A stretch of DNA of 64,000 nucleotides from Onthophagus taurus. Taxonomy: Eukaryota; Arthropoda; Insecta; Coleoptera; Scarabaeidae. Location: contig NC_091971.1 in NCBI RefSeq assembly GCF_036711975.1, positions 2,611,501-2,675,500 on the forward strand, in the 5' to 3' direction. Of this stretch, positions 1 to 64,000 are shown piece after piece (position 1 is the first letter of the stretch; every line of letters starts with the position of its first letter). The position numbers and the translations under genes were made by a program. The notes under the pieces are model-generated. The model did not search any database. It was not told where the DNA came from and worked only from the letters and a program-made list of their open reading frames with translations.

Positions 1-894
1 TCACGATACGGCAATGTCTCTGAATCTAATCGTGGTAATTTAGATTTTGATTTCACTTGAGAATACTCCAACTACAATATTTCGCAAAGAGATAGAGAGA
101 GAGAGGGTGATAAACCGCAAACAGTTATATTATAGTTCTGTGTGTGGTTGTATTAAAAATAGTGCAATTAATAAATATTGTTTACGCGACATTCCAGGGT
201 ATGGGACATTGAATTTAAACCTGGTGTGATTTATAACCCAGCATTTCGCAGGACAGGGTTTTACTGTTTATTCTTGCTGCAACTGCAGGATGGTCGATAT
301 TTCAGGACCGTATTTATTATCAATTAACTTTATTTCACCTCAACGATTTCTAGTTTTAATGTAATTTCGTGATAATGTCATCAAAAACGTTTCGAAAAAA
401 CTTTAAATTAAAAATCTAAGACTTCATAAAAAAATATCTAAAATTTATTTAATTTTTAATTAAAAAGAAATTCGATTTAAAGAGTCAAAACGTTTTCGTT
501 CCTTTACACGTAAAAAGAAATCTGACACCATCATCAATTTATCTGATTCTGTATGATTCCGAAAATTTCCGGTGCGGCCCTGCGCTGTCGCGTCCCAACT
601 GACCTACATTCCAACACAAATGGCCGGAGAATTTTTCGCCGAAATCGAGCGAAAACTTGTTGCTCTCGCAGGTTTCAAGTTTGTCCTACGCGACACAAAT
701 ACGTACTTACGTGGAGGTTGTTGAGATGTTGTTACCAATACAATAGACTTTCCGATAGACCAAACCTTAAATCTAAACATTTAATGTTTTTTTCCCACAA
801 CGAACTTGAACCTGATAATATTTTCGATAAAGATAACACACCTAATCGTAATGTAAACAAAAATCAATAATAAATAATTTATAACCCACAATAT
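1..894. other. Non-coding, no gene seen
   Basis: No convincing coding exon on either strand. Positions about 555-725 form a patch richer in C, G and CpG than its surroundings, with a good minus-strand donor-like sequence (CCACGTAAGT, near 700-710). This could be a promoter or an untranslated 5' exon, but nothing in the sequence decides it. The rest is AT-rich filler. Confidence 0.4.
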
Positions 895-2600
895 GTATAA
901 AATCGGTATATTCCCCAAGTTGTGTACACGATGTATAAATCAAGGACGGTATGTAGTTGTAGTTTTAGTTGTTATTCAGTGCTAGATTGTTGTATTTTTT
1001 TATTGAACTAAAAGTAGTACTCGCAGTGAGGCTGTGATTCAGTGCTAGGTTGCTGTATATTGTTATTGAACTAAGAGTAGACCTAGAACTAGAGACATTC
1101 GGGTTTAACTGTCTTTAAAGACGTACCCCGAATGTTTCTAGTTCTAGGTCTAGTGTTAGTTTTGGTGCTAGAACTAAAACTAGTGATAAACTAATGATAG
1201 TGCTAGTGTAAAACTAGAACTAACACTAGGCCTAGAACTAGAATCATTCGGGTTTAGCCGTCTTTGGAGACGTGCGGCTAAACCCAACTGATTCTAGTTC
1301 TATGTATAGCGTTAGTTCTAGTAACAGTGCTAGTGTGAAACTAAAATCAACAATAGATCTAGAACTAGCAACAACTAGCAACCCAACCCAACCCAGTCTC
1401 GAAAAGAGTGTAAAGAAACGTCAAAGAGAGATACATGATCATATCCCTGGTTATAAGAATTAAGAATTTGAATTAATGGCGAGTTTTGATAAAGGTTAAC
1501 ACCTTAGGTGTCGTCAAGGAACTCTTAAACGAAGAAACTGACCAACAACGCAGTATTTCCCAACTATTAGCTATCTCGAAATCGATCTCTCCTACGCCCA
1601 GTACCGATTTAGTTGTAGTCTCGCCAAAAACTACCTTTTCTTCCACTTTTTCCAACCACTTCTGCTTCAACAACTTCTATTACAACAACTATTATTGCAA
1701 CAACTTCTGCTCCAACTACAACTAGTTCCGTTACTTCATCGATTAATCCAGAAGCTAAAATCATAAACTTAACTGGAAATTCAATTGAAACCGAGAACTT
1801 GAATCACACCACCAAATTACAAAAAAAAACACAACCCCAGTTCAAACAGTTGAGAACTTGATCGGTCAAACCACTGAAAGTGTAAGTGATACTTCATCAG
1901 ACTCTTCACCAATTGAAACGGCTAAATTAGAAATGCTAAGAATTAGTACCGAAAATTCTGAAATTCCAACCACTTTAGTTGCTGAAGAGATCAAAGTTAA
2001 TTTTACTACGCAAGTTATTGAATCAAGCTCCAGCTTGAAAATATTTGAATCAGTAACGGAACAGATCGAACCTACCGAAACATTACTTAAGAAATTAAAT
2101 CTGATAATGTCAAAGTGTCACTGATTCAAGCAATAAGTTAGCTAAAAAATTAGAAATTTCGGAAAGAATTGAATCAGATACACCTCAAATATTACAAAGT
2201 ACAGAAACGTCTAAACTTCTGAAATGCCTTCAAATGCAGAAACCCCGCAACGTACAGAAATGTCCCAAAATTCAGAAAATCCTTCAAGTTCAGAAACTCT
2301 GAATATAATGCCAAGATCTTTTACTTTATCCGTAGACCGGATAGCAGTACCGTTAAAGTTGTAAGGAAAGTTAAGAGGATAACGTTTCCAAGTAAATGAA
2401 AATATTTGGCATTTGTCATAATTTAGGTAAAGTTTGTTGAGGCGACAGTAGTCAAGATCCTCCTGTAGTCTAAGACAGTTCAGATTAGACCCGATCCTTT
2501 TGTATATTTATTTTATTGAACTATAAGTAGAACTAACATTAGACCTAGAACTAGAAACATTCGGCTTTAACCGTAAAAATTAATGAACTAAAAACAGTCC
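895..2600. mobile_element. Old element carrying hairpin repeats (copy A)
   Basis: The left part (about 905-990) matches, in inverted orientation, the subterminal stretch beside the large array at 22210-22310 (shared words GATGTATA, ATCAAGGACG, TTGTTATTCAG). It is followed by two complete foldback units at about 1083-1170 and 1205-1325, built on arms ATTCGGGTTTAGCCG / CGGCTAAACCC, and a half unit at about 2530-2575. Between the units lies a degenerate coding-like stretch (separate entry). I saw no terminal inverted repeat at the outer edges, so the ends are approximate. The units are more diverged here than in the 20-22 kb array, which suggests an older copy. Confidence 0.55.
1380..2400 (+). 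pseudogene. Decayed Ser/Thr/Glu-rich coding-like stretch
   Basis: Short open stretches in different frames (1272-1463, 1486-1725, 1858-2124 and further pieces to about 2330) share one flavour: rich in S, T, E and N, with repeated phrases such as ESVTEQIEPTE and TPQILQSTETS. The codon-like texture continues across frame changes, as expected for a broken gene. I cannot name the source. It is flanked by hairpin units on both sides, so it may be sequence captured by the element or an unrelated gene fragment into which the repeats inserted. It could also be chance low-complexity sequence. Confidence 0.3.
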
Positions 2601-3041
2601 TCTTAGATTTTACCGTCTTTGATCTAATCCAACAATATAATTTATAACTGAATACTATTATTATGCAATTTATGTTTTAATATGATTTAATATAACTGAT
2701 TATTGATGCTGTGGGGGCTTAAAACGTCCCTCATCCACAAAGTTATTCTCGCTAAAGCGGTTTAGAACCTAATGAACTGAGCACCATTTCCATTACCTGC
2801 ATATGATTGATTCTCGTCCGTTTCAATTTGCAAATCACCAAATGGGAAAAACCACAAAAACGGAATTAAATTCGAACCACGAATCGAACTTTTATATAAT
2901 GGTCGCTTTTTTTTTGTACGTGGGCTATAAATCATAATCAAATAAAATTCTCGTCAATACCAAAATATCAATACGACGAGTTCGAATTTTATTTATTATT
3001 TTCAATAAATAAATTATAATAATGATTTTTTTTTGTTTCAG

Positions 3042-6000
3042 TGGATCGGATGACGTTCAAAGATCAATCGAGCTCCTGGATAGTGTGTTATCAGAGTTTG
3101 ACGACGTAGAGAACGCGAACCAAGTGTCCAACGTAAGTGGAAGACCGTAAAGACCTATACCCCTATTAAAAACGATTGACCGCAGCAAATTTCCGGATCC
3201 TCGAATCAAGCAAAAGACCCCTCGGGCACCGGAAATGTGTCTTCGACGCCTGACGACGAGAGCCCGTCGCTCGGGCACCAATCGGAGGACGACGGCTACA
3301 ACAGCATGAACGGCCGAAAGGCCAAGTTTAACCTGCAGTTCAACGCTCTAACCGAGGTTCCCGTCCACCAGGAGGACGCTATGATCCGTCCCGAAGACCC
3401 CGATGATTTCCCGCCCCCACCAGAGGAGGCTCAAAAAATTATAGCCTCTTTGTTCTCAAAGTAAGCTTGTTTAGAAACAAAGAGATTCAAAAACTATTTC
3501 GTTTTTTTTTAATTAGTAGGGTATCTCCTGCGCATTCTGGAAAGAGAAATGGAAACAGGCAGAAATATTTCCCTTTGACTCAGTTGCCAAATAGGAATGA
3601 TACGATTCCACCGCCACAGAGCTTCCAAAATGGTGAAGTGCCAATTATAAATGGACTACCCGATCCTAAACATACCGCTACACAAACAACACTGGTAATT
3701 TTTTTTATTAAACTAATAAAAAGATATTTTTCTTTAACGTTTCCCCTTTATATTACTTTTTTTATTCACTGAAAGAACTTAAAGTGAAAGCTTCAAACTT
3801 ACAATGTTTTTCAGAATACAAGTTCACACGACTGTCGCATTAAATGACTAATGAAAGTTTAAAAGAAGTCGGGGAAGATGTTCGACGTGAAAAAGGTCCT
3901 TTCCTCGAGCGAATGAAAAATCTCAAAAGTTACGATTGCATACGTTCCCGGAATTTCTCCGATTAGTCGTGAGTTCGTGACTGCACCGAACACACGCGAC
4001 ATGTGAAATATATTTTGAAATCTTTTGCCATTTCTACCCAACAATTTCATTTCAAAGAGCACCAGTCGATGCTTTTAGGTTTCCTCTCGCAGGTGGATCT
4101 CGATCGTTACTAAGCAACGATCCCTCTGTTGGGGGAGAGTTATCGTTCTGATGCGTCTGTTTTTAACAAAGAATCCAATCCAATATGAACATTTACTTTA
4201 GAAATGGTATAGTGCACAAAAAAAAGTTTTGCAATTCATATTTTTTATATAAATTATTCGTAATTGTGGAACATAAAATATTACCACGATTCAATTGGGA
4301 AATAAAAATAATTTCATTGTTGTCGTTTTCCTTCTTTGATTCTCATAATTTTACTTAATTTATCGTTATGCGTGCGGGGGTTATTATTTATTAAGTGCGG
4401 AAGTCGTTAAAATGTTTGAATCACAAAGGCTTTCTAAATTTTACGGATCAGATCCTTTAGTTCCTTTGATAAAGTTGCGTTTAGTAAAGCATTCTTGCTT
4501 TTTTGGTTAATTAGGTGCTAAACTTAGTCACAACTCATCTAAAGTTTATCTCGCTACGCATTCTAATTTTAGTTTTTAGTTTCTTTTATGGTTTCATTTG
4601 GATACGTTCTGGTTGAAGAGCAATTAGTTTCATGAACTTAAACGAAAGTTGCGATGCTAAACTTTTACTTGAAACCACTGGGCAAGTAGTTTCAGATTGA
4701 TGCCGTGATGACCAGTGATGTTTGAATTCCCGGTTAACTCAAATTGTGCTGTGCGTTTTGGCTCTTTTCCATTATTATTTATTTTTCTATATTGTAAATG
4801 ACGCTGCCCGTTGCATGTCCAAATATTGGCATTTTTTGCTACCCCTTCCACAGCCTTAAACCTTAAATTGTAGACCAAATTATGTACCTAGACTCATATA
4901 TTGACAACACAGGTTTAAGTGAGAGCGACATCCGAAGAAAATAGGACTGAAAAACCACTGTTGAGAGTTCTATGGAACCTCTCTAAAATGCCATTGCAAG
5001 ACAAAAAAAGAATTGATACATTAATGTTGTGATAGAGGAGCATGCTCCGAATCCTCAAAAGATTGATACTATCAAGAAGCGTAGAGGGTCGAAGATCCAG
5101 ACTGATGATATACTTTTATTAACTGGAATTGTAATGGAGGAATTTTGTCCTTTTTGTGTCAATACTCTTATCTTTCAGCAGATTCTGCAGCCCATCTTAA
5201 GTCAGTTACCAGCTATGAGTTCCATCTCATCTTAAACATAAAAAAAGTTAAAGTCGACGGATTGGCTACTCAGCTTATTTCTTATTGTTTTTTTGCCATT
5301 TATTGACCAAGACATTAGGAGATAACCATTCATTTGAGATACATCCTGATAACTTGTAACGAGCTAAGCACATCTTTCTAAACAGTTTTCCTTTATTAGT
5401 CTTCAATTTGGATTTTTTTACCATTTCTCATTTCCAGCGAAAATCTTTAATTCATAAAATCTCTACAGCACTTTGGTAAAAAGCTGGAGTCTAAATGTAG
5501 GGTAATGCCACCATAACCACTATGATATATACCACTATTACAGATCCATATCTTCTGCTATATAAGATTTTTCTCTCACAAATTAATAAATTGGTAATTT
5601 AGTCAACCTCAATGTTCTCGGCTCTTTGTACCTGCATACAAAAGAATAATGTTTAATGTTTCCAATAACCACTTAAATTTAAGCGAATAACTTTAATACA
5701 ATAATTAAAATTAATTTTTATTTTTAGCCAAAAACTCGCCATCAACGTCCATACGGTTGGGAAAGCAACGATTTCAATTTACAACCGCCGCCGCCGCCTC
5801 CCAACTATCGTTACGGAAGCCTTCCATTTCAACATGGAATCTTTCCAATTACATCGCCAACGAGAGTTCCTCCCAGAACTGTGCCAACAGTCATTGAACG
5901 TCACCGAGAAGTGCGTCGAAGGGGTAGCGAGGATAATCTTTCAAGTGATTTCGAGGAAGCTCGTCGACCAATGAGTGAAATGGCGGATGATGAACATTTT

Positions 6001-9000
6001 TCGGACGATTCTTTAGAAGAGATGTTACCTCCTCCGCCACCGGTTGTGAATAAAAGAGCTAGTATCGCCTGGGAAGTTCCTTTGGACTCGGACGATGCCT
6101 TAATGACCCCCGGCAGCACAAAAGTTATTGGCAGAAGAAGGCGTAAAAGCGGTTCGCATTCCAGTACGAGTTCAATTCCAAACCGGTTGAAGGAATTTGA
6201 TGATTGGCCTGATCCTCCACCGTGTACAACTGAAGATGAAGTTACATCGCCATTTTCAGATTCAGATGATCATATTATTTTACCACCCGAATTGGGTAAT
6301 ATTTCCGGTACTAGTACTTACATAATAAGAAGAGGAAAAAAGGATAGAAAAGCTTTGATGCAATTGGGAAGCTCTGTCAACTCAAATTCTTCTCTAAATT
6401 CTCGGTTAAGTTCCGACTTGAGTATACCACATTCGAGATATTCAACCGATTTAAATTCGCAACTAAGTCGGGAATTAAACACTCCAAATTCCCGATACAG
6501 TGTTGATTTAAGTTCTCAATCTAGAATGAGTCAAGAATTAAATTCGCCAAAAAGTCGATTTAGCCTTGATTTAAACAATTCCAGAATGAGCCAAGATTTA
6601 TCTCCATCAAGATTGAGCATAGATTTATCAAGCTCCAGATCGAGCACACCAAGTAAATATTATCAAGATTTTCGAAAACACAGCACAACATTTGATAATA
6701 TAAAATCATTGATTAAAGAAGGAGTCATCGAACATTATACCCCACCGATTAACGAAACAACCGCCGATTTAAATACAGCGGTACCACAAATTGTTAGAGT
6801 TGTATCTTTACCAAGTTTAAATGCCGAAGAATTAACACCCAGACGGGAATTGGCCGTTACCGTTGAGGAGGAAGAAGACACGGAAAGTCCACAGATAAAC
6901 AGCGACTCGGAAATGTCACCGTTAAAACAAATCGAACAAAACATTTCAGAGCTTTTAGAACGGCGTGATATCGAAGTTTCCAGTATTTTACAAGATGATA
7001 AATGCGTATTACAACTTAATGGTGTAGAAAACTTGAGCGCCGAAAAGAAAAAATCGAATAAATCGAAAAAACTTATTGATTTACAAAAATCTAACAGCCA
7101 CGATGAGATAATTCGTTCTGAAGATTACTATCGACAGCTTTTAATTGAAAACAGTCCGTATAGACCACGTAAACATCCCATACAAAAATCAGAAAGTGCT
7201 AAAGAAATGTTAATTGCTCATCGTGAAAGTAAAATAACAACTTCTAATTCAGCTGATTTTCCTGTACGAGTTGAGGTGCTTCAACATGAATTTCCACCCT
7301 TACCACCTTCTCCGGTTGAAGAAGATGATGAATATTCCGAAATTCTACAATCTAACTCAAAAAGAGCTGATACTTTGCCTAATGAGCCACCAACCATTCC
7401 TCCACATCAAAATTCCTTATCAAATAGTTTAAAATCGCGATCTATGGATGCTGGAACTCGCGGTCGACGCTCTTTTAGCCGAAACACCACCTCAGAACGT
7501 CGCACTTTACCAATAGAACTACAAGATAAACGTCGAACCTTCCAAAAACGTTCCTCTCATTCCCCACAAGAAGAACACCTCCTACAAACTTCCTGTTCTC
7601 TACCGGAAACCCCAATTTTCGCTCGCGGTTGTGATATTCCCAGAACACCACATAGAAGAGCTCCCGACGTCCCCGGAAACCAAACCACACCACGCCAAAG
7701 TAGTACTATGTCTAGCATTCATACACTAGGAACCGTTTCTACTGGAGGTTATAGAAGGGGCTTAGAACAGGGAGTTGTTGGCGGGGAATTGTTGAGGTTA
7801 ACCGGTGGTCCCGGGCGGGGATGGTATCCTAAACATAGACAAAGAAGACCAGCTTCCATTGAACATTTAGACCGTTTGGCACCCGGACAAAATCATTGGG
7901 ATGGAAATCGCAAACCTTTAACTTTACCACCGAATTTAACACCAAAATTCTTTCAACGATCTCCCAGAGACGCTTTAAGAAGAGTTACTAGTTTATTAAT
8001 TCGAAAAGGTTAGTTACAATTATATTTTAAAAAAATTAAACGTAAGTCTACTTTACCGACGTATGTTGGTAATACAGTTTCCTATCCTAATAAAAAGAAT
8101 AGTTGGTATGTGTAGTTCAACTTTTCACCGTAAGATACCGCTGGTATGTAGAAATCTTTGAGAAGTATGACTCAATTTGAATATCAAATTATTTTATATT
8201 ATTTTTTTATCGTATAATTCACAGAGATAAGAAGCGTTAAATAACATAATAAATGATTTATCTATGGAAAAATACTGAAATGAGTAATACAAATTTTCTA
8301 TAAATAAAATTTAAGAGAATCATAAAAGATTTAAAAATAATTTTGTTTTTTTTTATATAAATTGGTTAAATTGAAGTAATTTGTTGAAAACCTTTAGTTT
8401 CTTAAAACAGGAAGTTTGGTTGAACACGATAAAACCTAATCTAAAAAAGGTCTATTTACATTTCGTGTTTTTCCTTATTTATTTTTTTTTTCTTCAGGAA
8501 ACAACGGAAAAGAACCCAAGAAAGATAAAGAGCTGGTATCCCCAACGATTCACGAGAACGGCGGTGAGTAACAACTTTAAAATGTCCTTTAAAAACGGGT
8601 ACAGTATGAAGAAAAAAAAGATTTCTTCCCCGGATGTATAAAAGGGTCAAAATTTCAGTTTAGGGTTCGAGAAATCCTTTGTTTCCAGTTTAACATCCCC
8701 GATTTCGTTCACCCACCTCCCAACCGTGCGACAGGATCAATAATAAGCGAAAGTTGTGGGTGGAGTAGTAATGCTGGTTCCCTTTCAATAGACATTTTAA
8801 CCGCAACCCCCAAAATTGTTTATTTTCTTTAAAGCAGTAAAATCGAACCTCAGTGAAAAACTTAACCACATTGAACCAGTAAATAATCTTTAAAACAAAG
8901 TCTTCTTTGTATTTCGTACAATTATCTTTTTAAAAGTTTAAAGTCTCGTCTACAAGATGGTTTTAATGCCCGTATCTAAAAGAAAACAATGTAACACAAT

Positions 9001-11194
9001 ATGCAACCACACAAGTGATATTCTTTTAAAAAATTAAACACTGCTGGTGTTTTCTTAAACGATATTCATACCATCTGTTACTTCCGGGTGTACTTACAAG
9101 GCTTAAAAGACAAAATCAAATAATTAATGTACACAATATATTTTGACGTATCAAAATTTAACTGTCAAGCCACAATTGTCATCTTAAAATCATTAAAATT
9201 TATTTTTTATATCTAATTTATGATAATTTTTTGATCTTTATGTTTCAAAGGATAACGTTGCTTAAATAGGATTTCTGCAATATATAAAGCAAGTTATTTA
9301 TAGTTTTAAACACTAAAATTCTTATTTTAATTATTAGAAAGTTGGCACACCTTAATCTAAAATTCTACTTGTCAATTTACATTGACAATTTAAAAGCACC
9401 ATAACCTTAAATATTATTTTAATTAAAATTGTGTATTTTCTATTTATTTACGGCCCTATAATTGTGAAGATATAAGATGCAGTTTATTTATCTGAATAAT
9501 TATAAAATTATCTGAGTCCCATGTTATTTTTCGTTACATTAGAAGTAAGTTTTTATGTTTTATTTAATCATTAGTGGAGATGCTCTGTATACAATGAAAA
9601 GGGAATTGTTATAAAAGCTTACCTGAAATCAATTGAAACAATCTGGAAAAATCCACGTAAAAATCGTTAAAAAAACTTTAATAATAAAAATTTTTGACAA
9701 TGACACCTTGAAATTTAATGTGTTAGTTAATTCAGAACTACCAACTTAAAATAATGTCATAACAATTCCCTAAATGAATTAATTTTATTAAAATTTGTGG
9801 TTATTTTTATGGTTTATTATATAATATTATTATGAGCTTAAATTTTGAAAGTATAATTATGAGGAAATCGATATGTTCTCCATAATAATGTTTATTTCAT
9901 TAACATCTAATGACAATAAGATTTTATGTTCTTATTAAGGAATAGTACAGAAAACGGGCTTAAATAAACAGTGAAAAGTAAGTTCTTATTAAAGCTTACC
10001 TGAAATCAATTTAAACACATGCACAAATTCACTTTTATAAATCGTCAAAAACTTTTTTGACATTGACATCTTGAAATGTAATGTCTCTTTAGGAATTCAG
10101 AACTACCAACTCAAAATTATATAAAAAATTTCATAATTTTATTGAAATTAATGGTTATTTTTAATATTTAAAATAAAATATTATTATGAGCGTTAGTTTT
10201 AACAGCGAAGTATTGAAAAAGCAAGCTTTCATCATTAAATAACTTTATTATTTTGGAAATGCATCACAATTTAAAAGCAACATAACCTCAAATTCATCTG
10301 ATTTATAAAAGAGGAATTTTATAACAATTTATATTTATTTTTATAAACAGTATTTGTTAAAATAAGATAATAACACACGTTTTTGTCAATAAACGCGATT
10401 ATATTTGAGAAATTCAATAAATAAATTTCAAAACCTCAAAATACATAACCTCACATTTTATTTAAATAATAAAAATTATTTTAATAACTTATTAATGTTG
10501 TAAGTTTTGTTTTAGTCTGGCTTTCAAATTTCTTTTTTATTATCCTTTTTTTTTGAGACCAACGCAGACGCAATTTTTTCTTTATGCCTAAAAATAGAAC
10601 CATGTGGTTCGTTCAAGAACGACACCACAGAGAAAGACGAAGACCTCGCTTGTCCTTTGCGGGGGCTTATTTTCGAACTGAAACTGTTATATTTGGGGAA
10701 ATGTTTAAAAATAGATAAAAACGTTTTTAGAACTCTTGTAATCTGTTCTTTTTTTAGATTAAGGTATCTAAATGCCCCCACTAAAGACGAGTTCTTTTAA
10801 AAAGTTTAAAAATAGATTTTTAAATGTACTGAGTTTCTAAGAATCTTTAGTCCTCAAATGAGTCATGTTTTTAAATGAGTATGTACTTTAGAAAGTATTA
10901 CAAAGAGATTAATAAAACTTAGAAAATACAAAGAAATTGTTTTAAGATAAGAATCGTTGTAAGATAAATTTCTTCATCTCGTTTTAGAGTTTATTTGCGC
11001 GAATGTGTCTTTTTATCAACGAATAAACGATGACCTTTCGCTTTTATTATCTTATTTACTTAGTTTTTTGTTGTTCTCTGGGGAAATAAAAAAATTGTTT
11101 ATTTGATTGTTTAGGCGAAGAAAACCAAAAGAAAAAAGGATTTTTCAAGAATTTTTGGAAGAGATCGAGACATTACTCTTTAGAACAACAATAA
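3042..11194 (+). CDS. Large Ser/Pro-rich protein, unrecognised; 3' part of the gene (5' exons not found)
   Basis: Six exons join in phase: 3042-3132, 3186-3460, 3520-3694, 5728-8008, 8498-8563 and 11115-11194 (TAA), giving about 988 visible residues. Exon 3 could also start at 3517. The first visible exon needs two bases from an upstream exon, so the start codon lies further left. An acidic helix-like opening (SIELLDSVLSEFDDVE) is followed by polyproline runs (PPPP near the third exon; PPPPPP in the fourth), long low-complexity Ser/Arg stretches, a degenerate repeat of the type SRxSxDLxS at about residues 400-495, many possible phosphorylation sites, and a basic tail (FFKNFWKRSRHYSLEQQ). I see no enzyme domain or membrane segment. 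The composition suits a cytoskeletal or signalling scaffold with proline motifs for SH3, WW or EVH1 partners, but that is inference. Intron 1 is only 53 bp and the last intron is 2.5 kb. The gene structure is well supported; the identity is open. Confidence 0.8.
9608..10205. repeat. Diverged direct repeat in the last intron of the Ser/Pro-rich gene
   Basis: About 240 bp from 9608 recurs from about 9990. Both copies begin with AAGCTTACCTGAAATCAAT, share TTCAGAACTACCAACT in the middle and end with ATATTATTATGAGC. Small insertions and deletions separate them. The repeat lies wholly inside the intron 8564-11114 and has no coding content. It is either an old segmental duplication or two copies of one short element. 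Confidence 0.6.
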
Positions 11195-12599
11195 TCCACG
11201 CAGAATTGCGAATCCACAGGTTGTCTTTGTTGCATTTCCACTAACCAGTAAGTTTTTATTTATAAAAATTAGTTACCTCGAGTTATACTAAAAAAAAGAA
11301 ACGAGTAATAAGAAAAATTGCGAATCTTTAAAAAAATATATTGATCGATTATTTATTTACTTAATATATTGTCCTCTTTATACAATTTAATCATCAAAAA
11401 AGTTATAATTAAACTATAATTACATCAATAAAATTATAATTATTACATTATAAATAGTTGTAGATACTTTTTAATGTCTGTATAATTTTTGCATATTATT
11501 ATCGAATTAATATGTAATTATTAAAAAGAAATGGTATTTAAAATAAAAAATAAAATAATAAAACACATAGATTTCGTCGTATATAGGATTTTTTACATTA
11601 AAAAAAAAACATTTTCAAAAATAAACAATAAAAATAAAAATAACGCAGGTATTAAATATTAGCGACAATATACAAACGATTTTATTCAACTTAAAAGATA
11701 CGAGAGAAAAGAAAATGTTATACCTAAAGGTGATTGAACGGATAACATCTTTTAAACTGTATTTCGAGTGAAAACTCTCAACCCATTTTCTATTCTGAGA
11801 AGGAAACCAAGAGGTTTTTCCTTTTTTTGTTGTTGCTGAAGAGTTCAGCGAAGAATTTTCTAGGTGAGAAAAAATCGATGGCGAAAAGAAATGGTTGTGT
11901 AAAAGTAAAAGATCTACGTGGTTCATATCAAAAATGAAGAGAAGTAAAAAACACTTTTTGTTGAAACGCACAAAATACTGCCGATTATTAAGACGATAAA
12001 AAAAAATTTTAAAGAAAAATAAAATTAAATTATTAAATAAGAGAAAAAAAAATGATATAGAGATGTGTCTCATTAAAATAAAATAAATTTTTAATCCCCA
12101 AAATAAAGTGTTAAAAGAAAATTAATTTCTTTAAAAACTTACACATTTTTTCTAAACAGTGTTTTTTGTAAAAAATCGATCTTCATTAACATCGATTTTA
12201 TTTTAAATAAGAAAAAATATGCATCGTACATCAAGATTTATTTAAATATCATTATGCAATGTTTCCCAATTAGAGTTGATTTCTATTTGATGACACCCCA
12301 TACATTAAAAATTAAAAAAACTTTGTTATTCGAATAAACAACGATGCGAGTCGATTTAAAATAATAAATTATAAAACAACATTTAATTGTCAAACACAAT
12401 TAAACAAAATAAATAGGTAGACAATATACAGAAGCCGAAAAATATAAATAAATGATGATTAAAACAACAAATTTAAAAGATAATTTAACGAATAATAAAC
12501 GATAATAAATATTTAATTGGTGTCCATGAACGATGAGGCAATATCCTAATCGGGAAACAAAGAGGCTTATTGAATGTTTTCTATCATTTCCGGGGTGAT

Positions 12600-13070
12600 T
12601 GATTGAATTCCAATTTTCTCCTTTAGATCTTTAAGGTTATTAAAATTGTTGAAGTATATTTTAGGTTTTATATAAGAGTAACTATTACATTCTTTATTTG
12701 ATCACAAATATGTTGTAATTAAAAATCTCCTCTTCATCTCCACATTGATATCCTGGATCTATTTTTTTCTAACCAATTACCATGTATTGGGTCTTATCTT
12801 TGTTCATTTCCAAGCCCCATATATTGTATTCTTCTTCTACTTTATTTAACATATATCTCATATCTTCTTCGTCCTCTGCAAAAACTATTTGGTCGTCCGC
12901 GAAAAGCATGGTGTACACCCATCGGGTTGCATTTCATTTTCCAATGTTTTAAGGTTGAGTGGATATAGATTTTGAATATTGTTGGAGAGATCATCAAGCA
13001 TCAGTTGTGAGTTTTCCTACCTGAACCTCTGTCGCATTATCCTGTATAACGCTTTCACAGCATGATTGTA
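12600..13070 (-). mobile_element. LINE reverse-transcriptase fragment
   Basis: The minus strand reads through the catalytic palm of a non-LTR reverse transcriptase. An upstream piece (SPTIFKIYIHSTLKHWK) matches the usual SPTLFxIY segment, and then LFADDQIVFAEDEEDM carries the FADD catalytic box, followed by NIWGLEMNKDKTQYMVIG. Frames are broken and both ends are missing. The same family supplies the fragment at 40.7-41.06 kb. It is dead, since neither the endonuclease nor the rest of the reverse transcriptase is present. Confidence 0.8.
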
Positions 13071-14694
13071 AGTTCTGTTGGTGCTTGCATCTGTCATGCA
13101 CTTAAAAAAAACTATTTAAAAGTTAAAAAATTTGATACAATAGAATTAAAGGTTACTTATCTAAAAATATTATTACTTGTAAAGGTTATTATTCTTTAAT
13201 ATATTATTTATTACCTATTTTATCTCCTACAAAGTAATAAATTGGATTTATACATGATGTGGCTTCACAATGTGTTCACTAGATAGCGCATAATTTTACT
13301 TTTAAAAGACACTTACAATTAGAAAGGCACTTTGCAAGTTAATATTTTTTCTTGATCTGAGTTGACTCATTATTGCATAACACCATCTAGTTACATATCA
13401 TCATGTTTATTTGAGAAAATAAAACTCCTTATAAATTTTTGTGAGCCTCAGAACTGTCATAATTTGTATTTGACAATTAGACTTTCACATAACCTCACTT
13501 TTAGTAAATATTTTAGTTATTTATGAACCAATTTAAAAAAATCAATTTGGCATAAATTATTCTGTCCAACGACGTGCTACATTAAGTAGGTACATTATCA
13601 TTTGAATTTTTAATAAAATGATGGCTAGCGCTTAGGGGTTGAAAATTAATCAAATGACATCAAATATAAATCAATTTTAAAGAATATATCCAGTATTTTG
13701 GGGAAACACTGTAGAAATATTATTCATATATTATATTCGTTAAATAAATAATTACTTTGTTTAATTCATACTATTTTTATGGCGATAAAAATATTTTGGT
13801 ATCGATTTGACACTTAACCTTCAAAATTAGCTAACTTCATAGTGATGTGTAACCAACATTAAATATTTAATTTCTCCATTTTGATATTTAAATAAAATCT
13901 TGATGTATTATCACAATCACAAAAAAACTATAAACGAAAATCTAAAAAAAATCTAAATCGTATAAAAAGTAAATGAAATCATGCACTTTATAAATACACC
14001 GAAAAAAAATCGTACTATTTACTTAAAATAGCACTCTTACTTACTACTAGTTGATCTATGTGTAAAGAAAAAAAAATCGGACTAAAACCAAATAATCGTA
14101 ATTAAAAAAAAAAAATTAACTGTAATATAATCACACCGCTTTTCTTAATAAATAATTACAAAAAAAAAGTATTATAAACAAGGAGTATCGTTCACAAAAA
14201 GTGCCCCGAAAAATTTTTGTATTGTTCAAGTAGTCGATCGTATTAAAAATAAAAAAAAACACTTTCACGTACTAAATACTAAAAATTTAAACAAAAAAAA
14301 AACAATTTTAGAATAAAAACTACAATTTTTGCCGATGTTGTCCAAAGTTAGTGATGAAAAAAAAATTAAAAAAATAATAATAAAACATACAGAGTTAACG
14401 GAGAAATTCACACAGTATATTGTAACATATATTTTTGTAGGTATAAACATTACATCCCTCTGTAACAATTTTATTTAATTATTTTTATTAAAAAACTATT
14501 TTTTAAAATTATCAAAACAAGAACAAAAAAAGAACGTATTTAGAGGGCTTATTGTGTAACTTTTGTGTTTGTAGAAAATATGTTGGATTGTCGAATTTTT
14601 TTAATAATTATTATTTGTATTTTTTTGTAGATTTGTACAGTTAGTAGGTTTGTACATGTTTTTTAATTTATGAAAACTGTGTTACTAATGTGTA

Positions 14695-14700
14695 AATAAA
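14695..14700 (+). terminator. Candidate poly(A) signal of the Ser/Pro-rich gene
   Basis: AATAAA within TGTAAATAAA, followed about 30 bp later by the T-rich run TTTGTTTTTCTC. It is one of many AATAAA words downstream of the stop and was chosen because of this context. Confidence 0.35.
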
Positions 14701-15003
14701 CAATTAATGCTTCAAATATAAAACTTTGTTTTTCTCATTGTCAGTTCTTTTCCATTTACCTCCTTTACAATTTGAACAAATAAGGTAAGTCCTCTTTATC
14801 CTTTATATTCAATGGTGTAAACAATAAATATTCATTCGATTTGTTTGAACAAAGAATACCAAGTTTGATTACTTTTGTAACTAAATACGGTTGTTGAATT
14901 TATTTATAACACATTGAACTTTTATTTTTTAACTTTTTATTTGCTTTTAAATTAAAGAAAATCGAATTTTAAATAACTTTAAAGATGTTGTAGACCTAGA
15001 ACT

Positions 15004-16945
15004 ATATTGACAATGAAACGTCAAATTAAATGTCAAACGATAATTTTAAATAAAAAAATTTATTTGAATTATTTACATATTAATTAATTAATTTATAAAA
15101 ATAATAACTATAATTAAATAAAAAAATTAGTTTTTTAAATAACATAAAATTTTAATAATTAAACGTTAATACTAAAATGTTAGGTTGGTAAATATTTTAA
15201 ACTAAATTAGTATGAAACGTCAAAATTGACATTTAAATGTTAATTATCTTTTTATAGGTTATGTTAAAAATCGCTATGTCATTAGAAGTTATAAAAATAA
15301 AAATCATTTATATTTATTTACTTTATATACATATATCTTTATTAGTTAAGTTTTAAATTTTTCTTCTTGATATTAAGTTTGTTGTAAACAACGTGACTTC
15401 GATAAGAAGTGCCCATTTTCTTTCGTATCTTGTTGTTGTTGTTTAACGAGTTAGTCAAATAACCATTAAGATATCTTCTTACAGAAAATATTTTAAGTAC
15501 ATCATCGTTTTATTTTATTAAATAATTGAAATTTTAATTAAAACCAAATTTTTTTGTTGTACTATTTTGGGGTAAAAAGGAGTATATCTTTTATAGTTAA
15601 AGTTTAAAACTCATTCAGTTAAAATTGAGTAAAATTCCAAATGAAGCGTCTGGCTCATCGATCCAGACATGGGCGTAGCCCACAAAACCAGACAGAGAGC
15701 CAACAACAAAGTCTTTTCGTGTCAGTTTCTGCCCCATCTGTATTCATCCAGCATTCATCCCAACAAAATAATAATACTTTGACGACCCTATTTCAATACA
15801 CCACGTTGCAACTCGCCCCCACAAAAGTCAATATCGTAATGAATAGATTACAATTGAATATAGATGGTGATACGTCATTCAAACATTTTATTTAATTAAT
15901 TAAAATAATGTTGTAAATAAAAGTCGACTTGGTTAAAATTTATTCAAGGTTGTTATTCTAAATACGCTAAATTTGCAAATAGGATTTCATTTCAATACTA
16001 AGGAATTTTTATTTCCTTTTTATGCAACCGTTTACTTTTACTTGTTTTTAAGTAATTCTTTTTAAGATTGCGTTATGATCTTATCGGCTTGCGGAAAAAT
16101 TTTGTAACCAGAAATTATTAAAAAATAATATATAAAAGTTAAAACACGAATTTGTTATCATTTCCGGTTGGATTAAATTGAAAAAAAGCTCCAAACCGGA
16201 TGTAACGAAACCGAGTGACTAACACAAGACGGCGGGAACGCTACTGGACGTGTACTTCCTAGAATTTTTAAGTAGATTGTAGTCGTTTTTCATTGAGAAC
16301 GGTGAGGTGTATTAATATTAATGAGAATTTTTGATTTAAACTCGATTATTAAAAACAAAAAGAAATAAATTAAAACGTTACTAAATCAATTTGTTTTATT
16401 CGATTTAATTTCTTAAACGTTTTTTCAATATATTTAATTTACAACCGTGTTTTGCTATTTGGTATCTTATCAAAACTTTTATCAACATTTATTTAAGTGG
16501 AGAACTAAAGTTAATTAATTTATTTTTATTTATTATTTATTTATTTTTATTAAATGTACAGTCAAATCTCGATATAACGAATTAATACGGGGAATGGAGT
16601 GTCCGTTATATAAAAAAATTTGCTGAAATTTGATGATTTTTATAACTTATGACATAACGATTTTTAACATAACCTATAAAAAGATAATTAACATTTAAAT
16701 GTCAATTTTGACGTTTCATACTATTTTAGTTCAAAATATTTACCAACCTAACATTTTAGTATTAACGTTTAATTATTAAAATTTGGTGTTATTTAATAAA
16801 ATTATTTTTATAATTAATTATCGTTATTATTTTTATACTTAATTATCGTTATTATTTTTATAAATTAATTAACATGTAAATAATCCAAATATATTTTTTT
16901 ATTTAAAATTTTCGTTTGACATTTAATTTGACGTTTCATTGACAA
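15004..16945. mobile_element. 1.9 kb element with about 310 bp inverted-repeat arms
   Basis: The left arm (about 15004-15315) is the diverged reverse complement of the right arm (about 16610-16945). Matching landmarks are the outer ATTGACAATGAAACGTCAAA, the middle ATGTTAGGTTGGTAAATATT, and the inner TATAGGTTATGTTAAAAATC. The 1.3 kb between the arms is AT-rich and holds one 84-codon open frame at 15641-15895 (Gln/Ser-rich, unrecognised, followed by AATAAA). There is no transposase. The outer flanks are halves of a hairpin unit (AGACCTAGAACTA on the left, ACGCACGGCTAAACCC on the right), so the element appears to sit inside one. The family is unknown. Confidence 0.65.
16560..16612 (+). repeat. 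Solitary pogo/Tigger-like terminal inverted repeat sequence
   Basis: CAGTCAAATCTCGATATAAC, preceded by TA, closely resembles the ends typical of pogo/Tigger-like DNA transposons and the reverse complement of the sequence at 22354-22379. No partner end was found nearby. It lies just inside the inner edge of the right arm of the 15.0-16.9 kb inverted repeat, suggesting nested or rearranged elements. Confidence 0.45.
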
Positions 16946-16959
16946 TTAGACGCACGGCT

Positions 16960-17115
16960 AAACCCGAAACTTTTTAGTTCTAGTTTTAGTTCAGTAAGAA
17001 TATACAACAATCTCACGTTGAGTAACAATTAAAACTAGAACTAACACTAGACCTAGAACTAGAAACATTCGGGATTAGCCGTCTTAAGAGACGTTCGGCT
17101 AAACCCGATGTTCGA
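16960..17115. repeat. Hairpin units (copy B)
   Basis: A half unit (GGCTAAACCCGAA at about 16963) is followed by one full unit at about 17030-17110 with arms around GTCTTAAGAGAC. They belong to the same family as the 20-22 kb array. Confidence 0.7.
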
Positions 17116-17944
17116 AAATTTCAGTATTGAGAAAAGCTAATACCATACTGCTATACTGTAATCGGTAACTTAATGTAATCACGCAAAATAAGCTGTCCTT
17201 GCGGCCTACCACAACTCCTCATTCCGAGTATCAGATACGCAAGTTTCACGAATAATTTTACTACATATTTCAATTTAATATTGTCTCAAGATGCATACAT
17301 AGAAACTTCAAAATTGATTCTCCTCGTTGAAAAAAGTTCATCTGTTAGGTTTTATAATTGCTTATATCTTCTGGCAAGAAGTAACTTCTGTTACAAAGCC
17401 GAAAAGTTATGTACATATACAATAAAAAGGGTCAAAACTTTGACAGGTTTAACGAGCTGATAGATATCAGTATAGACTTGTTCCAACGACACTGTTGACT
17501 GTCAAAAGTCGACCTATCAAGTTTATATACGCATCCGCGATCAGACAAATTTATTCTCAGGTCTGGGGCAAGCACATTTTGCCATGCCATTTAATGTTAA
17601 TCTATTTACAATTTTGAATGCGTCCGCGAATTCGTGCATGGACGAATATGCAAGGCAGAAAGTCGTGTAGGCGTATATGAAGTGGACAAATTTGTACGGT
17701 TAGGACATACCTTATATCTATTCTACAGACACGCAGACATGACAGGCATCTACGAAAGTTGTTCTTTGGCTGTAATTTTTTTATGAATGAAAGAAACAGA
17801 AAAAGCTCGAGACTGATCATGTAGACACTTGCAAAAATGGATCAAAATTAGTTGCATTATGTCAGGTATAACAAAAATAATAAAATGCACTTACCTTATC
17901 TATTAAAATTTTCTTGTAATTGGCAAAATCAATAAAAAAACAAT
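17116..17944. other. Intergenic, nothing recognised
   Basis: No gene, known repeat or RNA seen. A 72-codon minus-strand open frame at 17602-17820 has no recognisable features. The composition is less AT-biased than the flanks. Confidence 0.4.
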
Positions 17945-19697
17945 TTTCTTTATATAATACAAATTTATTATTTCACTTTTTTTAGACACAGTAATCCCTC
18001 GCAATTGAGAAAAAATTTACAAAGCTAACTTATTCTCGTTTTCCTCCTCCTCCTTTTTTTATCTCCTCTTCCAACGACCAAAAAAGAGAAAAAGCAAAAC
18101 AAAATGACGCGTTTATCCTGCGTTTTCCAGGCTGAGCATTTAACGATGCCTTTTCGGGTTCGGTTCAGTTTCAAAGCATTTTTATTTTAATAGATATTAT
18201 CCTTTTACTCTTGTTTTTACCTTTTAATTATTAATTAATTAATTCTTTTGGTCGATTATCTTTTTATTTCGGCCTTGATGACAAATATCACAAGCAGCTG
18301 GTTGTGACGTAAAAAACTAGTGCAAATTTTCGGCTTTATTTTTGTATCCATTGTTTTAATTTTTTTTATTGTTTCTTAATCGATATTTTTTATTATTACG
18401 ACGCATACGTTTAAAATCACACCGAATTCTTAAATCCAATTTTTTTTCTTCGTTTTTTTCTTTTATTTAAGAGGAGAGTAAATATACTAATAATAAGACG
18501 TAATAATACAAGAAGCTTGGAGACTTTTTTAAGCGTATATCGGAATAAAAAATATGTATGTACTTATATTACTTTTTTATTTATTAATTCTTATTCTTTT
18601 TTGTGCAATGACCGGTTTTCCCCCTTTAAATCTTGTCTATTACTTTTTTATTCCGATAATTTTTTTTAATAGTAAGCTGTTTTAGGTCAAAAAATTAGGA
18701 GAGACGCGACTGTAGCATTTTAATATTTGTATGATAATATAAAAGGGGGTTGAGGGTCGAATAAAATAGAAAAGAAGAATTGGCGGGACTAGAGATTTTT
18801 TATTAAAAACCCTAATATTGTATTTTCAGTATCAAATTGTTTTTTTTTCTTCTTATTTCTTCCGTATAGTTGATAAGATAGTAATATTACGATGATGGTC
18901 AATAAAAAAAAGCGGTGAAAAATAAAAAATAAAGACGATACGAGACATGATAATTATTAATCAGGTGTGCGTTTAATTTTTTTAGACCTGCCCCGCATTT
19001 TTCTTATTAATTTCTACGCAGAGGGGGACTTAAAAAAATTCACAGCACTCTGGCACTACTTAAAAAAAATCTATCGTAATAATTATATTAGTTCTTTTTT
19101 TTTTAATATTTTTTTTAATAATGACCACAGTCTAAATCGAAAAAAAAAAGATATAATATTAATTAAAAAAACACGCAAAAATTTCCCGTTTCTTTTTTTA
19201 TATATTTTCGTTTGAGCAATTTTACAATAATCGTATAATACTTTAATGTAGTAAAAGAAAATGCATACTGTAAAATTTCCCAAACGAAATTGACCTAAAT
19301 TTAACAACTAAATTTAAATTTATTTCTCTTCTATATCGAAGCGGCGTTCATTCAAAAAAAATTTATATATAAATCAAAATATAACAAAAAAAAATCGAAA
19401 ACTATTTCTTTTAGCATGTATATGTAGCATTTACGCGCGGAGAAACGTTTTAGTTTTTTTAAATAAATTTTTTTGACACACCCGTTAATGTTAATATTTA
19501 TTAATTATGAATTAATACGCACACGGTTGCGGATGACTCATTTATGGCATTTTTATGTGTTTTTTCAGTATATTTTTTTTGAATTAGATGGAAAAATTTT
19601 ACTGATACATAGTTTTTTTTTTTAGTTTGTTTTTGTTGCTTTTTTTTGTTGTTTTTTATGCCGCTGTATTTGACGACGATCGCGGCCGACGCACTAT
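17945..19697 (-). other. chic: Putative spliced 3' UTR exon of profilin
   Basis: On the minus strand a strong acceptor (TTGTTTTACAG) ends at 19698 and is followed by GC-richer sequence, then about 1.7 kb of T- and A-rich non-coding sequence that closes with AATAAA at 17969-17964. The matching donor, AG then GTAAAT, lies two bases after the profilin stop codon at 22645. Together they suggest that the profilin messenger splices from just after its stop into this exon. The junction would be too close to the stop to trigger nonsense-mediated decay by the usual 50-nt rule. Alternatively profilin ends unspliced near 22.6 kb and this is an unrelated non-coding transcript. Confidence 0.5.
17964..17969 (-). 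terminator. Candidate poly(A) signal, profilin distal 3' end
   Basis: AATAAA on the minus strand at the lower end of the putative spliced 3' UTR exon. It is the last good signal before composition changes. Confidence 0.45.
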
Positions 19698-19756
19698 CTG
19701 TAAAACAAATAATCTCAAGTTATTATCAACAATGAACTAACAAGATATTTAATACA

Positions 19757-22379
19757 ATAAAACCTCAATACAACAAAAATCTGTTAAATGAAAAAATTGT
19801 TAATTTGCACTTTAAACGTGTGAACCTCTGACAATGCTGAATAACAATTAAAAGAAGAACTAACACTAGCATTAGAACTAACACTAGACCTAGAACTAGA
19901 AACATTCGGGTTTAGCCGTCTTAAGAGACGTTCGGCTAAACCCGAACGATTCTAGTTCTTGATCTAGGGTTGGTTCTAGTAATAGTGTTAGCATTAGATT
20001 AGAACCAACACTAGACCTAGAACTAGAAACATTCGGGTTTAGCCGTCATAAGAGACGTTCGGCTAAACCCGAATGATTCTAGTTCTTGATCTAGTGTTGG
20101 TTCTAGTAATAGTGCTAGCATTAGATCATTAGAACCAACACTAGACCTAGAACTAGAAACGTTCGGGTTTAGCCGTCTTATGAGACGTTCGGCTAAACCC
20201 GAACGATTCTAGTTCTTGATCTAGGGTTGGTTCTAGTAATAGTGTTAGCATTAGATTAGAACCAACACTAGACCTAGAACTAGAAACATTCGGGTTTAGC
20301 CGTCTTAAGAGACGTTCGGCTAAACCCGAATGATTCTAGTTCTTGATCTAGGGTTGGTTCTAGTAATAGTGTTAGCATTAGATTAGAACCAACACTAGAC
20401 CTGGAACTAGAAACATTCGGGTTTAGCCGTCTTAAGAGACGTTCGGCTAAACCCGAACGATTCTAGTTCTTGATCTAGGGTTGGTTCTAGTAATAGTGTT
20501 AGCATTATATTAGAACCAACACTAGACCTAGAACTAGAAACATTCGGGTTTAGCCGTCTTAAGAGACGTTCGGCTAAACCCGAATGATTCTAGTTCTTGA
20601 TCTAGTGTTGGTTCTAGTAATAGTGCTAGCATTAGATCATTAGAACCAACACTAGACCTAGAACTAGAAACGTTCGGGTTTAGCCGTCTTATGAGACGTT
20701 CGGCTAAACCCAAACGATTCTAGTTCTTGATCTAGGGTTGGTTCTAGTAATAGTGTTAGCATTAAATTAGAACCAACACTAGACCTAGAACTAGAAACAT
20801 TCGGGTTTAGCCGTCTTAAGAGACGTTCGGCTAAACCCGAATGATTCTAGTTCTTGATCTAGTGTTGGTTCTAGTAATAGTGCTAGCATTAGATCATTAG
20901 AACCAACACTAGACCTAGAACTAGAAACGTTCGGGTTTAGCCGTCTTATGAGATGTTCGGCTAAACCCGAACGATTCTAGTTCTTGATCTAGGGTTGGTT
21001 CTAGTAATAGTGTTAGCATTAGATTAGAACCAACACTAGACCTAGAACTAGAAACATTCGGGTTTAGCCGTCTTAAGAGACGTTCGGCTAAACCCGAACG
21101 ATTCTAGTTCTTGATCTAGGGTTGGTTCTAGTAATAGTGTTAGCATTAGATTAGAACCAACACTAGACCTAGAACTAGAAACATTCGGGTTTAGCCGTCT
21201 TAAGAGACGTTCGGCTAAACCCGAACGATTCTAGTTCTTGATCTAGGGTTGGTTCTAGTAATAGTGTTAGCATTATATTAGAACCAACACTAGACCTAGA
21301 ACTAGAAACATTCGGGTTTAGCCGTCTTAAGAGACGTTCGGCTAAACCCGAATGATTCTAGTTCTTGATCTAGTGTTGGTTCTAGTAATAGTGCTAGCAT
21401 TAAATCATTAGAATCAACACTAGACCTAGAACTAGAAACGTTCGGGTTTAGCCGTCTTATGAGACGTTCGGCTAAACCCGAACGATTCTAGTTCTTGATC
21501 TAGGGTTGGTTCTAGTAATAGTGTTAGCATTAAATTAGAACCAACACTAGACCTAGAACTAGAAACATTCGGGTTTAGCCGTCTTAAGAGACGTTCGGCT
21601 AAACCCGAATGATTCTAGTTCTTGATCTAGTGTTGGTTCTAGTAATAGTGCTAGCATTAGATCATTAGAACCAACACTAGACCTAGAACTAGAAACGTTC
21701 GGGTTTAGCCGTCTTATGAGACGTTCGGCTAAACCCGAACGATTCTAGTTCTTGATCTAGGGTTGGTTCTAGTAATAGTGTTAGCATTAGATTAGAACCA
21801 ACACTAGACCTAGAACTAGAAACATTCGGGTTTAGCCGTCTTAAGAGACGTTCGGCTAAACCCGAATGATTCTAGTTCTTGATCTAGTGTTGGTTCTAGT
21901 AATAGAGTTAGTATTAGATCATTATAACCAACACTAAACCTAGAACTAGAAACATTCGAATTTAGGATTCTTAAGAGACGTTCGCGTAAACCCGAATGAT
22001 TCTAGTGTACATTGAAAAGTGTACAACAATCTAACACTGTATAGCAGTTAAAACTAGAACTAACACTAGACCTAGAACTAGAATCGTTCGGGTTTAGCCG
22101 AACGTCTCATAAGACAGCTAAACCCGAATGTTTCTAGTTCTAGGTCTAGTGTTAGTTGTAGTTTTAGTTCAATGTTGTATATTTTTCATTGGACTAAAAC
22201 TAGAACTAATACTAAACCTAGAACAAGAAACATTCTAGCGCTGAATAACAATCAAAACTACAACTATCGTCCTTGATCTATACATCGTATAAACAACACT
22301 CGGGGAATACCCCAAATTTATCTATAAACATGAAATTACTCTATTTAATTCACGAGATCCGTTATATCGAGGTTTATAC
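19757..22379. mobile_element. 2.6 kb element with pogo-like ends enclosing the hairpin array
   Basis: The left end reads TA then CAATAAAACCTCAATACAAC. The right end, on the other strand, reads CAGTATAAACCTCGATATAA. They align over about 25 bp with gaps and resemble pogo/Tigger-like terminal repeats. Inside there is no transposase, only 17 tandem hairpins, one further hairpin at about 22050-22170, and a subterminal stretch (22210-22310) also present at 905-990. A large non-autonomous element whose core expanded in tandem is the simplest reading. The TA target duplication is clear only on the left. Confidence 0.5.
19860..22010. repeat. Tandem array of 17 foldback units, 127/130 bp, with a 768 bp higher-order repeat
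   Basis: Each unit is itself an inverted repeat. A left arm of about 44 nt ends in ATTCGGGTTTAGCCG, the loop is around TCTTAAGAGACGTT, and the right arm starts CGGCTAAACCCGAA. The arms differ at only about three positions. Unit starts (the C of the conserved C[A/G]TTCGGG) fall at 19903, 20030, 20160, 20287, 20414, 20541, 20671, 20798, 20928, 21055, 21182, 21309, 21439, 21566, 21696, 21823 and 21953, so steps are 127 or 130 bp. The 130 bp steps carry an extra 3 bp (GATCATTAG instead of GATTAG). The step order 130-127-127-127-130-127 repeats with a period of 768 bp, and private variants (CATTATATTAG at about 20514 and 21282; CATTAAATTAG at about 20760 and 21528) recur 768 bp apart. The last unit is more diverged. 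Confidence 0.95.
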
Positions 22380-22644
22380 TGTTTACTTCGACGATTTAAA
22401 ATTTCTAAAATAAATAACAAGTCTAAGAAAAGATTAATAATAAAGATAACAACAGAAATACTTGAGAAGTACTGAGAATTCAATATATTTTTAATAATCG
22501 CGACATAACCGTTTTCCAGCAACTATACCATGATCAGCTTTTAAATTTTAATTACGATAAAAATAAATTAGCGTCATAATTAAAACTTGGCGCTATTAAT
22601 AATTAAAACTGACGATAAGATAACAATGATAATAAAATTTACCT

Positions 22645-25600
22645 CTAGTAACCGCAGTTTATTAAGTAATCTCCTAGCTTTTCTACAACGGACGCGGCTT
22701 GCTGGGGTTGGATGGGATCTTCGTATAAGGAAACTACAACAGCTGCAACAAAACGAAATTATTCATTATTATCATTAGTAAAAACTTTTTTTTTTGAGAA
22801 TTTTTGATGATGAGTAATTTTTTTTGTATTAAAAACGAAGAATTTTTCTCTAGATATAAATAGAAGCAATTACTACGCTTGAATTCGCGTATTTTGGCAA
22901 CGGATCGAGGATCGAGAGAGATATTTTCACTCCGGGTATTTCGGTAATTTCCTAAATTTGTGCGAAAATCGGGACACAAAAAACTAGGCAATAAAAACAA
23001 CGGTTTCGTCAAAGATATTTTTGAAATAAATTCGAGTGGGAGAGGATGTGATAAATAATAACGATAATATCCCACACACTATTAAAAAAAATCTAATGTT
23101 GGTTCATCCATTAATATTATGTGTTTTCTACATATAATTTTTTATTTCCGGCATATTAAAAATTAAGTAAAAGAAATTTTTTGTCTGGAGCGATTTCAGT
23201 TTAAAAAAGTCCATTAACAATTAATTCTTCATGTTCCACTTTAGTTATTGCATAACCAACTTCCTTTACTGGATAGGTAAAGGTTCGCTGTAGAAAAATT
23301 CTTCTTCCTAGGTTTCATAGAATTCATCATCTGATTTATACTTCACCTTTTCTGGCTTTCTATTAACCAGGTTTTCAAAAATTTTGACCTTGAGCAGAAC
23401 CAATACCATCTAGAGATGAATCAGATATACCTATACTTGATAACAAATATGAAGCGAGCGATACTGTGGCGATTGATCCAATGAACGATGATGTAGTGGA
23501 TTAGCACCATTACATTCTTCTGACATATGCAATCTCAACTGTCAACTTAGGTTTTGGCTGTACAAACGATAATTCTGTACAGTCAAAACGGAAAAAACCT
23601 AGGTACAAGTTATGTTTCGAAAACAGGAATCCATCAACATCCATCAATCGTGTTTGGCTGGCCGCTACAAAATTCATTAGTCAACCCAAGTTGCGGTAAA
23701 AGTTTGACAACCCAAAATATAAATGTTTTAAATTCGATGAATTGAAATAGCTCTATAACAATCGATAATTCAGGCTCAACATCCTAATACAGCTCATTTA
23801 TTGAAAAATCCATAAACCAAATTACGCAAAGTATATAACTGGAGTAACCTTTTACGTTAATTTGCTTTTCGTGCCAATGTATAAAGTAAAATATACAGAT
23901 TAGTAACTGTAAAGTTGTTAAGAAATAGATATAACAACATCATGAAACTTATGATCTAATACTAGAGTTCTAGTCATAGTAGCATCAGCCGTTAACAAAC
24001 AATACAAAAAAACTGGTGTCAATGCAGAGCTTTCAATCCCTAAGAAATCGTTCTATCTTGCATTAAAAGTTGTGAAATGGATTCTTCGAATTTTCTTCCC
24101 TTTATTGATCTAACACAGTATGTTCCTCAATGAGTTAGTTGGTGTTGGATACAAGTCCAACTAGCAAAACCAGATGTGGAAGCGATAATCAAGAAATACA
24201 AACAAGTTATCCTTGTGAAAAAGAAGTCTAGTGAAGCGAGACCAGATGTTTGTGTATACACCGAACAGCATTAAAGCAGCAAGTGGTCAGAGTAATAAAG
24301 TTTCCTTTGTAATTATCAACAATTGTTGTCTCGCCGATACTAAATTAGACAACACTAAATTGCAACGCTTTGACGACAAGCGACCTTGGCTAAATTCAGA
24401 ATATCAAATATAGAATTTTGTATGAGACGTCAAGGTCACAGCTGATGCTACATCAAACTAAATTGGCAACGAATTCACCTGATTACAGAGAATGGCCTAA
24501 TTATTTATGGCCAAGACTATCCATGATAACCAAAAACTGGTTCTAAATACCATGTCAACCCAAACCTTCTGCTAAATGCTGTAACATTCAGTTAAAGCAC
24601 TCCTGATAAACATTTCTGTAATATCTAGTTTGTTATCATAGAAATAAAAATATTGCTGTATCTAAACATTGATCTAGATAGAACTTGTATTCTTCCAATG
24701 GAAAATTATTAGGAAAGTAATTTAAACAAACAGAAGAGGTTTTGTGAACGTTATTGTTCAAGCAACCTCAGTTGCGTCACAAACTTTCCAGTGTGGACAT
24801 GCTGATTTACTCATGATAATATAACAAAATTAAGCAAAATGTATATTCAAATAAATGAAGTTGTTTTAAGTTAATAGTAATATATTTCAACCATGAAATA
24901 ACTACACAATTATTTACAAACATTCTTTTGAACCGATAATGTTGTATTTGGCTTCAAGCCACTTCCTAATTATGGTCTCAATTTGCCGAATTTTTTACAT
25001 TGAAAATACAGCATTTTAAGCAATATTCAGTAATAGTCAATTAATATTGTACATGTAATGCAGTAAGACGAGACAAAACGTAGTCTACAATATACTTTGT
25101 GAAGCAAATGTATTATTAAACGAAGGTTATTTGTAATAGTCTAACGACCTTTGCATATGGTAAGTAACGGAAAGTTTTGGAATCTTTTGGTCTGCAGGCT
25201 AATCATTTTCGAAGTGGTTTCTGGCTGTATTTTATGTGCCTTGTAAAATAACAACCCAGTGTTATTCTGCCAAACTGTATAATGTGTAAACTATAACTCC
25301 ACATAAAGCAATGTATACCGTTAATAATCGAGTGACCTTGACATTTGTAAGTATCAAGGAGACCAGTAGTTAGCTACATACATAGTTGGTTAACTAAATT
25401 TATCTTCTTCACAACAACATGTAACACGCAAACATTATCTTGAGTGATGCCGTATCAATCTAAGATTTATCTCATATATGTTGCCACTTGCAACTATACA
25501 AAATAAGCGCCTCACTTTAAACTGTTTAGATAAATCAAGTTTAGTAGCTGCACTTTTTGACAATTAATGCTGTATAGTAATGAAAAAAAGAACGAAATAT

Positions 25601-27904
25601 ATAAAATAATTGATAAAATCCAATTTATTTCCTCCTAAACCGGTTAAAAACAAACATTGATTATGTTCTTTGTCTTGATAAGATAATTCGGTATAAAAGA
25701 ATTGAAGGAAAATAAAATTTAATTTTAAAAGTAATAAGAATGAAAAAAACCAATTTCGTTTAATTTTTTTAAAAGCAACCATATCGTATTATCAAGAACA
25801 ATAAATCTTGCACACGGTCAACTCGCCACCACATTGACCCATTTGAAACGTGAAAGTTGCCGACGACGACTGTTGTACTGGTCCAAAACGAAAAAGCAGG
25901 CGCCTTTTTCTTGATCCGGCGCCAACCGTCCAAGAAAACTTTTAATAAACACGACAAGAGTCACCAAATATTCCTCTAAAAGACAACGACGACGAATCCG
26001 CCGCCGCCGCCGCGTTTATTATTTTTAGAAACGCGTTTCACATTCCTCGCACACACACACTCTCATTTTCTCTCTCTCAGTTAACTATTTAAACTTTACC
26101 TTGCGTGGTCTTCATGCAATGCACGCCAACCTTCCCTAACTTGGCCCTGATCACTCTGTCCGTACCGGAAAGGTAAATGTAACGATTCCCGGCTAAGGTT
26201 ACACCCGACGACGTCAGGATATCTTGCTTTTCAAAACCGCTTACTAATTTTACCAATTCATCCTTTGTTACCTGCAAAAAACAAACTTATAAACAAATTT
26301 AAACTGTCACTTTGACAATTTGATATCGCGTACGCGTGCGCAAACAAACTCGACAACGCCCAACGCCGTTTACGATGACCTTTAAGGTACGTCTCGCAGT
26401 CTGAATCAATCAAATTCGTGCAATACTAAAAATTGCAAAAGTTTCGCCACATTTGGCACAATGCATTCAGTTTCAAAATGGATACATTTATTAATAATCG
26501 CGATGAATCATAACCGATATAACATTACGATTAGGGCAACCCCAAAAAAGGGAAAAGAATTTAAATAATCTCGTGACTCATCGTTCGGCCTTGATATACA
26601 AAAATATCTATCAATACATTTTATAAAATTTTATTTTTTTTGTGTAAGAATCCCTAATACATTTCGGACGCAATTTCTACGTTCGCCAAAACGTGATACG
26701 GGGGACTCTCTTTTATCTAACAGTTCAATGACCGCCCGTGCAATTCTAGACATGCACGAGGGGTGACAACTGTATAATATCTTAATTAATTTAATTAATT
26801 AGAAATAAAATTCCCAAAAAACAGTTTTTTTTTTAATTCTAATTTAAGCAATTAGATTTCTAAAAGTCCAGTTTTGTATAGTTAAACATGTGGTCGGTAG
26901 CCGTGACTAACGTAAACAGATCATTACGGTGGTCAACAACTGGTTAATCGGCCTCAAAAGGCCGGATTAAAGGAGAATCGTTTTAAAATTTCCCGCCGTG
27001 GATGAAAATGGGGAAAAAAACGGGACAGACACCGTCTACTAGATGTGTAGAGGAGACTATTGATCGTACAGATTAGCGAGCGCGACGGTCAATGCGCTAT
27101 CGTGGCCTTAACCTTACATTGAAATAGACAACTAACTTCATTTGTTGTCTAAGGTTCAAAATTATATACCTAAAAATTACAAAAAAAAAGATTAATAAAA
27201 AAAAAATAGTGTGAGTAATATTTATTAATCATAAAATATTAAATATTGATAAAAAATCAATAAAGATAAAAATAAGATATGAAGCAACCAAACAATTTTA
27301 TATATTTTACATATAAATAGGGAAAAAACATTTTTTCCTTGTTAGAAATGATGATTTTAATTTTTGATTATTTTAGAATTAAGATTTTGATTTTGGCAAC
27401 AATGAAAAAACAAAATCGTTTCGAAATTTTAAACGAATGAAACACGTCGCAAGATCAGGACGGCCGCCATTTTGTGTAAAATACCGGCTTTGTGAATAAG
27501 GCATGCGAAATTCATCGTAATTTCAACAAGTTTCTCAACCTGAGTCATCGCTTACAATCTAAAATCTCTCTTAAAACAATTAAAACTACCCAAAAATGTA
27601 CCCTTTTAAGGACTCCATTCATACGAAGCACCCCTTTGGTGCAATAAAAAAAATTTACTATAGCCAAGCCCCTAAAGCAAAGAATTTTTTTTTGTAAAAC
27701 CGGTTTTTTATAGTCACCATTTTCAATGGGTGCAAAATAATAATTTTTTATTGATTATTTAATAAAAATCGGGGTAATTTTGTTCGAACTTACCTCGAAA
27801 CCATCACTTTTAGCCCAGACGTTGCCGTCTAAGCCGGCGATACAAGCCTTGGTCACACAACGGGAGGCAACGAGCTGTTTGTCTACGTAATCTTTCCAGC
27901 TCAT
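22645..27904 (-). CDS. chic: Profilin
   Basis: Profilin binds actin monomers, catalyses their nucleotide exchange and delivers them to formins and Ena/VASP through polyproline binding in the cytoplasm. Three coding exons: 27904-27794, 26271-26100 and 22742-22645. They join in phase to 126 residues, the usual insect length (Drosophila chickadee). The protein begins [14 protein letters not shown] and ends [12 protein letters not shown], both hallmark ends: the N- and C-terminal helices form the polyproline groove, with W3 and the terminal Y conserved. The middle [14 protein letters not shown] and HCMKTTQ are also typical. Introns of 1.5 and 3.4 kb hold no recognised gene. A donor lies just after the stop, so the 3' UTR is probably spliced over the hairpin array. 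Upstream of the ATG is a GA-rich stretch (GAGAGAGATAGAGGAGGAG) at about 27990-28010, a possible GAGA-type promoter element. Confidence 0.97.
23080..25560. other. Profilin intron filler, unidentified, distinct composition
   Basis: This 2.5 kb part of profilin intron 2 is less AT-rich and has fewer homopolymers than the surrounding intron, as if inserted. Short open frames (23554-23745, 24231-24413) look like nothing known. I found neither terminal repeats nor tandem structure. It may be an eroded transposon. Confidence 0.3.
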
Positions 27905-28712
27905 ATTGTCGGCGTTTTTAGTTAGGTTATTTAGTTAATAAATTTGAGGTGAGATTTAACACGGCACTCACAGAGTGTTATAGTAGATAAGAGAGAGATA
28001 GAGGAGGAGAAACGTTAAACCGCGGGTATTATTATATCGGTATCACCAGGCACGGTTCTCGCCGCACGGCAAACTGAAGCTCTCGCAAAAGCCTCGATCA
28101 GCAGACAGCTCAAGCGGAAGCGACCAGATGACATGCGCAAAATGATACTAGCCAACTATCTAAAAATTATTTCCCTACCTTAAAAGAACGTGTCGTATCG
28201 TCTTTGCCAACTTCAAAATATTAAACATTTCAATTTATAATCATCAAATAATTTCAATTAAAAACATTTTTCTTTTAAAATGAACATTTTAAGATAATTT
28301 ATAAAATCAATTTATTAAAATTATTTAATCTTTTATGTTTGTGACTTTAAAATTATTTTTAAATGCATTTTTTCATCGATTATGGGTTAATGATCAGGTT
28401 ACGAACACAAATGTTAGTACTAATCGTAAGTAGTAAATTAAAACTTACGGTAAAGCTCCATCGATAACTGTTATTGGTTATTAGATCACACCACTAAAAG
28501 AATTTTTAAAATAACTTACAGAAACCAAGCTAAACATTAACATTAATGTGTAAGTGGGGATGTGATGGGTAATCTGCATCTACTTATATGGTATACATTA
28601 TCAAATCAATAGAAATGAATAATTTAGAGCGAAAATACATCATATTTTGGATAAATCATATAAGAAGCCCAAAAAACTAATGGTAGCAATAGATTATGCT
28701 CGACCTCTGCTT
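27905..28712. other. Profilin promoter side and intergenic sequence
   Basis: The first 200 bp upstream of the profilin ATG are GA-rich, then GC-rich (CTCGCCGCACGGCAAACTG at about 28048-28066), as in a housekeeping promoter. Beyond 28150 the sequence is AT-rich with no gene seen. Confidence 0.4.
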
Positions 28713-29134
28713 GTATAGGTAGTTCAAATTCGATGTTCGAATAGGCTAACTCGGAAACTATAAGAGTTAGAAAAAAAGTAGCTTACATGTCATGATCTCG
28801 TTTTTCGAGATACTGCTAATGCCGAAAACCTCAAAGCGTTATCGTCTTTTGTTTTTCCACTAGAGGCCAAAATTGAAAATATCGTAAAACCGTCGTTTTA
28901 GTTACAATTTACAGGAAACTGTAAATTTAATTTTTTTGACGACACTAAAATAAAATTTTATTTTTAGCTTTATTCTAAAACAATAAAAAATAGATCTATC
29001 TAACCCCATATTTTTGTAATCATAAAAAAATAACGAATTTAATAAGCGAATAATCATGACATGTAAGCTATTTTTTTCTAACTCTTATAGTTTCCGAGAT
29101 AGCCTATATGTCCGCATTTGAACCACCCTGTACA
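28713..29134. mobile_element. MITE with about 85 bp inverted ends, CAGGGTGGTTCA type
   Basis: The left end (about 28714-28800) and the right end (about 29050-29134) are inverted copies. Both contain GGAAACTATAAGAGTTAGAA and TTACATGTCATGAT, and the right terminus, read inward, is CAGGGTGGTTCAAAT. The 250 bp core is AT-rich and non-coding. It shares its terminal motif with the element at 33466-34304. Confidence 0.75.
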
Positions 29135-29341
29135 GCAGATATCGCAGAAGAAGATAAGGAACGAATAAGAAGATTCCATATAAATCTTTAGATTTTAGTG
29201 GCAATGTACCATAAAAGCATACCATGTACAAAAAAATGTTGATTTGTTTTAACGTAAATATTTTTAATACTTTACCAGACTTGTTATTGAAAAAGCTAAG
29301 CTAAAACTATGTATAACCCTATTAACATCTTGATGTAAGAA

Positions 29342-29950
29342 TTGAATGCCAGAACTACCATTTACAGGTTTATGCAATATGCCCAAAACTGTTCCGACAT
29401 GTCCTATCAATGGGCTGCGGAAAACACTATAAGCAGTGATATTGTGCTATCAATCCCGTCGGAGTTGACGAGATCACTACCAGTGAATAATGCTCGATAC
29501 CAGATTGTACTGCCTGAGAGGAAGTCTTGGATCGAAAACGAAAATTCTCTGGTTCAGACAGATATTTGCATGTTCACAGATGGATCAAAAACGCTGGAAA
29601 GGATCTGGGCAGAGGTATACTCACAGATATTTCGGATTAAGCAAGCTTATAGCCTGGGTACGTACTGTACTGTATTCCAGGCGGAAGTATTTGCTATTGA
29701 CATGAGTTGCACACCGAGTTGTGATAACAGAGTATCTCTGATCTGGGTCCCAAGACATTCTGGGGTTACTGGCAATGAAGCAACAGATGAGCTAGCACGA
29801 GAGGGCAGCGCTAAAGCGTTTGTGGGGCCAGAGCCAGCAATTGGTATATCATTTGCGATGGCCAAACATAGGATTAAGCTGTCAAACACCATTGAAGATC
29901 TAATGGGTGTCTTTACTGGGAACTGCCGATTAAAGATCGGTGTGCAATAG
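29342..29950 (+). mobile_element. LINE fragment: decayed RNase H region
   Basis: One 202-codon frame reads as the RNase H domain found at the 3' end of some non-LTR retrotransposons. MFTDGSKT holds the first catalytic Asp, VFQAEVFAID the catalytic Glu, and LIWVPRHSGVTGNEATDELA the C-terminal His/Asp segment. About 40 residues between the second and third blocks are missing, and the sequence after TDGS is garbled, so the domain is dead. No reverse transcriptase remains upstream. Confidence 0.85.
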
Positions 29951-30769
29951 ATATGGTGGTTTCAGGTTTTGCTAAAGTCTAAATTGTCAAAGTTTTCTGC
30001 TAAATGCTTGTTCTATGATCTACAAATTGTTTGTGCATATTTCGAATGCTTCATTATTCATGAATTCTAATTCTATATATTATTATCCAATTGGTCCTTG
30101 CTTCTTATACGTGATACATGTAGCATTAATAACATACTCATCTACTTGGTTTTCCCATATAGCACCAATTGAAAATATTGTCCATGTCGATAAGAATGCT
30201 AAGAAGAAGCACACAAATGATGAAATTGTCTAATAATATCAATGTATCACGCCTGCAAAATTCTTTCTTCCGCAGAATTTCAACAAAATCCATATTTAGA
30301 CTCATATTTCGCCTGAATAAAATTCCGTTTAAATCAAGATAATAATGTTGAAACATTCTAAGAATTCAATGAAGTTTATAGTTTCAAGGAATATGATTCA
30401 GTGTTTCAAAAAATTTTTATAAATACATTTTCTAGGAAATTTTAAAGTAAAAGGTATATTTATTTTGATTCATATTAAAACTTAAATATAGATATAAAAC
30501 TCAATTCATTTTTCTTTCTTCGGATTTTATTAATCAAATTATATTTCCGTATTATTCATTAAGTAATCATTTATTAGGAATGTTCTAGAGTGTCCGAGAA
30601 TTAAAATCGATTTTGAAAATAAATAAATAAAAAAAATAGTGACTGGTGTCATATTACGGTAAAATAATTTATTTAATGCAAAATATATCCGTTTAAGACG
30701 TTGAAAAATTAAAAATAAAAAGTAAGTTAGTGATGGGTTTATTTTTGTGAACAAAACCACAGCTGGGTA
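29951..30769. other. Intergenic, nothing recognised
   Basis: AT-rich, with short unremarkable open frames on both strands and no repeat structure that I can see. Confidence 0.4.
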
Positions 30770-31613
30770 TTGTGGAAATTTTTCGATCTTTATTTCCGAT
30801 TAGTTAATATCGACGACCTCCAACGCCTGAAATAAGAAATAACAACAATCAAAAAAAAAAAAAATGAAAGAAAACATGAAAATAATCTTATTATTCGCCG
30901 GGGATAGCATGGTTTCTTGGAATTATCAACAATAATTAACAACAAAGAAAAATAAAGTAAAAAAAAAAAAAGAAAATCGAAAGGGTGGTTGTTTGGATCA
31001 CTTTTATTCTTTGTTTTGTCAAGATATACAAAAAAGCAACATTTAATTGAAAATATTTTCAGCTGGTCTCTTCGCCTACACCGTTTGTACATAAAATAAC
31101 CATTCCAGAATCCAACTAAACCCCTGCGGAGACGAAAGTGCCGCGTTAAGACAAAGGTCCAGCCCATCGTTGAATAAACGATAGGCCAAAACCTATGATC
31201 CCGATGCGCTCTCATCACCCCCAACGTTAAACGTACCACACCCACACGCTCAATTATATTATGAAATATTACACTAGTACTAACCTATTACAATACAATA
31301 CAATTCTATCTCAAGGGTGATTAACCGAAAAAAATTAGATAAAAAGAAAAAAATATTATAAACGGAAAATAGAGAAAAGTTATGGGGTAAATAGAAAAAA
31401 AATAATATAAGAGAACTAAACGATAAATATTTTTTTTGTTTTCAAAAAGACACACTTTCAAATGTTTATTTGACGGGCCTAAGGCGCTGGCCTAAAGAGA
31501 CGTAATGGCGCACAATAATCACATATGTCGCAGTCGATGCACGAGAGGAGCAGCTGATACTCACACCATAGGAAACTCTAGGCAACGTCGTCGGTCACAG
31601 CAAATCCGCCAAA
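30770..31613 (-). other. eIF4A 3' UTR
   Basis: It follows the eIF4A stop on the minus strand. GC-richer blocks at about 31050-31250 and 31440-31600 stand out from the flanks, and AATAAA at 30794-30789 gives a natural end near 30770. An earlier signal (about 31469) could give a shorter form. A 151-codon minus-strand frame (30790-31245) lies in it but is strongly Phe/Leu-rich from poly-A/T tracts and is not taken as coding. Confidence 0.55.
30789..30794 (-). terminator. Candidate distal poly(A) signal of eIF4A
   Basis: AATAAAG on the minus strand, followed within about 30 bp by GT-rich sequence (GCTGTGGTTTTG). Confidence 0.45.
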
Positions 31614-34600
31614 TTAGATCAGATCGGCCACGTTCATCGGCATCTCGTCTATATGCGTATTGTAAAACTGTTCAATATCTTTCAGGTTGCGCTTGTCGTC
31701 CTCTGTAACGAAATTTATCGCCACTCCTTTACGACCAAATCTACCACCACGACCAATCCTAATCGAAAAATATACACAAAAAATTATTACAAACATAATA
31801 TTTTTTCACAGCATTAATAAAGCTTAATATTTCTTATGTGTACTAATATATTTTGAATTTTAATTATCAAGAAATATTTATGCAATAATATATTTTTCTG
31901 CTAAATAATTGAGAAATCTCTGATACAATATCATGTAAATTGTCTATAATTGGAACTTATCTCAAATGATGTAGGCTCACTTTTATCATCATTCTGATAA
32001 ACTATCAAGTGGATAGTTGCCAAGGTTATAGTGGACAATAAAAGTGATCTTTTTCAACAATTTAGCCAATAGATATAGATTTTTCTGATATCATATGGGA
32101 CTATTTCAACTACTGAGCACTTGCACTGTCCCACATAAAATGCAACATAGCTTAATAGTACAGGCATTGGGTAGTTTTGCAAAGGAAAAGTTTTGTTTGG
32201 AAAAAGCCGACATCCTTATGACAACCTTGAGTTTTACGCAGCTAAACCCGAATGTTAAAAATACGCAACCTACCAGCCGTCTTAAAAGAAGTACTTTCTG
32301 TTCTAGGTCTAGTATTAATGCTAGTGCTAGTGTTAGTCTAGTTTTATATGTTATTACTTTTATAACTGTTTTAAAGTACTTTTTTAGCGTTATCTCAAAA
32401 ACGGCAAAGTTTAGCATGCCGAAATATGGTGTACAGGGATATTTTGACGTGACAAATATGATAATCAAAGGGAAAAAAATAAATAATTTATGGGGTTCAA
32501 CAAAGCAGGTTTAAGGTACTACATTTTCCCAACCCAACCCAACCCAAATTTGGTATACGTTATGAGTGTACCAACTGTATTAATGGGTAGCAAATTGAAC
32601 TCAATTGAGGCATTTCAAAGGGTTAATTAAGGGTGATGGTACCCTAAATGTTGATAGATTTTTTTAACCTTTTGGCGGATTTAATACATTACTACTTCAT
32701 TTCATGTGGAATTTAATTCTAAAACTTTTCTTATTCTTATTATTTTTTAAAAAACTGTCGTTTTCTTAAAAAACTTAAATAACTAAAGACACGTATTTCG
32801 TAATGTTACTTAAAAGAAGCGAAAATTCAGTAGTCGGCTATGAAATTGTACGTCAAACTTGACAAATAGGTTATAAAATTATTTGACAAGGTTTTATAAC
32901 CTATTTGTCAAGTTTGACGTACAATTTCACAGCCGACTACTGAATTTTCGATGATTTTAAATAGTATTAACGAAATGTGGTTTAGTTATTTGAGTTTTTT
33001 ATGAAAACGACAATGTTTTTTAAAAAATAATAAGAGTAAAAAAAGTTTTAGAATTAAATTCCACATGAAATGAAGTAATAATGTATTAAATCCACCAAAA
33101 GGTTAAAAAAAATCTGTCAACATTTAGGGGACCATCACCCTTAATCAACCCTTTGAAATGCCTAAATTGGTCTCATCTTGCTACTAATTTATACCATTGG
33201 TACACTCATAATGTATACCAAATTTGGTTTCTCTAGCTTAAAGTATTACAAAGATATTGAATGTTTCAAAAATTTAAGAGCCAACTTTGAAGGCCTATAA
33301 CTCCTCAGGGGTATAACTTTGTATAGAGATAAGTTGCGTTAAATCATCTTAATTTATTGACCTCTACATGTCCCTGCTCTGTGTCGGTTCTTAGGTGAAT
33401 CACCCTGTATAATATATTAATAAACCTATCTTTATGAGTTTTGATATAGAACCACTCTTTAAATACAGGGTGGTTCAGTTTTTAATTGGGAAACTTTTGA
33501 ACGCTATGGAATATTAACATAAAAAAATATGGGTTGTAAAGCTCAGTCTTTAGTGGTGCTTTTTTGTCTCTTTATTATTTTCCTTAAAGTTAATAGTTTC
33601 CATGTAAAAAAATAAAATATCGTGTCATGTACCGCTATGTTTAGCTAAAATTATTCTAAAAGTTGGCTCTGAGAACTTGTAAGTTTCATTTACACTGAAT
33701 CCTCATAATTATTGCTGATTATTAATAATTTTTGATTGTTATTAAGCAAGAGTATCAATTTTTTAATATTGTTTAAAACAACGTAATTTGTTCAGACAGG
33801 CATTAATCTTATTTATGATTTTTCTTATGAAAATCACAATTAATTGGTGTTATTTAGTTAGTACTAGATCCTAGTAAGTGCACAACTTCCATAGCCACCT
33901 ATAAAGAAAATTTTTTTTTAATAATATCAGCGCTTTACACTACAGTGTAGCATATTTTATTTTTTTACGCTAAAACTATTATCTTTAAGGAAAAAACTAA
34001 AGACCCAACCCATATTTTTTTATGTCAATATTCCATGGCGTTAAGAAGATGTTATAAAAAAATCAAAGGGGTCGTGAATTTCATCCCCTTACAGGGCGCT
34101 AGGGAAGTTTAATACATATAAAATTTCAAATTCTGTGGTTTACTCATACCCGAAATAATAGATAAAATATAAATTTTTGGCTCAACTTTGACAGCTCATA
34201 GCTTGAAAACAAGAGAGTTGCGACCGTTATATAAAAAAAAACTTGTTATTTTGGCAGGTACTACATCCTAGTAAAGTTTCCTGATTAAAAACTGAACCAC
34301 CCTGTATCTAGACGCATTTTCCAAACACCTGTATTTACCTACCAATATATTATTATGAAAATGTTTATGATGTTGTTTGTTAGACTTTTTGTATTTACTA
34401 TATACATTGTATTTACTACAATTTAGTCTTTCTAATCATGTTAACAAAGAGGATGTCCTGAAAATATCCAAAAATATTCCGCCACTATAAGAGGGTTGGA
34501 ACAACTAACCTGAATAAAAACTGATATGGCTAAAACACTCCATACAATTTTAATTTAACACACTCCATAAGAATCAGTTCCTTCATAAAATGAACAATTA

Positions 34601-36575
34601 ATATTAATTAGCTACTACAATATGAATACACATAAAAAATTTAAGTTTTATATAAATCTGACTTGTTCTTCCTTTATTAATTTACCTGTGAATATAATTT
34701 TCTCTATTGGAAGGTAAATCATAGTTGATGACCAAAGATACCTGCTGTACATCAATACCTCTGGCCAATAGATCAGTCGTAATTAGTACCCTAGACGACC
34801 CAGTCCTGAATTGCCTCATAATAACATCACGCTCTCTTTGTTCCATGTCACCGTGCATAGCCGAAACAGTAAAATCCCTCTTGTGCATGTTTTCCGTGAG
34901 CCAGTCGACCTTGCGCCTGGTATTACAGAATATCACGGCCTGCGTGATCGATAACGTATCATACAAATCACACAGTGTATCTAACTTCCAGTCTTCCCGT
35001 TCCACGTAAACATAGAATTGCTTAATACCTAAACAATTAAACATAATTAATTTAATTTAATCGATTTAAATTAATATATACCTTCTAATGTAAGTTCCTC
35101 TTTTTTAACTAAGATCCGAATAGGGCTACGCATAAAACTTTTAGTAACATCTAATACATCCGGCGGCATAGTAGCAGATAACAAGATGACCTGAACATCT
35201 GAGCTCAACATTTTAAACACGTCGTGAATTTGATCCTTAAACCCTCTCGATAACATTTCATCGGCTTCATCCAAAACGAACATCTTAATGTGCTGGGTAC
35301 GCAACGCCCTCCTATTAATCATATCGTAAACGCGTCCGGGCGTTCCAACAACGACGTGGATACCCGTCTCCAGTTTACGCATGTCCTCGCGTACGTTCGT
35401 TCCGCCGATACACGCGTGGCACTGGGCGGACATAAAATCTCCCAACGCGATCACCACCTTCTGTATTTGTTGGGCGAGTTCGCGCGTTGGCGCTAAAATC
35501 AGCGCTTGGCACTCGCGTAGGGTAGTGTCTATTTGCTGAAGAATCGCGATCGAGAACGTCGCCGTCTTTCCGGTACCGGATTGAGCCTGCGCAATCACGT
35601 CGTGGGCTTTAACGCACGGGATGATTGCTCGTTGTTGAATTGCTGAGGGCTTTTCGAAACCGTACGCGTAGATACCTCGCAACAATTCCTCTTTTAAGTT
35701 CATGTCATCGAAATTATCAACCACTTCTTCCCAGTTGGATTCGATAACACCATCTGGGTCCATTCCTGGTGGTCCATCATAGGTTGGTGGTTCCTTTTCG
35801 GGACCATTTTTTTCACCAGACCACTCCTCTGGCCTAAAAAATATTTTTAATGATTAAAACAAATAATTCAATAAATAGTTAATAAAGATATGAAGCTAAT
35901 AAAAAATTCTACTGATGATGTGGTTGTTTCTTAATGTGTTTTTAACGTCTTCTTGGATGGGTAAGAATCAATTTTGATCAATAATAAAGGAGATTATTTA
36001 TATAAAGATGTGTAGGATTGACAACTAAATAGGTTAAGGAATAAATGTTATTTTTGAAAGACTTTTAACTGTTTGTACACAAAATCCTGGCAAAAAGCGA
36101 AGTAATTTTGCATACAACCTGTATATAAATAGAATTTGCTGATTTCATTACATAATTTCGTAGAAAACTTCACGTGGAAAATCAAGGTGTACTTAAAAGA
36201 ATTTTTAAAGAATCATGAAAGAAGTTGAAGTTGTTGTCACCTAATTTACAGACCAAACTGGTACTAAACTAAAAGTGCCGGTAAAGTGATAGGTTACCGA
36301 TTTGGGCGAGGTTTTAAAATGAAATTTGATCAGTTTTATAAATATAAAACGTGAATGGGTTGAGACACGCCATGTTGGCATTGCATTGAACGTCGCCGCC
36401 GAAACAGGAGACTAGAAATTGTTCCCAAACTAACTCTCACGTGGTTTAAAAGATTTTACTAAGATTTCGAAAAGCCGGTAAAAGGATATCTATACGTGCA
36501 GTAAATCGTCTCGATTAAAGACACGTGTCTATGGCAAATTTGAAAACCTTACCTTCGATCAGAAGCATACGACAT
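31614..36575 (-). CDS. eIF4A: Eukaryotic initiation factor 4A, DEAD-box RNA helicase
   Basis: The ATP-dependent RNA helicase of the cap-binding eIF4F complex, which unwinds 5' UTRs for ribosome loading. Four exons: 36575-36553, 35833-35082, 35028-34686 and 31758-31614. They join in phase to 420 residues, the normal length. Motifs in order: Q-motif region ([11 protein letters not shown]), motif I AQSGTGKT (residues 91-98), Ia [12 protein letters not shown] (196-199), SAT (227-229), [12 protein letters not shown], and motif [13 protein letters not shown] split by the last intron. The N-terminus [14 protein letters not shown] and the end EEMP/DLI pattern fit eIF4A itself rather than the exon-junction paralogue eIF4A3. 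The last intron (2.9 kb) is packed with a hairpin-repeat fragment, a giant foldback and a MITE. The ATG is 778 bp from the oppositely directed CCT6 start. Confidence 0.97.
31960..32345. repeat. Fragment of the hairpin-repeat family (copy D)
   Basis: A degenerate hairpin unit at about 32235-32340 (CAGCTAAACCCGAATG ... TTCTAGGTCTAG) is preceded by a module also found at 39890-40115 (shared CCCACATAAAATGCAACATA, CCTTATGA and ACCTTGAGTTTT). It lies in the eIF4A last intron. Confidence 0.6.
32544..33227. mobile_element. 684 bp foldback element (near-complete inverted repeat)
   Basis: Two arms of about 335 bp face each other across a 13 bp loop (32879-32891). The inner 58 bp of the arms (32821-32878 against 32892-32949) differ at one position, and the outer parts are also clearly matched, from CAAATTTGGTATAC at the left edge to GTATACCAAATTTG at the right. 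Sequence continues on the right to a CACCCTG terminus at 33407 (CAGGGTGATTCACC when read inward), so the full element may run to 33407 and have lost its left end. There is no coding capacity. Transcribed as part of the eIF4A intron, it would form a very long double-stranded stem. Confidence 0.9.
33466..34304. mobile_element. 839 bp MITE with 30 bp terminal inverted repeats and TA target duplication
   Basis: The left end CAGGGTGGTTCAGTTTTTAA and the right end (reverse complement) match over about 30 bp with one or two differences, and TA flanks both sides (33464-33465, 34305-34306). The interior is AT-rich, without transposase. TA duplication suggests mobilisation by a Tc1/mariner-type transposase. 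Confidence 0.85.
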
Positions 36576-37353
36576 GTTCACTCGCGTTTGTTGCAACGGA
36601 AAAGGATCGCAGCGCTCGCCGCAAGGTGTAATATTCCTACGCCAATATGGACTCCACGAGACCTGACAATACGGTGTCCGTATTCATTAGATGGGCCAAG
36701 TCAAATTCAAAGTCAATACTTTAATTTAATACGTACCACGGGTTTCTAAGTCGACCTTAGTTTACGTAAAAACGCTTGAAAAAAAATAATCACGTCCCGA
36801 ACGACGTTCGGTTAACGTTTGACAACGAAAAACGTCGAAATTGCACCCGAACGAAACGGAAACTCCCTTCGAACCGGTCGAACCGCGAAAATTTAAATTT
36901 TCAAACTTCACTTCGATGTGACACTTGAATTTTGTGATTGCTTTTTCGAATTTGTATTTTTCTATTATTCAGTTTGTTTCATCTCTTTTTTTGTGGGGTG
37001 TGGAATATCTTCTTTCTGGTTTTTTCTTTTTCTGATTGACAATCAGCTTATATTTTTTCTTTACTGGTAATTTTTGACGTGTTGCCAACGAAAAAATGAC
37101 AAACGATCTTCGTTTTCATTATGACTAATTCGTTATTATAAAAAAACATTCCAAAAAATTACATCATAAAATAAATCAGTTAATAATTAAATAAAAAAGA
37201 ATTTATATTCATATTTAATTAAATTAAACAATTACGATTTATTAATACCGCCATCTATTAACACTTCATCGCACTTTCATTCCTGTCATTTAATCTCGTG
37301 TATTAGGTGGGTCTTTCTACTTTTTCTCGAATTTTCTCTGAAAATAAATCGAA
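36576..37353. promoter_or_regulatory. Shared upstream region of eIF4A (-) and CCT6 (+)
   Basis: The two start codons face away from each other across 778 bp. Positions about 36590-36880 are CpG-rich relative to the window, on the eIF4A side, and 37040-37300 are AT-rich. No TATA box stands out, as expected for housekeeping genes. A bidirectional promoter is inferred from layout only. Confidence 0.45.
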
Positions 37354-39214
37354 ATGGCAGCAATAAGTCTCTTAAATCCAAAAGCCGAGGTCGCGAGAGC
37401 CGCAGCGGCCCTTGCCGTCAACATCTCAGCTGCAAAAGGTATCCAAGATGTAATGAAATCAAATTTGGGACCGAAAGGAACCATGAAAATGTAAGGAACC
37501 ACATGATTTATTTTTCCTTTAAATTTACATATATTAATCATAAATTAACGCTTTATCTATCATTTCTTAACGTAATTTGCTATAAATTACTTCAAATTCA
37601 TTAAATAAAAACAATTCATTAATTTTTATAGGTTATGTTAACTTTAAGGTTATGTATACCGGTAATTAGCTTCATCAAATTCGTTTATATTTAAAATAGG
37701 TTGGTTTCTGGTGCTGGGGACATAAAGATAACGAAAGACGGTAATGTACTCCTTCATGAAATGCAAATTCAACATCCGACAGCTTCATTAATCGCCCGCG
37801 CTTCAACGGCTCAAGACGACACCACCGGAGATGGCACCACCTCAATAGTTTTAATTATCGGGGAGCTCCTAAAACAAGCTGATATTTATATATCCGACGG
37901 TCTCCACCCCCGCCTTTTAGTCGAAGGTTTCGATAAAGCTCGCGCAAAAACCCTCGAAGTTCTCGATAAAATAAAAATTCCAATAACAGCGTCTCGCGAA
38001 AATTTAATTGACGTCGCTAGGACTAGTTTGAGAACGAAAGTTCACCCGAAATTAGCCGATCTTTTAACTGACGTTTGCGTAGATGCCGTATTAAATATTA
38101 AAACTGATAATAAGCCGGTTGATTTACACATGGTTGAGTTAATGGAAATGAGGCATAAAACTGAAATCCACACCCAATTAATTAAAGGGTTGGTGTTAGA
38201 TCACGGTTCGCGTCACCCGAATATGCCAAAGCAAATTACAAACGCCTACATTTTAACTTGTAACGTTAGTATGGAATATGAAAAAAGTGAGGTTAATTCG
38301 GGATTCTTTTACAAAACCGCCGAAGAACGGGAAAAATTAGCTGACGCTGAACGTGAATTTATCGATCAAAGAGTAAAAAAAGTTATTGAATTAAAACGCA
38401 AATTATGTAATGGAACGGATAAAGGTTTCGTTGTTATCAATCAAAAAGGAATTGACCCAATGAGTTTAGACATGTTAGCCAAAGAGGGAATCATGGCATT
38501 GCGCCGTGCTAAACGTCGTAATATGGAACGTTTAGCTTTAGCTTGTGGGGGAACTGCAATGAACCATTTCGATGATATGAATGAGTCTCATTTGGGTTAT
38601 GCCGGGCTTGTGTATGAGCATGTTCTTGGTGAAACTAAATACACATTTGTGGAAGACTGTAAAACACCTCAGTCGGTTACTATTTTAATGAAAGGTCCAA
38701 ATAAACACACCATAACTCTTATTAAGGATGCGGTTCGTGATGGTTTAAAAGCTGTTAATAACGCCATTGAAGATGGAGCTTTAGTTCCTGGAGCTGGAGC
38801 TTTTGAAGTAACAGCTTATAAAGAACTTATGGAATTTAAGGACACAATTAAAGGAAAATCTCGATTGGGTGTTGCTGCTTATGCAGAGGCGCTTTTGGTT
38901 ATTCCAAAAGTTTTAGCTGCAAATTCCGGATATGATTCTCAGGTTAGTGTTGGATTTATTTAAGTTGATGTTATTTTAATTTTTTTTTTGTTGTATAGGA
39001 TACCATTGTGAAATTACAAGAAGAGTCGAAATTGAATGCCGAGCCGATTGGACTTGATTTGAGTTCTGGAGAACCCATCGTTCCCAAAGACGCGGGAATT
39101 TATGATAATTATATTGTCAAAAAGCAAATTATTAATTCTTGTTCGGTTATCGCTAGTAATTTATTATTGGTTGATGAAATTATGCGCGCTGGAATGAGTA
39201 GTTTGAAAGGATAA
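37354..39214 (+). CDS. CCT6: T-complex protein 1 subunit zeta (CCT6)
   Basis: One of the eight subunits of the cytosolic TRiC/CCT chaperonin, which folds actin, tubulin and WD-repeat proteins with ATP. Three exons (37354-37490, 37700-38942, 38999-39214) join in phase to 531 residues, the same as the human protein. The start [20 protein letters not shown] is characteristic of zeta. The ATP-site segment [10 protein letters not shown] lies at about residues 85-94, VPGAGAFEV is the later nucleotide-site segment, and [20 protein letters not shown] is the zeta apical segment. Introns are 209 and 56 bp. Confidence 0.97.
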
Positions 39215-39570
39215 GACCCTTTTGATTTAAAAAGTTAATAATTTAATTTGCTTATTGATAAATAATAATCATAATAAAAAAATGCACGTTTTCTTTTTGT
39301 ACACCACATTTACTTATTTTTTCATGATTCATTAATGTTTGATAATAAACTGCTTTAATAACAGAAAATAAATAAAATTTTATTTAATGCGTTTATTTTT
39401 GATAACAAAAATGCATTTATAACCGAAACAATACCAATAAATTTTGTTGAAGAGATAAGTGATTGTATGTTACAAATTTAAAGAGAGGTACTTGTATATC
39501 ATGTACTCCTTTGTGTAATAATAAGCTTCCTGTTTAACACTTTAGCACAATGAGAAACGTTCTTGTTTGT

Positions 39571-39624
39571 ATCATTGCAAGTATGCAACCAATATCACAG
39601 TATTGGTTGCATACTTGCAATGAT
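39571..39624. repeat. Perfect 24 bp palindrome with a 6 bp loop
   Basis: Arms 39571-39594 and 39601-39624 are exact reverse complements (the arm starts ATCATTGCAAGTATG), and the loop is TCACAG. It lies in intergenic DNA after CCT6. It could be the core of an eroded foldback element or a small-RNA hairpin. The perfect pairing argues for recent origin rather than a conserved microRNA. Confidence 0.85.
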
Positions 39625-39884
39625 GACGTCGGGTATGATAATTAATTAACACAGTGTACAACAGTTAGTATTTTATTGTGTAGGTTTTATCAGTAAACAC
39701 TGTGACTTCGTCTTTCTTTGCAAGAAAACAATATTTAAAGTCAACAAAAACTATAAAACAAACAAAGATGCATTGAAAATGATTCATGAAAGTTATTTGG
39801 TGTAATTATTCTCTCAAAAACGAATTGAGACGTTAAAAGAGTTAATTTCATATAACTCGCAACAGATGAATGCAGTAACCATAG

Positions 39885-40720
39885 TTACGAAACTACTATG
39901 CACTTGCTCTATCCCACATAAAATGCAACATAGGTTAGGCCCACTTTTACCACCTCTTGATAAATTTATCCGATAGATAAATTGGCGCTCTTAGCCAATG
40001 AGAGCGCTTAAAACCGCTGTAACCATGGCAATAATCCCTTAGATAGTTTATCAGGAAGCTGCATTGGGATGCATTGCTTGGAAAAAATGTACGTCCTTAT
40101 GATCACCTTGAGTTTTCGGCCGTCTTAAGATACGCACGGCTAAACCTGAATGTTTCTCGTTCTAGATCTGGTGTTACTTCTACTTTTCGTTCAATAAAAA
40201 TATATCACATTCTAACGCTGGATAACAATTAAAACTAGAACTAACAGTAGACTTAGAACTAGAAACATTCGGGTTTAGCCGTCTTTAGAGACTTGCGACT
40301 AAACCCGAATGTTTTTAGTTCTACGTCTATTGTTAGTTTTAGTGATAGTGGATTGATTCTAATTCTAGGTCTTGTGGTAGTTCTAGTGATAGTGCTAGTG
40401 CAATACTAGAACTAACACTGGACCAAGAACTAGAAACATTCGGGTTTAGCCGCACGTCTCTCAAGACGGCTAAAGCCGAATGATTCTAGTTCTAGGTCTT
40501 GTGTTAGTTCTAGTGATAGTGCAATACTAGACCAAGAACTAGAAACATTCGGATTTAGCCGCACGTCTCTCAAGACGGCTAAACCCAAATGATTCAAGTT
40601 CTAGGTCCAGTGTTAGTTCTGGTGATAGTGCTATTGTAAAACTAGAACTAACACATTCTGAAGACGCACGGCTAAACACGATACTTTCTACTTCTAGGTC
40701 AAGTGTATAATTTTTAATGC
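39885..40720. repeat. Hairpin-repeat cluster (copy E), about five units
   Basis: A leading module (39890-40115, shared with 32100-32240) is followed by hairpin units at about 40120-40165, 40240-40335, 40410-40500, 40520-40610 and a remnant at 40640-40700. The arms carry ATTCGG(G/A)TTTAGCCG, with apices GTCTTTAGAGAC or ACGTCTCTCAAGACG. Units are spaced unevenly (108-172 bp) and diverge more than in the 20-22 kb array. Confidence 0.8.
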
Positions 40721-41060
40721 TGCTATGGTTGTCACAAACCAAGTTCTAAGGTTAAGGTTGCGCAGCCACGAGATTCTTCTTCTGCTAAGTCCCCTTTTTC
40801 CTTTGACTTTTCCTTGCATTATAGATTGGAGCAGGAAATCGGTGTTGATTTCTCATGACTAATCCCAGATTCTCCAGTTTTCTGCGTTTGGTGGTATACA
40901 TGATATATGAGCTATCCATGGTATTTTGAACTTTCGTCTATACAGCAACATCTCAAAGACTTTCAGATTTTTAGTTGTGGCTTCTGTCAAGGTCCAGGTT
41001 TCTATGCCGTAGGATTTTTCTAATCTGTCATATCGATTCTTTAAATAAAGAACTTTTTTG
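40720..41060 (-). mobile_element. LINE 3'-end fragment
   Basis: The minus strand encodes the C-terminal region of a non-LTR retrotransposon protein: YGIETWTLTEATTKNLKVFE, then YRRKFKIPWIAH, and after a frame change MQGKVKGKRGLSRRRISWLR. This is the familiar ETWTL ... GKRGxGRRRxSWL tail of the same LINE type as at 12.7-13.0 kb. It is broken, lacks everything upstream and abuts the hairpin cluster directly. Confidence 0.8.
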
Positions 41061-42567
41061 AAATTATTTGATTTTGACAAAATAAAGTTTTCACTTGATA
41101 GATTTGCCCCACCTGCAACATTAGATACAATGGACACAATGGTAGGTAATAAAAACGACTTTATAGGTGTGTTGAGTTTGTTAATTAAATTATTCAAAAC
41201 AATACAGTTTTTAAGTTTAATGAAGAATCATTATAGCAAAGTTTAAGGTTTGTTCATTGCTACGAGCAGCATCTTCTCTGCACCCATTAACACAAGTAAG
41301 TTATAACGTTGAGCAAATATATGTAATTCATTATTTTTATACTAGACCGTTTCTGCAACGGAAGCGTGGTTTTCGCAGAACTCGTAATTTTTAGTGATAT
41401 GATTAAAACGATATTAAATCAAAGGAGATATGGTGCATGCACAAATGCAAGCTGAAGAAATAAAAAATTACTTTTCTGCCAATCATCTTCTTTTGGGCAA
41501 AGTATCTAAGATTATTTTAGGTCATTGTGTTGGACCTTAACATTATGCAACATTCCATGGAACGTAATTAAAATAAGCATATGTTATTTTTTAGATTTGC
41601 GACATTACACAATATTCTATATCTCAAGTTAGTATCTCAAAACCATTAACATTAGTAAGCAACTCTGAGCTGGCCCAACATTACGTAACATTTATGTTCT
41701 TTGCCATCATTTTCTCTACATGAAAGGTCATTGACCTTGGTAAAGATAACTGAGTACGCAAAATCCATAACCTTCCCCAATATTATTACCTTCAAATCAT
41801 ATTTTTCTTATTATTTCAAGTACATTTCCTAATAAAAAAATTATCAATCTTTCGTTTTTTTAGCTTGACTCATTTCTTCATTGTTATAGAGTTTGATAAC
41901 ATTTATTTGAAGCAAAAGCATGGCTGCGCAGAATGAGTCATTATTAGAGTAAATTACCGCGTACTTGCTAGGTTAAGTTCACAATGTTCAGTCTATTGAA
42001 ACTTTGGTTTAACCCCAAATAATCGTTTAACACACGTTTGAGATCATTTCTTGTATTTTGTTTAGTGGATTTAATAACTATGAAGAAATTAAAATCTAAC
42101 ATCAATATTTTGGGTAAAATGAACGTGTTTGAACTTGTTTTAAGAGAAGCCATGAAAATTTGTGTGCAAGAGTGATTTAAATAACGCTATGTAACATGTA
42201 AGTACCTTTAATGTAAGTTTTTATTTTGAATCAAAACCTCTTTGGTGAGATGTTGGTATTAATGTTGTAATATATAGATAATTTTGTTTACTTTAAATAT
42301 TAAGAGATACTATCTTATCGCCGGCCTTTGAAGTATTGGTTGGGATTGTCTTGCATCATCTCAAGAGTTAATTTTTAATCTTCATTGATAAACATGTTTA
42401 TTGAGGATTTAAGAAAAACACATATTTTCGTGCATTATTTTTTTTATTATAAAAATACAGTTACTAAATTAAGAATTAAAAAAATACTTATACACTTAAT
42501 TATAGTATCAAATGAATTTTTCATCAAAAAAAAATTAATATAAAGACAAGAAAAAAATGAATTGCAG
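41061..42567. other. Intergenic, nothing recognised
   Basis: AT-rich intergenic DNA between the LINE remnant and the 3' end of the RCC1-repeat gene. A 61-codon minus-strand frame (41968-42153) shows no domain. No repeat structure was seen. Confidence 0.4.
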
Positions 42568-43723
42568 CTATTCTACTACGGCGAAAGATTGACCAGTACA
42601 AGCAAAAGCCAATTTGACTTTGCGATTAACCAGCACTTGGGTGGGTTTCATCACATTGTTAGTATCACCTGTACCACAGCTTCCATGTTCGTTCCATCCC
42701 CAACTGAACAACTTTCCATCTTTAGTAACAGCTAAAGAATGCTCAGAACCTAAACTCAATTGCTTTACATCTTTGAAGTTTGGTATTTTTTCCGGCTTGT
42801 GTGCAACAGTCTTTTGGAAACCCAACTGTCCGTAATTATTTCTCCCCCAAACAAAAATTTCGCCGGTTTTTGTTAAAGCGGCAGAGTGAGTCCATCCGGA
42901 AAAGACCTTCTCAAAAGACTCATTTGTTAAAACTTCGGATGGTACAAAAGAATTTTTTGTTTCCGGATCAATTGCTAATTGACCAAACTTATTTTCGCCC
43001 CATGACAACAATGTGCCATTGGCTGTTAACACTATGGTATGATTTTGTCCACAGGCAACAGATTCTACATCTTTCAAATCAGGAACTTTCGATATACTTA
43101 AATAATTGTCGTCACTAATGTTATCACCTAACCCAAGTTGTCCCTTCAATCCACTTCCGGCAACTAATAGACATTGATCTTTAGTAATCATAGCACTGTG
43201 ACGTAAACCACAACTAATATGACTAAAGCCGGTTGCCAGTTTTTGGGAGACTTGTAACATTGACGGAATCCCAGTACAGGTGATACTCTTAGAGAGTCCT
43301 AGTTGAGTGTAAGAATTGTCGCCCCACACAAACAACCTGCCGTTATCAGATAATGCGGCACTGAAATCCCACCCGCAAGCCACATGAGCAATTTTTCTAC
43401 CGTTCAATATTTCAATCTCCTCAAAACGACCATTACTATCAGAAATGCCAAGTTGACCTTTAGTATTCAAGCCGCAACAATAAATATGGCCATTGTTATC
43501 TAAAATTAGCGCGTGGCCAGAACCGCCTGCTATACAAACTATATTCTCTGGTTGAAGACCACAATTGGACAAATCCACTTCGGTGGGCTCCAAAACCGCT
43601 TCGCACTTTTGTCCCAAACCAAGCTGTCCAGAACTGTTTGCACCCTGCAACAAAATTAGTAGATGTAGTTAAATACGAATGTTTTATCGATAGTAGAAGG
43701 TGTACCCAAGCGTATAATTTCAT
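42568..43723 (-). CDS. RCC1-repeat protein, secretion-regulating GEF (SERGEF/DelGEF) type
   Basis: Two exons, 43723-43706 (MKLYAW) and 43644-42568, join in phase to 364 residues. Almost the whole protein is RCC1-type beta-propeller repeats of about 50 residues, each with a GxxHSAALT...G...WGxNxxGQLG pattern. About seven blades can be counted, from WGANSSGQLGLG at residue 6 to WGWNEHGSCGTGD near the end. Small all-propeller proteins of this size match SERGEF/DelGEF, which binds the exocyst subunit Sec5 and a DelGEF-interacting protein. RCC1 proper is longer and nuclear with a basic N-tail, absent here. Other RCC1-like proteins cannot be excluded. The first intron donor is GTACAC, a weak but GT site. 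It is head-to-head with CDC23. Confidence 0.85.
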
Positions 43724-44341
43724 ATTGCAACGATATTTTGTACTAAATGTTCAGTTTTACGCGTATAAATTTGGTACAAAAACACGCGTCCCAACGTCTT
43801 GACAAAAGCTAGGTTATGGCTCCCTGTCAACAGAATTCCCTAATTAATTCTAACATATAGAGAGTTTAAAATGAATCGACGCCAACTTTTACTTACAATC
43901 CTTATGAAAACGGATCAAGTCATTTTAAGTCTTAATAGTACAAACACAAAAATCATAACTAATTAATATTCACAGAAATTACGTTACGATTGCGTTTGCG
44001 GCTTCAATATTTTAACTAATTAATATTAATTTTTAATAATTTAATTCATAAAACTGATTAATTTAATCACGCAGTCGTATCTCTTTGTCACCAAAAAACG
44101 GGTGGTCACACTGCTTTAAAATTTTTCAAAAAAATAAAAAGCATTCGCTAATTTTATTTATAAATATTAAGAAAATTAATTAATTTTAATGAAAAATGTA
44201 ATCAATTTGAGATAATCTGTAATTCACGTCATTCATTTTGTCCATTTGATTTTATTCACTTCCAGCTAACTTCATACCTAAATGTTAACCTTAAAAATTA
44301 AAAATTAACCTACAAATTTCAAAGCAAAGTAGAGAAATAAA
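43724..44341. promoter_or_regulatory. Shared upstream region of the RCC1-repeat gene (-) and CDC23 (+)
   Basis: 618 bp separate the divergent start codons. It is AT-rich, with a less AT-rich stretch near 43760-43830. No defined promoter motif was recognised. The bidirectional role is inferred from layout. Confidence 0.35.
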
Positions 44342-47300
44342 ATGGATATAACAGTAGACAAATTAGATTTGCATGTAGTGAAGCTTGATTTAGCTAAAGG
44401 AATTAAAGAATGTTCGGAGCGGGGGTTAATACATTCTGTGAAATGGTTGTCCGAACTCAATTTTTCTTTATCTTATATAAAACTACCATCGGAAGATTAC
44501 AATCAAATTTCTAACGTTTACGACGACGAATACGATGTTTACGCTATGGCTAAATCTTATTTAGATTTAAAAGAATACGATCGATGTGCTCATTATACCA
44601 AAAATTGTGTTAATTTAAGAACAAGATTTTTACATTTTTATTCTAGGTGAATTCGTTAAAATTAGGCATAAACACCAATTATATTTGTTTAATTTTAGAT
44701 ATTTATCGATTGAAAAAAAGAAATTAGATAATATGACCGATTCTCATTGTCCACCGGATCCGATGAATAATGCAGCATTAAAAAATTTATGTGCAGATTT
44801 AAAAGCGGATTATTATGACAAGAAGATGGATGGTTATTGTTTGTATTTATATGGGGTTGTGTTAAAACGTCTTGAAGTAACTAACACAGCTATCGATGTT
44901 TTTAATGAAGCTGTAAATGCAACTCCAATTTTATGGAGTGCTTGGCAAGAATTAGCTCAAATGATACCAAATAAAAATAAATTAATGTCAATGACTTTTG
45001 CGAACCATTGGATGAAACCTTTTTTTCTTGCTTTCGCTTATTTAGAACATTTGTGTAATGATGAGAGTTTAGAAATTTATTGTAACTTGCATGATCAAGG
45101 TTTTCATAAAAGTTCGTTTTTGATGGCACAAACTGCCATTGTACATCATAATAGAAGAGGTTAACTTTAAAATAGGAAAAATTCAAGAATCATCATGTTA
45201 AAAATCGACGATTTTTTTTAATTAATGTGAAATGATCCAAAAAAACATGTTATAAATAAAAGGAAATCGCGGAAAAGTGTCGAACATATCGAAAAATCAC
45301 ATTAATGTTTCGATGTGACGTCACAATCAATGTTAACTATACATTTTCCTATTAAACCTTACCTACAAATTGTTTATTTTATAGTCACACAAAAAATCAA
45401 TCTGATAAACTTAAAAGTAAAGTTATTTTAATAAAGATTTGATATCAAAAATATGTCAACTTTCTGTACTTTCAACTGGTCGTTTATTAAAATATATTTA
45501 TCTGACTAGTTTCAACTTAAAAGCCATCTTCAGAGATAACAATCGAATAATTCAAGAAAATAAACTTTTCTTTCACTTTTTATATTGTAAAACGTTTGCC
45601 AAAATTTCAATTTTAGAATTAAATAATTCTGGAGTTAAATTTATCAAACTTTATAATGTTATTTTCTTGAATTATTCGACTTTTATCACTGAAGATTGCT
45701 TTTAAGCTGAAACTAGTCAGATAAATATATTTTAATAAACGACCAGTTCAAAGTACAGAAAGTTAAGAAATTAACGATATTACTGGTAGAATGGATTACG
45801 AATTTAACTTTAATCAGATAAGGTTATTTTCACTTAACACGTATATTTACGGATGAAACACCCTTGTTTTTCTTAGGTTTTCGATGCATAACGACCGACT
45901 ACCTGTCATTAGATAGACTGTTTGTCAATAGACTCTGTGTTAATACTAGAACTAGCATTAGACCGAAAACTACAAACAGTCGGATTTAGTCGCACCTCTC
46001 TAATGACGGCTGAACCCGAATGATTCTGGTTCTAGGTTTAGTGTTAGTTCTACTTTTCTTTCAATAAAAATATACCACAAGTTAACGCTAAATACATTTA
46101 AAACTAGAAGTAACACTACACCTTGAACTAGAAATATTCGGGTTTAGCCCCACGTCTCTCAAGAGGGCTAAACTCGAATTTTTCTAGTTCTAGTTTTAGT
46201 GCAATAAAATTATGCAACATAGTGATATCTTATGCCAACTAGCGCCAACTAACATTAAATCTAGAATTAGAAAGTATTGGGGTCGATTTTTAAGCAACAT
46301 GATGATTCTTGAATTATACCTTAAAATATAAAAAAAAATTCTAGATTTTTAATAAATTTGTTTTAGAGTTAGAAAAATCGATAGAAGCATTTAAAGAATT
46401 AATAAAAGATGATCCTTATCGTTTAGATAATTTAGACACTTACTCAAATTTGCTTTATGTAAGAGAATTAAAAAGCGATTTAGCTTATTTGGCACACACA
46501 GCAGTGGCCATTGATAAATATCGCGTTGAAACTTGTTGTATTATCGGAAATTATTATAGTATTCGTTCAGATCATCCAAAAGCAGTTTTGTACTTTCAAA
46601 GGGCTTTAAAATTAAACCCACAATATTTATCAGCTTGGACTCTAATGGGGCACGAATACATGGAAATGAAAAATACCAACGCAGCGATTCAATGTTATAG
46701 GCACGCCATTGAAATTAATAAACGAGATTATCGTGCTTGGTACGGTTTAGGACAAACTTATGAAATATTAAAAATGCCTTATTATTGTATGTATTACTAT
46801 AAACAAGCCCAACATTTACGACCGGTTGATAGCCGAATGTTGGTGGCTTTAGGAGAGACATACGAAAAATTAGACAAAATTGAATATGCCCTAAAATGTT
46901 ATTATAAAGCATGCAACCTTGGTGATATCGAAGGAATGGCTTTAGTTAAATTGGCTAAGTTATATGTAAAGTTGAATCATCAAGTAAATGCTGCTGCAGC
47001 TTATGCTGAATTTGTGGGTAAAATCGAATTGAAAAACTCAATGACTTATGAAGACCAAGGCGAATTTTGTATGGCCCTCCAATTTTTGGCACATTACCAC
47101 ATGAACAAAGGAGAATATGATGAAGCTCAAATGTATGCAAATAAATTGTTAGAAATCGATCAAGTAAGTCATATCTTCTTGAATGTTTGAATTTATTAAA
47201 TATTTTTGTTTTAGACGAAAGAAAATGGTAGAGCTTTATTAAAAACTATAGCTGCTAAAAGAGGTGAACAAGAATCAGAATTAATGCCCATGGATGAAAC

Positions 47301-47367
47301 CGGTAATATTTCCAATATGAATATGACAAACATCTCAAATGTCGAGATGGTGTTTTCACCTCAATAG
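44342..47367 (+). CDS. CDC23: Anaphase-promoting complex subunit CDC23 (APC8)
   Basis: A TPR scaffold subunit of the anaphase-promoting complex/cyclosome, the nuclear E3 ubiquitin ligase that drives anaphase and mitotic exit. Four exons (44342-44646, 44699-45159, 46367-47163, 47215-47367) join in phase to 571 residues, close to the usual about 590. The N-terminal part (KECSERGLIHSVKWLSEL) is family-typical. From about residue 260 come consecutive TPR helices, for example AVLYFQRALKLNPQYLSAWT, AAIQCYRHAIEINKRDYRAW and YYCMYYYKQAQHLRPVD, with the TPR W/G/Y-A-P spacing. Intron 2 (1.2 kb) contains a foldback element and hairpin units; the other two introns are about 50 bp. Confidence 0.97.
45458..45764. 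mobile_element. 307 bp foldback element in CDC23 intron 2
   Basis: Arms of about 105 bp (45458-45562 and 45660-45764) are inverted copies with scattered mismatches. Both contain GGTCGTTTATTAAAATATAT, TTATCTGACTAGTTTCA and TCGAATAATTCAAGAAAATA. The core is about 100 bp of AT-rich sequence. There is no coding capacity. Confidence 0.85.
45930..46290. repeat. Hairpin-repeat units (copy F) in CDC23 intron 2
   Basis: Two diverged foldback units at about 45945-46055 and 46100-46200 carry GTCGGATTTAGTCG / GGCTGAACCCGAATG and ATTCGGGTTTAGCC / GGCTAAACTCGAA. A half unit follows at about 46250-46285. They are the most diverged copies apart from copy D. Confidence 0.7.
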
Positions 47368-47715
47368 CTTAAAAATTTAAGAATGTTTAATTTTATATTA
47401 TAGATGAATAAATTTATTTTTTTGTATTATGATTATTGCATATTTTATTTTAAATATTAAGAATTACATTTTTTTTTTTTGATAAACTTAAAACTTACAG
47501 GATGAAATGAACACATGATATGCAATAAAAATGGTTTAAAAATTAAATGAAAAAAATTAAAAATTACAACTTAAAACCTAAAACAAAAAAATGATTTGAT
47601 TTTTTTTCTTTCAAATGGTGCGTTTTAAATAATTGGCATACATCCTGCACCGTGCTTATATCAAATAACATCCATAACAAAAAAATCTACATTCACAATC
47701 ACTTTCACACCATTT

Positions 47716-48040
47716 CTACTTTTCCGTACTATCAACCCCAGCTTGAGTCATTAAATCACCGATATTCTTTTCTAAATCATCGATTCGATTCCCCATCTCA
47801 TCAATCCTAGAAAGAATCTGCTCCGACATGTTTTGGAATTTATCTTGTATCGTTTGTAATAAACTCTGAACCTAGTACAAAGAAAAAATTGGAATAAAAA
47901 TTTTTTTTGAGGTTATGTTCGATACTTCATTATTGTTTGCTTACATATTGAGTTAATTCTTGTACGTTTTTAGGATCATTTGGATTGGCCGTTGTGTAGT
48001 TATCGCTGTCGTTGTTCATCTCTACCTTATCATCTACCAT
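47716..48040 (-). CDS. HSBP1: Heat shock factor-binding protein 1
   Basis: A small nuclear/cytoplasmic coiled-coil protein that binds trimeric HSF1 and damps the heat-shock response. Related proteins also act on WASH-complex assembly. Two exons, 48040-47945 and 47871-47716, give 83 residues (human 76). Nearly all of exon 2 is a heptad-repeat coiled coil ([15 protein letters not shown], then [20 protein letters not shown]), the signature block of the family. Its 3' end converges on CDC23 (stop codons about 350 bp apart) and its 5' end faces TMEM267. Confidence 0.96.
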
Positions 48041-48386
48041 AATGGTTAAAGAAAATAAAATAATAAAAGCCCCCGGACGTGATTTTTGAGGAGGAGGTAA
48101 AAAAATGTCAGATTGACAGATGCGCAGAAGTTGTTAGATCGGTAAATGGTTCCAAACGGCACCAAGGTACTAAAAATGAGCGTGTGGGAGTCAATTAATC
48201 GATTAAATTACGCATTACATTTTATATTTAATCGTAGATTTAGATAAATATTACAAAAACAACAAAGAAAATACACAATAAAATTATTTATAAAACTTAT
48301 ACAACCCATATATCACCAAATCGCAATCTACTTTAACGACACGTCAAAAACATCTGTTTATATGAAATAGATAACATGTGTGCAAA
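48041..48386. promoter_or_regulatory. Shared upstream region of HSBP1 (-) and TMEM267 (+)
   Basis: 346 bp lie between the divergent starts, with a GC-richer HSBP1-side portion (48068-48185). With so little space, a single bidirectional promoter is likely. No heat-shock element array was noticed. Confidence 0.45.
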
Positions 48387-49081
48387 ATGAGTTTGTTTTC
48401 AAAATTATTAACGAGTTTTTCACGATCTCCAATTTATAAAAACATTTATTTGAGTTCTTTGGTGGTTTTAGTATCAATTTTTGGAGATGTCTTGGCTGAA
48501 CAATCACAAAAGGAGCTTCACAAAGCCTTTTTCGATAACGCAACCCATGCTGTTGTTGGAGGATTGTCTTGGCTCATAGTTTGTGTGAATCAAAGAAGCA
48601 GAAGTTCATTTTATACATTATTAGAAGTCGTTGTTTGTACTTGTATTGCATCATTAATCGATGTAGACCATTTCATTGTTGCTAAATCATTTAATTTAAA
48701 AGTAAGTTTGGAGGATATTTGTGATTTAGTTGTCTTAATTGGTTATGTTGGTTTTAGAATGCAACGAATTTGGATAAACGACCTTTTCTTCATTGCTCAA
48801 GCATTCCGATTGTTCTAACTGCCTATTTATTGTTGCTTTCTTATTATTTCAAGGATCAAAATTTGCAGAGGGCCGCTTTTGTTATATCAACAGCTTTTTT
48901 TTCTCATCATACAAGAGATGCTACAAGGAGAGGGTATTGGTTTTATCCTTTTGGTCATACTGCACCCATTCCTTATTTTATTTATTTAATTTTAACTATA
49001 TTTATTCCATATTTGACTTATGAAGTAATTAAGGTTATGAATTTGGGGAAAAGCAATGATTTTTTAATTGTTGATGTATAA
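48387..49081 (+). CDS. TMEM267: Transmembrane protein 267 homologue
   Basis: A multi-pass membrane protein of unknown function, conserved in animals. Two exons, 48387-48701 and 48758-49081, joined by a 56 bp intron, give 212 residues (human about 215). Hydrophobic segments occur near residues 22-37, 52-66, 74-90 and 125-136, with one near the C-terminus (residues 182-198). The motifs LIDVDHFIVAKS, FFSHHTRDATRRGYWFYPFG and the N-terminal THAVVGGLSW are family-typical; the His/Asp pattern recalls membrane metal-dependent hydrolases, but activity is unproven. The ATG was chosen because the ATG at 48376 is out of frame and closes after four codons. Confidence 0.9.
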
Positions 49082-49134
49082 CTTTTTTATAAATAAATGA
49101 TTAATTAGTCTATTTATTTTTTAAATTTTGTTAG

Positions 49135-49383
49135 TTAAGTAAATCCGTCAATAGATGGGGTTATGAAGTTAGATTGAGAAATGTTTAGTACAGAACTGCA
49201 CCAATTTTGCAGTTTCTCTAAAACTTTAATTTTATTGGTTAGAGAAAGCTCCAATGACTCAATCTCCACCAAAATATTGAACGTTTCCATTTTTAGACTC
49301 CAAGGTGTCCATAACAAACACTCAATTTGTGGTATTCCGTTTACAATAATTCGAAATAAAATACTCTTCCATATCGAAATAAC
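49135..49383 (-). CDS. Possible small exon or gene, unrecognised
   Basis: The minus-strand frame is open from exactly after an acceptor-like sequence (ACTATTTTTAG, ending at 49384) to TAA at 49137-49135, 82 codons. The first in-frame ATG is at 49287, giving 51 residues. From there the sequence looks protein-like, with a heptad pattern (ILVEIESLELSLTNKIKVL). A minus-strand AATAAA lies just beyond, near 49110. If real, upstream exons would overlap RBM18 on the other strand. I do not recognise it, and chance is a serious alternative. Confidence 0.3.
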   Translation of the reverse strand, partial: VISIWKSILFRIIVNGIPQIECLLWTPWSLKMETFNILVEIESLELSLTNKIKVLEKLQNWCSSVLNISQSNFITPSIDGFT

Positions 49384-49397
49384 CTAAAAATAGTGAA

Positions 49398-50178
49398 ATG
49401 ACAACTAAACAAGAAGTAAGGCACCACAAAATATGATTACTCTTAAATAAACTTTGCTTTTTTAAGGAAAAAGTAGTAACATCAAGTCAAGATGATAAAC
49501 GGCTGTGGATAGGTAACTTGGACCAGAGAATAAGTGAGTAAGTAAAACTATCTTGAGTGTATTAAATAAAACTTATGCGGATTTTTCTTTTTACTGGTAT
49601 CAACTTTTAAAATTGCTGCAAAAACATGGTGAAATCGAAAAGTTTGATCTTCTATTCCACCGTTCGGGTCCACTTGCTGGCCAACCTAGAGGATACGCAT
49701 TTGTCACCTACGTAAATAAAAGCGATGCTCAAACTGCCATTACAAACTTGCATAACGTAGCCGTTGGTTTAAAGAAGATTATTGTTACTTGGGCTAACAG
49801 TGTGAATACGGTAAATAACATCAATTTCAAATTATTTAATAAAGTTTTGATAATAAATTACAATTTAAGGATGATATGGATAAACCGAAAGTTGATTTAA
49901 ATATCCCAGCTTTAGCTATGTCTAAACCGGAAAAGAAAACTGATCGTCAAACACAAATCCAAGCGATTGAGGCTAAATTAAAATTGATGGAACACTCCCA
50001 AAACAGCGAATTAGTCATAAATAAGACTGTAGCAACAGAATCTCCTGTAATATCTCAATTTCAACAGAACAAACAGCAACCTATCACCACCTCTTCTAAT
50101 AATATAAAGTACAAGAACAATTTTAAGCGACATGAAAGGAACCACAAGCCTTATAATCGGCATAAAACAAAGAGATAA
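49398..50178 (+). CDS. RBM18: Probable RNA-binding protein 18 (single RRM)
   Basis: Four exons, 49398-49415, 49467-49537, 49597-49810 and 49870-50178, give 203 residues (human 190). One RRM fills the N-terminal half: RNP2 LWIGNL at about residues 19-24 and RNP1 RGYAFVTY at about 61-68, with FHRSGPLAGQPRG between them as in RBM18. The C-terminal part carries the conserved IQAIEAKLKLME helix and a basic tail. Joining exon 2 to exon 3 (SE to YQLLKLLQKHG, exactly as in the family) needs a 3' splice site that ends in TG, not AG; no AG lies at the required place. RNA target and function are unknown. Confidence 0.92.
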
Positions 50179-50508
50179 TCAGAAATCATTTTAAATTAAA
50201 GATTTATCAAAGTTTTTACCTCCAACAGTGTTCTCATCCTTGTGAAGTATTTATTTATTTTATTCTGTAGCTGATTAGATATAAATATAAACAAAAAAAT
50301 CTACTTTTTGATGAAATATGAACAACTTCGATAATAAATATTTTTGAACTCATTTTTGAGGTTATTTTGCCGCCATCTATGTATTAAAATTGTGATTAAA
50401 ATTTTGAGACGCCCTCTATACAACAAATCTCAACATTGACAGTTTAGAATTAATTTTTAGGTTATGTTTCTAATTTAAGCCAAGTTTCATTAAAAAAATC
50501 GAAATAAA

Positions 50509-51122
50509 ATGCCGTTTATGAAAGGTAGAGCTCCTATTCGTAGGACTATGCAATATTTAGAAGCCGGTAAATTAGTTTTGAAGGATCAAATTAAGATATT
50601 TACCGTTAATTATAACACCGCTGGGGAGCACCATCAAGGGACGAAGTAATAATTTAATAAGATGATTTAATACAAATTTGTTATAAATGTATTTTTTTTC
50701 TGTTTAGAGACTTCGTGTTTTGGTACTTGCCACAACTCCAATATAAAAATCCCAATGTACAAATATGTACTTTTAAGAATAAAACGCCTTCGCCATTTAT
50801 ACGATGTTTTTATGGTAATTGTTTTTGCTGTTTTAATTTAGTTTAAAAAGGTGATGTTTTAGAAAGTGGACAAGAAATGTTGATTGACGTGCATGGTAAA
50901 ACCAAAGAGGAGATTGTTAGTCATTTACTTAAGGTTGTTGGAAAAACGACGGAAGTTTTAGCAGCTGAATTAATAGCTCGAGAGAAAAAGGATAATCCAG
51001 CCAACTTTGGGGTCATGTGCGAACGATCTTGTATTTGCCAAATTCCTGGTCAAGTACCATGTCCTGGAGTATGTCCATTACCCAATCAAATGAGAGGAAA
51101 ATATAAATTTGCTGTAGATTAA
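50509..51122 (+). CDS. mRpS25: Mitochondrial ribosomal protein S25
   Basis: A small-subunit protein of the mitochondrial ribosome. Three exons (50509-50645, 50708-50814, 50863-51122) join in phase to 167 residues, as in Drosophila. [43 protein letters not shown] and [10 protein letters not shown] are diagnostic, and the C-terminal NPANFG ... [17 protein letters not shown] holds four cysteines arranged for metal binding. For exon 3 the acceptor at 50862 is used; the one at 50841 would hit a stop immediately. Introns are 62 and 48 bp. Confidence 0.96.
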
Positions 51123-51832
51123 TTTGAATTAATTAGATTATTTTAGAAAGTATAGATCATTTTTGTATTGGTTTAAGTTATATATATAAAAATCATTCAA
51201 AATCAAATCAAAAATTTTTTTTTACCAACGTGGTGTATATTTGGTTGCATAAGCGCATAATATTTTTAATTTAAAACATGTAAATCAATATTAACAAATT
51301 TCTTTACTAAATTAAAAATATTCTTAATTAATTGTGAAGAAAAAATAATTATTACAAAGCCTAAAAGTTCATTAAACTCACTAATTATTTGTTTACAATC
51401 TAGGAGAAGGTCAATTTTATTGTATCCCCCACTTTGTTTGTCAAATTACATCAAACTTGAATAAATTTAATCGCGTGTTTCGAAAATTGATAATAAAATG
51501 ATGCAACAATTTCATCTCTTTTTAAACAATTAATTATTATATTAATACAATAATTTTAAATCAATAAAATTTAAATGGTTATTTCTTAAAGTGAAGTTTA
51601 TCTTTTAAATGAACATTTTTTTAACTATTTTATGGAAATAAAATGATACCGATGACCTCTTTAAATTGACTAGACGAGTATACACGTGATGGTCTTTAAT
51701 ATATTTATCGAATTCAGAAAATCAACTCAAAGCTGGATCTTTCACAATTTTTGTGAACGCGTCACAAATGAACGAATGTGTATTTAAGTAAGACACTTAT
51801 CGTGTTACTCTAATATTTTTGTTACGATCGTC
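51123..51832. other. Intergenic, nothing recognised
   Basis: 710 bp of AT-rich sequence between mRpS25 and the cytochrome b5-like gene. It presumably holds the mRpS25 3' end and the promoter of the next gene; no specific signal was recognised. Confidence 0.35.
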
Positions 51833-52267
51833 ATGGAGTTAATATCTGAAGTGTTTGAACCGTTTCAATTTTGGAATAATACGATTCCCGCGGGAAGAAT
51901 TCCTCGGGAAGGTGGTGGACGAAAGAAAATTTTTACACTGAAAGAAGTTGCTAGTCACGATGATATTGATGATTGTTGGGTGATAATTTACGATCGGGTA
52001 TATGATTTAACCGATTTTATAATGGAGGTAATTAAATTAATTATAAAAAATTAATATTATTAATAAAATCAATTTTCTTAGCATCCTGGTGGATGGGAAG
52101 TATTGATTGAGAACGCCGGAAAAGACGCTACGATTGCGTTTAGAGGAACTGGACATAGTAAATCTGCCGTGGAAATGCTTGAAAAATATTATATTGGAGA
52201 TTTACCTATTTCTGAAAGGATATTTAGGACGGTTAATGGATTTAAGTTGTCGGATATCCCCGAGTGA
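51833..52267 (+). CDS. Cytochrome b5-like heme protein, copy A
   Basis: A small electron-transfer heme domain. Exons 51833-52027 and 52082-52267 give 126 residues. The core reads [20 protein letters not shown], then VYDLTDF, HPGG and the second heme segment RGTGHS. The axial ligands would be H66 and H90, 24 apart as in cytochrome b5. There is no signal peptide, and no C-terminal membrane anchor follows (the protein ends FKLSDIPE), so a soluble protein is expected, unlike microsomal b5. The intron falls in phase 0 exactly before the H of HPGG, the same as in copy B. Confidence 0.93.
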
Positions 52268-54071
52268 TGATTTATTCGTTCGAAATTATTTTTTTATCCT
52301 ATTTATTTCTATAAATTGTGTAAACGATAATTTTATTTGGGTATAAGAACAGTATTAATAAACACGTTTTTAAGAAATCATCATTGTTTAATTTAATACA
52401 TTAATACCCTATTAATTTTCCACATAAATTTCTTAAATTGCGAATCTAAAAATATTTTATTATCTCTGGACAACGCCCGACTTTTATTGCAACATTTAAA
52501 AAAATTGGGAAGCATAAACATTCGAAAATAAAATCTTTCGCAATAGAGACAACAAAAAAGTTTCATTTCATTCAATTATATTGTAAATTTAAAGGTTTAA
52601 CCGGATGTAGATAAACGTTTAATTATCATCTTTTTCTGTTAATTTAGCATTTCTAAATAATTCCTCTCTCTCTTTGATATTAATGTTATTATCTTTATTA
52701 AATTAAATCTTTTAAATACGTGTTAACTTATACGGCTTTGTTAAAGCCGCATTTTTTTCATATTTGGACGTTTCTATAATCGCAGCTCAAAACGCCAATT
52801 AAGTAACCCGAATATGATCTCCAAAAGAATAGATTTAGATTTAACCAGTTTTAACATATGGGACTAAAACATTCACTGTTTAAAACTGCAAATAAACTCT
52901 TCCTTCTACATTAGAAGTATTTGAACTTTTCCATGCTCCAAATTTTTTGAGCAATATTACTGAACCTAAAAACTTTTCGTCCTAGTCAGAGTAGGTGATT
53001 TGATCTGGGGTTTCCAGGATTGAGTTTATCTACTTTTAGTTCCCATAAACCATATTTTAGTAAAAAAAGTCATCTTTCATCTAATAGTGTTCTTCCCACA
53101 GAATCCTAAGACTTGCAGCTACCTCCAATTAACTTATCAAAATTTAGAAGCCTAGAATCAAAAGACTCAAGATAAATGAACTGATAAAAGATCCAAATCG
53201 GAAGATATTTCCACGTAATTTGCTAAGATAATTTAGTCTCTCATTCCTACTTATTTTGAAAACAATTATCTGTTTTTGGTTATGTTTGGTATTTAAAAAA
53301 GTTTTTATCAATTTTAACATATCTTCTAAGAAATCAAAATTTGTATAACAAACGCAAAAAAAATTTGTAAAGAATATAATAAATATGAAATTTCCCTTAA
53401 AAATGAATTAATTGCTTATAAAAGTTGCTATCAATATGAGCATTTTTGAGCCAGGGAGTTGAGTATGGATAAAAGATATTATCTTCATTCAAAACAGAAA
53501 CATATAGACTGAAATAAAGTTCAATTTTACAAGTACAACAATAATATCGACATCGTAAAGATAATTTGCACAGGTTTTCTTCAATATTTTTAAGTTAACT
53601 GAAAAAATCTATTTTATTATAGTATCTGCGTCAATATTGGATTTACTTGCGTCAGAAATATGTTAGAATAAAACGTAAAATATTGTTCGGCCTCTTTGTC
53701 CATTTCTTAATACATATTTTGCAATAAAACAAGAATAGCTGAATAAAAATGCCTAGTAACGATGGATTACACGCTTAATATTTATGTTACCGCTTGATAA
53801 GAGTGTGGCATTGAACTTGAAACTCTTTTAGAGGTTGATTAGAACAGAAAATAATCTCAACTTTTTATTCTAACCTTTTATTTATTACTCAATTCGATGA
53901 ATTTATTACTCAACAATAAAAATAAAGTAAAAATAGGAATCTTTTCAGCAAATTGAATGTTGAGTAATCAACAATAATGTAAAAGATAAAGTAAAAGACG
54001 CAAATGGATTGAAAACAATGTCCTTTTTTAGAAATCAATAATATTTTTTGTCAGTTAAAAAATTGCTTAAT
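52268..54071. other. Intergenic between the two cytochrome b5-like genes
   Basis: 1.8 kb, AT-rich. AATAAA at about 52356 probably ends copy A. Nothing else was recognised; a short minus-strand frame near 52625-52690 (RNAKLTEKDD) has no start or partner exon. Confidence 0.4.
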
Positions 54072-54456
54072 TTATTTTTGGTATAGACGCTGATCTAATG
54101 GTAATTCCCCGATTAAGTATTCTTTTAACATCTGTTCTGCTAAATCTGAGTGTACAGCTCCCTGAAATGCAAAAGTTGCATCTCTACCTGCATGTTCCAT
54201 TAATAAATCTTCACCACCTGGATGCTAAAAAAATAATTAAATAGAAAACAACAACAACATTTTAATATTTGAAACATTTAATTTATTTAAAAAGCTTTAC
54301 CTGCTTTAAAAAATTGGTAACATCATAAACTTTATCACAAATAACCATCCAACAATCACCAGTTGATTCATGACAAGAAACTTCCTCTAAAGGAATCGTT
54401 TTTAATTTATTATCAACATCGCATACACATAATTTTGTATCGATATATTTATTCAT
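54072..54456 (-). CDS. Cytochrome b5-like heme protein, copy B
   Basis: Exons 54456-54301 and 54224-54072 give 102 residues, a bare heme-binding domain: PLEEVSCHESTGDCWMVICD, VYDVTNFLKQ, HPGGEDLLMEHAGRDATFAF and VHSDLAEQML. The axial ligands would be H53 and H77, with the usual 24-residue spacing. No membrane anchor. The intron is at the same place and phase as in copy A (just before HPGG), so the two are related, about 2 kb apart and convergent. The first in-frame ATG gives the start used here. Confidence 0.92.
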
Positions 54457-55265
54457 TATCAAAAGTTTACAGATATGGGTATAAAATGAAACAAAATTAC
54501 ATTTCAACTGCACAAAATATTTCCTTCACAGTATTAAAAGCCGGTAAAGGTAATATTGGATTAAAGGTATTAAATATCTTCCGGACAGAGACCATAAAGT
54601 ATCATTACTTATATATTACCAAGAAAAAATTAAATGTGGTTTTAATGAAATGATATGCATTTAAATCATGCAATATTAATTTAATATAATGCATTTTAAT
54701 TTTATAAATTCATAAAAAAATGTGATTTATTATAACTTAAATGTTATAAATCAAAAAACAGTTTTAAATAATAAAATTCCATATTTAACAATAAGTACAA
54801 TAAAAATATCAAATAATTACAATATGTTTTCTTAACCTATAACATGAAATTGACACTTCAAACGTCAAAGCACGTCAAAGTGACAACCCCTTTAAATTAA
54901 TTTTAAATATTATTCTAATTCAATTTATTCCATTTCTTTTTATGAAATAATAAAATCAATTTTTAATAATAAAACTCATACAATTTAAATTAAGAATAAT
55001 TTAAGTAAAATAAACATATTTTAAGCAATTTAATCTAATTACCAACCTTCAAAACACCAATACCTAGTAACCAATAAACTCAACAAGTAAACAAACTATA
55101 TAGTCAAAAAAACATGTTTAGCGATAAAAATGATAAGCGATAAGATTCGGGTTCGTAGCTCAATTCCATTTTGTCACTTCTAAATCTAACGGTGACTTAC
55201 AAGAAAACCCCGTTTTATTAATTAATTATAACCTAACATCTATGTTTTTAAATTGAACTTAAATA
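54457..55265. promoter_or_regulatory. Shared upstream region of cytochrome b5-like B (-) and the DUF229 gene (+)
   Basis: 809 bp of AT-rich sequence between divergent starts. A short block rich in GACGT-like words (CAAACGTCAAAGCACGTCAA at about 54859) is noticeable; similar words occur in the 15.0-16.9 kb element, so it may be transposon-derived rather than regulatory. Confidence 0.3.
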
Positions 55266-58200
55266 ATGTTGAAAATATTTCGCCATTCGGCACTCAAGTT
55301 AATAATAATCTTTTTAGCAATATGTTGTTTGTATATCGTTTATACCCAAATGTTTACTGTGGAAGATGAAGTATTAAAAAATGAAAGAGTGTAAGTTTTA
55401 AGGAAGATTAACTTGACTAATTAATTGATTAATACCAAAAAAAATTTAGGGTTCTTATGGAAAAGGCAATTTTTGCTGAAGATAATAAATTTGTATGCAA
55501 GCAACCTGTTCTTCCTATTAATTCACCCGAAATGATGAAATTCGTTAAAGAGGTTCCAAAAATTTCTTGTTTAAACACTGATAATCCAGACTGGGTTCTT
55601 TGTGAGGTGAATAAAAAAGTCCTAATTTAAACAAAATGATGTTAACAAGATAATTTCTTATTTAACAGGATTCCGAATGTTTCATCAAAGATTCTATTAA
55701 TTCCATGATGGATGGGGTTAAGTGTAAATTTACAGATTTAAAACGAGTAAGTGATCACAATGTTAGAGATGCGCATGAATATCATATTAGTGAAGATAAA
55801 TACAAACTAAGAAATAGCGATGTGGTAAATATGACATTATTAAGTAATAATTAGTGCTTGTAGCACTTCTTTTTATTAAAAGGTAAAAATTCAATGTAAT
55901 TCAAATTCGAATGAATGGTCTTCAATAAAAACAGCTATTCGTGCGGATCCAGAAATTTTACAACGAACTGGATGGAATTACACCCCTAAAAACGGGCTAA
56001 AAATGAACGTCTTAATGTTTGGACTTGATTCAGTGTCTAGAAACACATTTATTAGAAAACTTCCATTAAGTTATAAATATCTTGTAGATGTATTAGGCGC
56101 ACACGTTTTAGAAGGGTAATTTAACACCTTAACTGTATTTTTGTACTTTAATCTAATCAAAAATTTCTTTTTTAATTTCGATTTAGTTATAATATTGTAG
56201 GTGATGGTACACCACAGGCTTTAACACCTATTTTAACAGGCTTCACCGAACTGGAATTGCCTGATGTTAGGAAACGATACTTAAATACACAATATGTCGA
56301 CGTTTATCCGTTTATTTGGTACGATTACAGCAAAAATGGATATGTTACTGCCTTTTTCGAGGATTTACCTAGTACTGGGACTTACACATATCGGTTGAAT
56401 GGATTTAAGGTGGGAAGTTAATGCTTTCTACATATTGATAAGATATATTTGTATGACTCAAAGGATTTAATTTGTTTATTTTTTTTTATTTTGTAGAAAC
56501 AACCAACAGATCATTATATGAGACCATATTACTTAGCAAGTAATTCATATTACTCCAAATGGAAACGTTTATGCGATGGTGAAATTCCAAGACATAAAGT
56601 TATGTTGAACCATATCAAAAATGTAAATATTAATAATAATAATTTATTGTCTCATCTTACAAAAAAGAACAACATTATCCATAATTAATCAAAATCCTAC
56701 CCTTTTCTCCAGCCTCTCCCTATCACCTTATGTACCCTTGCTGCCATCACCTCCCCATTCATCTCCTTCCCTTCGCCTTCTCCCCCAACACCTGTCTCCA
56801 ATCCACCACCTCTTCTCTCATCTCACTACACTCCACCAGTAGATGGTGTAGAGACTCCCAGCCCTCTCCACACAGCCTGCACCTCCTCTCCTCATCTTCC
56901 ATCCAATATCTGTTGGCTCTTTCTTCATTCCCACACTTAAACCTCATCAGTTAGTAGTCATCAGGTACTTTGGTAGCCCCTCTACCCCAATTTCATTATA
57001 TTTTGGATTGTATCTGCTTTTTCTTATCGCCGTCCTTCTCTCTTGCATTCACACATCCCTGTCTTTGCTCTCCAGTTGTTTCCATATCTCTTTTCTTTTC
57101 CTATTCACTTCTTCTGTTGAATACCCCATCAATCTGTAGTATTCCTCCCTTCCTCTCTCATCTCACTACACTCCACCAGTAGATGGTGTAGAGACTCCCA
57201 GCCCTCTCCACACAGCCTGCACCTCCTCTCCTCATCTTCCATCCAATATCTGTTGGCTCTTTCTTCATTCCCACACTTAAACCTCATCAGTTAGTAATCA
57301 TCAGGTACTTTGGTAGCCCCTCTACCCTAATTTCATTATATTTTGGATTGTACCTGCTTTTTCTTATCGTCGTCCTTCTCTCTTGCATTCACACATCCCT
57401 GTTCTTGCTCTCCAGTTGTTTGCATATCTCTTTTCTTTTGCTATTCACTTCTTCTGTTGAATACCCCATCAATCTGTAGTATTCCTCCCTTCCTCTCTCA
57501 TCTCACTACACTCCACCAGTAGATGGTGTAGAGACTCCCAGCCCTCTCCACACAACCTGCACCTCCTCTCCTCATCTTCCATGCAATATCTGTTGGCCCT
57601 TTCTTCATTCCCACACTTAAATCTCATCAGTTAGTAGTCATCAGGTACTTTAGTAGCCCCTCTATCCCAATTTCATTATATTTTGGATTGTACCTGCTTT
57701 TTCTTATCGCCGTCCTTGTCTCTTGCATTCACACATCCCTGTCCTTGCTCTCCAGTTGTTTCCATATCTCTTTTCTTTTCCTATTCACTTCTTCTGTTGA
57801 ATACCCCATCAATCTGTAGTATTCCTCCTTTCCTCTCTCATCTCACCACACTCCACCAGTAGATGGTGTAGAGACTCCCAGCCCTCTCCACACAACCTGC
57901 ACCTCCTCTCCTCATCTTCCATGCAATATCTGTTGGCCCTTTCTTCATTCCCCCACTTAAATCTCATCAGTTAGTAGTCATCAGGTACTTTGGTAGCCCC
58001 TCTACCCCAATTTCATTATATTTTGGATTGTACCTGCTTTTTCTTATCGCCGTCCTTCTCTCTTGCATTCACACATCCCTGTCCTTGCTCTCCAGTTGTT
58101 TCCATATCTCTTTTCTTTTCCTATTCACTTCTTCTGTTGAATACCCCATCAATCTGTAGTATTCCTCCCGTTCTCGCTACCCATAACGCCCCTTACTTGC

Positions 58201-60342
58201 CTCAATCTGTCTGTAGCACTTCCCCAAGATTTTACAATGCTCTCACCTTCCACCCCCTCCTCAAAACTCTCCCTAGCGAACCCCAACACTCACCTCCAGT
58301 ACCTGGTCTGCACATCCTGTAAGAGTCCTTGCTGCTTCCATCTCCATATCTCCACCCCATACATCATTACGCTTTTTATCAAGCTCTCAAACATTAATTT
58401 CCTTTTACCCACATCTTTCCCAAAAATCCTCTCGCCCCATCCCCAAATCTGTCCACTAACTTATTCGCCAACATTTTAATATCTCCTCCCTCCTTGTTGT
58501 TCTCCCTTTTCTTTCCATCTCCTCCCATAATTTCTCTCTATCTACTCTGTCAAACGAAGCCTTTCAATCTATTAATAGAGCATAAAGGTTGCCTCCCTTT
58601 CGATCCAGTTCTCTATCCACCAGGTATTTCAATATACAGTGATCATTGAACGGTGTTAATTTGTAACCATTTTTGATGAAATTTGGTATATACCCATTTC
58701 AAACGGCGCTTAATGCAGTGGTGTACTCAAATTTTTTGTAAAATATTTCCTAATATGATTTCTTCATTTTTTGCACCTAAAAAGTGAAATAAAGTTTTTC
58801 AAAAAAAATATGACTCTTTGACCTAAGGTAGAGTTTCTTACGCTCTACAATTCAAAAACAAAATTTGTTGAAATCAGGTAATAAATACAGATTTTACGAG
58901 GGTGCTCCGCTTTCAAACGGGTCACACTGTATAAACATTGTCTATCGCTTCCTTTCTAAACCCTGCCTGACCATCTGGCAGGAGCTCCCTGTCCTCTATC
59001 TCTTTTTCCAGTCTCGTAAGCAGTACCCAACCCCTATAACTCCCCACTGTATCTTTCCTTCCCTTTTTGTACAAGGGACTTCTCCCTTCCATAGCTTGCT
59101 CAACGCCATCCACAACCTCTCCCTCGTCTCCACCGTTGCCTCCACCCATTTGGACCCTATCTTCTCCGGCTGCCTTCTCCTCTGTTTTCTCATCTTCTTG
59201 TTCCCCCCTTACCAACTCCTCTACCCGTCTTTCCTTACTCCCCCCAGTAACCCCATATAGTACTCCCTCCACTTCGTCATGGGTATCTCCCTTTCTTATC
59301 TTATTTAATTTTATTTAAATAAAAAATTAAATATTAATATAACTTAAAAATTAATTAATCAAATTCAATATTTTTAGTTTTTCTCGGTTTACAAAGAAAA
59401 ACCGAAATTTCTATTCGGTTTTCATGGCGAACTTTCCCATGATGATTACAATTTAGTTGGAATCGCCGATGAAGATATCGTAGACTTTTTCCGCGATTTA
59501 AACGAAAGTGGTGCTTTAAATAACACAATTTTAATCGTTATGGCAGATCATGGTCATAGATTTGCGGATATTCGAAATACTTTGCAGGGAAAACTTGAAG
59601 AAAGGATGCCGTTTTTTTCATTTAGATTCCCACCATGGTTTAAAACAACGCACAAAGATCTTTATGATACTTTTGTATCTAATCTCCATGTTTTAACAAC
59701 CCCTTTCGACATACACTCAACTTTACATGATATTTTAGAGAAAACTAGCCCAATAAAAGGAAATTTATCAAATCGATCTTTATCGTTATTTAGTAGCGTA
59801 AGACTAATTTAGAATTTAGTTTTAACGTAGTTTAATTAATTAATTTTTAGATTTCTGAAACTCGCACTTGCGCTAATGCTTACATTGAACCACATTGGTG
59901 TGCTTGTTTAGATTGGGACGATTTAAACCCAAATGATGAAGTAGTTCCGCTTTTAATAAAAGCTTTCTTGGATACTGTAAATGGTTATACTAATGAAAAT
60001 AGAGATATTTGTGCGGAACTTACCGTTTCAGATGTGATGAGTGTTACTAAATTAAAAGCAAACGATAAATTAATGAAGTTTAAACAAACTAGTGATCGAG
60101 ATGGTTTCGCCCCAAATTTATCTGGCTCAACGAAAGTTTTAACAGAAATGTATCAAATAAAAGTAAAAACTACACCCGGTGATGGAATTTACGAAGCTAG
60201 CATAACACATCCCGTCACAACGAACGATTACAATTTGAAATTAAGTGATGTTAGTAGGATTAATATGTACGGAGATCAAGCTAGGTGTATTGTGGATACA
60301 CAACCAAATTTAAGAAAATACTGTTATTGTTTACATGATTAA
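55266..60342 (+). CDS. DUF229 family protein, alkaline phosphatase/sulfatase-like ectoprotein
   Basis: Eight exons: 55266-55390, 55450-55606, 55669-55824, 55883-56115, 56187-56409, 56497-56622, 59378-59797 and 59851-60342. They join in phase to 643 residues, normal for insect DUF229 proteins. An N-terminal hydrophobic segment (residues about 9-27) would be a signal anchor, placing the rest outside the cell or in the secretory lumen. The catalytic-fold motifs are in place: MFGLDSVSRNTFIRKLP (metal-binding Asp and Ser nucleophile region), GDGTPQALTPILTG, and after the long intron HGELSHDDYN and VMADHGHRF (metal-binding DHG). Many cysteines suggest disulfides. Substrate is unknown for the family. 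Intron 6 (2.75 kb) carries a LINE with a nested MITE and a 340 bp tandem repeat; the other introns are 50-90 bp. Confidence 0.94.
56815..58175. repeat. Four tandem copies of a 340 bp LINE 3'-end segment
   Basis: The landmark CTCCACCAGTAGATGG recurs at 56831, 57171, 57511 and 57851, exactly 340 bp apart. Copies differ at only a few positions each (for example CCATCCAATATC against CCATGCAATATC). Each unit covers the zinc-knuckle coding part and following sequence of the LINE. Near-identity means recent amplification, later than the decay of the LINE frame. Confidence 0.97.
58637..58929. mobile_element. 293 bp MITE inserted in the LINE, TA target duplication
   Basis: The element runs from CAGTGATC to CACACTG, with TA on each side (58635-58636 and 58930-58931). 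Removing it and one TA restores the LINE reading NVYILKYLVD, which proves a clean insertion into the reverse-transcriptase frame. The ends CAGTGTGACCCGTTTGAA (right, reversed) and CAGTGATCATTGAACGG (left) are imperfect inverted repeats. The size and TA duplication suggest a Tc1/mariner-mobilised MITE. Confidence 0.85.
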
Positions 60343-61486
60343 AAAGACGAAAATTGTAACATAATTAAGAATGAGGTGTATGAAGAATTAATTTTTAATT
60401 AGTTAATTGATTTAATTCAAAGTGGTTTGTTATAAAAAGTGAGACCCTGATTATTTTTGTTGCAACAAACAATTTCTAATAATTTGGGTCTTACTATAAT
60501 TTAAATAAAAATGTGCCAAAGTCGCTCAAAATAAACAAGTTACCATTCCATAAATAACCAATTATAATAATTTAAAGAGGCTGTGATGATCTTGTCTTAA
60601 GAGAAATGGGCTCTATCAATGACATCACTCCATTTATGGAATATTAGATAACAGAAAATGTAGTATTAATATTATTAGTTGATTAAAACCACTATCAAAG
60701 TCGGAAAAAAAGACTGTAATTATATAGATTCGTTTTTATGGACCAGTTATTAATAATACCTTTTTTTTTGTAATGTTTTTTTATAAATTGTACAAATTTA
60801 AGATAAATTTCTACTGGCCAGTACAAAAGAAATTAAATTAAAATTACCTTTTTTAAATTGAAAGTATTTTTTACTACAAAGCTATCAAATCAGCAGCAAA
60901 TTATATTTAATGATTTCTTTTTAATTTATCAATTTAAAATTGGTACTAATCACTTAGTAAATTATACTTGATGTAAAATTATTCAAAAATAATTACTGTT
61001 AATATAAGTTGTGCCAAAAATTATTTAAAATTAGAAATATTTTTATTAAACTGTCTATATACAAATATGTTAGCTACTTAGATGTAGAGCTACAAACGGT
61101 ATTACTAAATATACATTTTTATTTACATAAAGCACAAAATACATTAGCACATTTAATTCCATTATGTTCTGTTTATGTACTTAAGTTCAACTTTTGAGTA
61201 CATAATCATGATTTTGTTAAATTTAATTTATTGTATTCAAATCAATTAAATGTATTATTTCTTTCAGATTTATGGTTGATTTAGTTTTCTTAAATAAATT
61301 AACTGGAGTGATATACTATTGTATTTTTATGTCACTCCTCATAGTAAAAGGAGTAACATAACCCAAAACAGAGTTTAATGGCGATAATATTGTAAAAAAT
61401 AGCTTTTTAATATAGACACCAACTGAAGTTAAATAAAACCCATCAACATATTTTAAATATTTTTTTTATTGTTTATTATAACAAAC
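60343..61486. other. 3' UTR of the DUF229 gene and convergent end of RpL35
   Basis: No coding exon seen. AT-rich, with several AATAAA words. On the RpL35 side, minus-strand AATAAA signals near 61470-61477 sit close after its stop. A 62-codon frame at 61009-61197 is Ile/Tyr/Phe-rich noise. Confidence 0.45.
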
Positions 61487-62111
61487 TTATGCTTTCAACG
61501 CAAATTTCCTTGGTGGATAAATGGATTTTTTACGGATTTCCTTGGCTGTTTTAATGCGTAATTCATGCTGAGATAAAGCCCTTCTCATAGCACGCGTCTT
61601 TTTTGGTCTGATGTCCAAAGGCTTGTATTTCTTATCTTTATAATATTTCTTTACATTCTCCTTTTGTTTTGTGTGCATAACAATCATCACACGGGCAATT
61701 GCTTTTCGCACAGAACGACTATAACAATAACAAATTAACCAATATAATTATATAAATTGTTCTTACTTACATCTTGGATAATTTTGAAGGAGCTCCTCCA
61801 GTAACTTTAGCGACACGAAGATTTGTTAATTCGGTCTTAAGGTCGGTTAATTGTTTTTGAAGGTCCTTTTTGTCCTTCGTCCTAAGTTCCGAACACTTTA
61901 GCTTTGCCTAAAAACAAAAATTTAATAATTATGCAAATGATAAAGTAAGGTTAAGTCAAAACATAACCTCAACCAAAAAAACATTTTTGTTAAAATTCCA
62001 TTAAAATCAACAATAAGATTGAAAATTAGAGTAATTTTTAAGCCAAAAATGCTTTTTGTATGTTTAGATGATAATTTATTAGAAAGATATTAAAAGATTT
62101 ATCCTTACCAT
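61487..62111 (-). CDS. RpL35: 60S ribosomal protein L35 (uL29)
   Basis: A large-subunit ribosomal protein near the polypeptide exit tunnel. Exons 62111-62109 (the ATG alone), 61907-61771 and 61718-61487 join in phase to 123 residues, the invariant family length. [36 protein letters not shown] and [15 protein letters not shown] are diagnostic. The first coding exon holds just the initiator codon, which is followed at once by GTAAGG, an arrangement common in ribosomal protein genes. Upstream on the minus strand a pyrimidine run (CTTCTTTTTAG) may mark a TOP-type transcription start. Confidence 0.97.
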
Positions 62112-62435
62112 TTTTGCGTGTACGCTGTCAACAACTAAAAAGAAGTAGAGAATTTGTTTTTAGAAGGTTGGTAAACTTTCAAAGTTTAAAATAAAAGTAT
62201 CCAACAGTCAAATTTAAGTTTAATCTTTTTTTAAAAATAAATGTTTTATTATATTAAATTCAAAAAAATTAATTTATTAAGAAATTAATGAATGATAATT
62301 TAAGTTACCAAAATTTTAATTTATGCTATTGTCAGTATTGCAAAATCTGCAAATTAGGTTTGTCTGACGTCACGATGACAGATAACTAACCTACAAAACT
62401 GGGTGTAGTTTTCCTATGTACAATTAAAAGACGAA
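62112..62435. promoter_or_regulatory. Shared upstream region of RpL35 (-) and ARPC5 (+)
   Basis: 324 bp between divergent starts, AT-rich, without a recognised TATA box. A bidirectional promoter is inferred from the short distance. Confidence 0.4.
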
Positions 62436-63057
62436 ATGGCAAAAAACACGTCAAGTTCAGCGTTTAGAAAGATCGATGTCGATCAGTACAACGAGGATAA
62501 TTTTAAAGAAGAAGATGCCGACCAAGGGGGGCCCACAGGACCCGATGAAAGTGAAATAATCGGCCTTTTAAGCAAATATCCTTTTAAAACTTATCATAAA
62601 TTTGAATCAGTTTTTGAGAAATCGCCTTTTTTATAACCGGCATAGCTTTCCTTAACTCTTTTCTTACAGGAAAACATATTGATGCTTTAAGAACAGTACT
62701 AACAAATGCTCCATTGGGGTCAAAAAATCAAACACTCAGAGTGAGTACAAAAAAATTTTTCCTGTTTTTCTTATCAATTTCTAGATAAGTTTTTAAATAA
62801 ATATATAACATTTTCAGGATAATGCACTAAGTCTTACATTAAGAGTCCTCCTTGCAATAAAAACATCTCAAATAGAAGAAGCTGTGCAATCATTGAACAT
62901 AGAATTAATAGATGTTTTAATGAAATATGTTTATAAAGGTTTTGAGATGCCTTCGGAAGGAAGTAGTGGCCACCTATTGGTTTGGCATGAAAAAGCTTAT
63001 AATGTAGGTGGAGTTGGATGTATTGTTAGGGTTTTATCAGATACGAAACGAGCATAG
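62436..63057 (+). CDS. ARPC5: Actin-related protein 2/3 complex subunit 5
   Basis: The small p16 subunit of the Arp2/3 complex, which nucleates branched actin filaments. Exons 62436-62575, 62668-62740 and 62818-63057 join to 150 residues (human 151). MAKNTSSSAFRKIDVDQYNED, KTSQIEEAVQSLN, DVLMKYVYKGFEMPSE and NVGGVGCIVRVLSD are family hallmarks. The first intron has no GT or AG at the positions phase demands; it begins ATATCCTTTT and ends AC, that is, a minor-spliceosome intron (separate entry). Intron 2 is an ordinary GT-AG intron. Confidence 0.97.
62576..62667 (+). other. AT-AC minor-class (U12-type) intron of ARPC5
   Basis: The 5' end is ATATCCTTTT, the exact U12-type donor consensus. The branch-site block TTCCTTAAC (62648-62656) is the U12 consensus and sits about 12 nt before the terminal AC at 62666-62667. 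Splicing there yields SK-GKHIDALRTV in frame as in other ARPC5 proteins. Ending instead at the AG two bases later shifts the frame into a stop. Confidence 0.95.
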
Positions 63058-63434
63058 TGTTCAATTAAATAAAAATTCACTTTAAGTTTTAAGAGACAAC
63101 AAATTCCGATACATTTTTTTGTAAAAAAATCAAAAAAAGAAAAATGTAATTCCTTGCTTTTACTATTTTTATTATACAATTACTATCGTTCTTTTTTTTG
63201 AAGTATTGCAATTTGTATTTTTAATTATTTTTATTGTCGACTTAGCCTCTTATTTTATTATTAAAGATACAGTACAGGAGTGATGAGTTTTTTTTTAATA
63301 CTAAATAAATAAAATGAAATTAGTTATAAAAAATTTATTAATAAAATACATCTCATTTATAACATATCATTAAAATTCATCAAATTCGTCAAATAAGGCA
63401 CAATTTTCAATATATATTTTGTTCAAATCCACAT
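63058..63434. other. Convergent 3' ends of ARPC5 and the carnitine acetyltransferase
   Basis: AT-rich 3' untranslated sequence. AATAAA words on the plus strand at about 63304-63313 suit ARPC5. Nothing else was seen. Confidence 0.5.
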
Positions 63435-63987
63435 TTACATTTTTGATTTTTGTGTTTTCGCGAGAATATCATGCATATCATTTAAACTGTTAACCAAAGC
63501 ATCTTTAAACTTAACAGCTGAAGTATCAGGATGAGCGGTAAAAGCGGAAATTCCAAAATTAATATCTTTGGGGCGTGGATTATAACAACAAGCGTAACCA
63601 TCCGGTACTAAAGGCCCAAAACACATAAATCCATCGCATTTAGTCGCTACTTGACTCGTTGAAATCCTCATATGTGCACTACGAACATAACCTGGGTCGG
63701 AATAAATTTCAGGAATTTTTTCACCAAGTTCCATAGCAGCCAATTTTAACCCCAAAAGATGACGATCCACTCCAAACCCATTCATAGCCTCAACCGTATA
63801 CTTTTTGTGCCCATCAATAGCTTTTCTTAAAGCGGTTACTTTGTCAGCGTTGCTTTTTGTGTTGTCCAACATCGTTTTTGCGAAATCGATGGATTCAATC
63901 GAACAAGATCTAATCGTTTCTGTTCGGCCATGTGCGTATTTTCTGGTTGCTGCTGATTCATAATGAGCCCCGGGTGTTTTATGTACT
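63435..63987 (-). CDS. Carnitine O-acetyltransferase, last exon (partial gene)
   Basis: Transfers acetyl groups between CoA and carnitine in mitochondria and peroxisomes. Only the final exon is in the window, from an acceptor (TTTTTTAG) ending at 63988 to TAA at 63437-63435, giving 183 residues. YESAATRKYAHGRTETIRSCS is the conserved acyltransferase segment, followed by HLLGLK and the C-terminal FGPLVPDGYACCYNPRPKDINF block typical of the carnitine/choline acyltransferase family. Acetyl rather than palmitoyl or choline specificity is inferred from overall similarity. The protein ends SKM, which fits a type 1 peroxisomal targeting tripeptide. Upstream exons lie beyond the window. Confidence 0.9.
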
Positions 63988-64000
63988 CTAAAAAATGTTG

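What the first reader, a model, noticed from the sequence alone, without database searches (positions are those of the whole stretch)
19860..22010. Hairpin satellite with higher-order repeat organisation
Seventeen tandem units, each a near-perfect foldback with about 44 nt arms, step at exactly 127 or 130 bp, and the step order plus private variants repeat every 768 bp (six units). Higher-order repeats of this kind are known from large centromeric satellites such as alpha satellite. Finding one in a 2 kb array beside a housekeeping gene, built from self-complementary units, is unusual. It implies repeated unequal exchange or rolling-circle growth after units had diverged.
Basis: seen in the sequence. 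Interest (0 to 1): 0.85.

Follow-up and report, generated by a model that had tools for sequence, protein, structure and literature searches.

The report
Small hairpin satellite beside profilin gene
A 2.1 kb run of about 17 hairpin-shaped DNA repeats lies just downstream of an animal's profilin gene, and it looks like a local expansion of a scattered repeat in which one six-unit block was later duplicated.

Summary
The array is real: 16 intact units of 127 or 130 bp plus a degenerate 17th at window 19871-22008. All 16 fold as hairpins with ~46-nt arms that mismatch at 3 to 6 positions. Units six apart are the most alike: mean 1.8 differences, against 3.1-3.3 at lags 2, 4 and 8 and 5.5-5.9 at odd lags to 7; 0 of 20000 shuffles of unit order do as well. 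The 768-bp order covers only units 2-15, which is 2.33 copies, with 8 mismatches in 1025 aligned bases. One block duplication explains it; alpha-satellite-like amplification is not needed. The same hairpin family occurs at six or seven other places in the 64 kb. Remnants of the older repeat flank the array, and one flanking module recurs at 897-991. The 'housekeeping gene' is profilin; its stop codon ends about 640 bp from the array. Best reading: neutral local expansion of a hairpin-bearing interspersed repeat, comparable to Tetris of Drosophila virilis, with a higher-order order as in TCsat38 of Tribolium. Transcription and small RNAs could not be tested, and no host genome was held.

The parts
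19871..22008 (.). tandem array: 16 intact hairpin units (127 or 130 bp) and a degenerate 17th
   Evidence: TRF score 3753, period 127; unit tables
19998..20765 (.). 768-bp block, copy 1 (units 2-7)
   Evidence: 8 mismatches in 1025 bp from 19998 vs 20766
20766..21533 (.). 768-bp block, copy 2 (units 8-13)
21534..21790 (.). 768-bp block, partial third copy (units 14-15)
   Evidence: units 8 vs 14 differ at 0 sites, 9 vs 15 at 1
19833..19869 (+). left remnant of the older dispersed repeat (its spacer)
   Evidence: 86% match to 40214-40250; 19838-19869 91% to 17019-17050
22022..22052 (+). right remnant of the same spacer
   Evidence: 84% to 964-994 in inverse orientation, hairpins masked
22053..22166 (-). 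single hairpin copy of the dispersed form, loop in the opposite orientation to the array
   Evidence: 92.6% to an array unit in inverse orientation; fold z -14.2
22229..22321 (+). flanking module of the interspersed repeat, shared with 897-991 in inverse orientation
   Evidence: 80.4% over 97 columns, E 7e-19, hairpins masked
22361..22385 (-). possible terminal inverted repeat (right); candidate partner at 19750-19774 (+)
   Evidence: motif read from the right copy matches at 19760-19775 with 3 mismatches, but a plain alignment of the two flanks is no better than chance (1150 of 1869 controls as good)
22645..22742 (-). profilin last coding exon and stop codon
   Evidence: reading frame after an AG acceptor, recognised from recalled profilin C-terminal motifs; Pfam names profilin from exons at 26092-26286 and 27758-27934
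1068..1322 (+). dispersed copies of the hairpin (two)
2520..2574 (+). dispersed half hairpin
16948..17112 (+). dispersed copies (half hairpin plus truncated hairpin)
40119..40706 (+). dispersed cluster of about five whole or partial copies, with a 109-bp tandem step at 40417-40631
45941..46201 (-). dispersed copies (two) between two Cdc23 coding exons
   Evidence: Cdc23 by Pfam ANAPC8 and TPR

Best explanation
This is a small satellite array in gene-bearing DNA, born inside one copy of a dispersed, non-coding, hairpin-bearing repeat family (non-autonomous transposon-like). Shown: the same hairpin is scattered through the window, and the array is flanked on both sides by pieces of the older repeat. 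Inferred: a founder unit with imperfect arms was copied in tandem (slippage or unequal exchange), diverged into three types (A 130 bp, B and C 127 bp), and then one block of six units (768 bp) was duplicated by an unequal exchange, followed by few mutations. No function is needed. The palindrome is inherited from the parent repeat rather than kept by selection in the array: all 16 units share three arm mismatches, and copies elsewhere differ between arms about as much as between copies.
For: Dispersed relatives: 54 matches to the 14-base core at up to 2 mismatches, 33 in the array and 21 outside it, against a largest value of 2 in 100 shuffles; BLAST copies at several other places. Flanking pieces: 19833-19869, 22022-22052 and 22229-22321 match other copies. 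Lag-6 signal, 99.2% over 1025 bp. Simulation: under its model a multi-unit block duplication is needed and one is enough. Arms: three mismatch columns are in 16 of 16 units. Within-copy arm difference is 0.156, against 0.158 left-left, 0.176 right-right and 0.172 left-right between copies, in 9 copies of which one is an array unit.
Against: No transposon ends, target duplications or transposase could be established; the terminal-repeat pair fails a plain alignment control. No host genome was held, so copy number and other arrays are unknown. At one arm pair the unit types differ: A-T in the six A units and unit 4, G-C in the five B units, A x C in the other four C units; this could hint at pairing constraint, though 10 of 16 units carry a mismatch at another position where the A units pair. 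Within-copy arm pairing is slightly better than with shuffled partners (p 0.028), which points towards some arm correction or constraint.
Confidence: 0.8

Rival explanations
1. Hairpin-RNA locus: the array is transcribed, perhaps in the profilin 3' untranslated region or its read-through, and its hairpins are cut into siRNAs, as for the tandem hp-CG4068 locus of Drosophila.
For: Tandem self-complementary units, RNA energies -61.6 to -73.1 kcal/mol for the 16 intact units. hp-CG4068 has 20 tandem copies in D. melanogaster and 9 in D. simulans (PMC10317233 passages). After the profilin stop codon the first AATAAA on its strand lies beyond the array, at 19497.
Against: ATTAAA variants occur before the array (22547, 22490, 22344), so the transcript may end earlier. 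No Rfam match at gathering threshold in the window. No BLAST match of the unit at E up to 1e-3 outside the repeat family in the window (a 20-nt target could be missed). When 19800-22400 is folded whole, only some units fold on themselves and others pair elsewhere (9 stems of 15 bp or more listed). No RNA data.
Confidence: 0.08
2. The array is the internal repeat of a mobile element (foldback, or Helentron-type HINE, or TIR transposon) and moves with it, so that similar arrays exist at many places.
For: Shared flanking module; a short tandem cluster of the same hairpin at 40119-40706 with a 109-bp step; precedents Tetris and Cg_HINE; abundant non-autonomous palindromic Tc1-mariner elements in a seed beetle (PMC10849321 passages).
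Against: No element ends, target duplication or coding part found; the other sites in the window hold about 1-5 copies, with other spacers; terminal-repeat candidate not above control.
Confidence: 0.25
3. Assembly artefact: repeat units duplicated or misordered in assembly.
For: Short near-identical tandem units are hard to assemble; no reads available.
Against: Several units carry variants of their own (units 1, 2, 5, 7, 9, 13 and 16 at least) and the 768-bp copies differ at 8 of 1025 sites, which a simple false duplication would not give.
Confidence: 0.05

Closest known systems
Tetris / TIR-220 of Drosophila virilis (PMC4079207; abstract, outline and passages seen)
   Same: A foldback-type, apparently non-autonomous repeat whose internal tandem repeats grew into satellite-like arrays; the paper links one copy-number change to unequal crossing-over.
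   Different: There the ~220-bp repeats lie inside long terminal inverted repeats and the amplification is placed in beta-heterochromatin; here each unit is itself a hairpin and no transposon ends are established.
TCsat38 and other low-copy satellites of Tribolium castaneum (PMC10218199; passages seen)
   Same: Short, scattered satellite arrays; TCsat38 arrays are dimeric higher-order repeats.
   Different: The word 'hairpin' does not occur in its main text; here the order is six units and only 2.33 copies.
TCAST-like elements in Tribolium euchromatin (PMC3411249; passages seen)
   Same: Satellite-like repeats as partial monomers to tetramers near genes and in introns; a transposon-like form is likely to form hairpins.
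   Different: Monomer several times longer (four complete monomers 1440 nt); here an expanded array of 16 intact hairpins. The sequences were not compared.
HINE / Helentron elements with central satellite-like repeats (PMC7492417; passages seen)
   Same: Dispersed short tandem arrays carried between shared flanking modules.
   Different: Helentron hallmarks (subterminal inverted repeats, 3' palindrome, TT insertion) were not established here.
hp-CG4068 tandem hairpin RNA locus (PMC10317233; passages seen)
   Same: Tandem hairpin units whose copy number varies.
   Different: Transcription and siRNAs are shown there, not here; here the units belong to a dispersed repeat family.
Tribolium satellites with long inverted segments (PMC13081366; passages seen)
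   Same: Satellite monomers that are largely palindromic.
   Different: There monomers of 704 bp with ~300-bp inverted segments in megabase regions; here 127/130-bp units in 2 kb.

Membership tests
Higher-order repeat satellite | units more alike to the matching unit of the next block than to neighbours | tested here: met
   lag 6 mean 1.8 vs 5.67 for neighbours, 0 of 20000 shuffles
Higher-order repeat satellite | several successive block copies | tested here: inconclusive
   2.33 copies only; order breaks at unit 1 vs 7 and 10 vs 16
Alpha-satellite-like centromeric satellite | large centromeric array | tested here: not met
   2.1 kb, ~640 bp from profilin in gene-bearing DNA
Foldback / MITE transposon | defined terminal inverted repeats and target-site duplication | tested here: inconclusive
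   candidate terminal repeats fail the alignment control, 1150 of 1869 controls as good; target duplication not tested
Foldback / MITE transposon | dispersed copies sharing flanking modules | tested here: met
   22229-22321 with 897-991; spacer shared by several copies
Helentron / HINE | subterminal inverted repeats, 3' palindrome, insertion between T and T | not tested
   element ends not resolved in one window
Hairpin-RNA (hpRNA) locus | transcribed; Dicer-dependent siRNAs from the arms | not testable with these tools
   no RNA data
Hairpin-RNA (hpRNA) locus | long self-complementary units | tested here: met

The most novel reading that the evidence does not exclude
The profilin transcript reads through the array, so that a housekeeping mRNA (or its long form) carries up to 17 hairpins that are processed into siRNAs against the dispersed repeat family, making profilin's 3' end a naturally grown hairpin-RNA trap for a transposon-like repeat.
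Probability: 0.05. Interest if true: 0.65.

Novelty: new member of a known kind. Interest (0 to 1): 0.3.

Why it matters
It is a compact, fully readable example of how a scattered hairpin repeat can turn into a satellite with a higher-order pattern: related copies, the founder's shared arm mismatches, three unit types and one six-unit duplication can all be seen in 64 kb. It suggests that a higher-order order needs only one block duplication in a 2 kb array. If transcribed with profilin it could be a hairpin-RNA source, which is testable.

Tried and rejected
Own genome: none held, so the genome-wide search for the unit was not possible. Viral contigs: 0 matches for the 21-base core pattern; 2 matches for a 19-base arm piece, short parts of both read and judged chance by eye, lying in stretches of their own short repeats. 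Prokaryote contigs: 0. Literature for the sequence itself: 0 papers for four strings of 14-17 bases. For a flank motif, 2 unrelated papers matched only one variant, and the motif itself and its reverse complement gave none; I recall the motif as typical of pogo/Tc1-like terminal repeats, but no call supports that. Coding function: 16 overlapping open frames of 49-61 aa lie on the minus strand of the array, but 127 and 130 are both 1 mod 3, so the frame shifts from unit to unit; rejected as a protein repeat. Known RNA: no Rfam match at gathering threshold. Selection for pairing: arms differ within copies about as much as between copies; not supported, apart from the weak p of 0.028. A search of the Protein Data Bank with one short profilin exon gave nothing at 1e-5.

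Rows dropped: one search leaves unit 17 out of the lag statistics. One search prints arms for 12 copies and within-copy values for 11; the means and the shuffle use 9 (array units 1, A8 and B15 left out as near-duplicates of C10), and the truncated copy at 17030 and the half hairpins were not included. One search drops simulated arrays with mean divergence under 1 (0 to 808 of 1500 per setting). One search drops control places at 19-23 kb.

Full report
What is there. Window 19871-22008 holds a tandem array with 16 intact units and a degenerate 17th. Of 16 steps, 10 are 127 and 6 are 130 bp. A 127-bp unit ends GCATTAG and a 130-bp unit ends GCATTAGATC, apart from single variants. All 16 intact units fold as hairpins: RNA energies -61.6 to -73.1 kcal/mol, 3 to 6 mismatches in arms taken as 46 nt; the 17th has 22 mismatches and -25.7 kcal/mol. 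Three units folded as DNA gave -39.5 to -45.8 kcal/mol with z of -12 to -14 against 200 shuffles. Three mismatch columns are present in 16 of 16 units and a fourth in 10 of 16, so the founder was an imperfect hairpin.

The higher-order pattern. I compared the 16 intact units (unit 17 left out). Mean differences are 5.67, 3.21, 5.77, 3.08, 5.55, 1.80, 5.89 and 3.25 at lags 1 to 8. None of 20000 shuffles of the unit order is as low at lag 6; 3 of 20000 are as low at their best lag of 3-8. Much of the even-lag likeness comes from A (130 bp) and B (127 bp) units alternating; the order is C A B C C A B A B C C A B A B A. The six-unit order holds from unit 2 to unit 15: 19998-21022 against 20766-21790 gives 8 mismatches in 1025 bp. 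It breaks at unit 1 vs 7 (5 differences) and 10 vs 16 (5 differences). So there are 2.33 copies of a 768-bp block. Few variants mark the 768-bp spacing itself: the last base T in units 5 and 11 only, and A in units 7 and 13 but also in unit 12. In a simple growth simulation, blocks of up to one or two units gave no such signal in any of the six settings tried; up to 4 gave it in 0.3-1.1%, up to 6 in 1.9-5.6%, and up to 8 in 9.7-13.9% of the runs kept. So, under this model with arbitrary rates, a block duplication of several units is needed, and one is enough.

Where it comes from. The hairpin is a dispersed repeat. A 14-base core has 54 matches in the window at up to two mismatches (largest in 100 shuffles: 2); 33 are in the array and 21 outside it, at 1.1-1.3, 2.6, 17.0, 22.1, 32.2, 40.1-40.7 and 46.0-46.2 kb. 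BLAST supports copies at these places, 75-97% alike to an array unit, except that 32.2 kb has only short pieces, found with the single copy as query. Several copies elsewhere share a spacer between hairpins (about AATAAAAATATACAACAATCTAACGCTGAATAACAATTAAAAC). The array's left edge (19833-19869) and right edge (22022-22052) carry this spacer, and beyond it 22229-22321 is shared with 897-991 in inverse orientation, 80% over 97 columns with the hairpins masked. So the array most likely grew inside a copy of the older repeat. Other short tandem growth of the same hairpin is seen at 40417-40631 with a 109-bp step.

Is the hairpin kept by selection? In nine copies (eight dispersed, one array unit) the arms differ within a copy by 0.156 on average, against 0.158 between left arms, 0.176 between right arms and 0.172 between left and right arms of different copies; shuffling partners gives p 0.028. 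That is at most a weak link between arms. At one arm pair the six A units and unit 4 have A-T, the five B units G-C and the other four C units A x C, but 10 of 16 units carry a mismatch at another position where the A units pair. I conclude that the array inherited its palindrome from the founder and was homogenised between units rather than between arms.

Surroundings. Profilin lies on the minus strand with exons at 27758-27934 and 26092-26286 (Pfam) and a last coding exon at 22742-22645, recognised by recalled C-terminal motifs, reading frame and splice acceptor. The stop codon ends about 640 bp from the array. On the profilin strand, AATAAA after the stop first occurs at 19497, beyond the array; ATTAAA occurs before it at 22547, 22490 and 22344. 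So it is open whether the array is in a transcript. Other genes by Pfam: a DEAD-box helicase (eIF4A3-like from recalled sequence), a TCP-1 chaperonin (zeta by its Protein Data Bank matches), an RCC1 protein, Cdc23 and others. Dispersed copies at 45.9-46.2 kb lie between two Cdc23 coding exons. The organism is named by no call; the gene structure and the recalled likeness of its profilin suggest an insect.

What it is like. Known cases cover each part: a foldback element whose internal repeats became a satellite (Tetris, PMC4079207, abstract, outline and passages); short scattered satellites and a dimeric higher-order satellite in Tribolium (PMC10218199, passages); satellite-like elements near genes, with a hairpin-forming form (PMC3411249, passages); dispersed arrays inside Helentron-type elements (PMC7492417, passages); and satellites with long inverted segments (PMC13081366, passages). 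The tandem hairpin-RNA locus hp-CG4068 (PMC10317233, passages) is the functional analogue to test; against it, a whole fold of 19800-22400 on the profilin strand lists only 9 stems of 15 bp or more, several units pairing elsewhere than with themselves. I looked for terminal repeats around the array: a motif at 22360-22375 recurs with 3 mismatches at 19760-19775 and with 1 at 16564-16579 (the motif was read from the right copy, so its match there is by construction; shuffles give 0.62 matches on average). A plain alignment of the flanks is no better than chance (1150 of 1869 controls as good). So membership in a transposon class is left open.

Verdict. It is a new member of a known kind, of modest interest, with one testable speculative reading (hairpin RNA from the profilin 3' end).

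Noticed in passing
15006-16946: A foldback-type structure: arms at 15006-15298 and 16636-16946 in inverse orientation, 87% alike over 314 columns. It abuts hairpin-repeat pieces on both sides (TAGACCTAGAACTA at 14991; half hairpin from 16948), as if it had inserted into a hairpin copy.
   Followed up: partly
2574, 16948, 32239, 40119, 40655: Five dispersed copies are cut in or next to their central loop, leaving half hairpins, while two others (17112, 22235) are cut elsewhere (read by eye); this might reflect breakage at palindrome centres.
   Followed up: no
56814-58169: Four copies of a 340-bp tandem repeat, 97% matches, in a stretch with strong C over G skew (-0.39 at 56001-58000).
   Followed up: no
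45442-45780 and 32541-33230: Two further inverted-repeat structures: 45442-45780 matches its own inverse over 350 columns at 78%; 32541-32787 and 32981-33230 are inverse copies at 90%.
   Followed up: no
39571-39624: A 54-bp palindrome, 89% self-complementary, between the TCP-1 exon and the hairpin cluster.
   Followed up: no
12772-12933 and 29339-29947: Fragments of retrotransposon-type proteins: reverse transcriptase (PF00078) and RNase H (PF00075).
   Followed up: no
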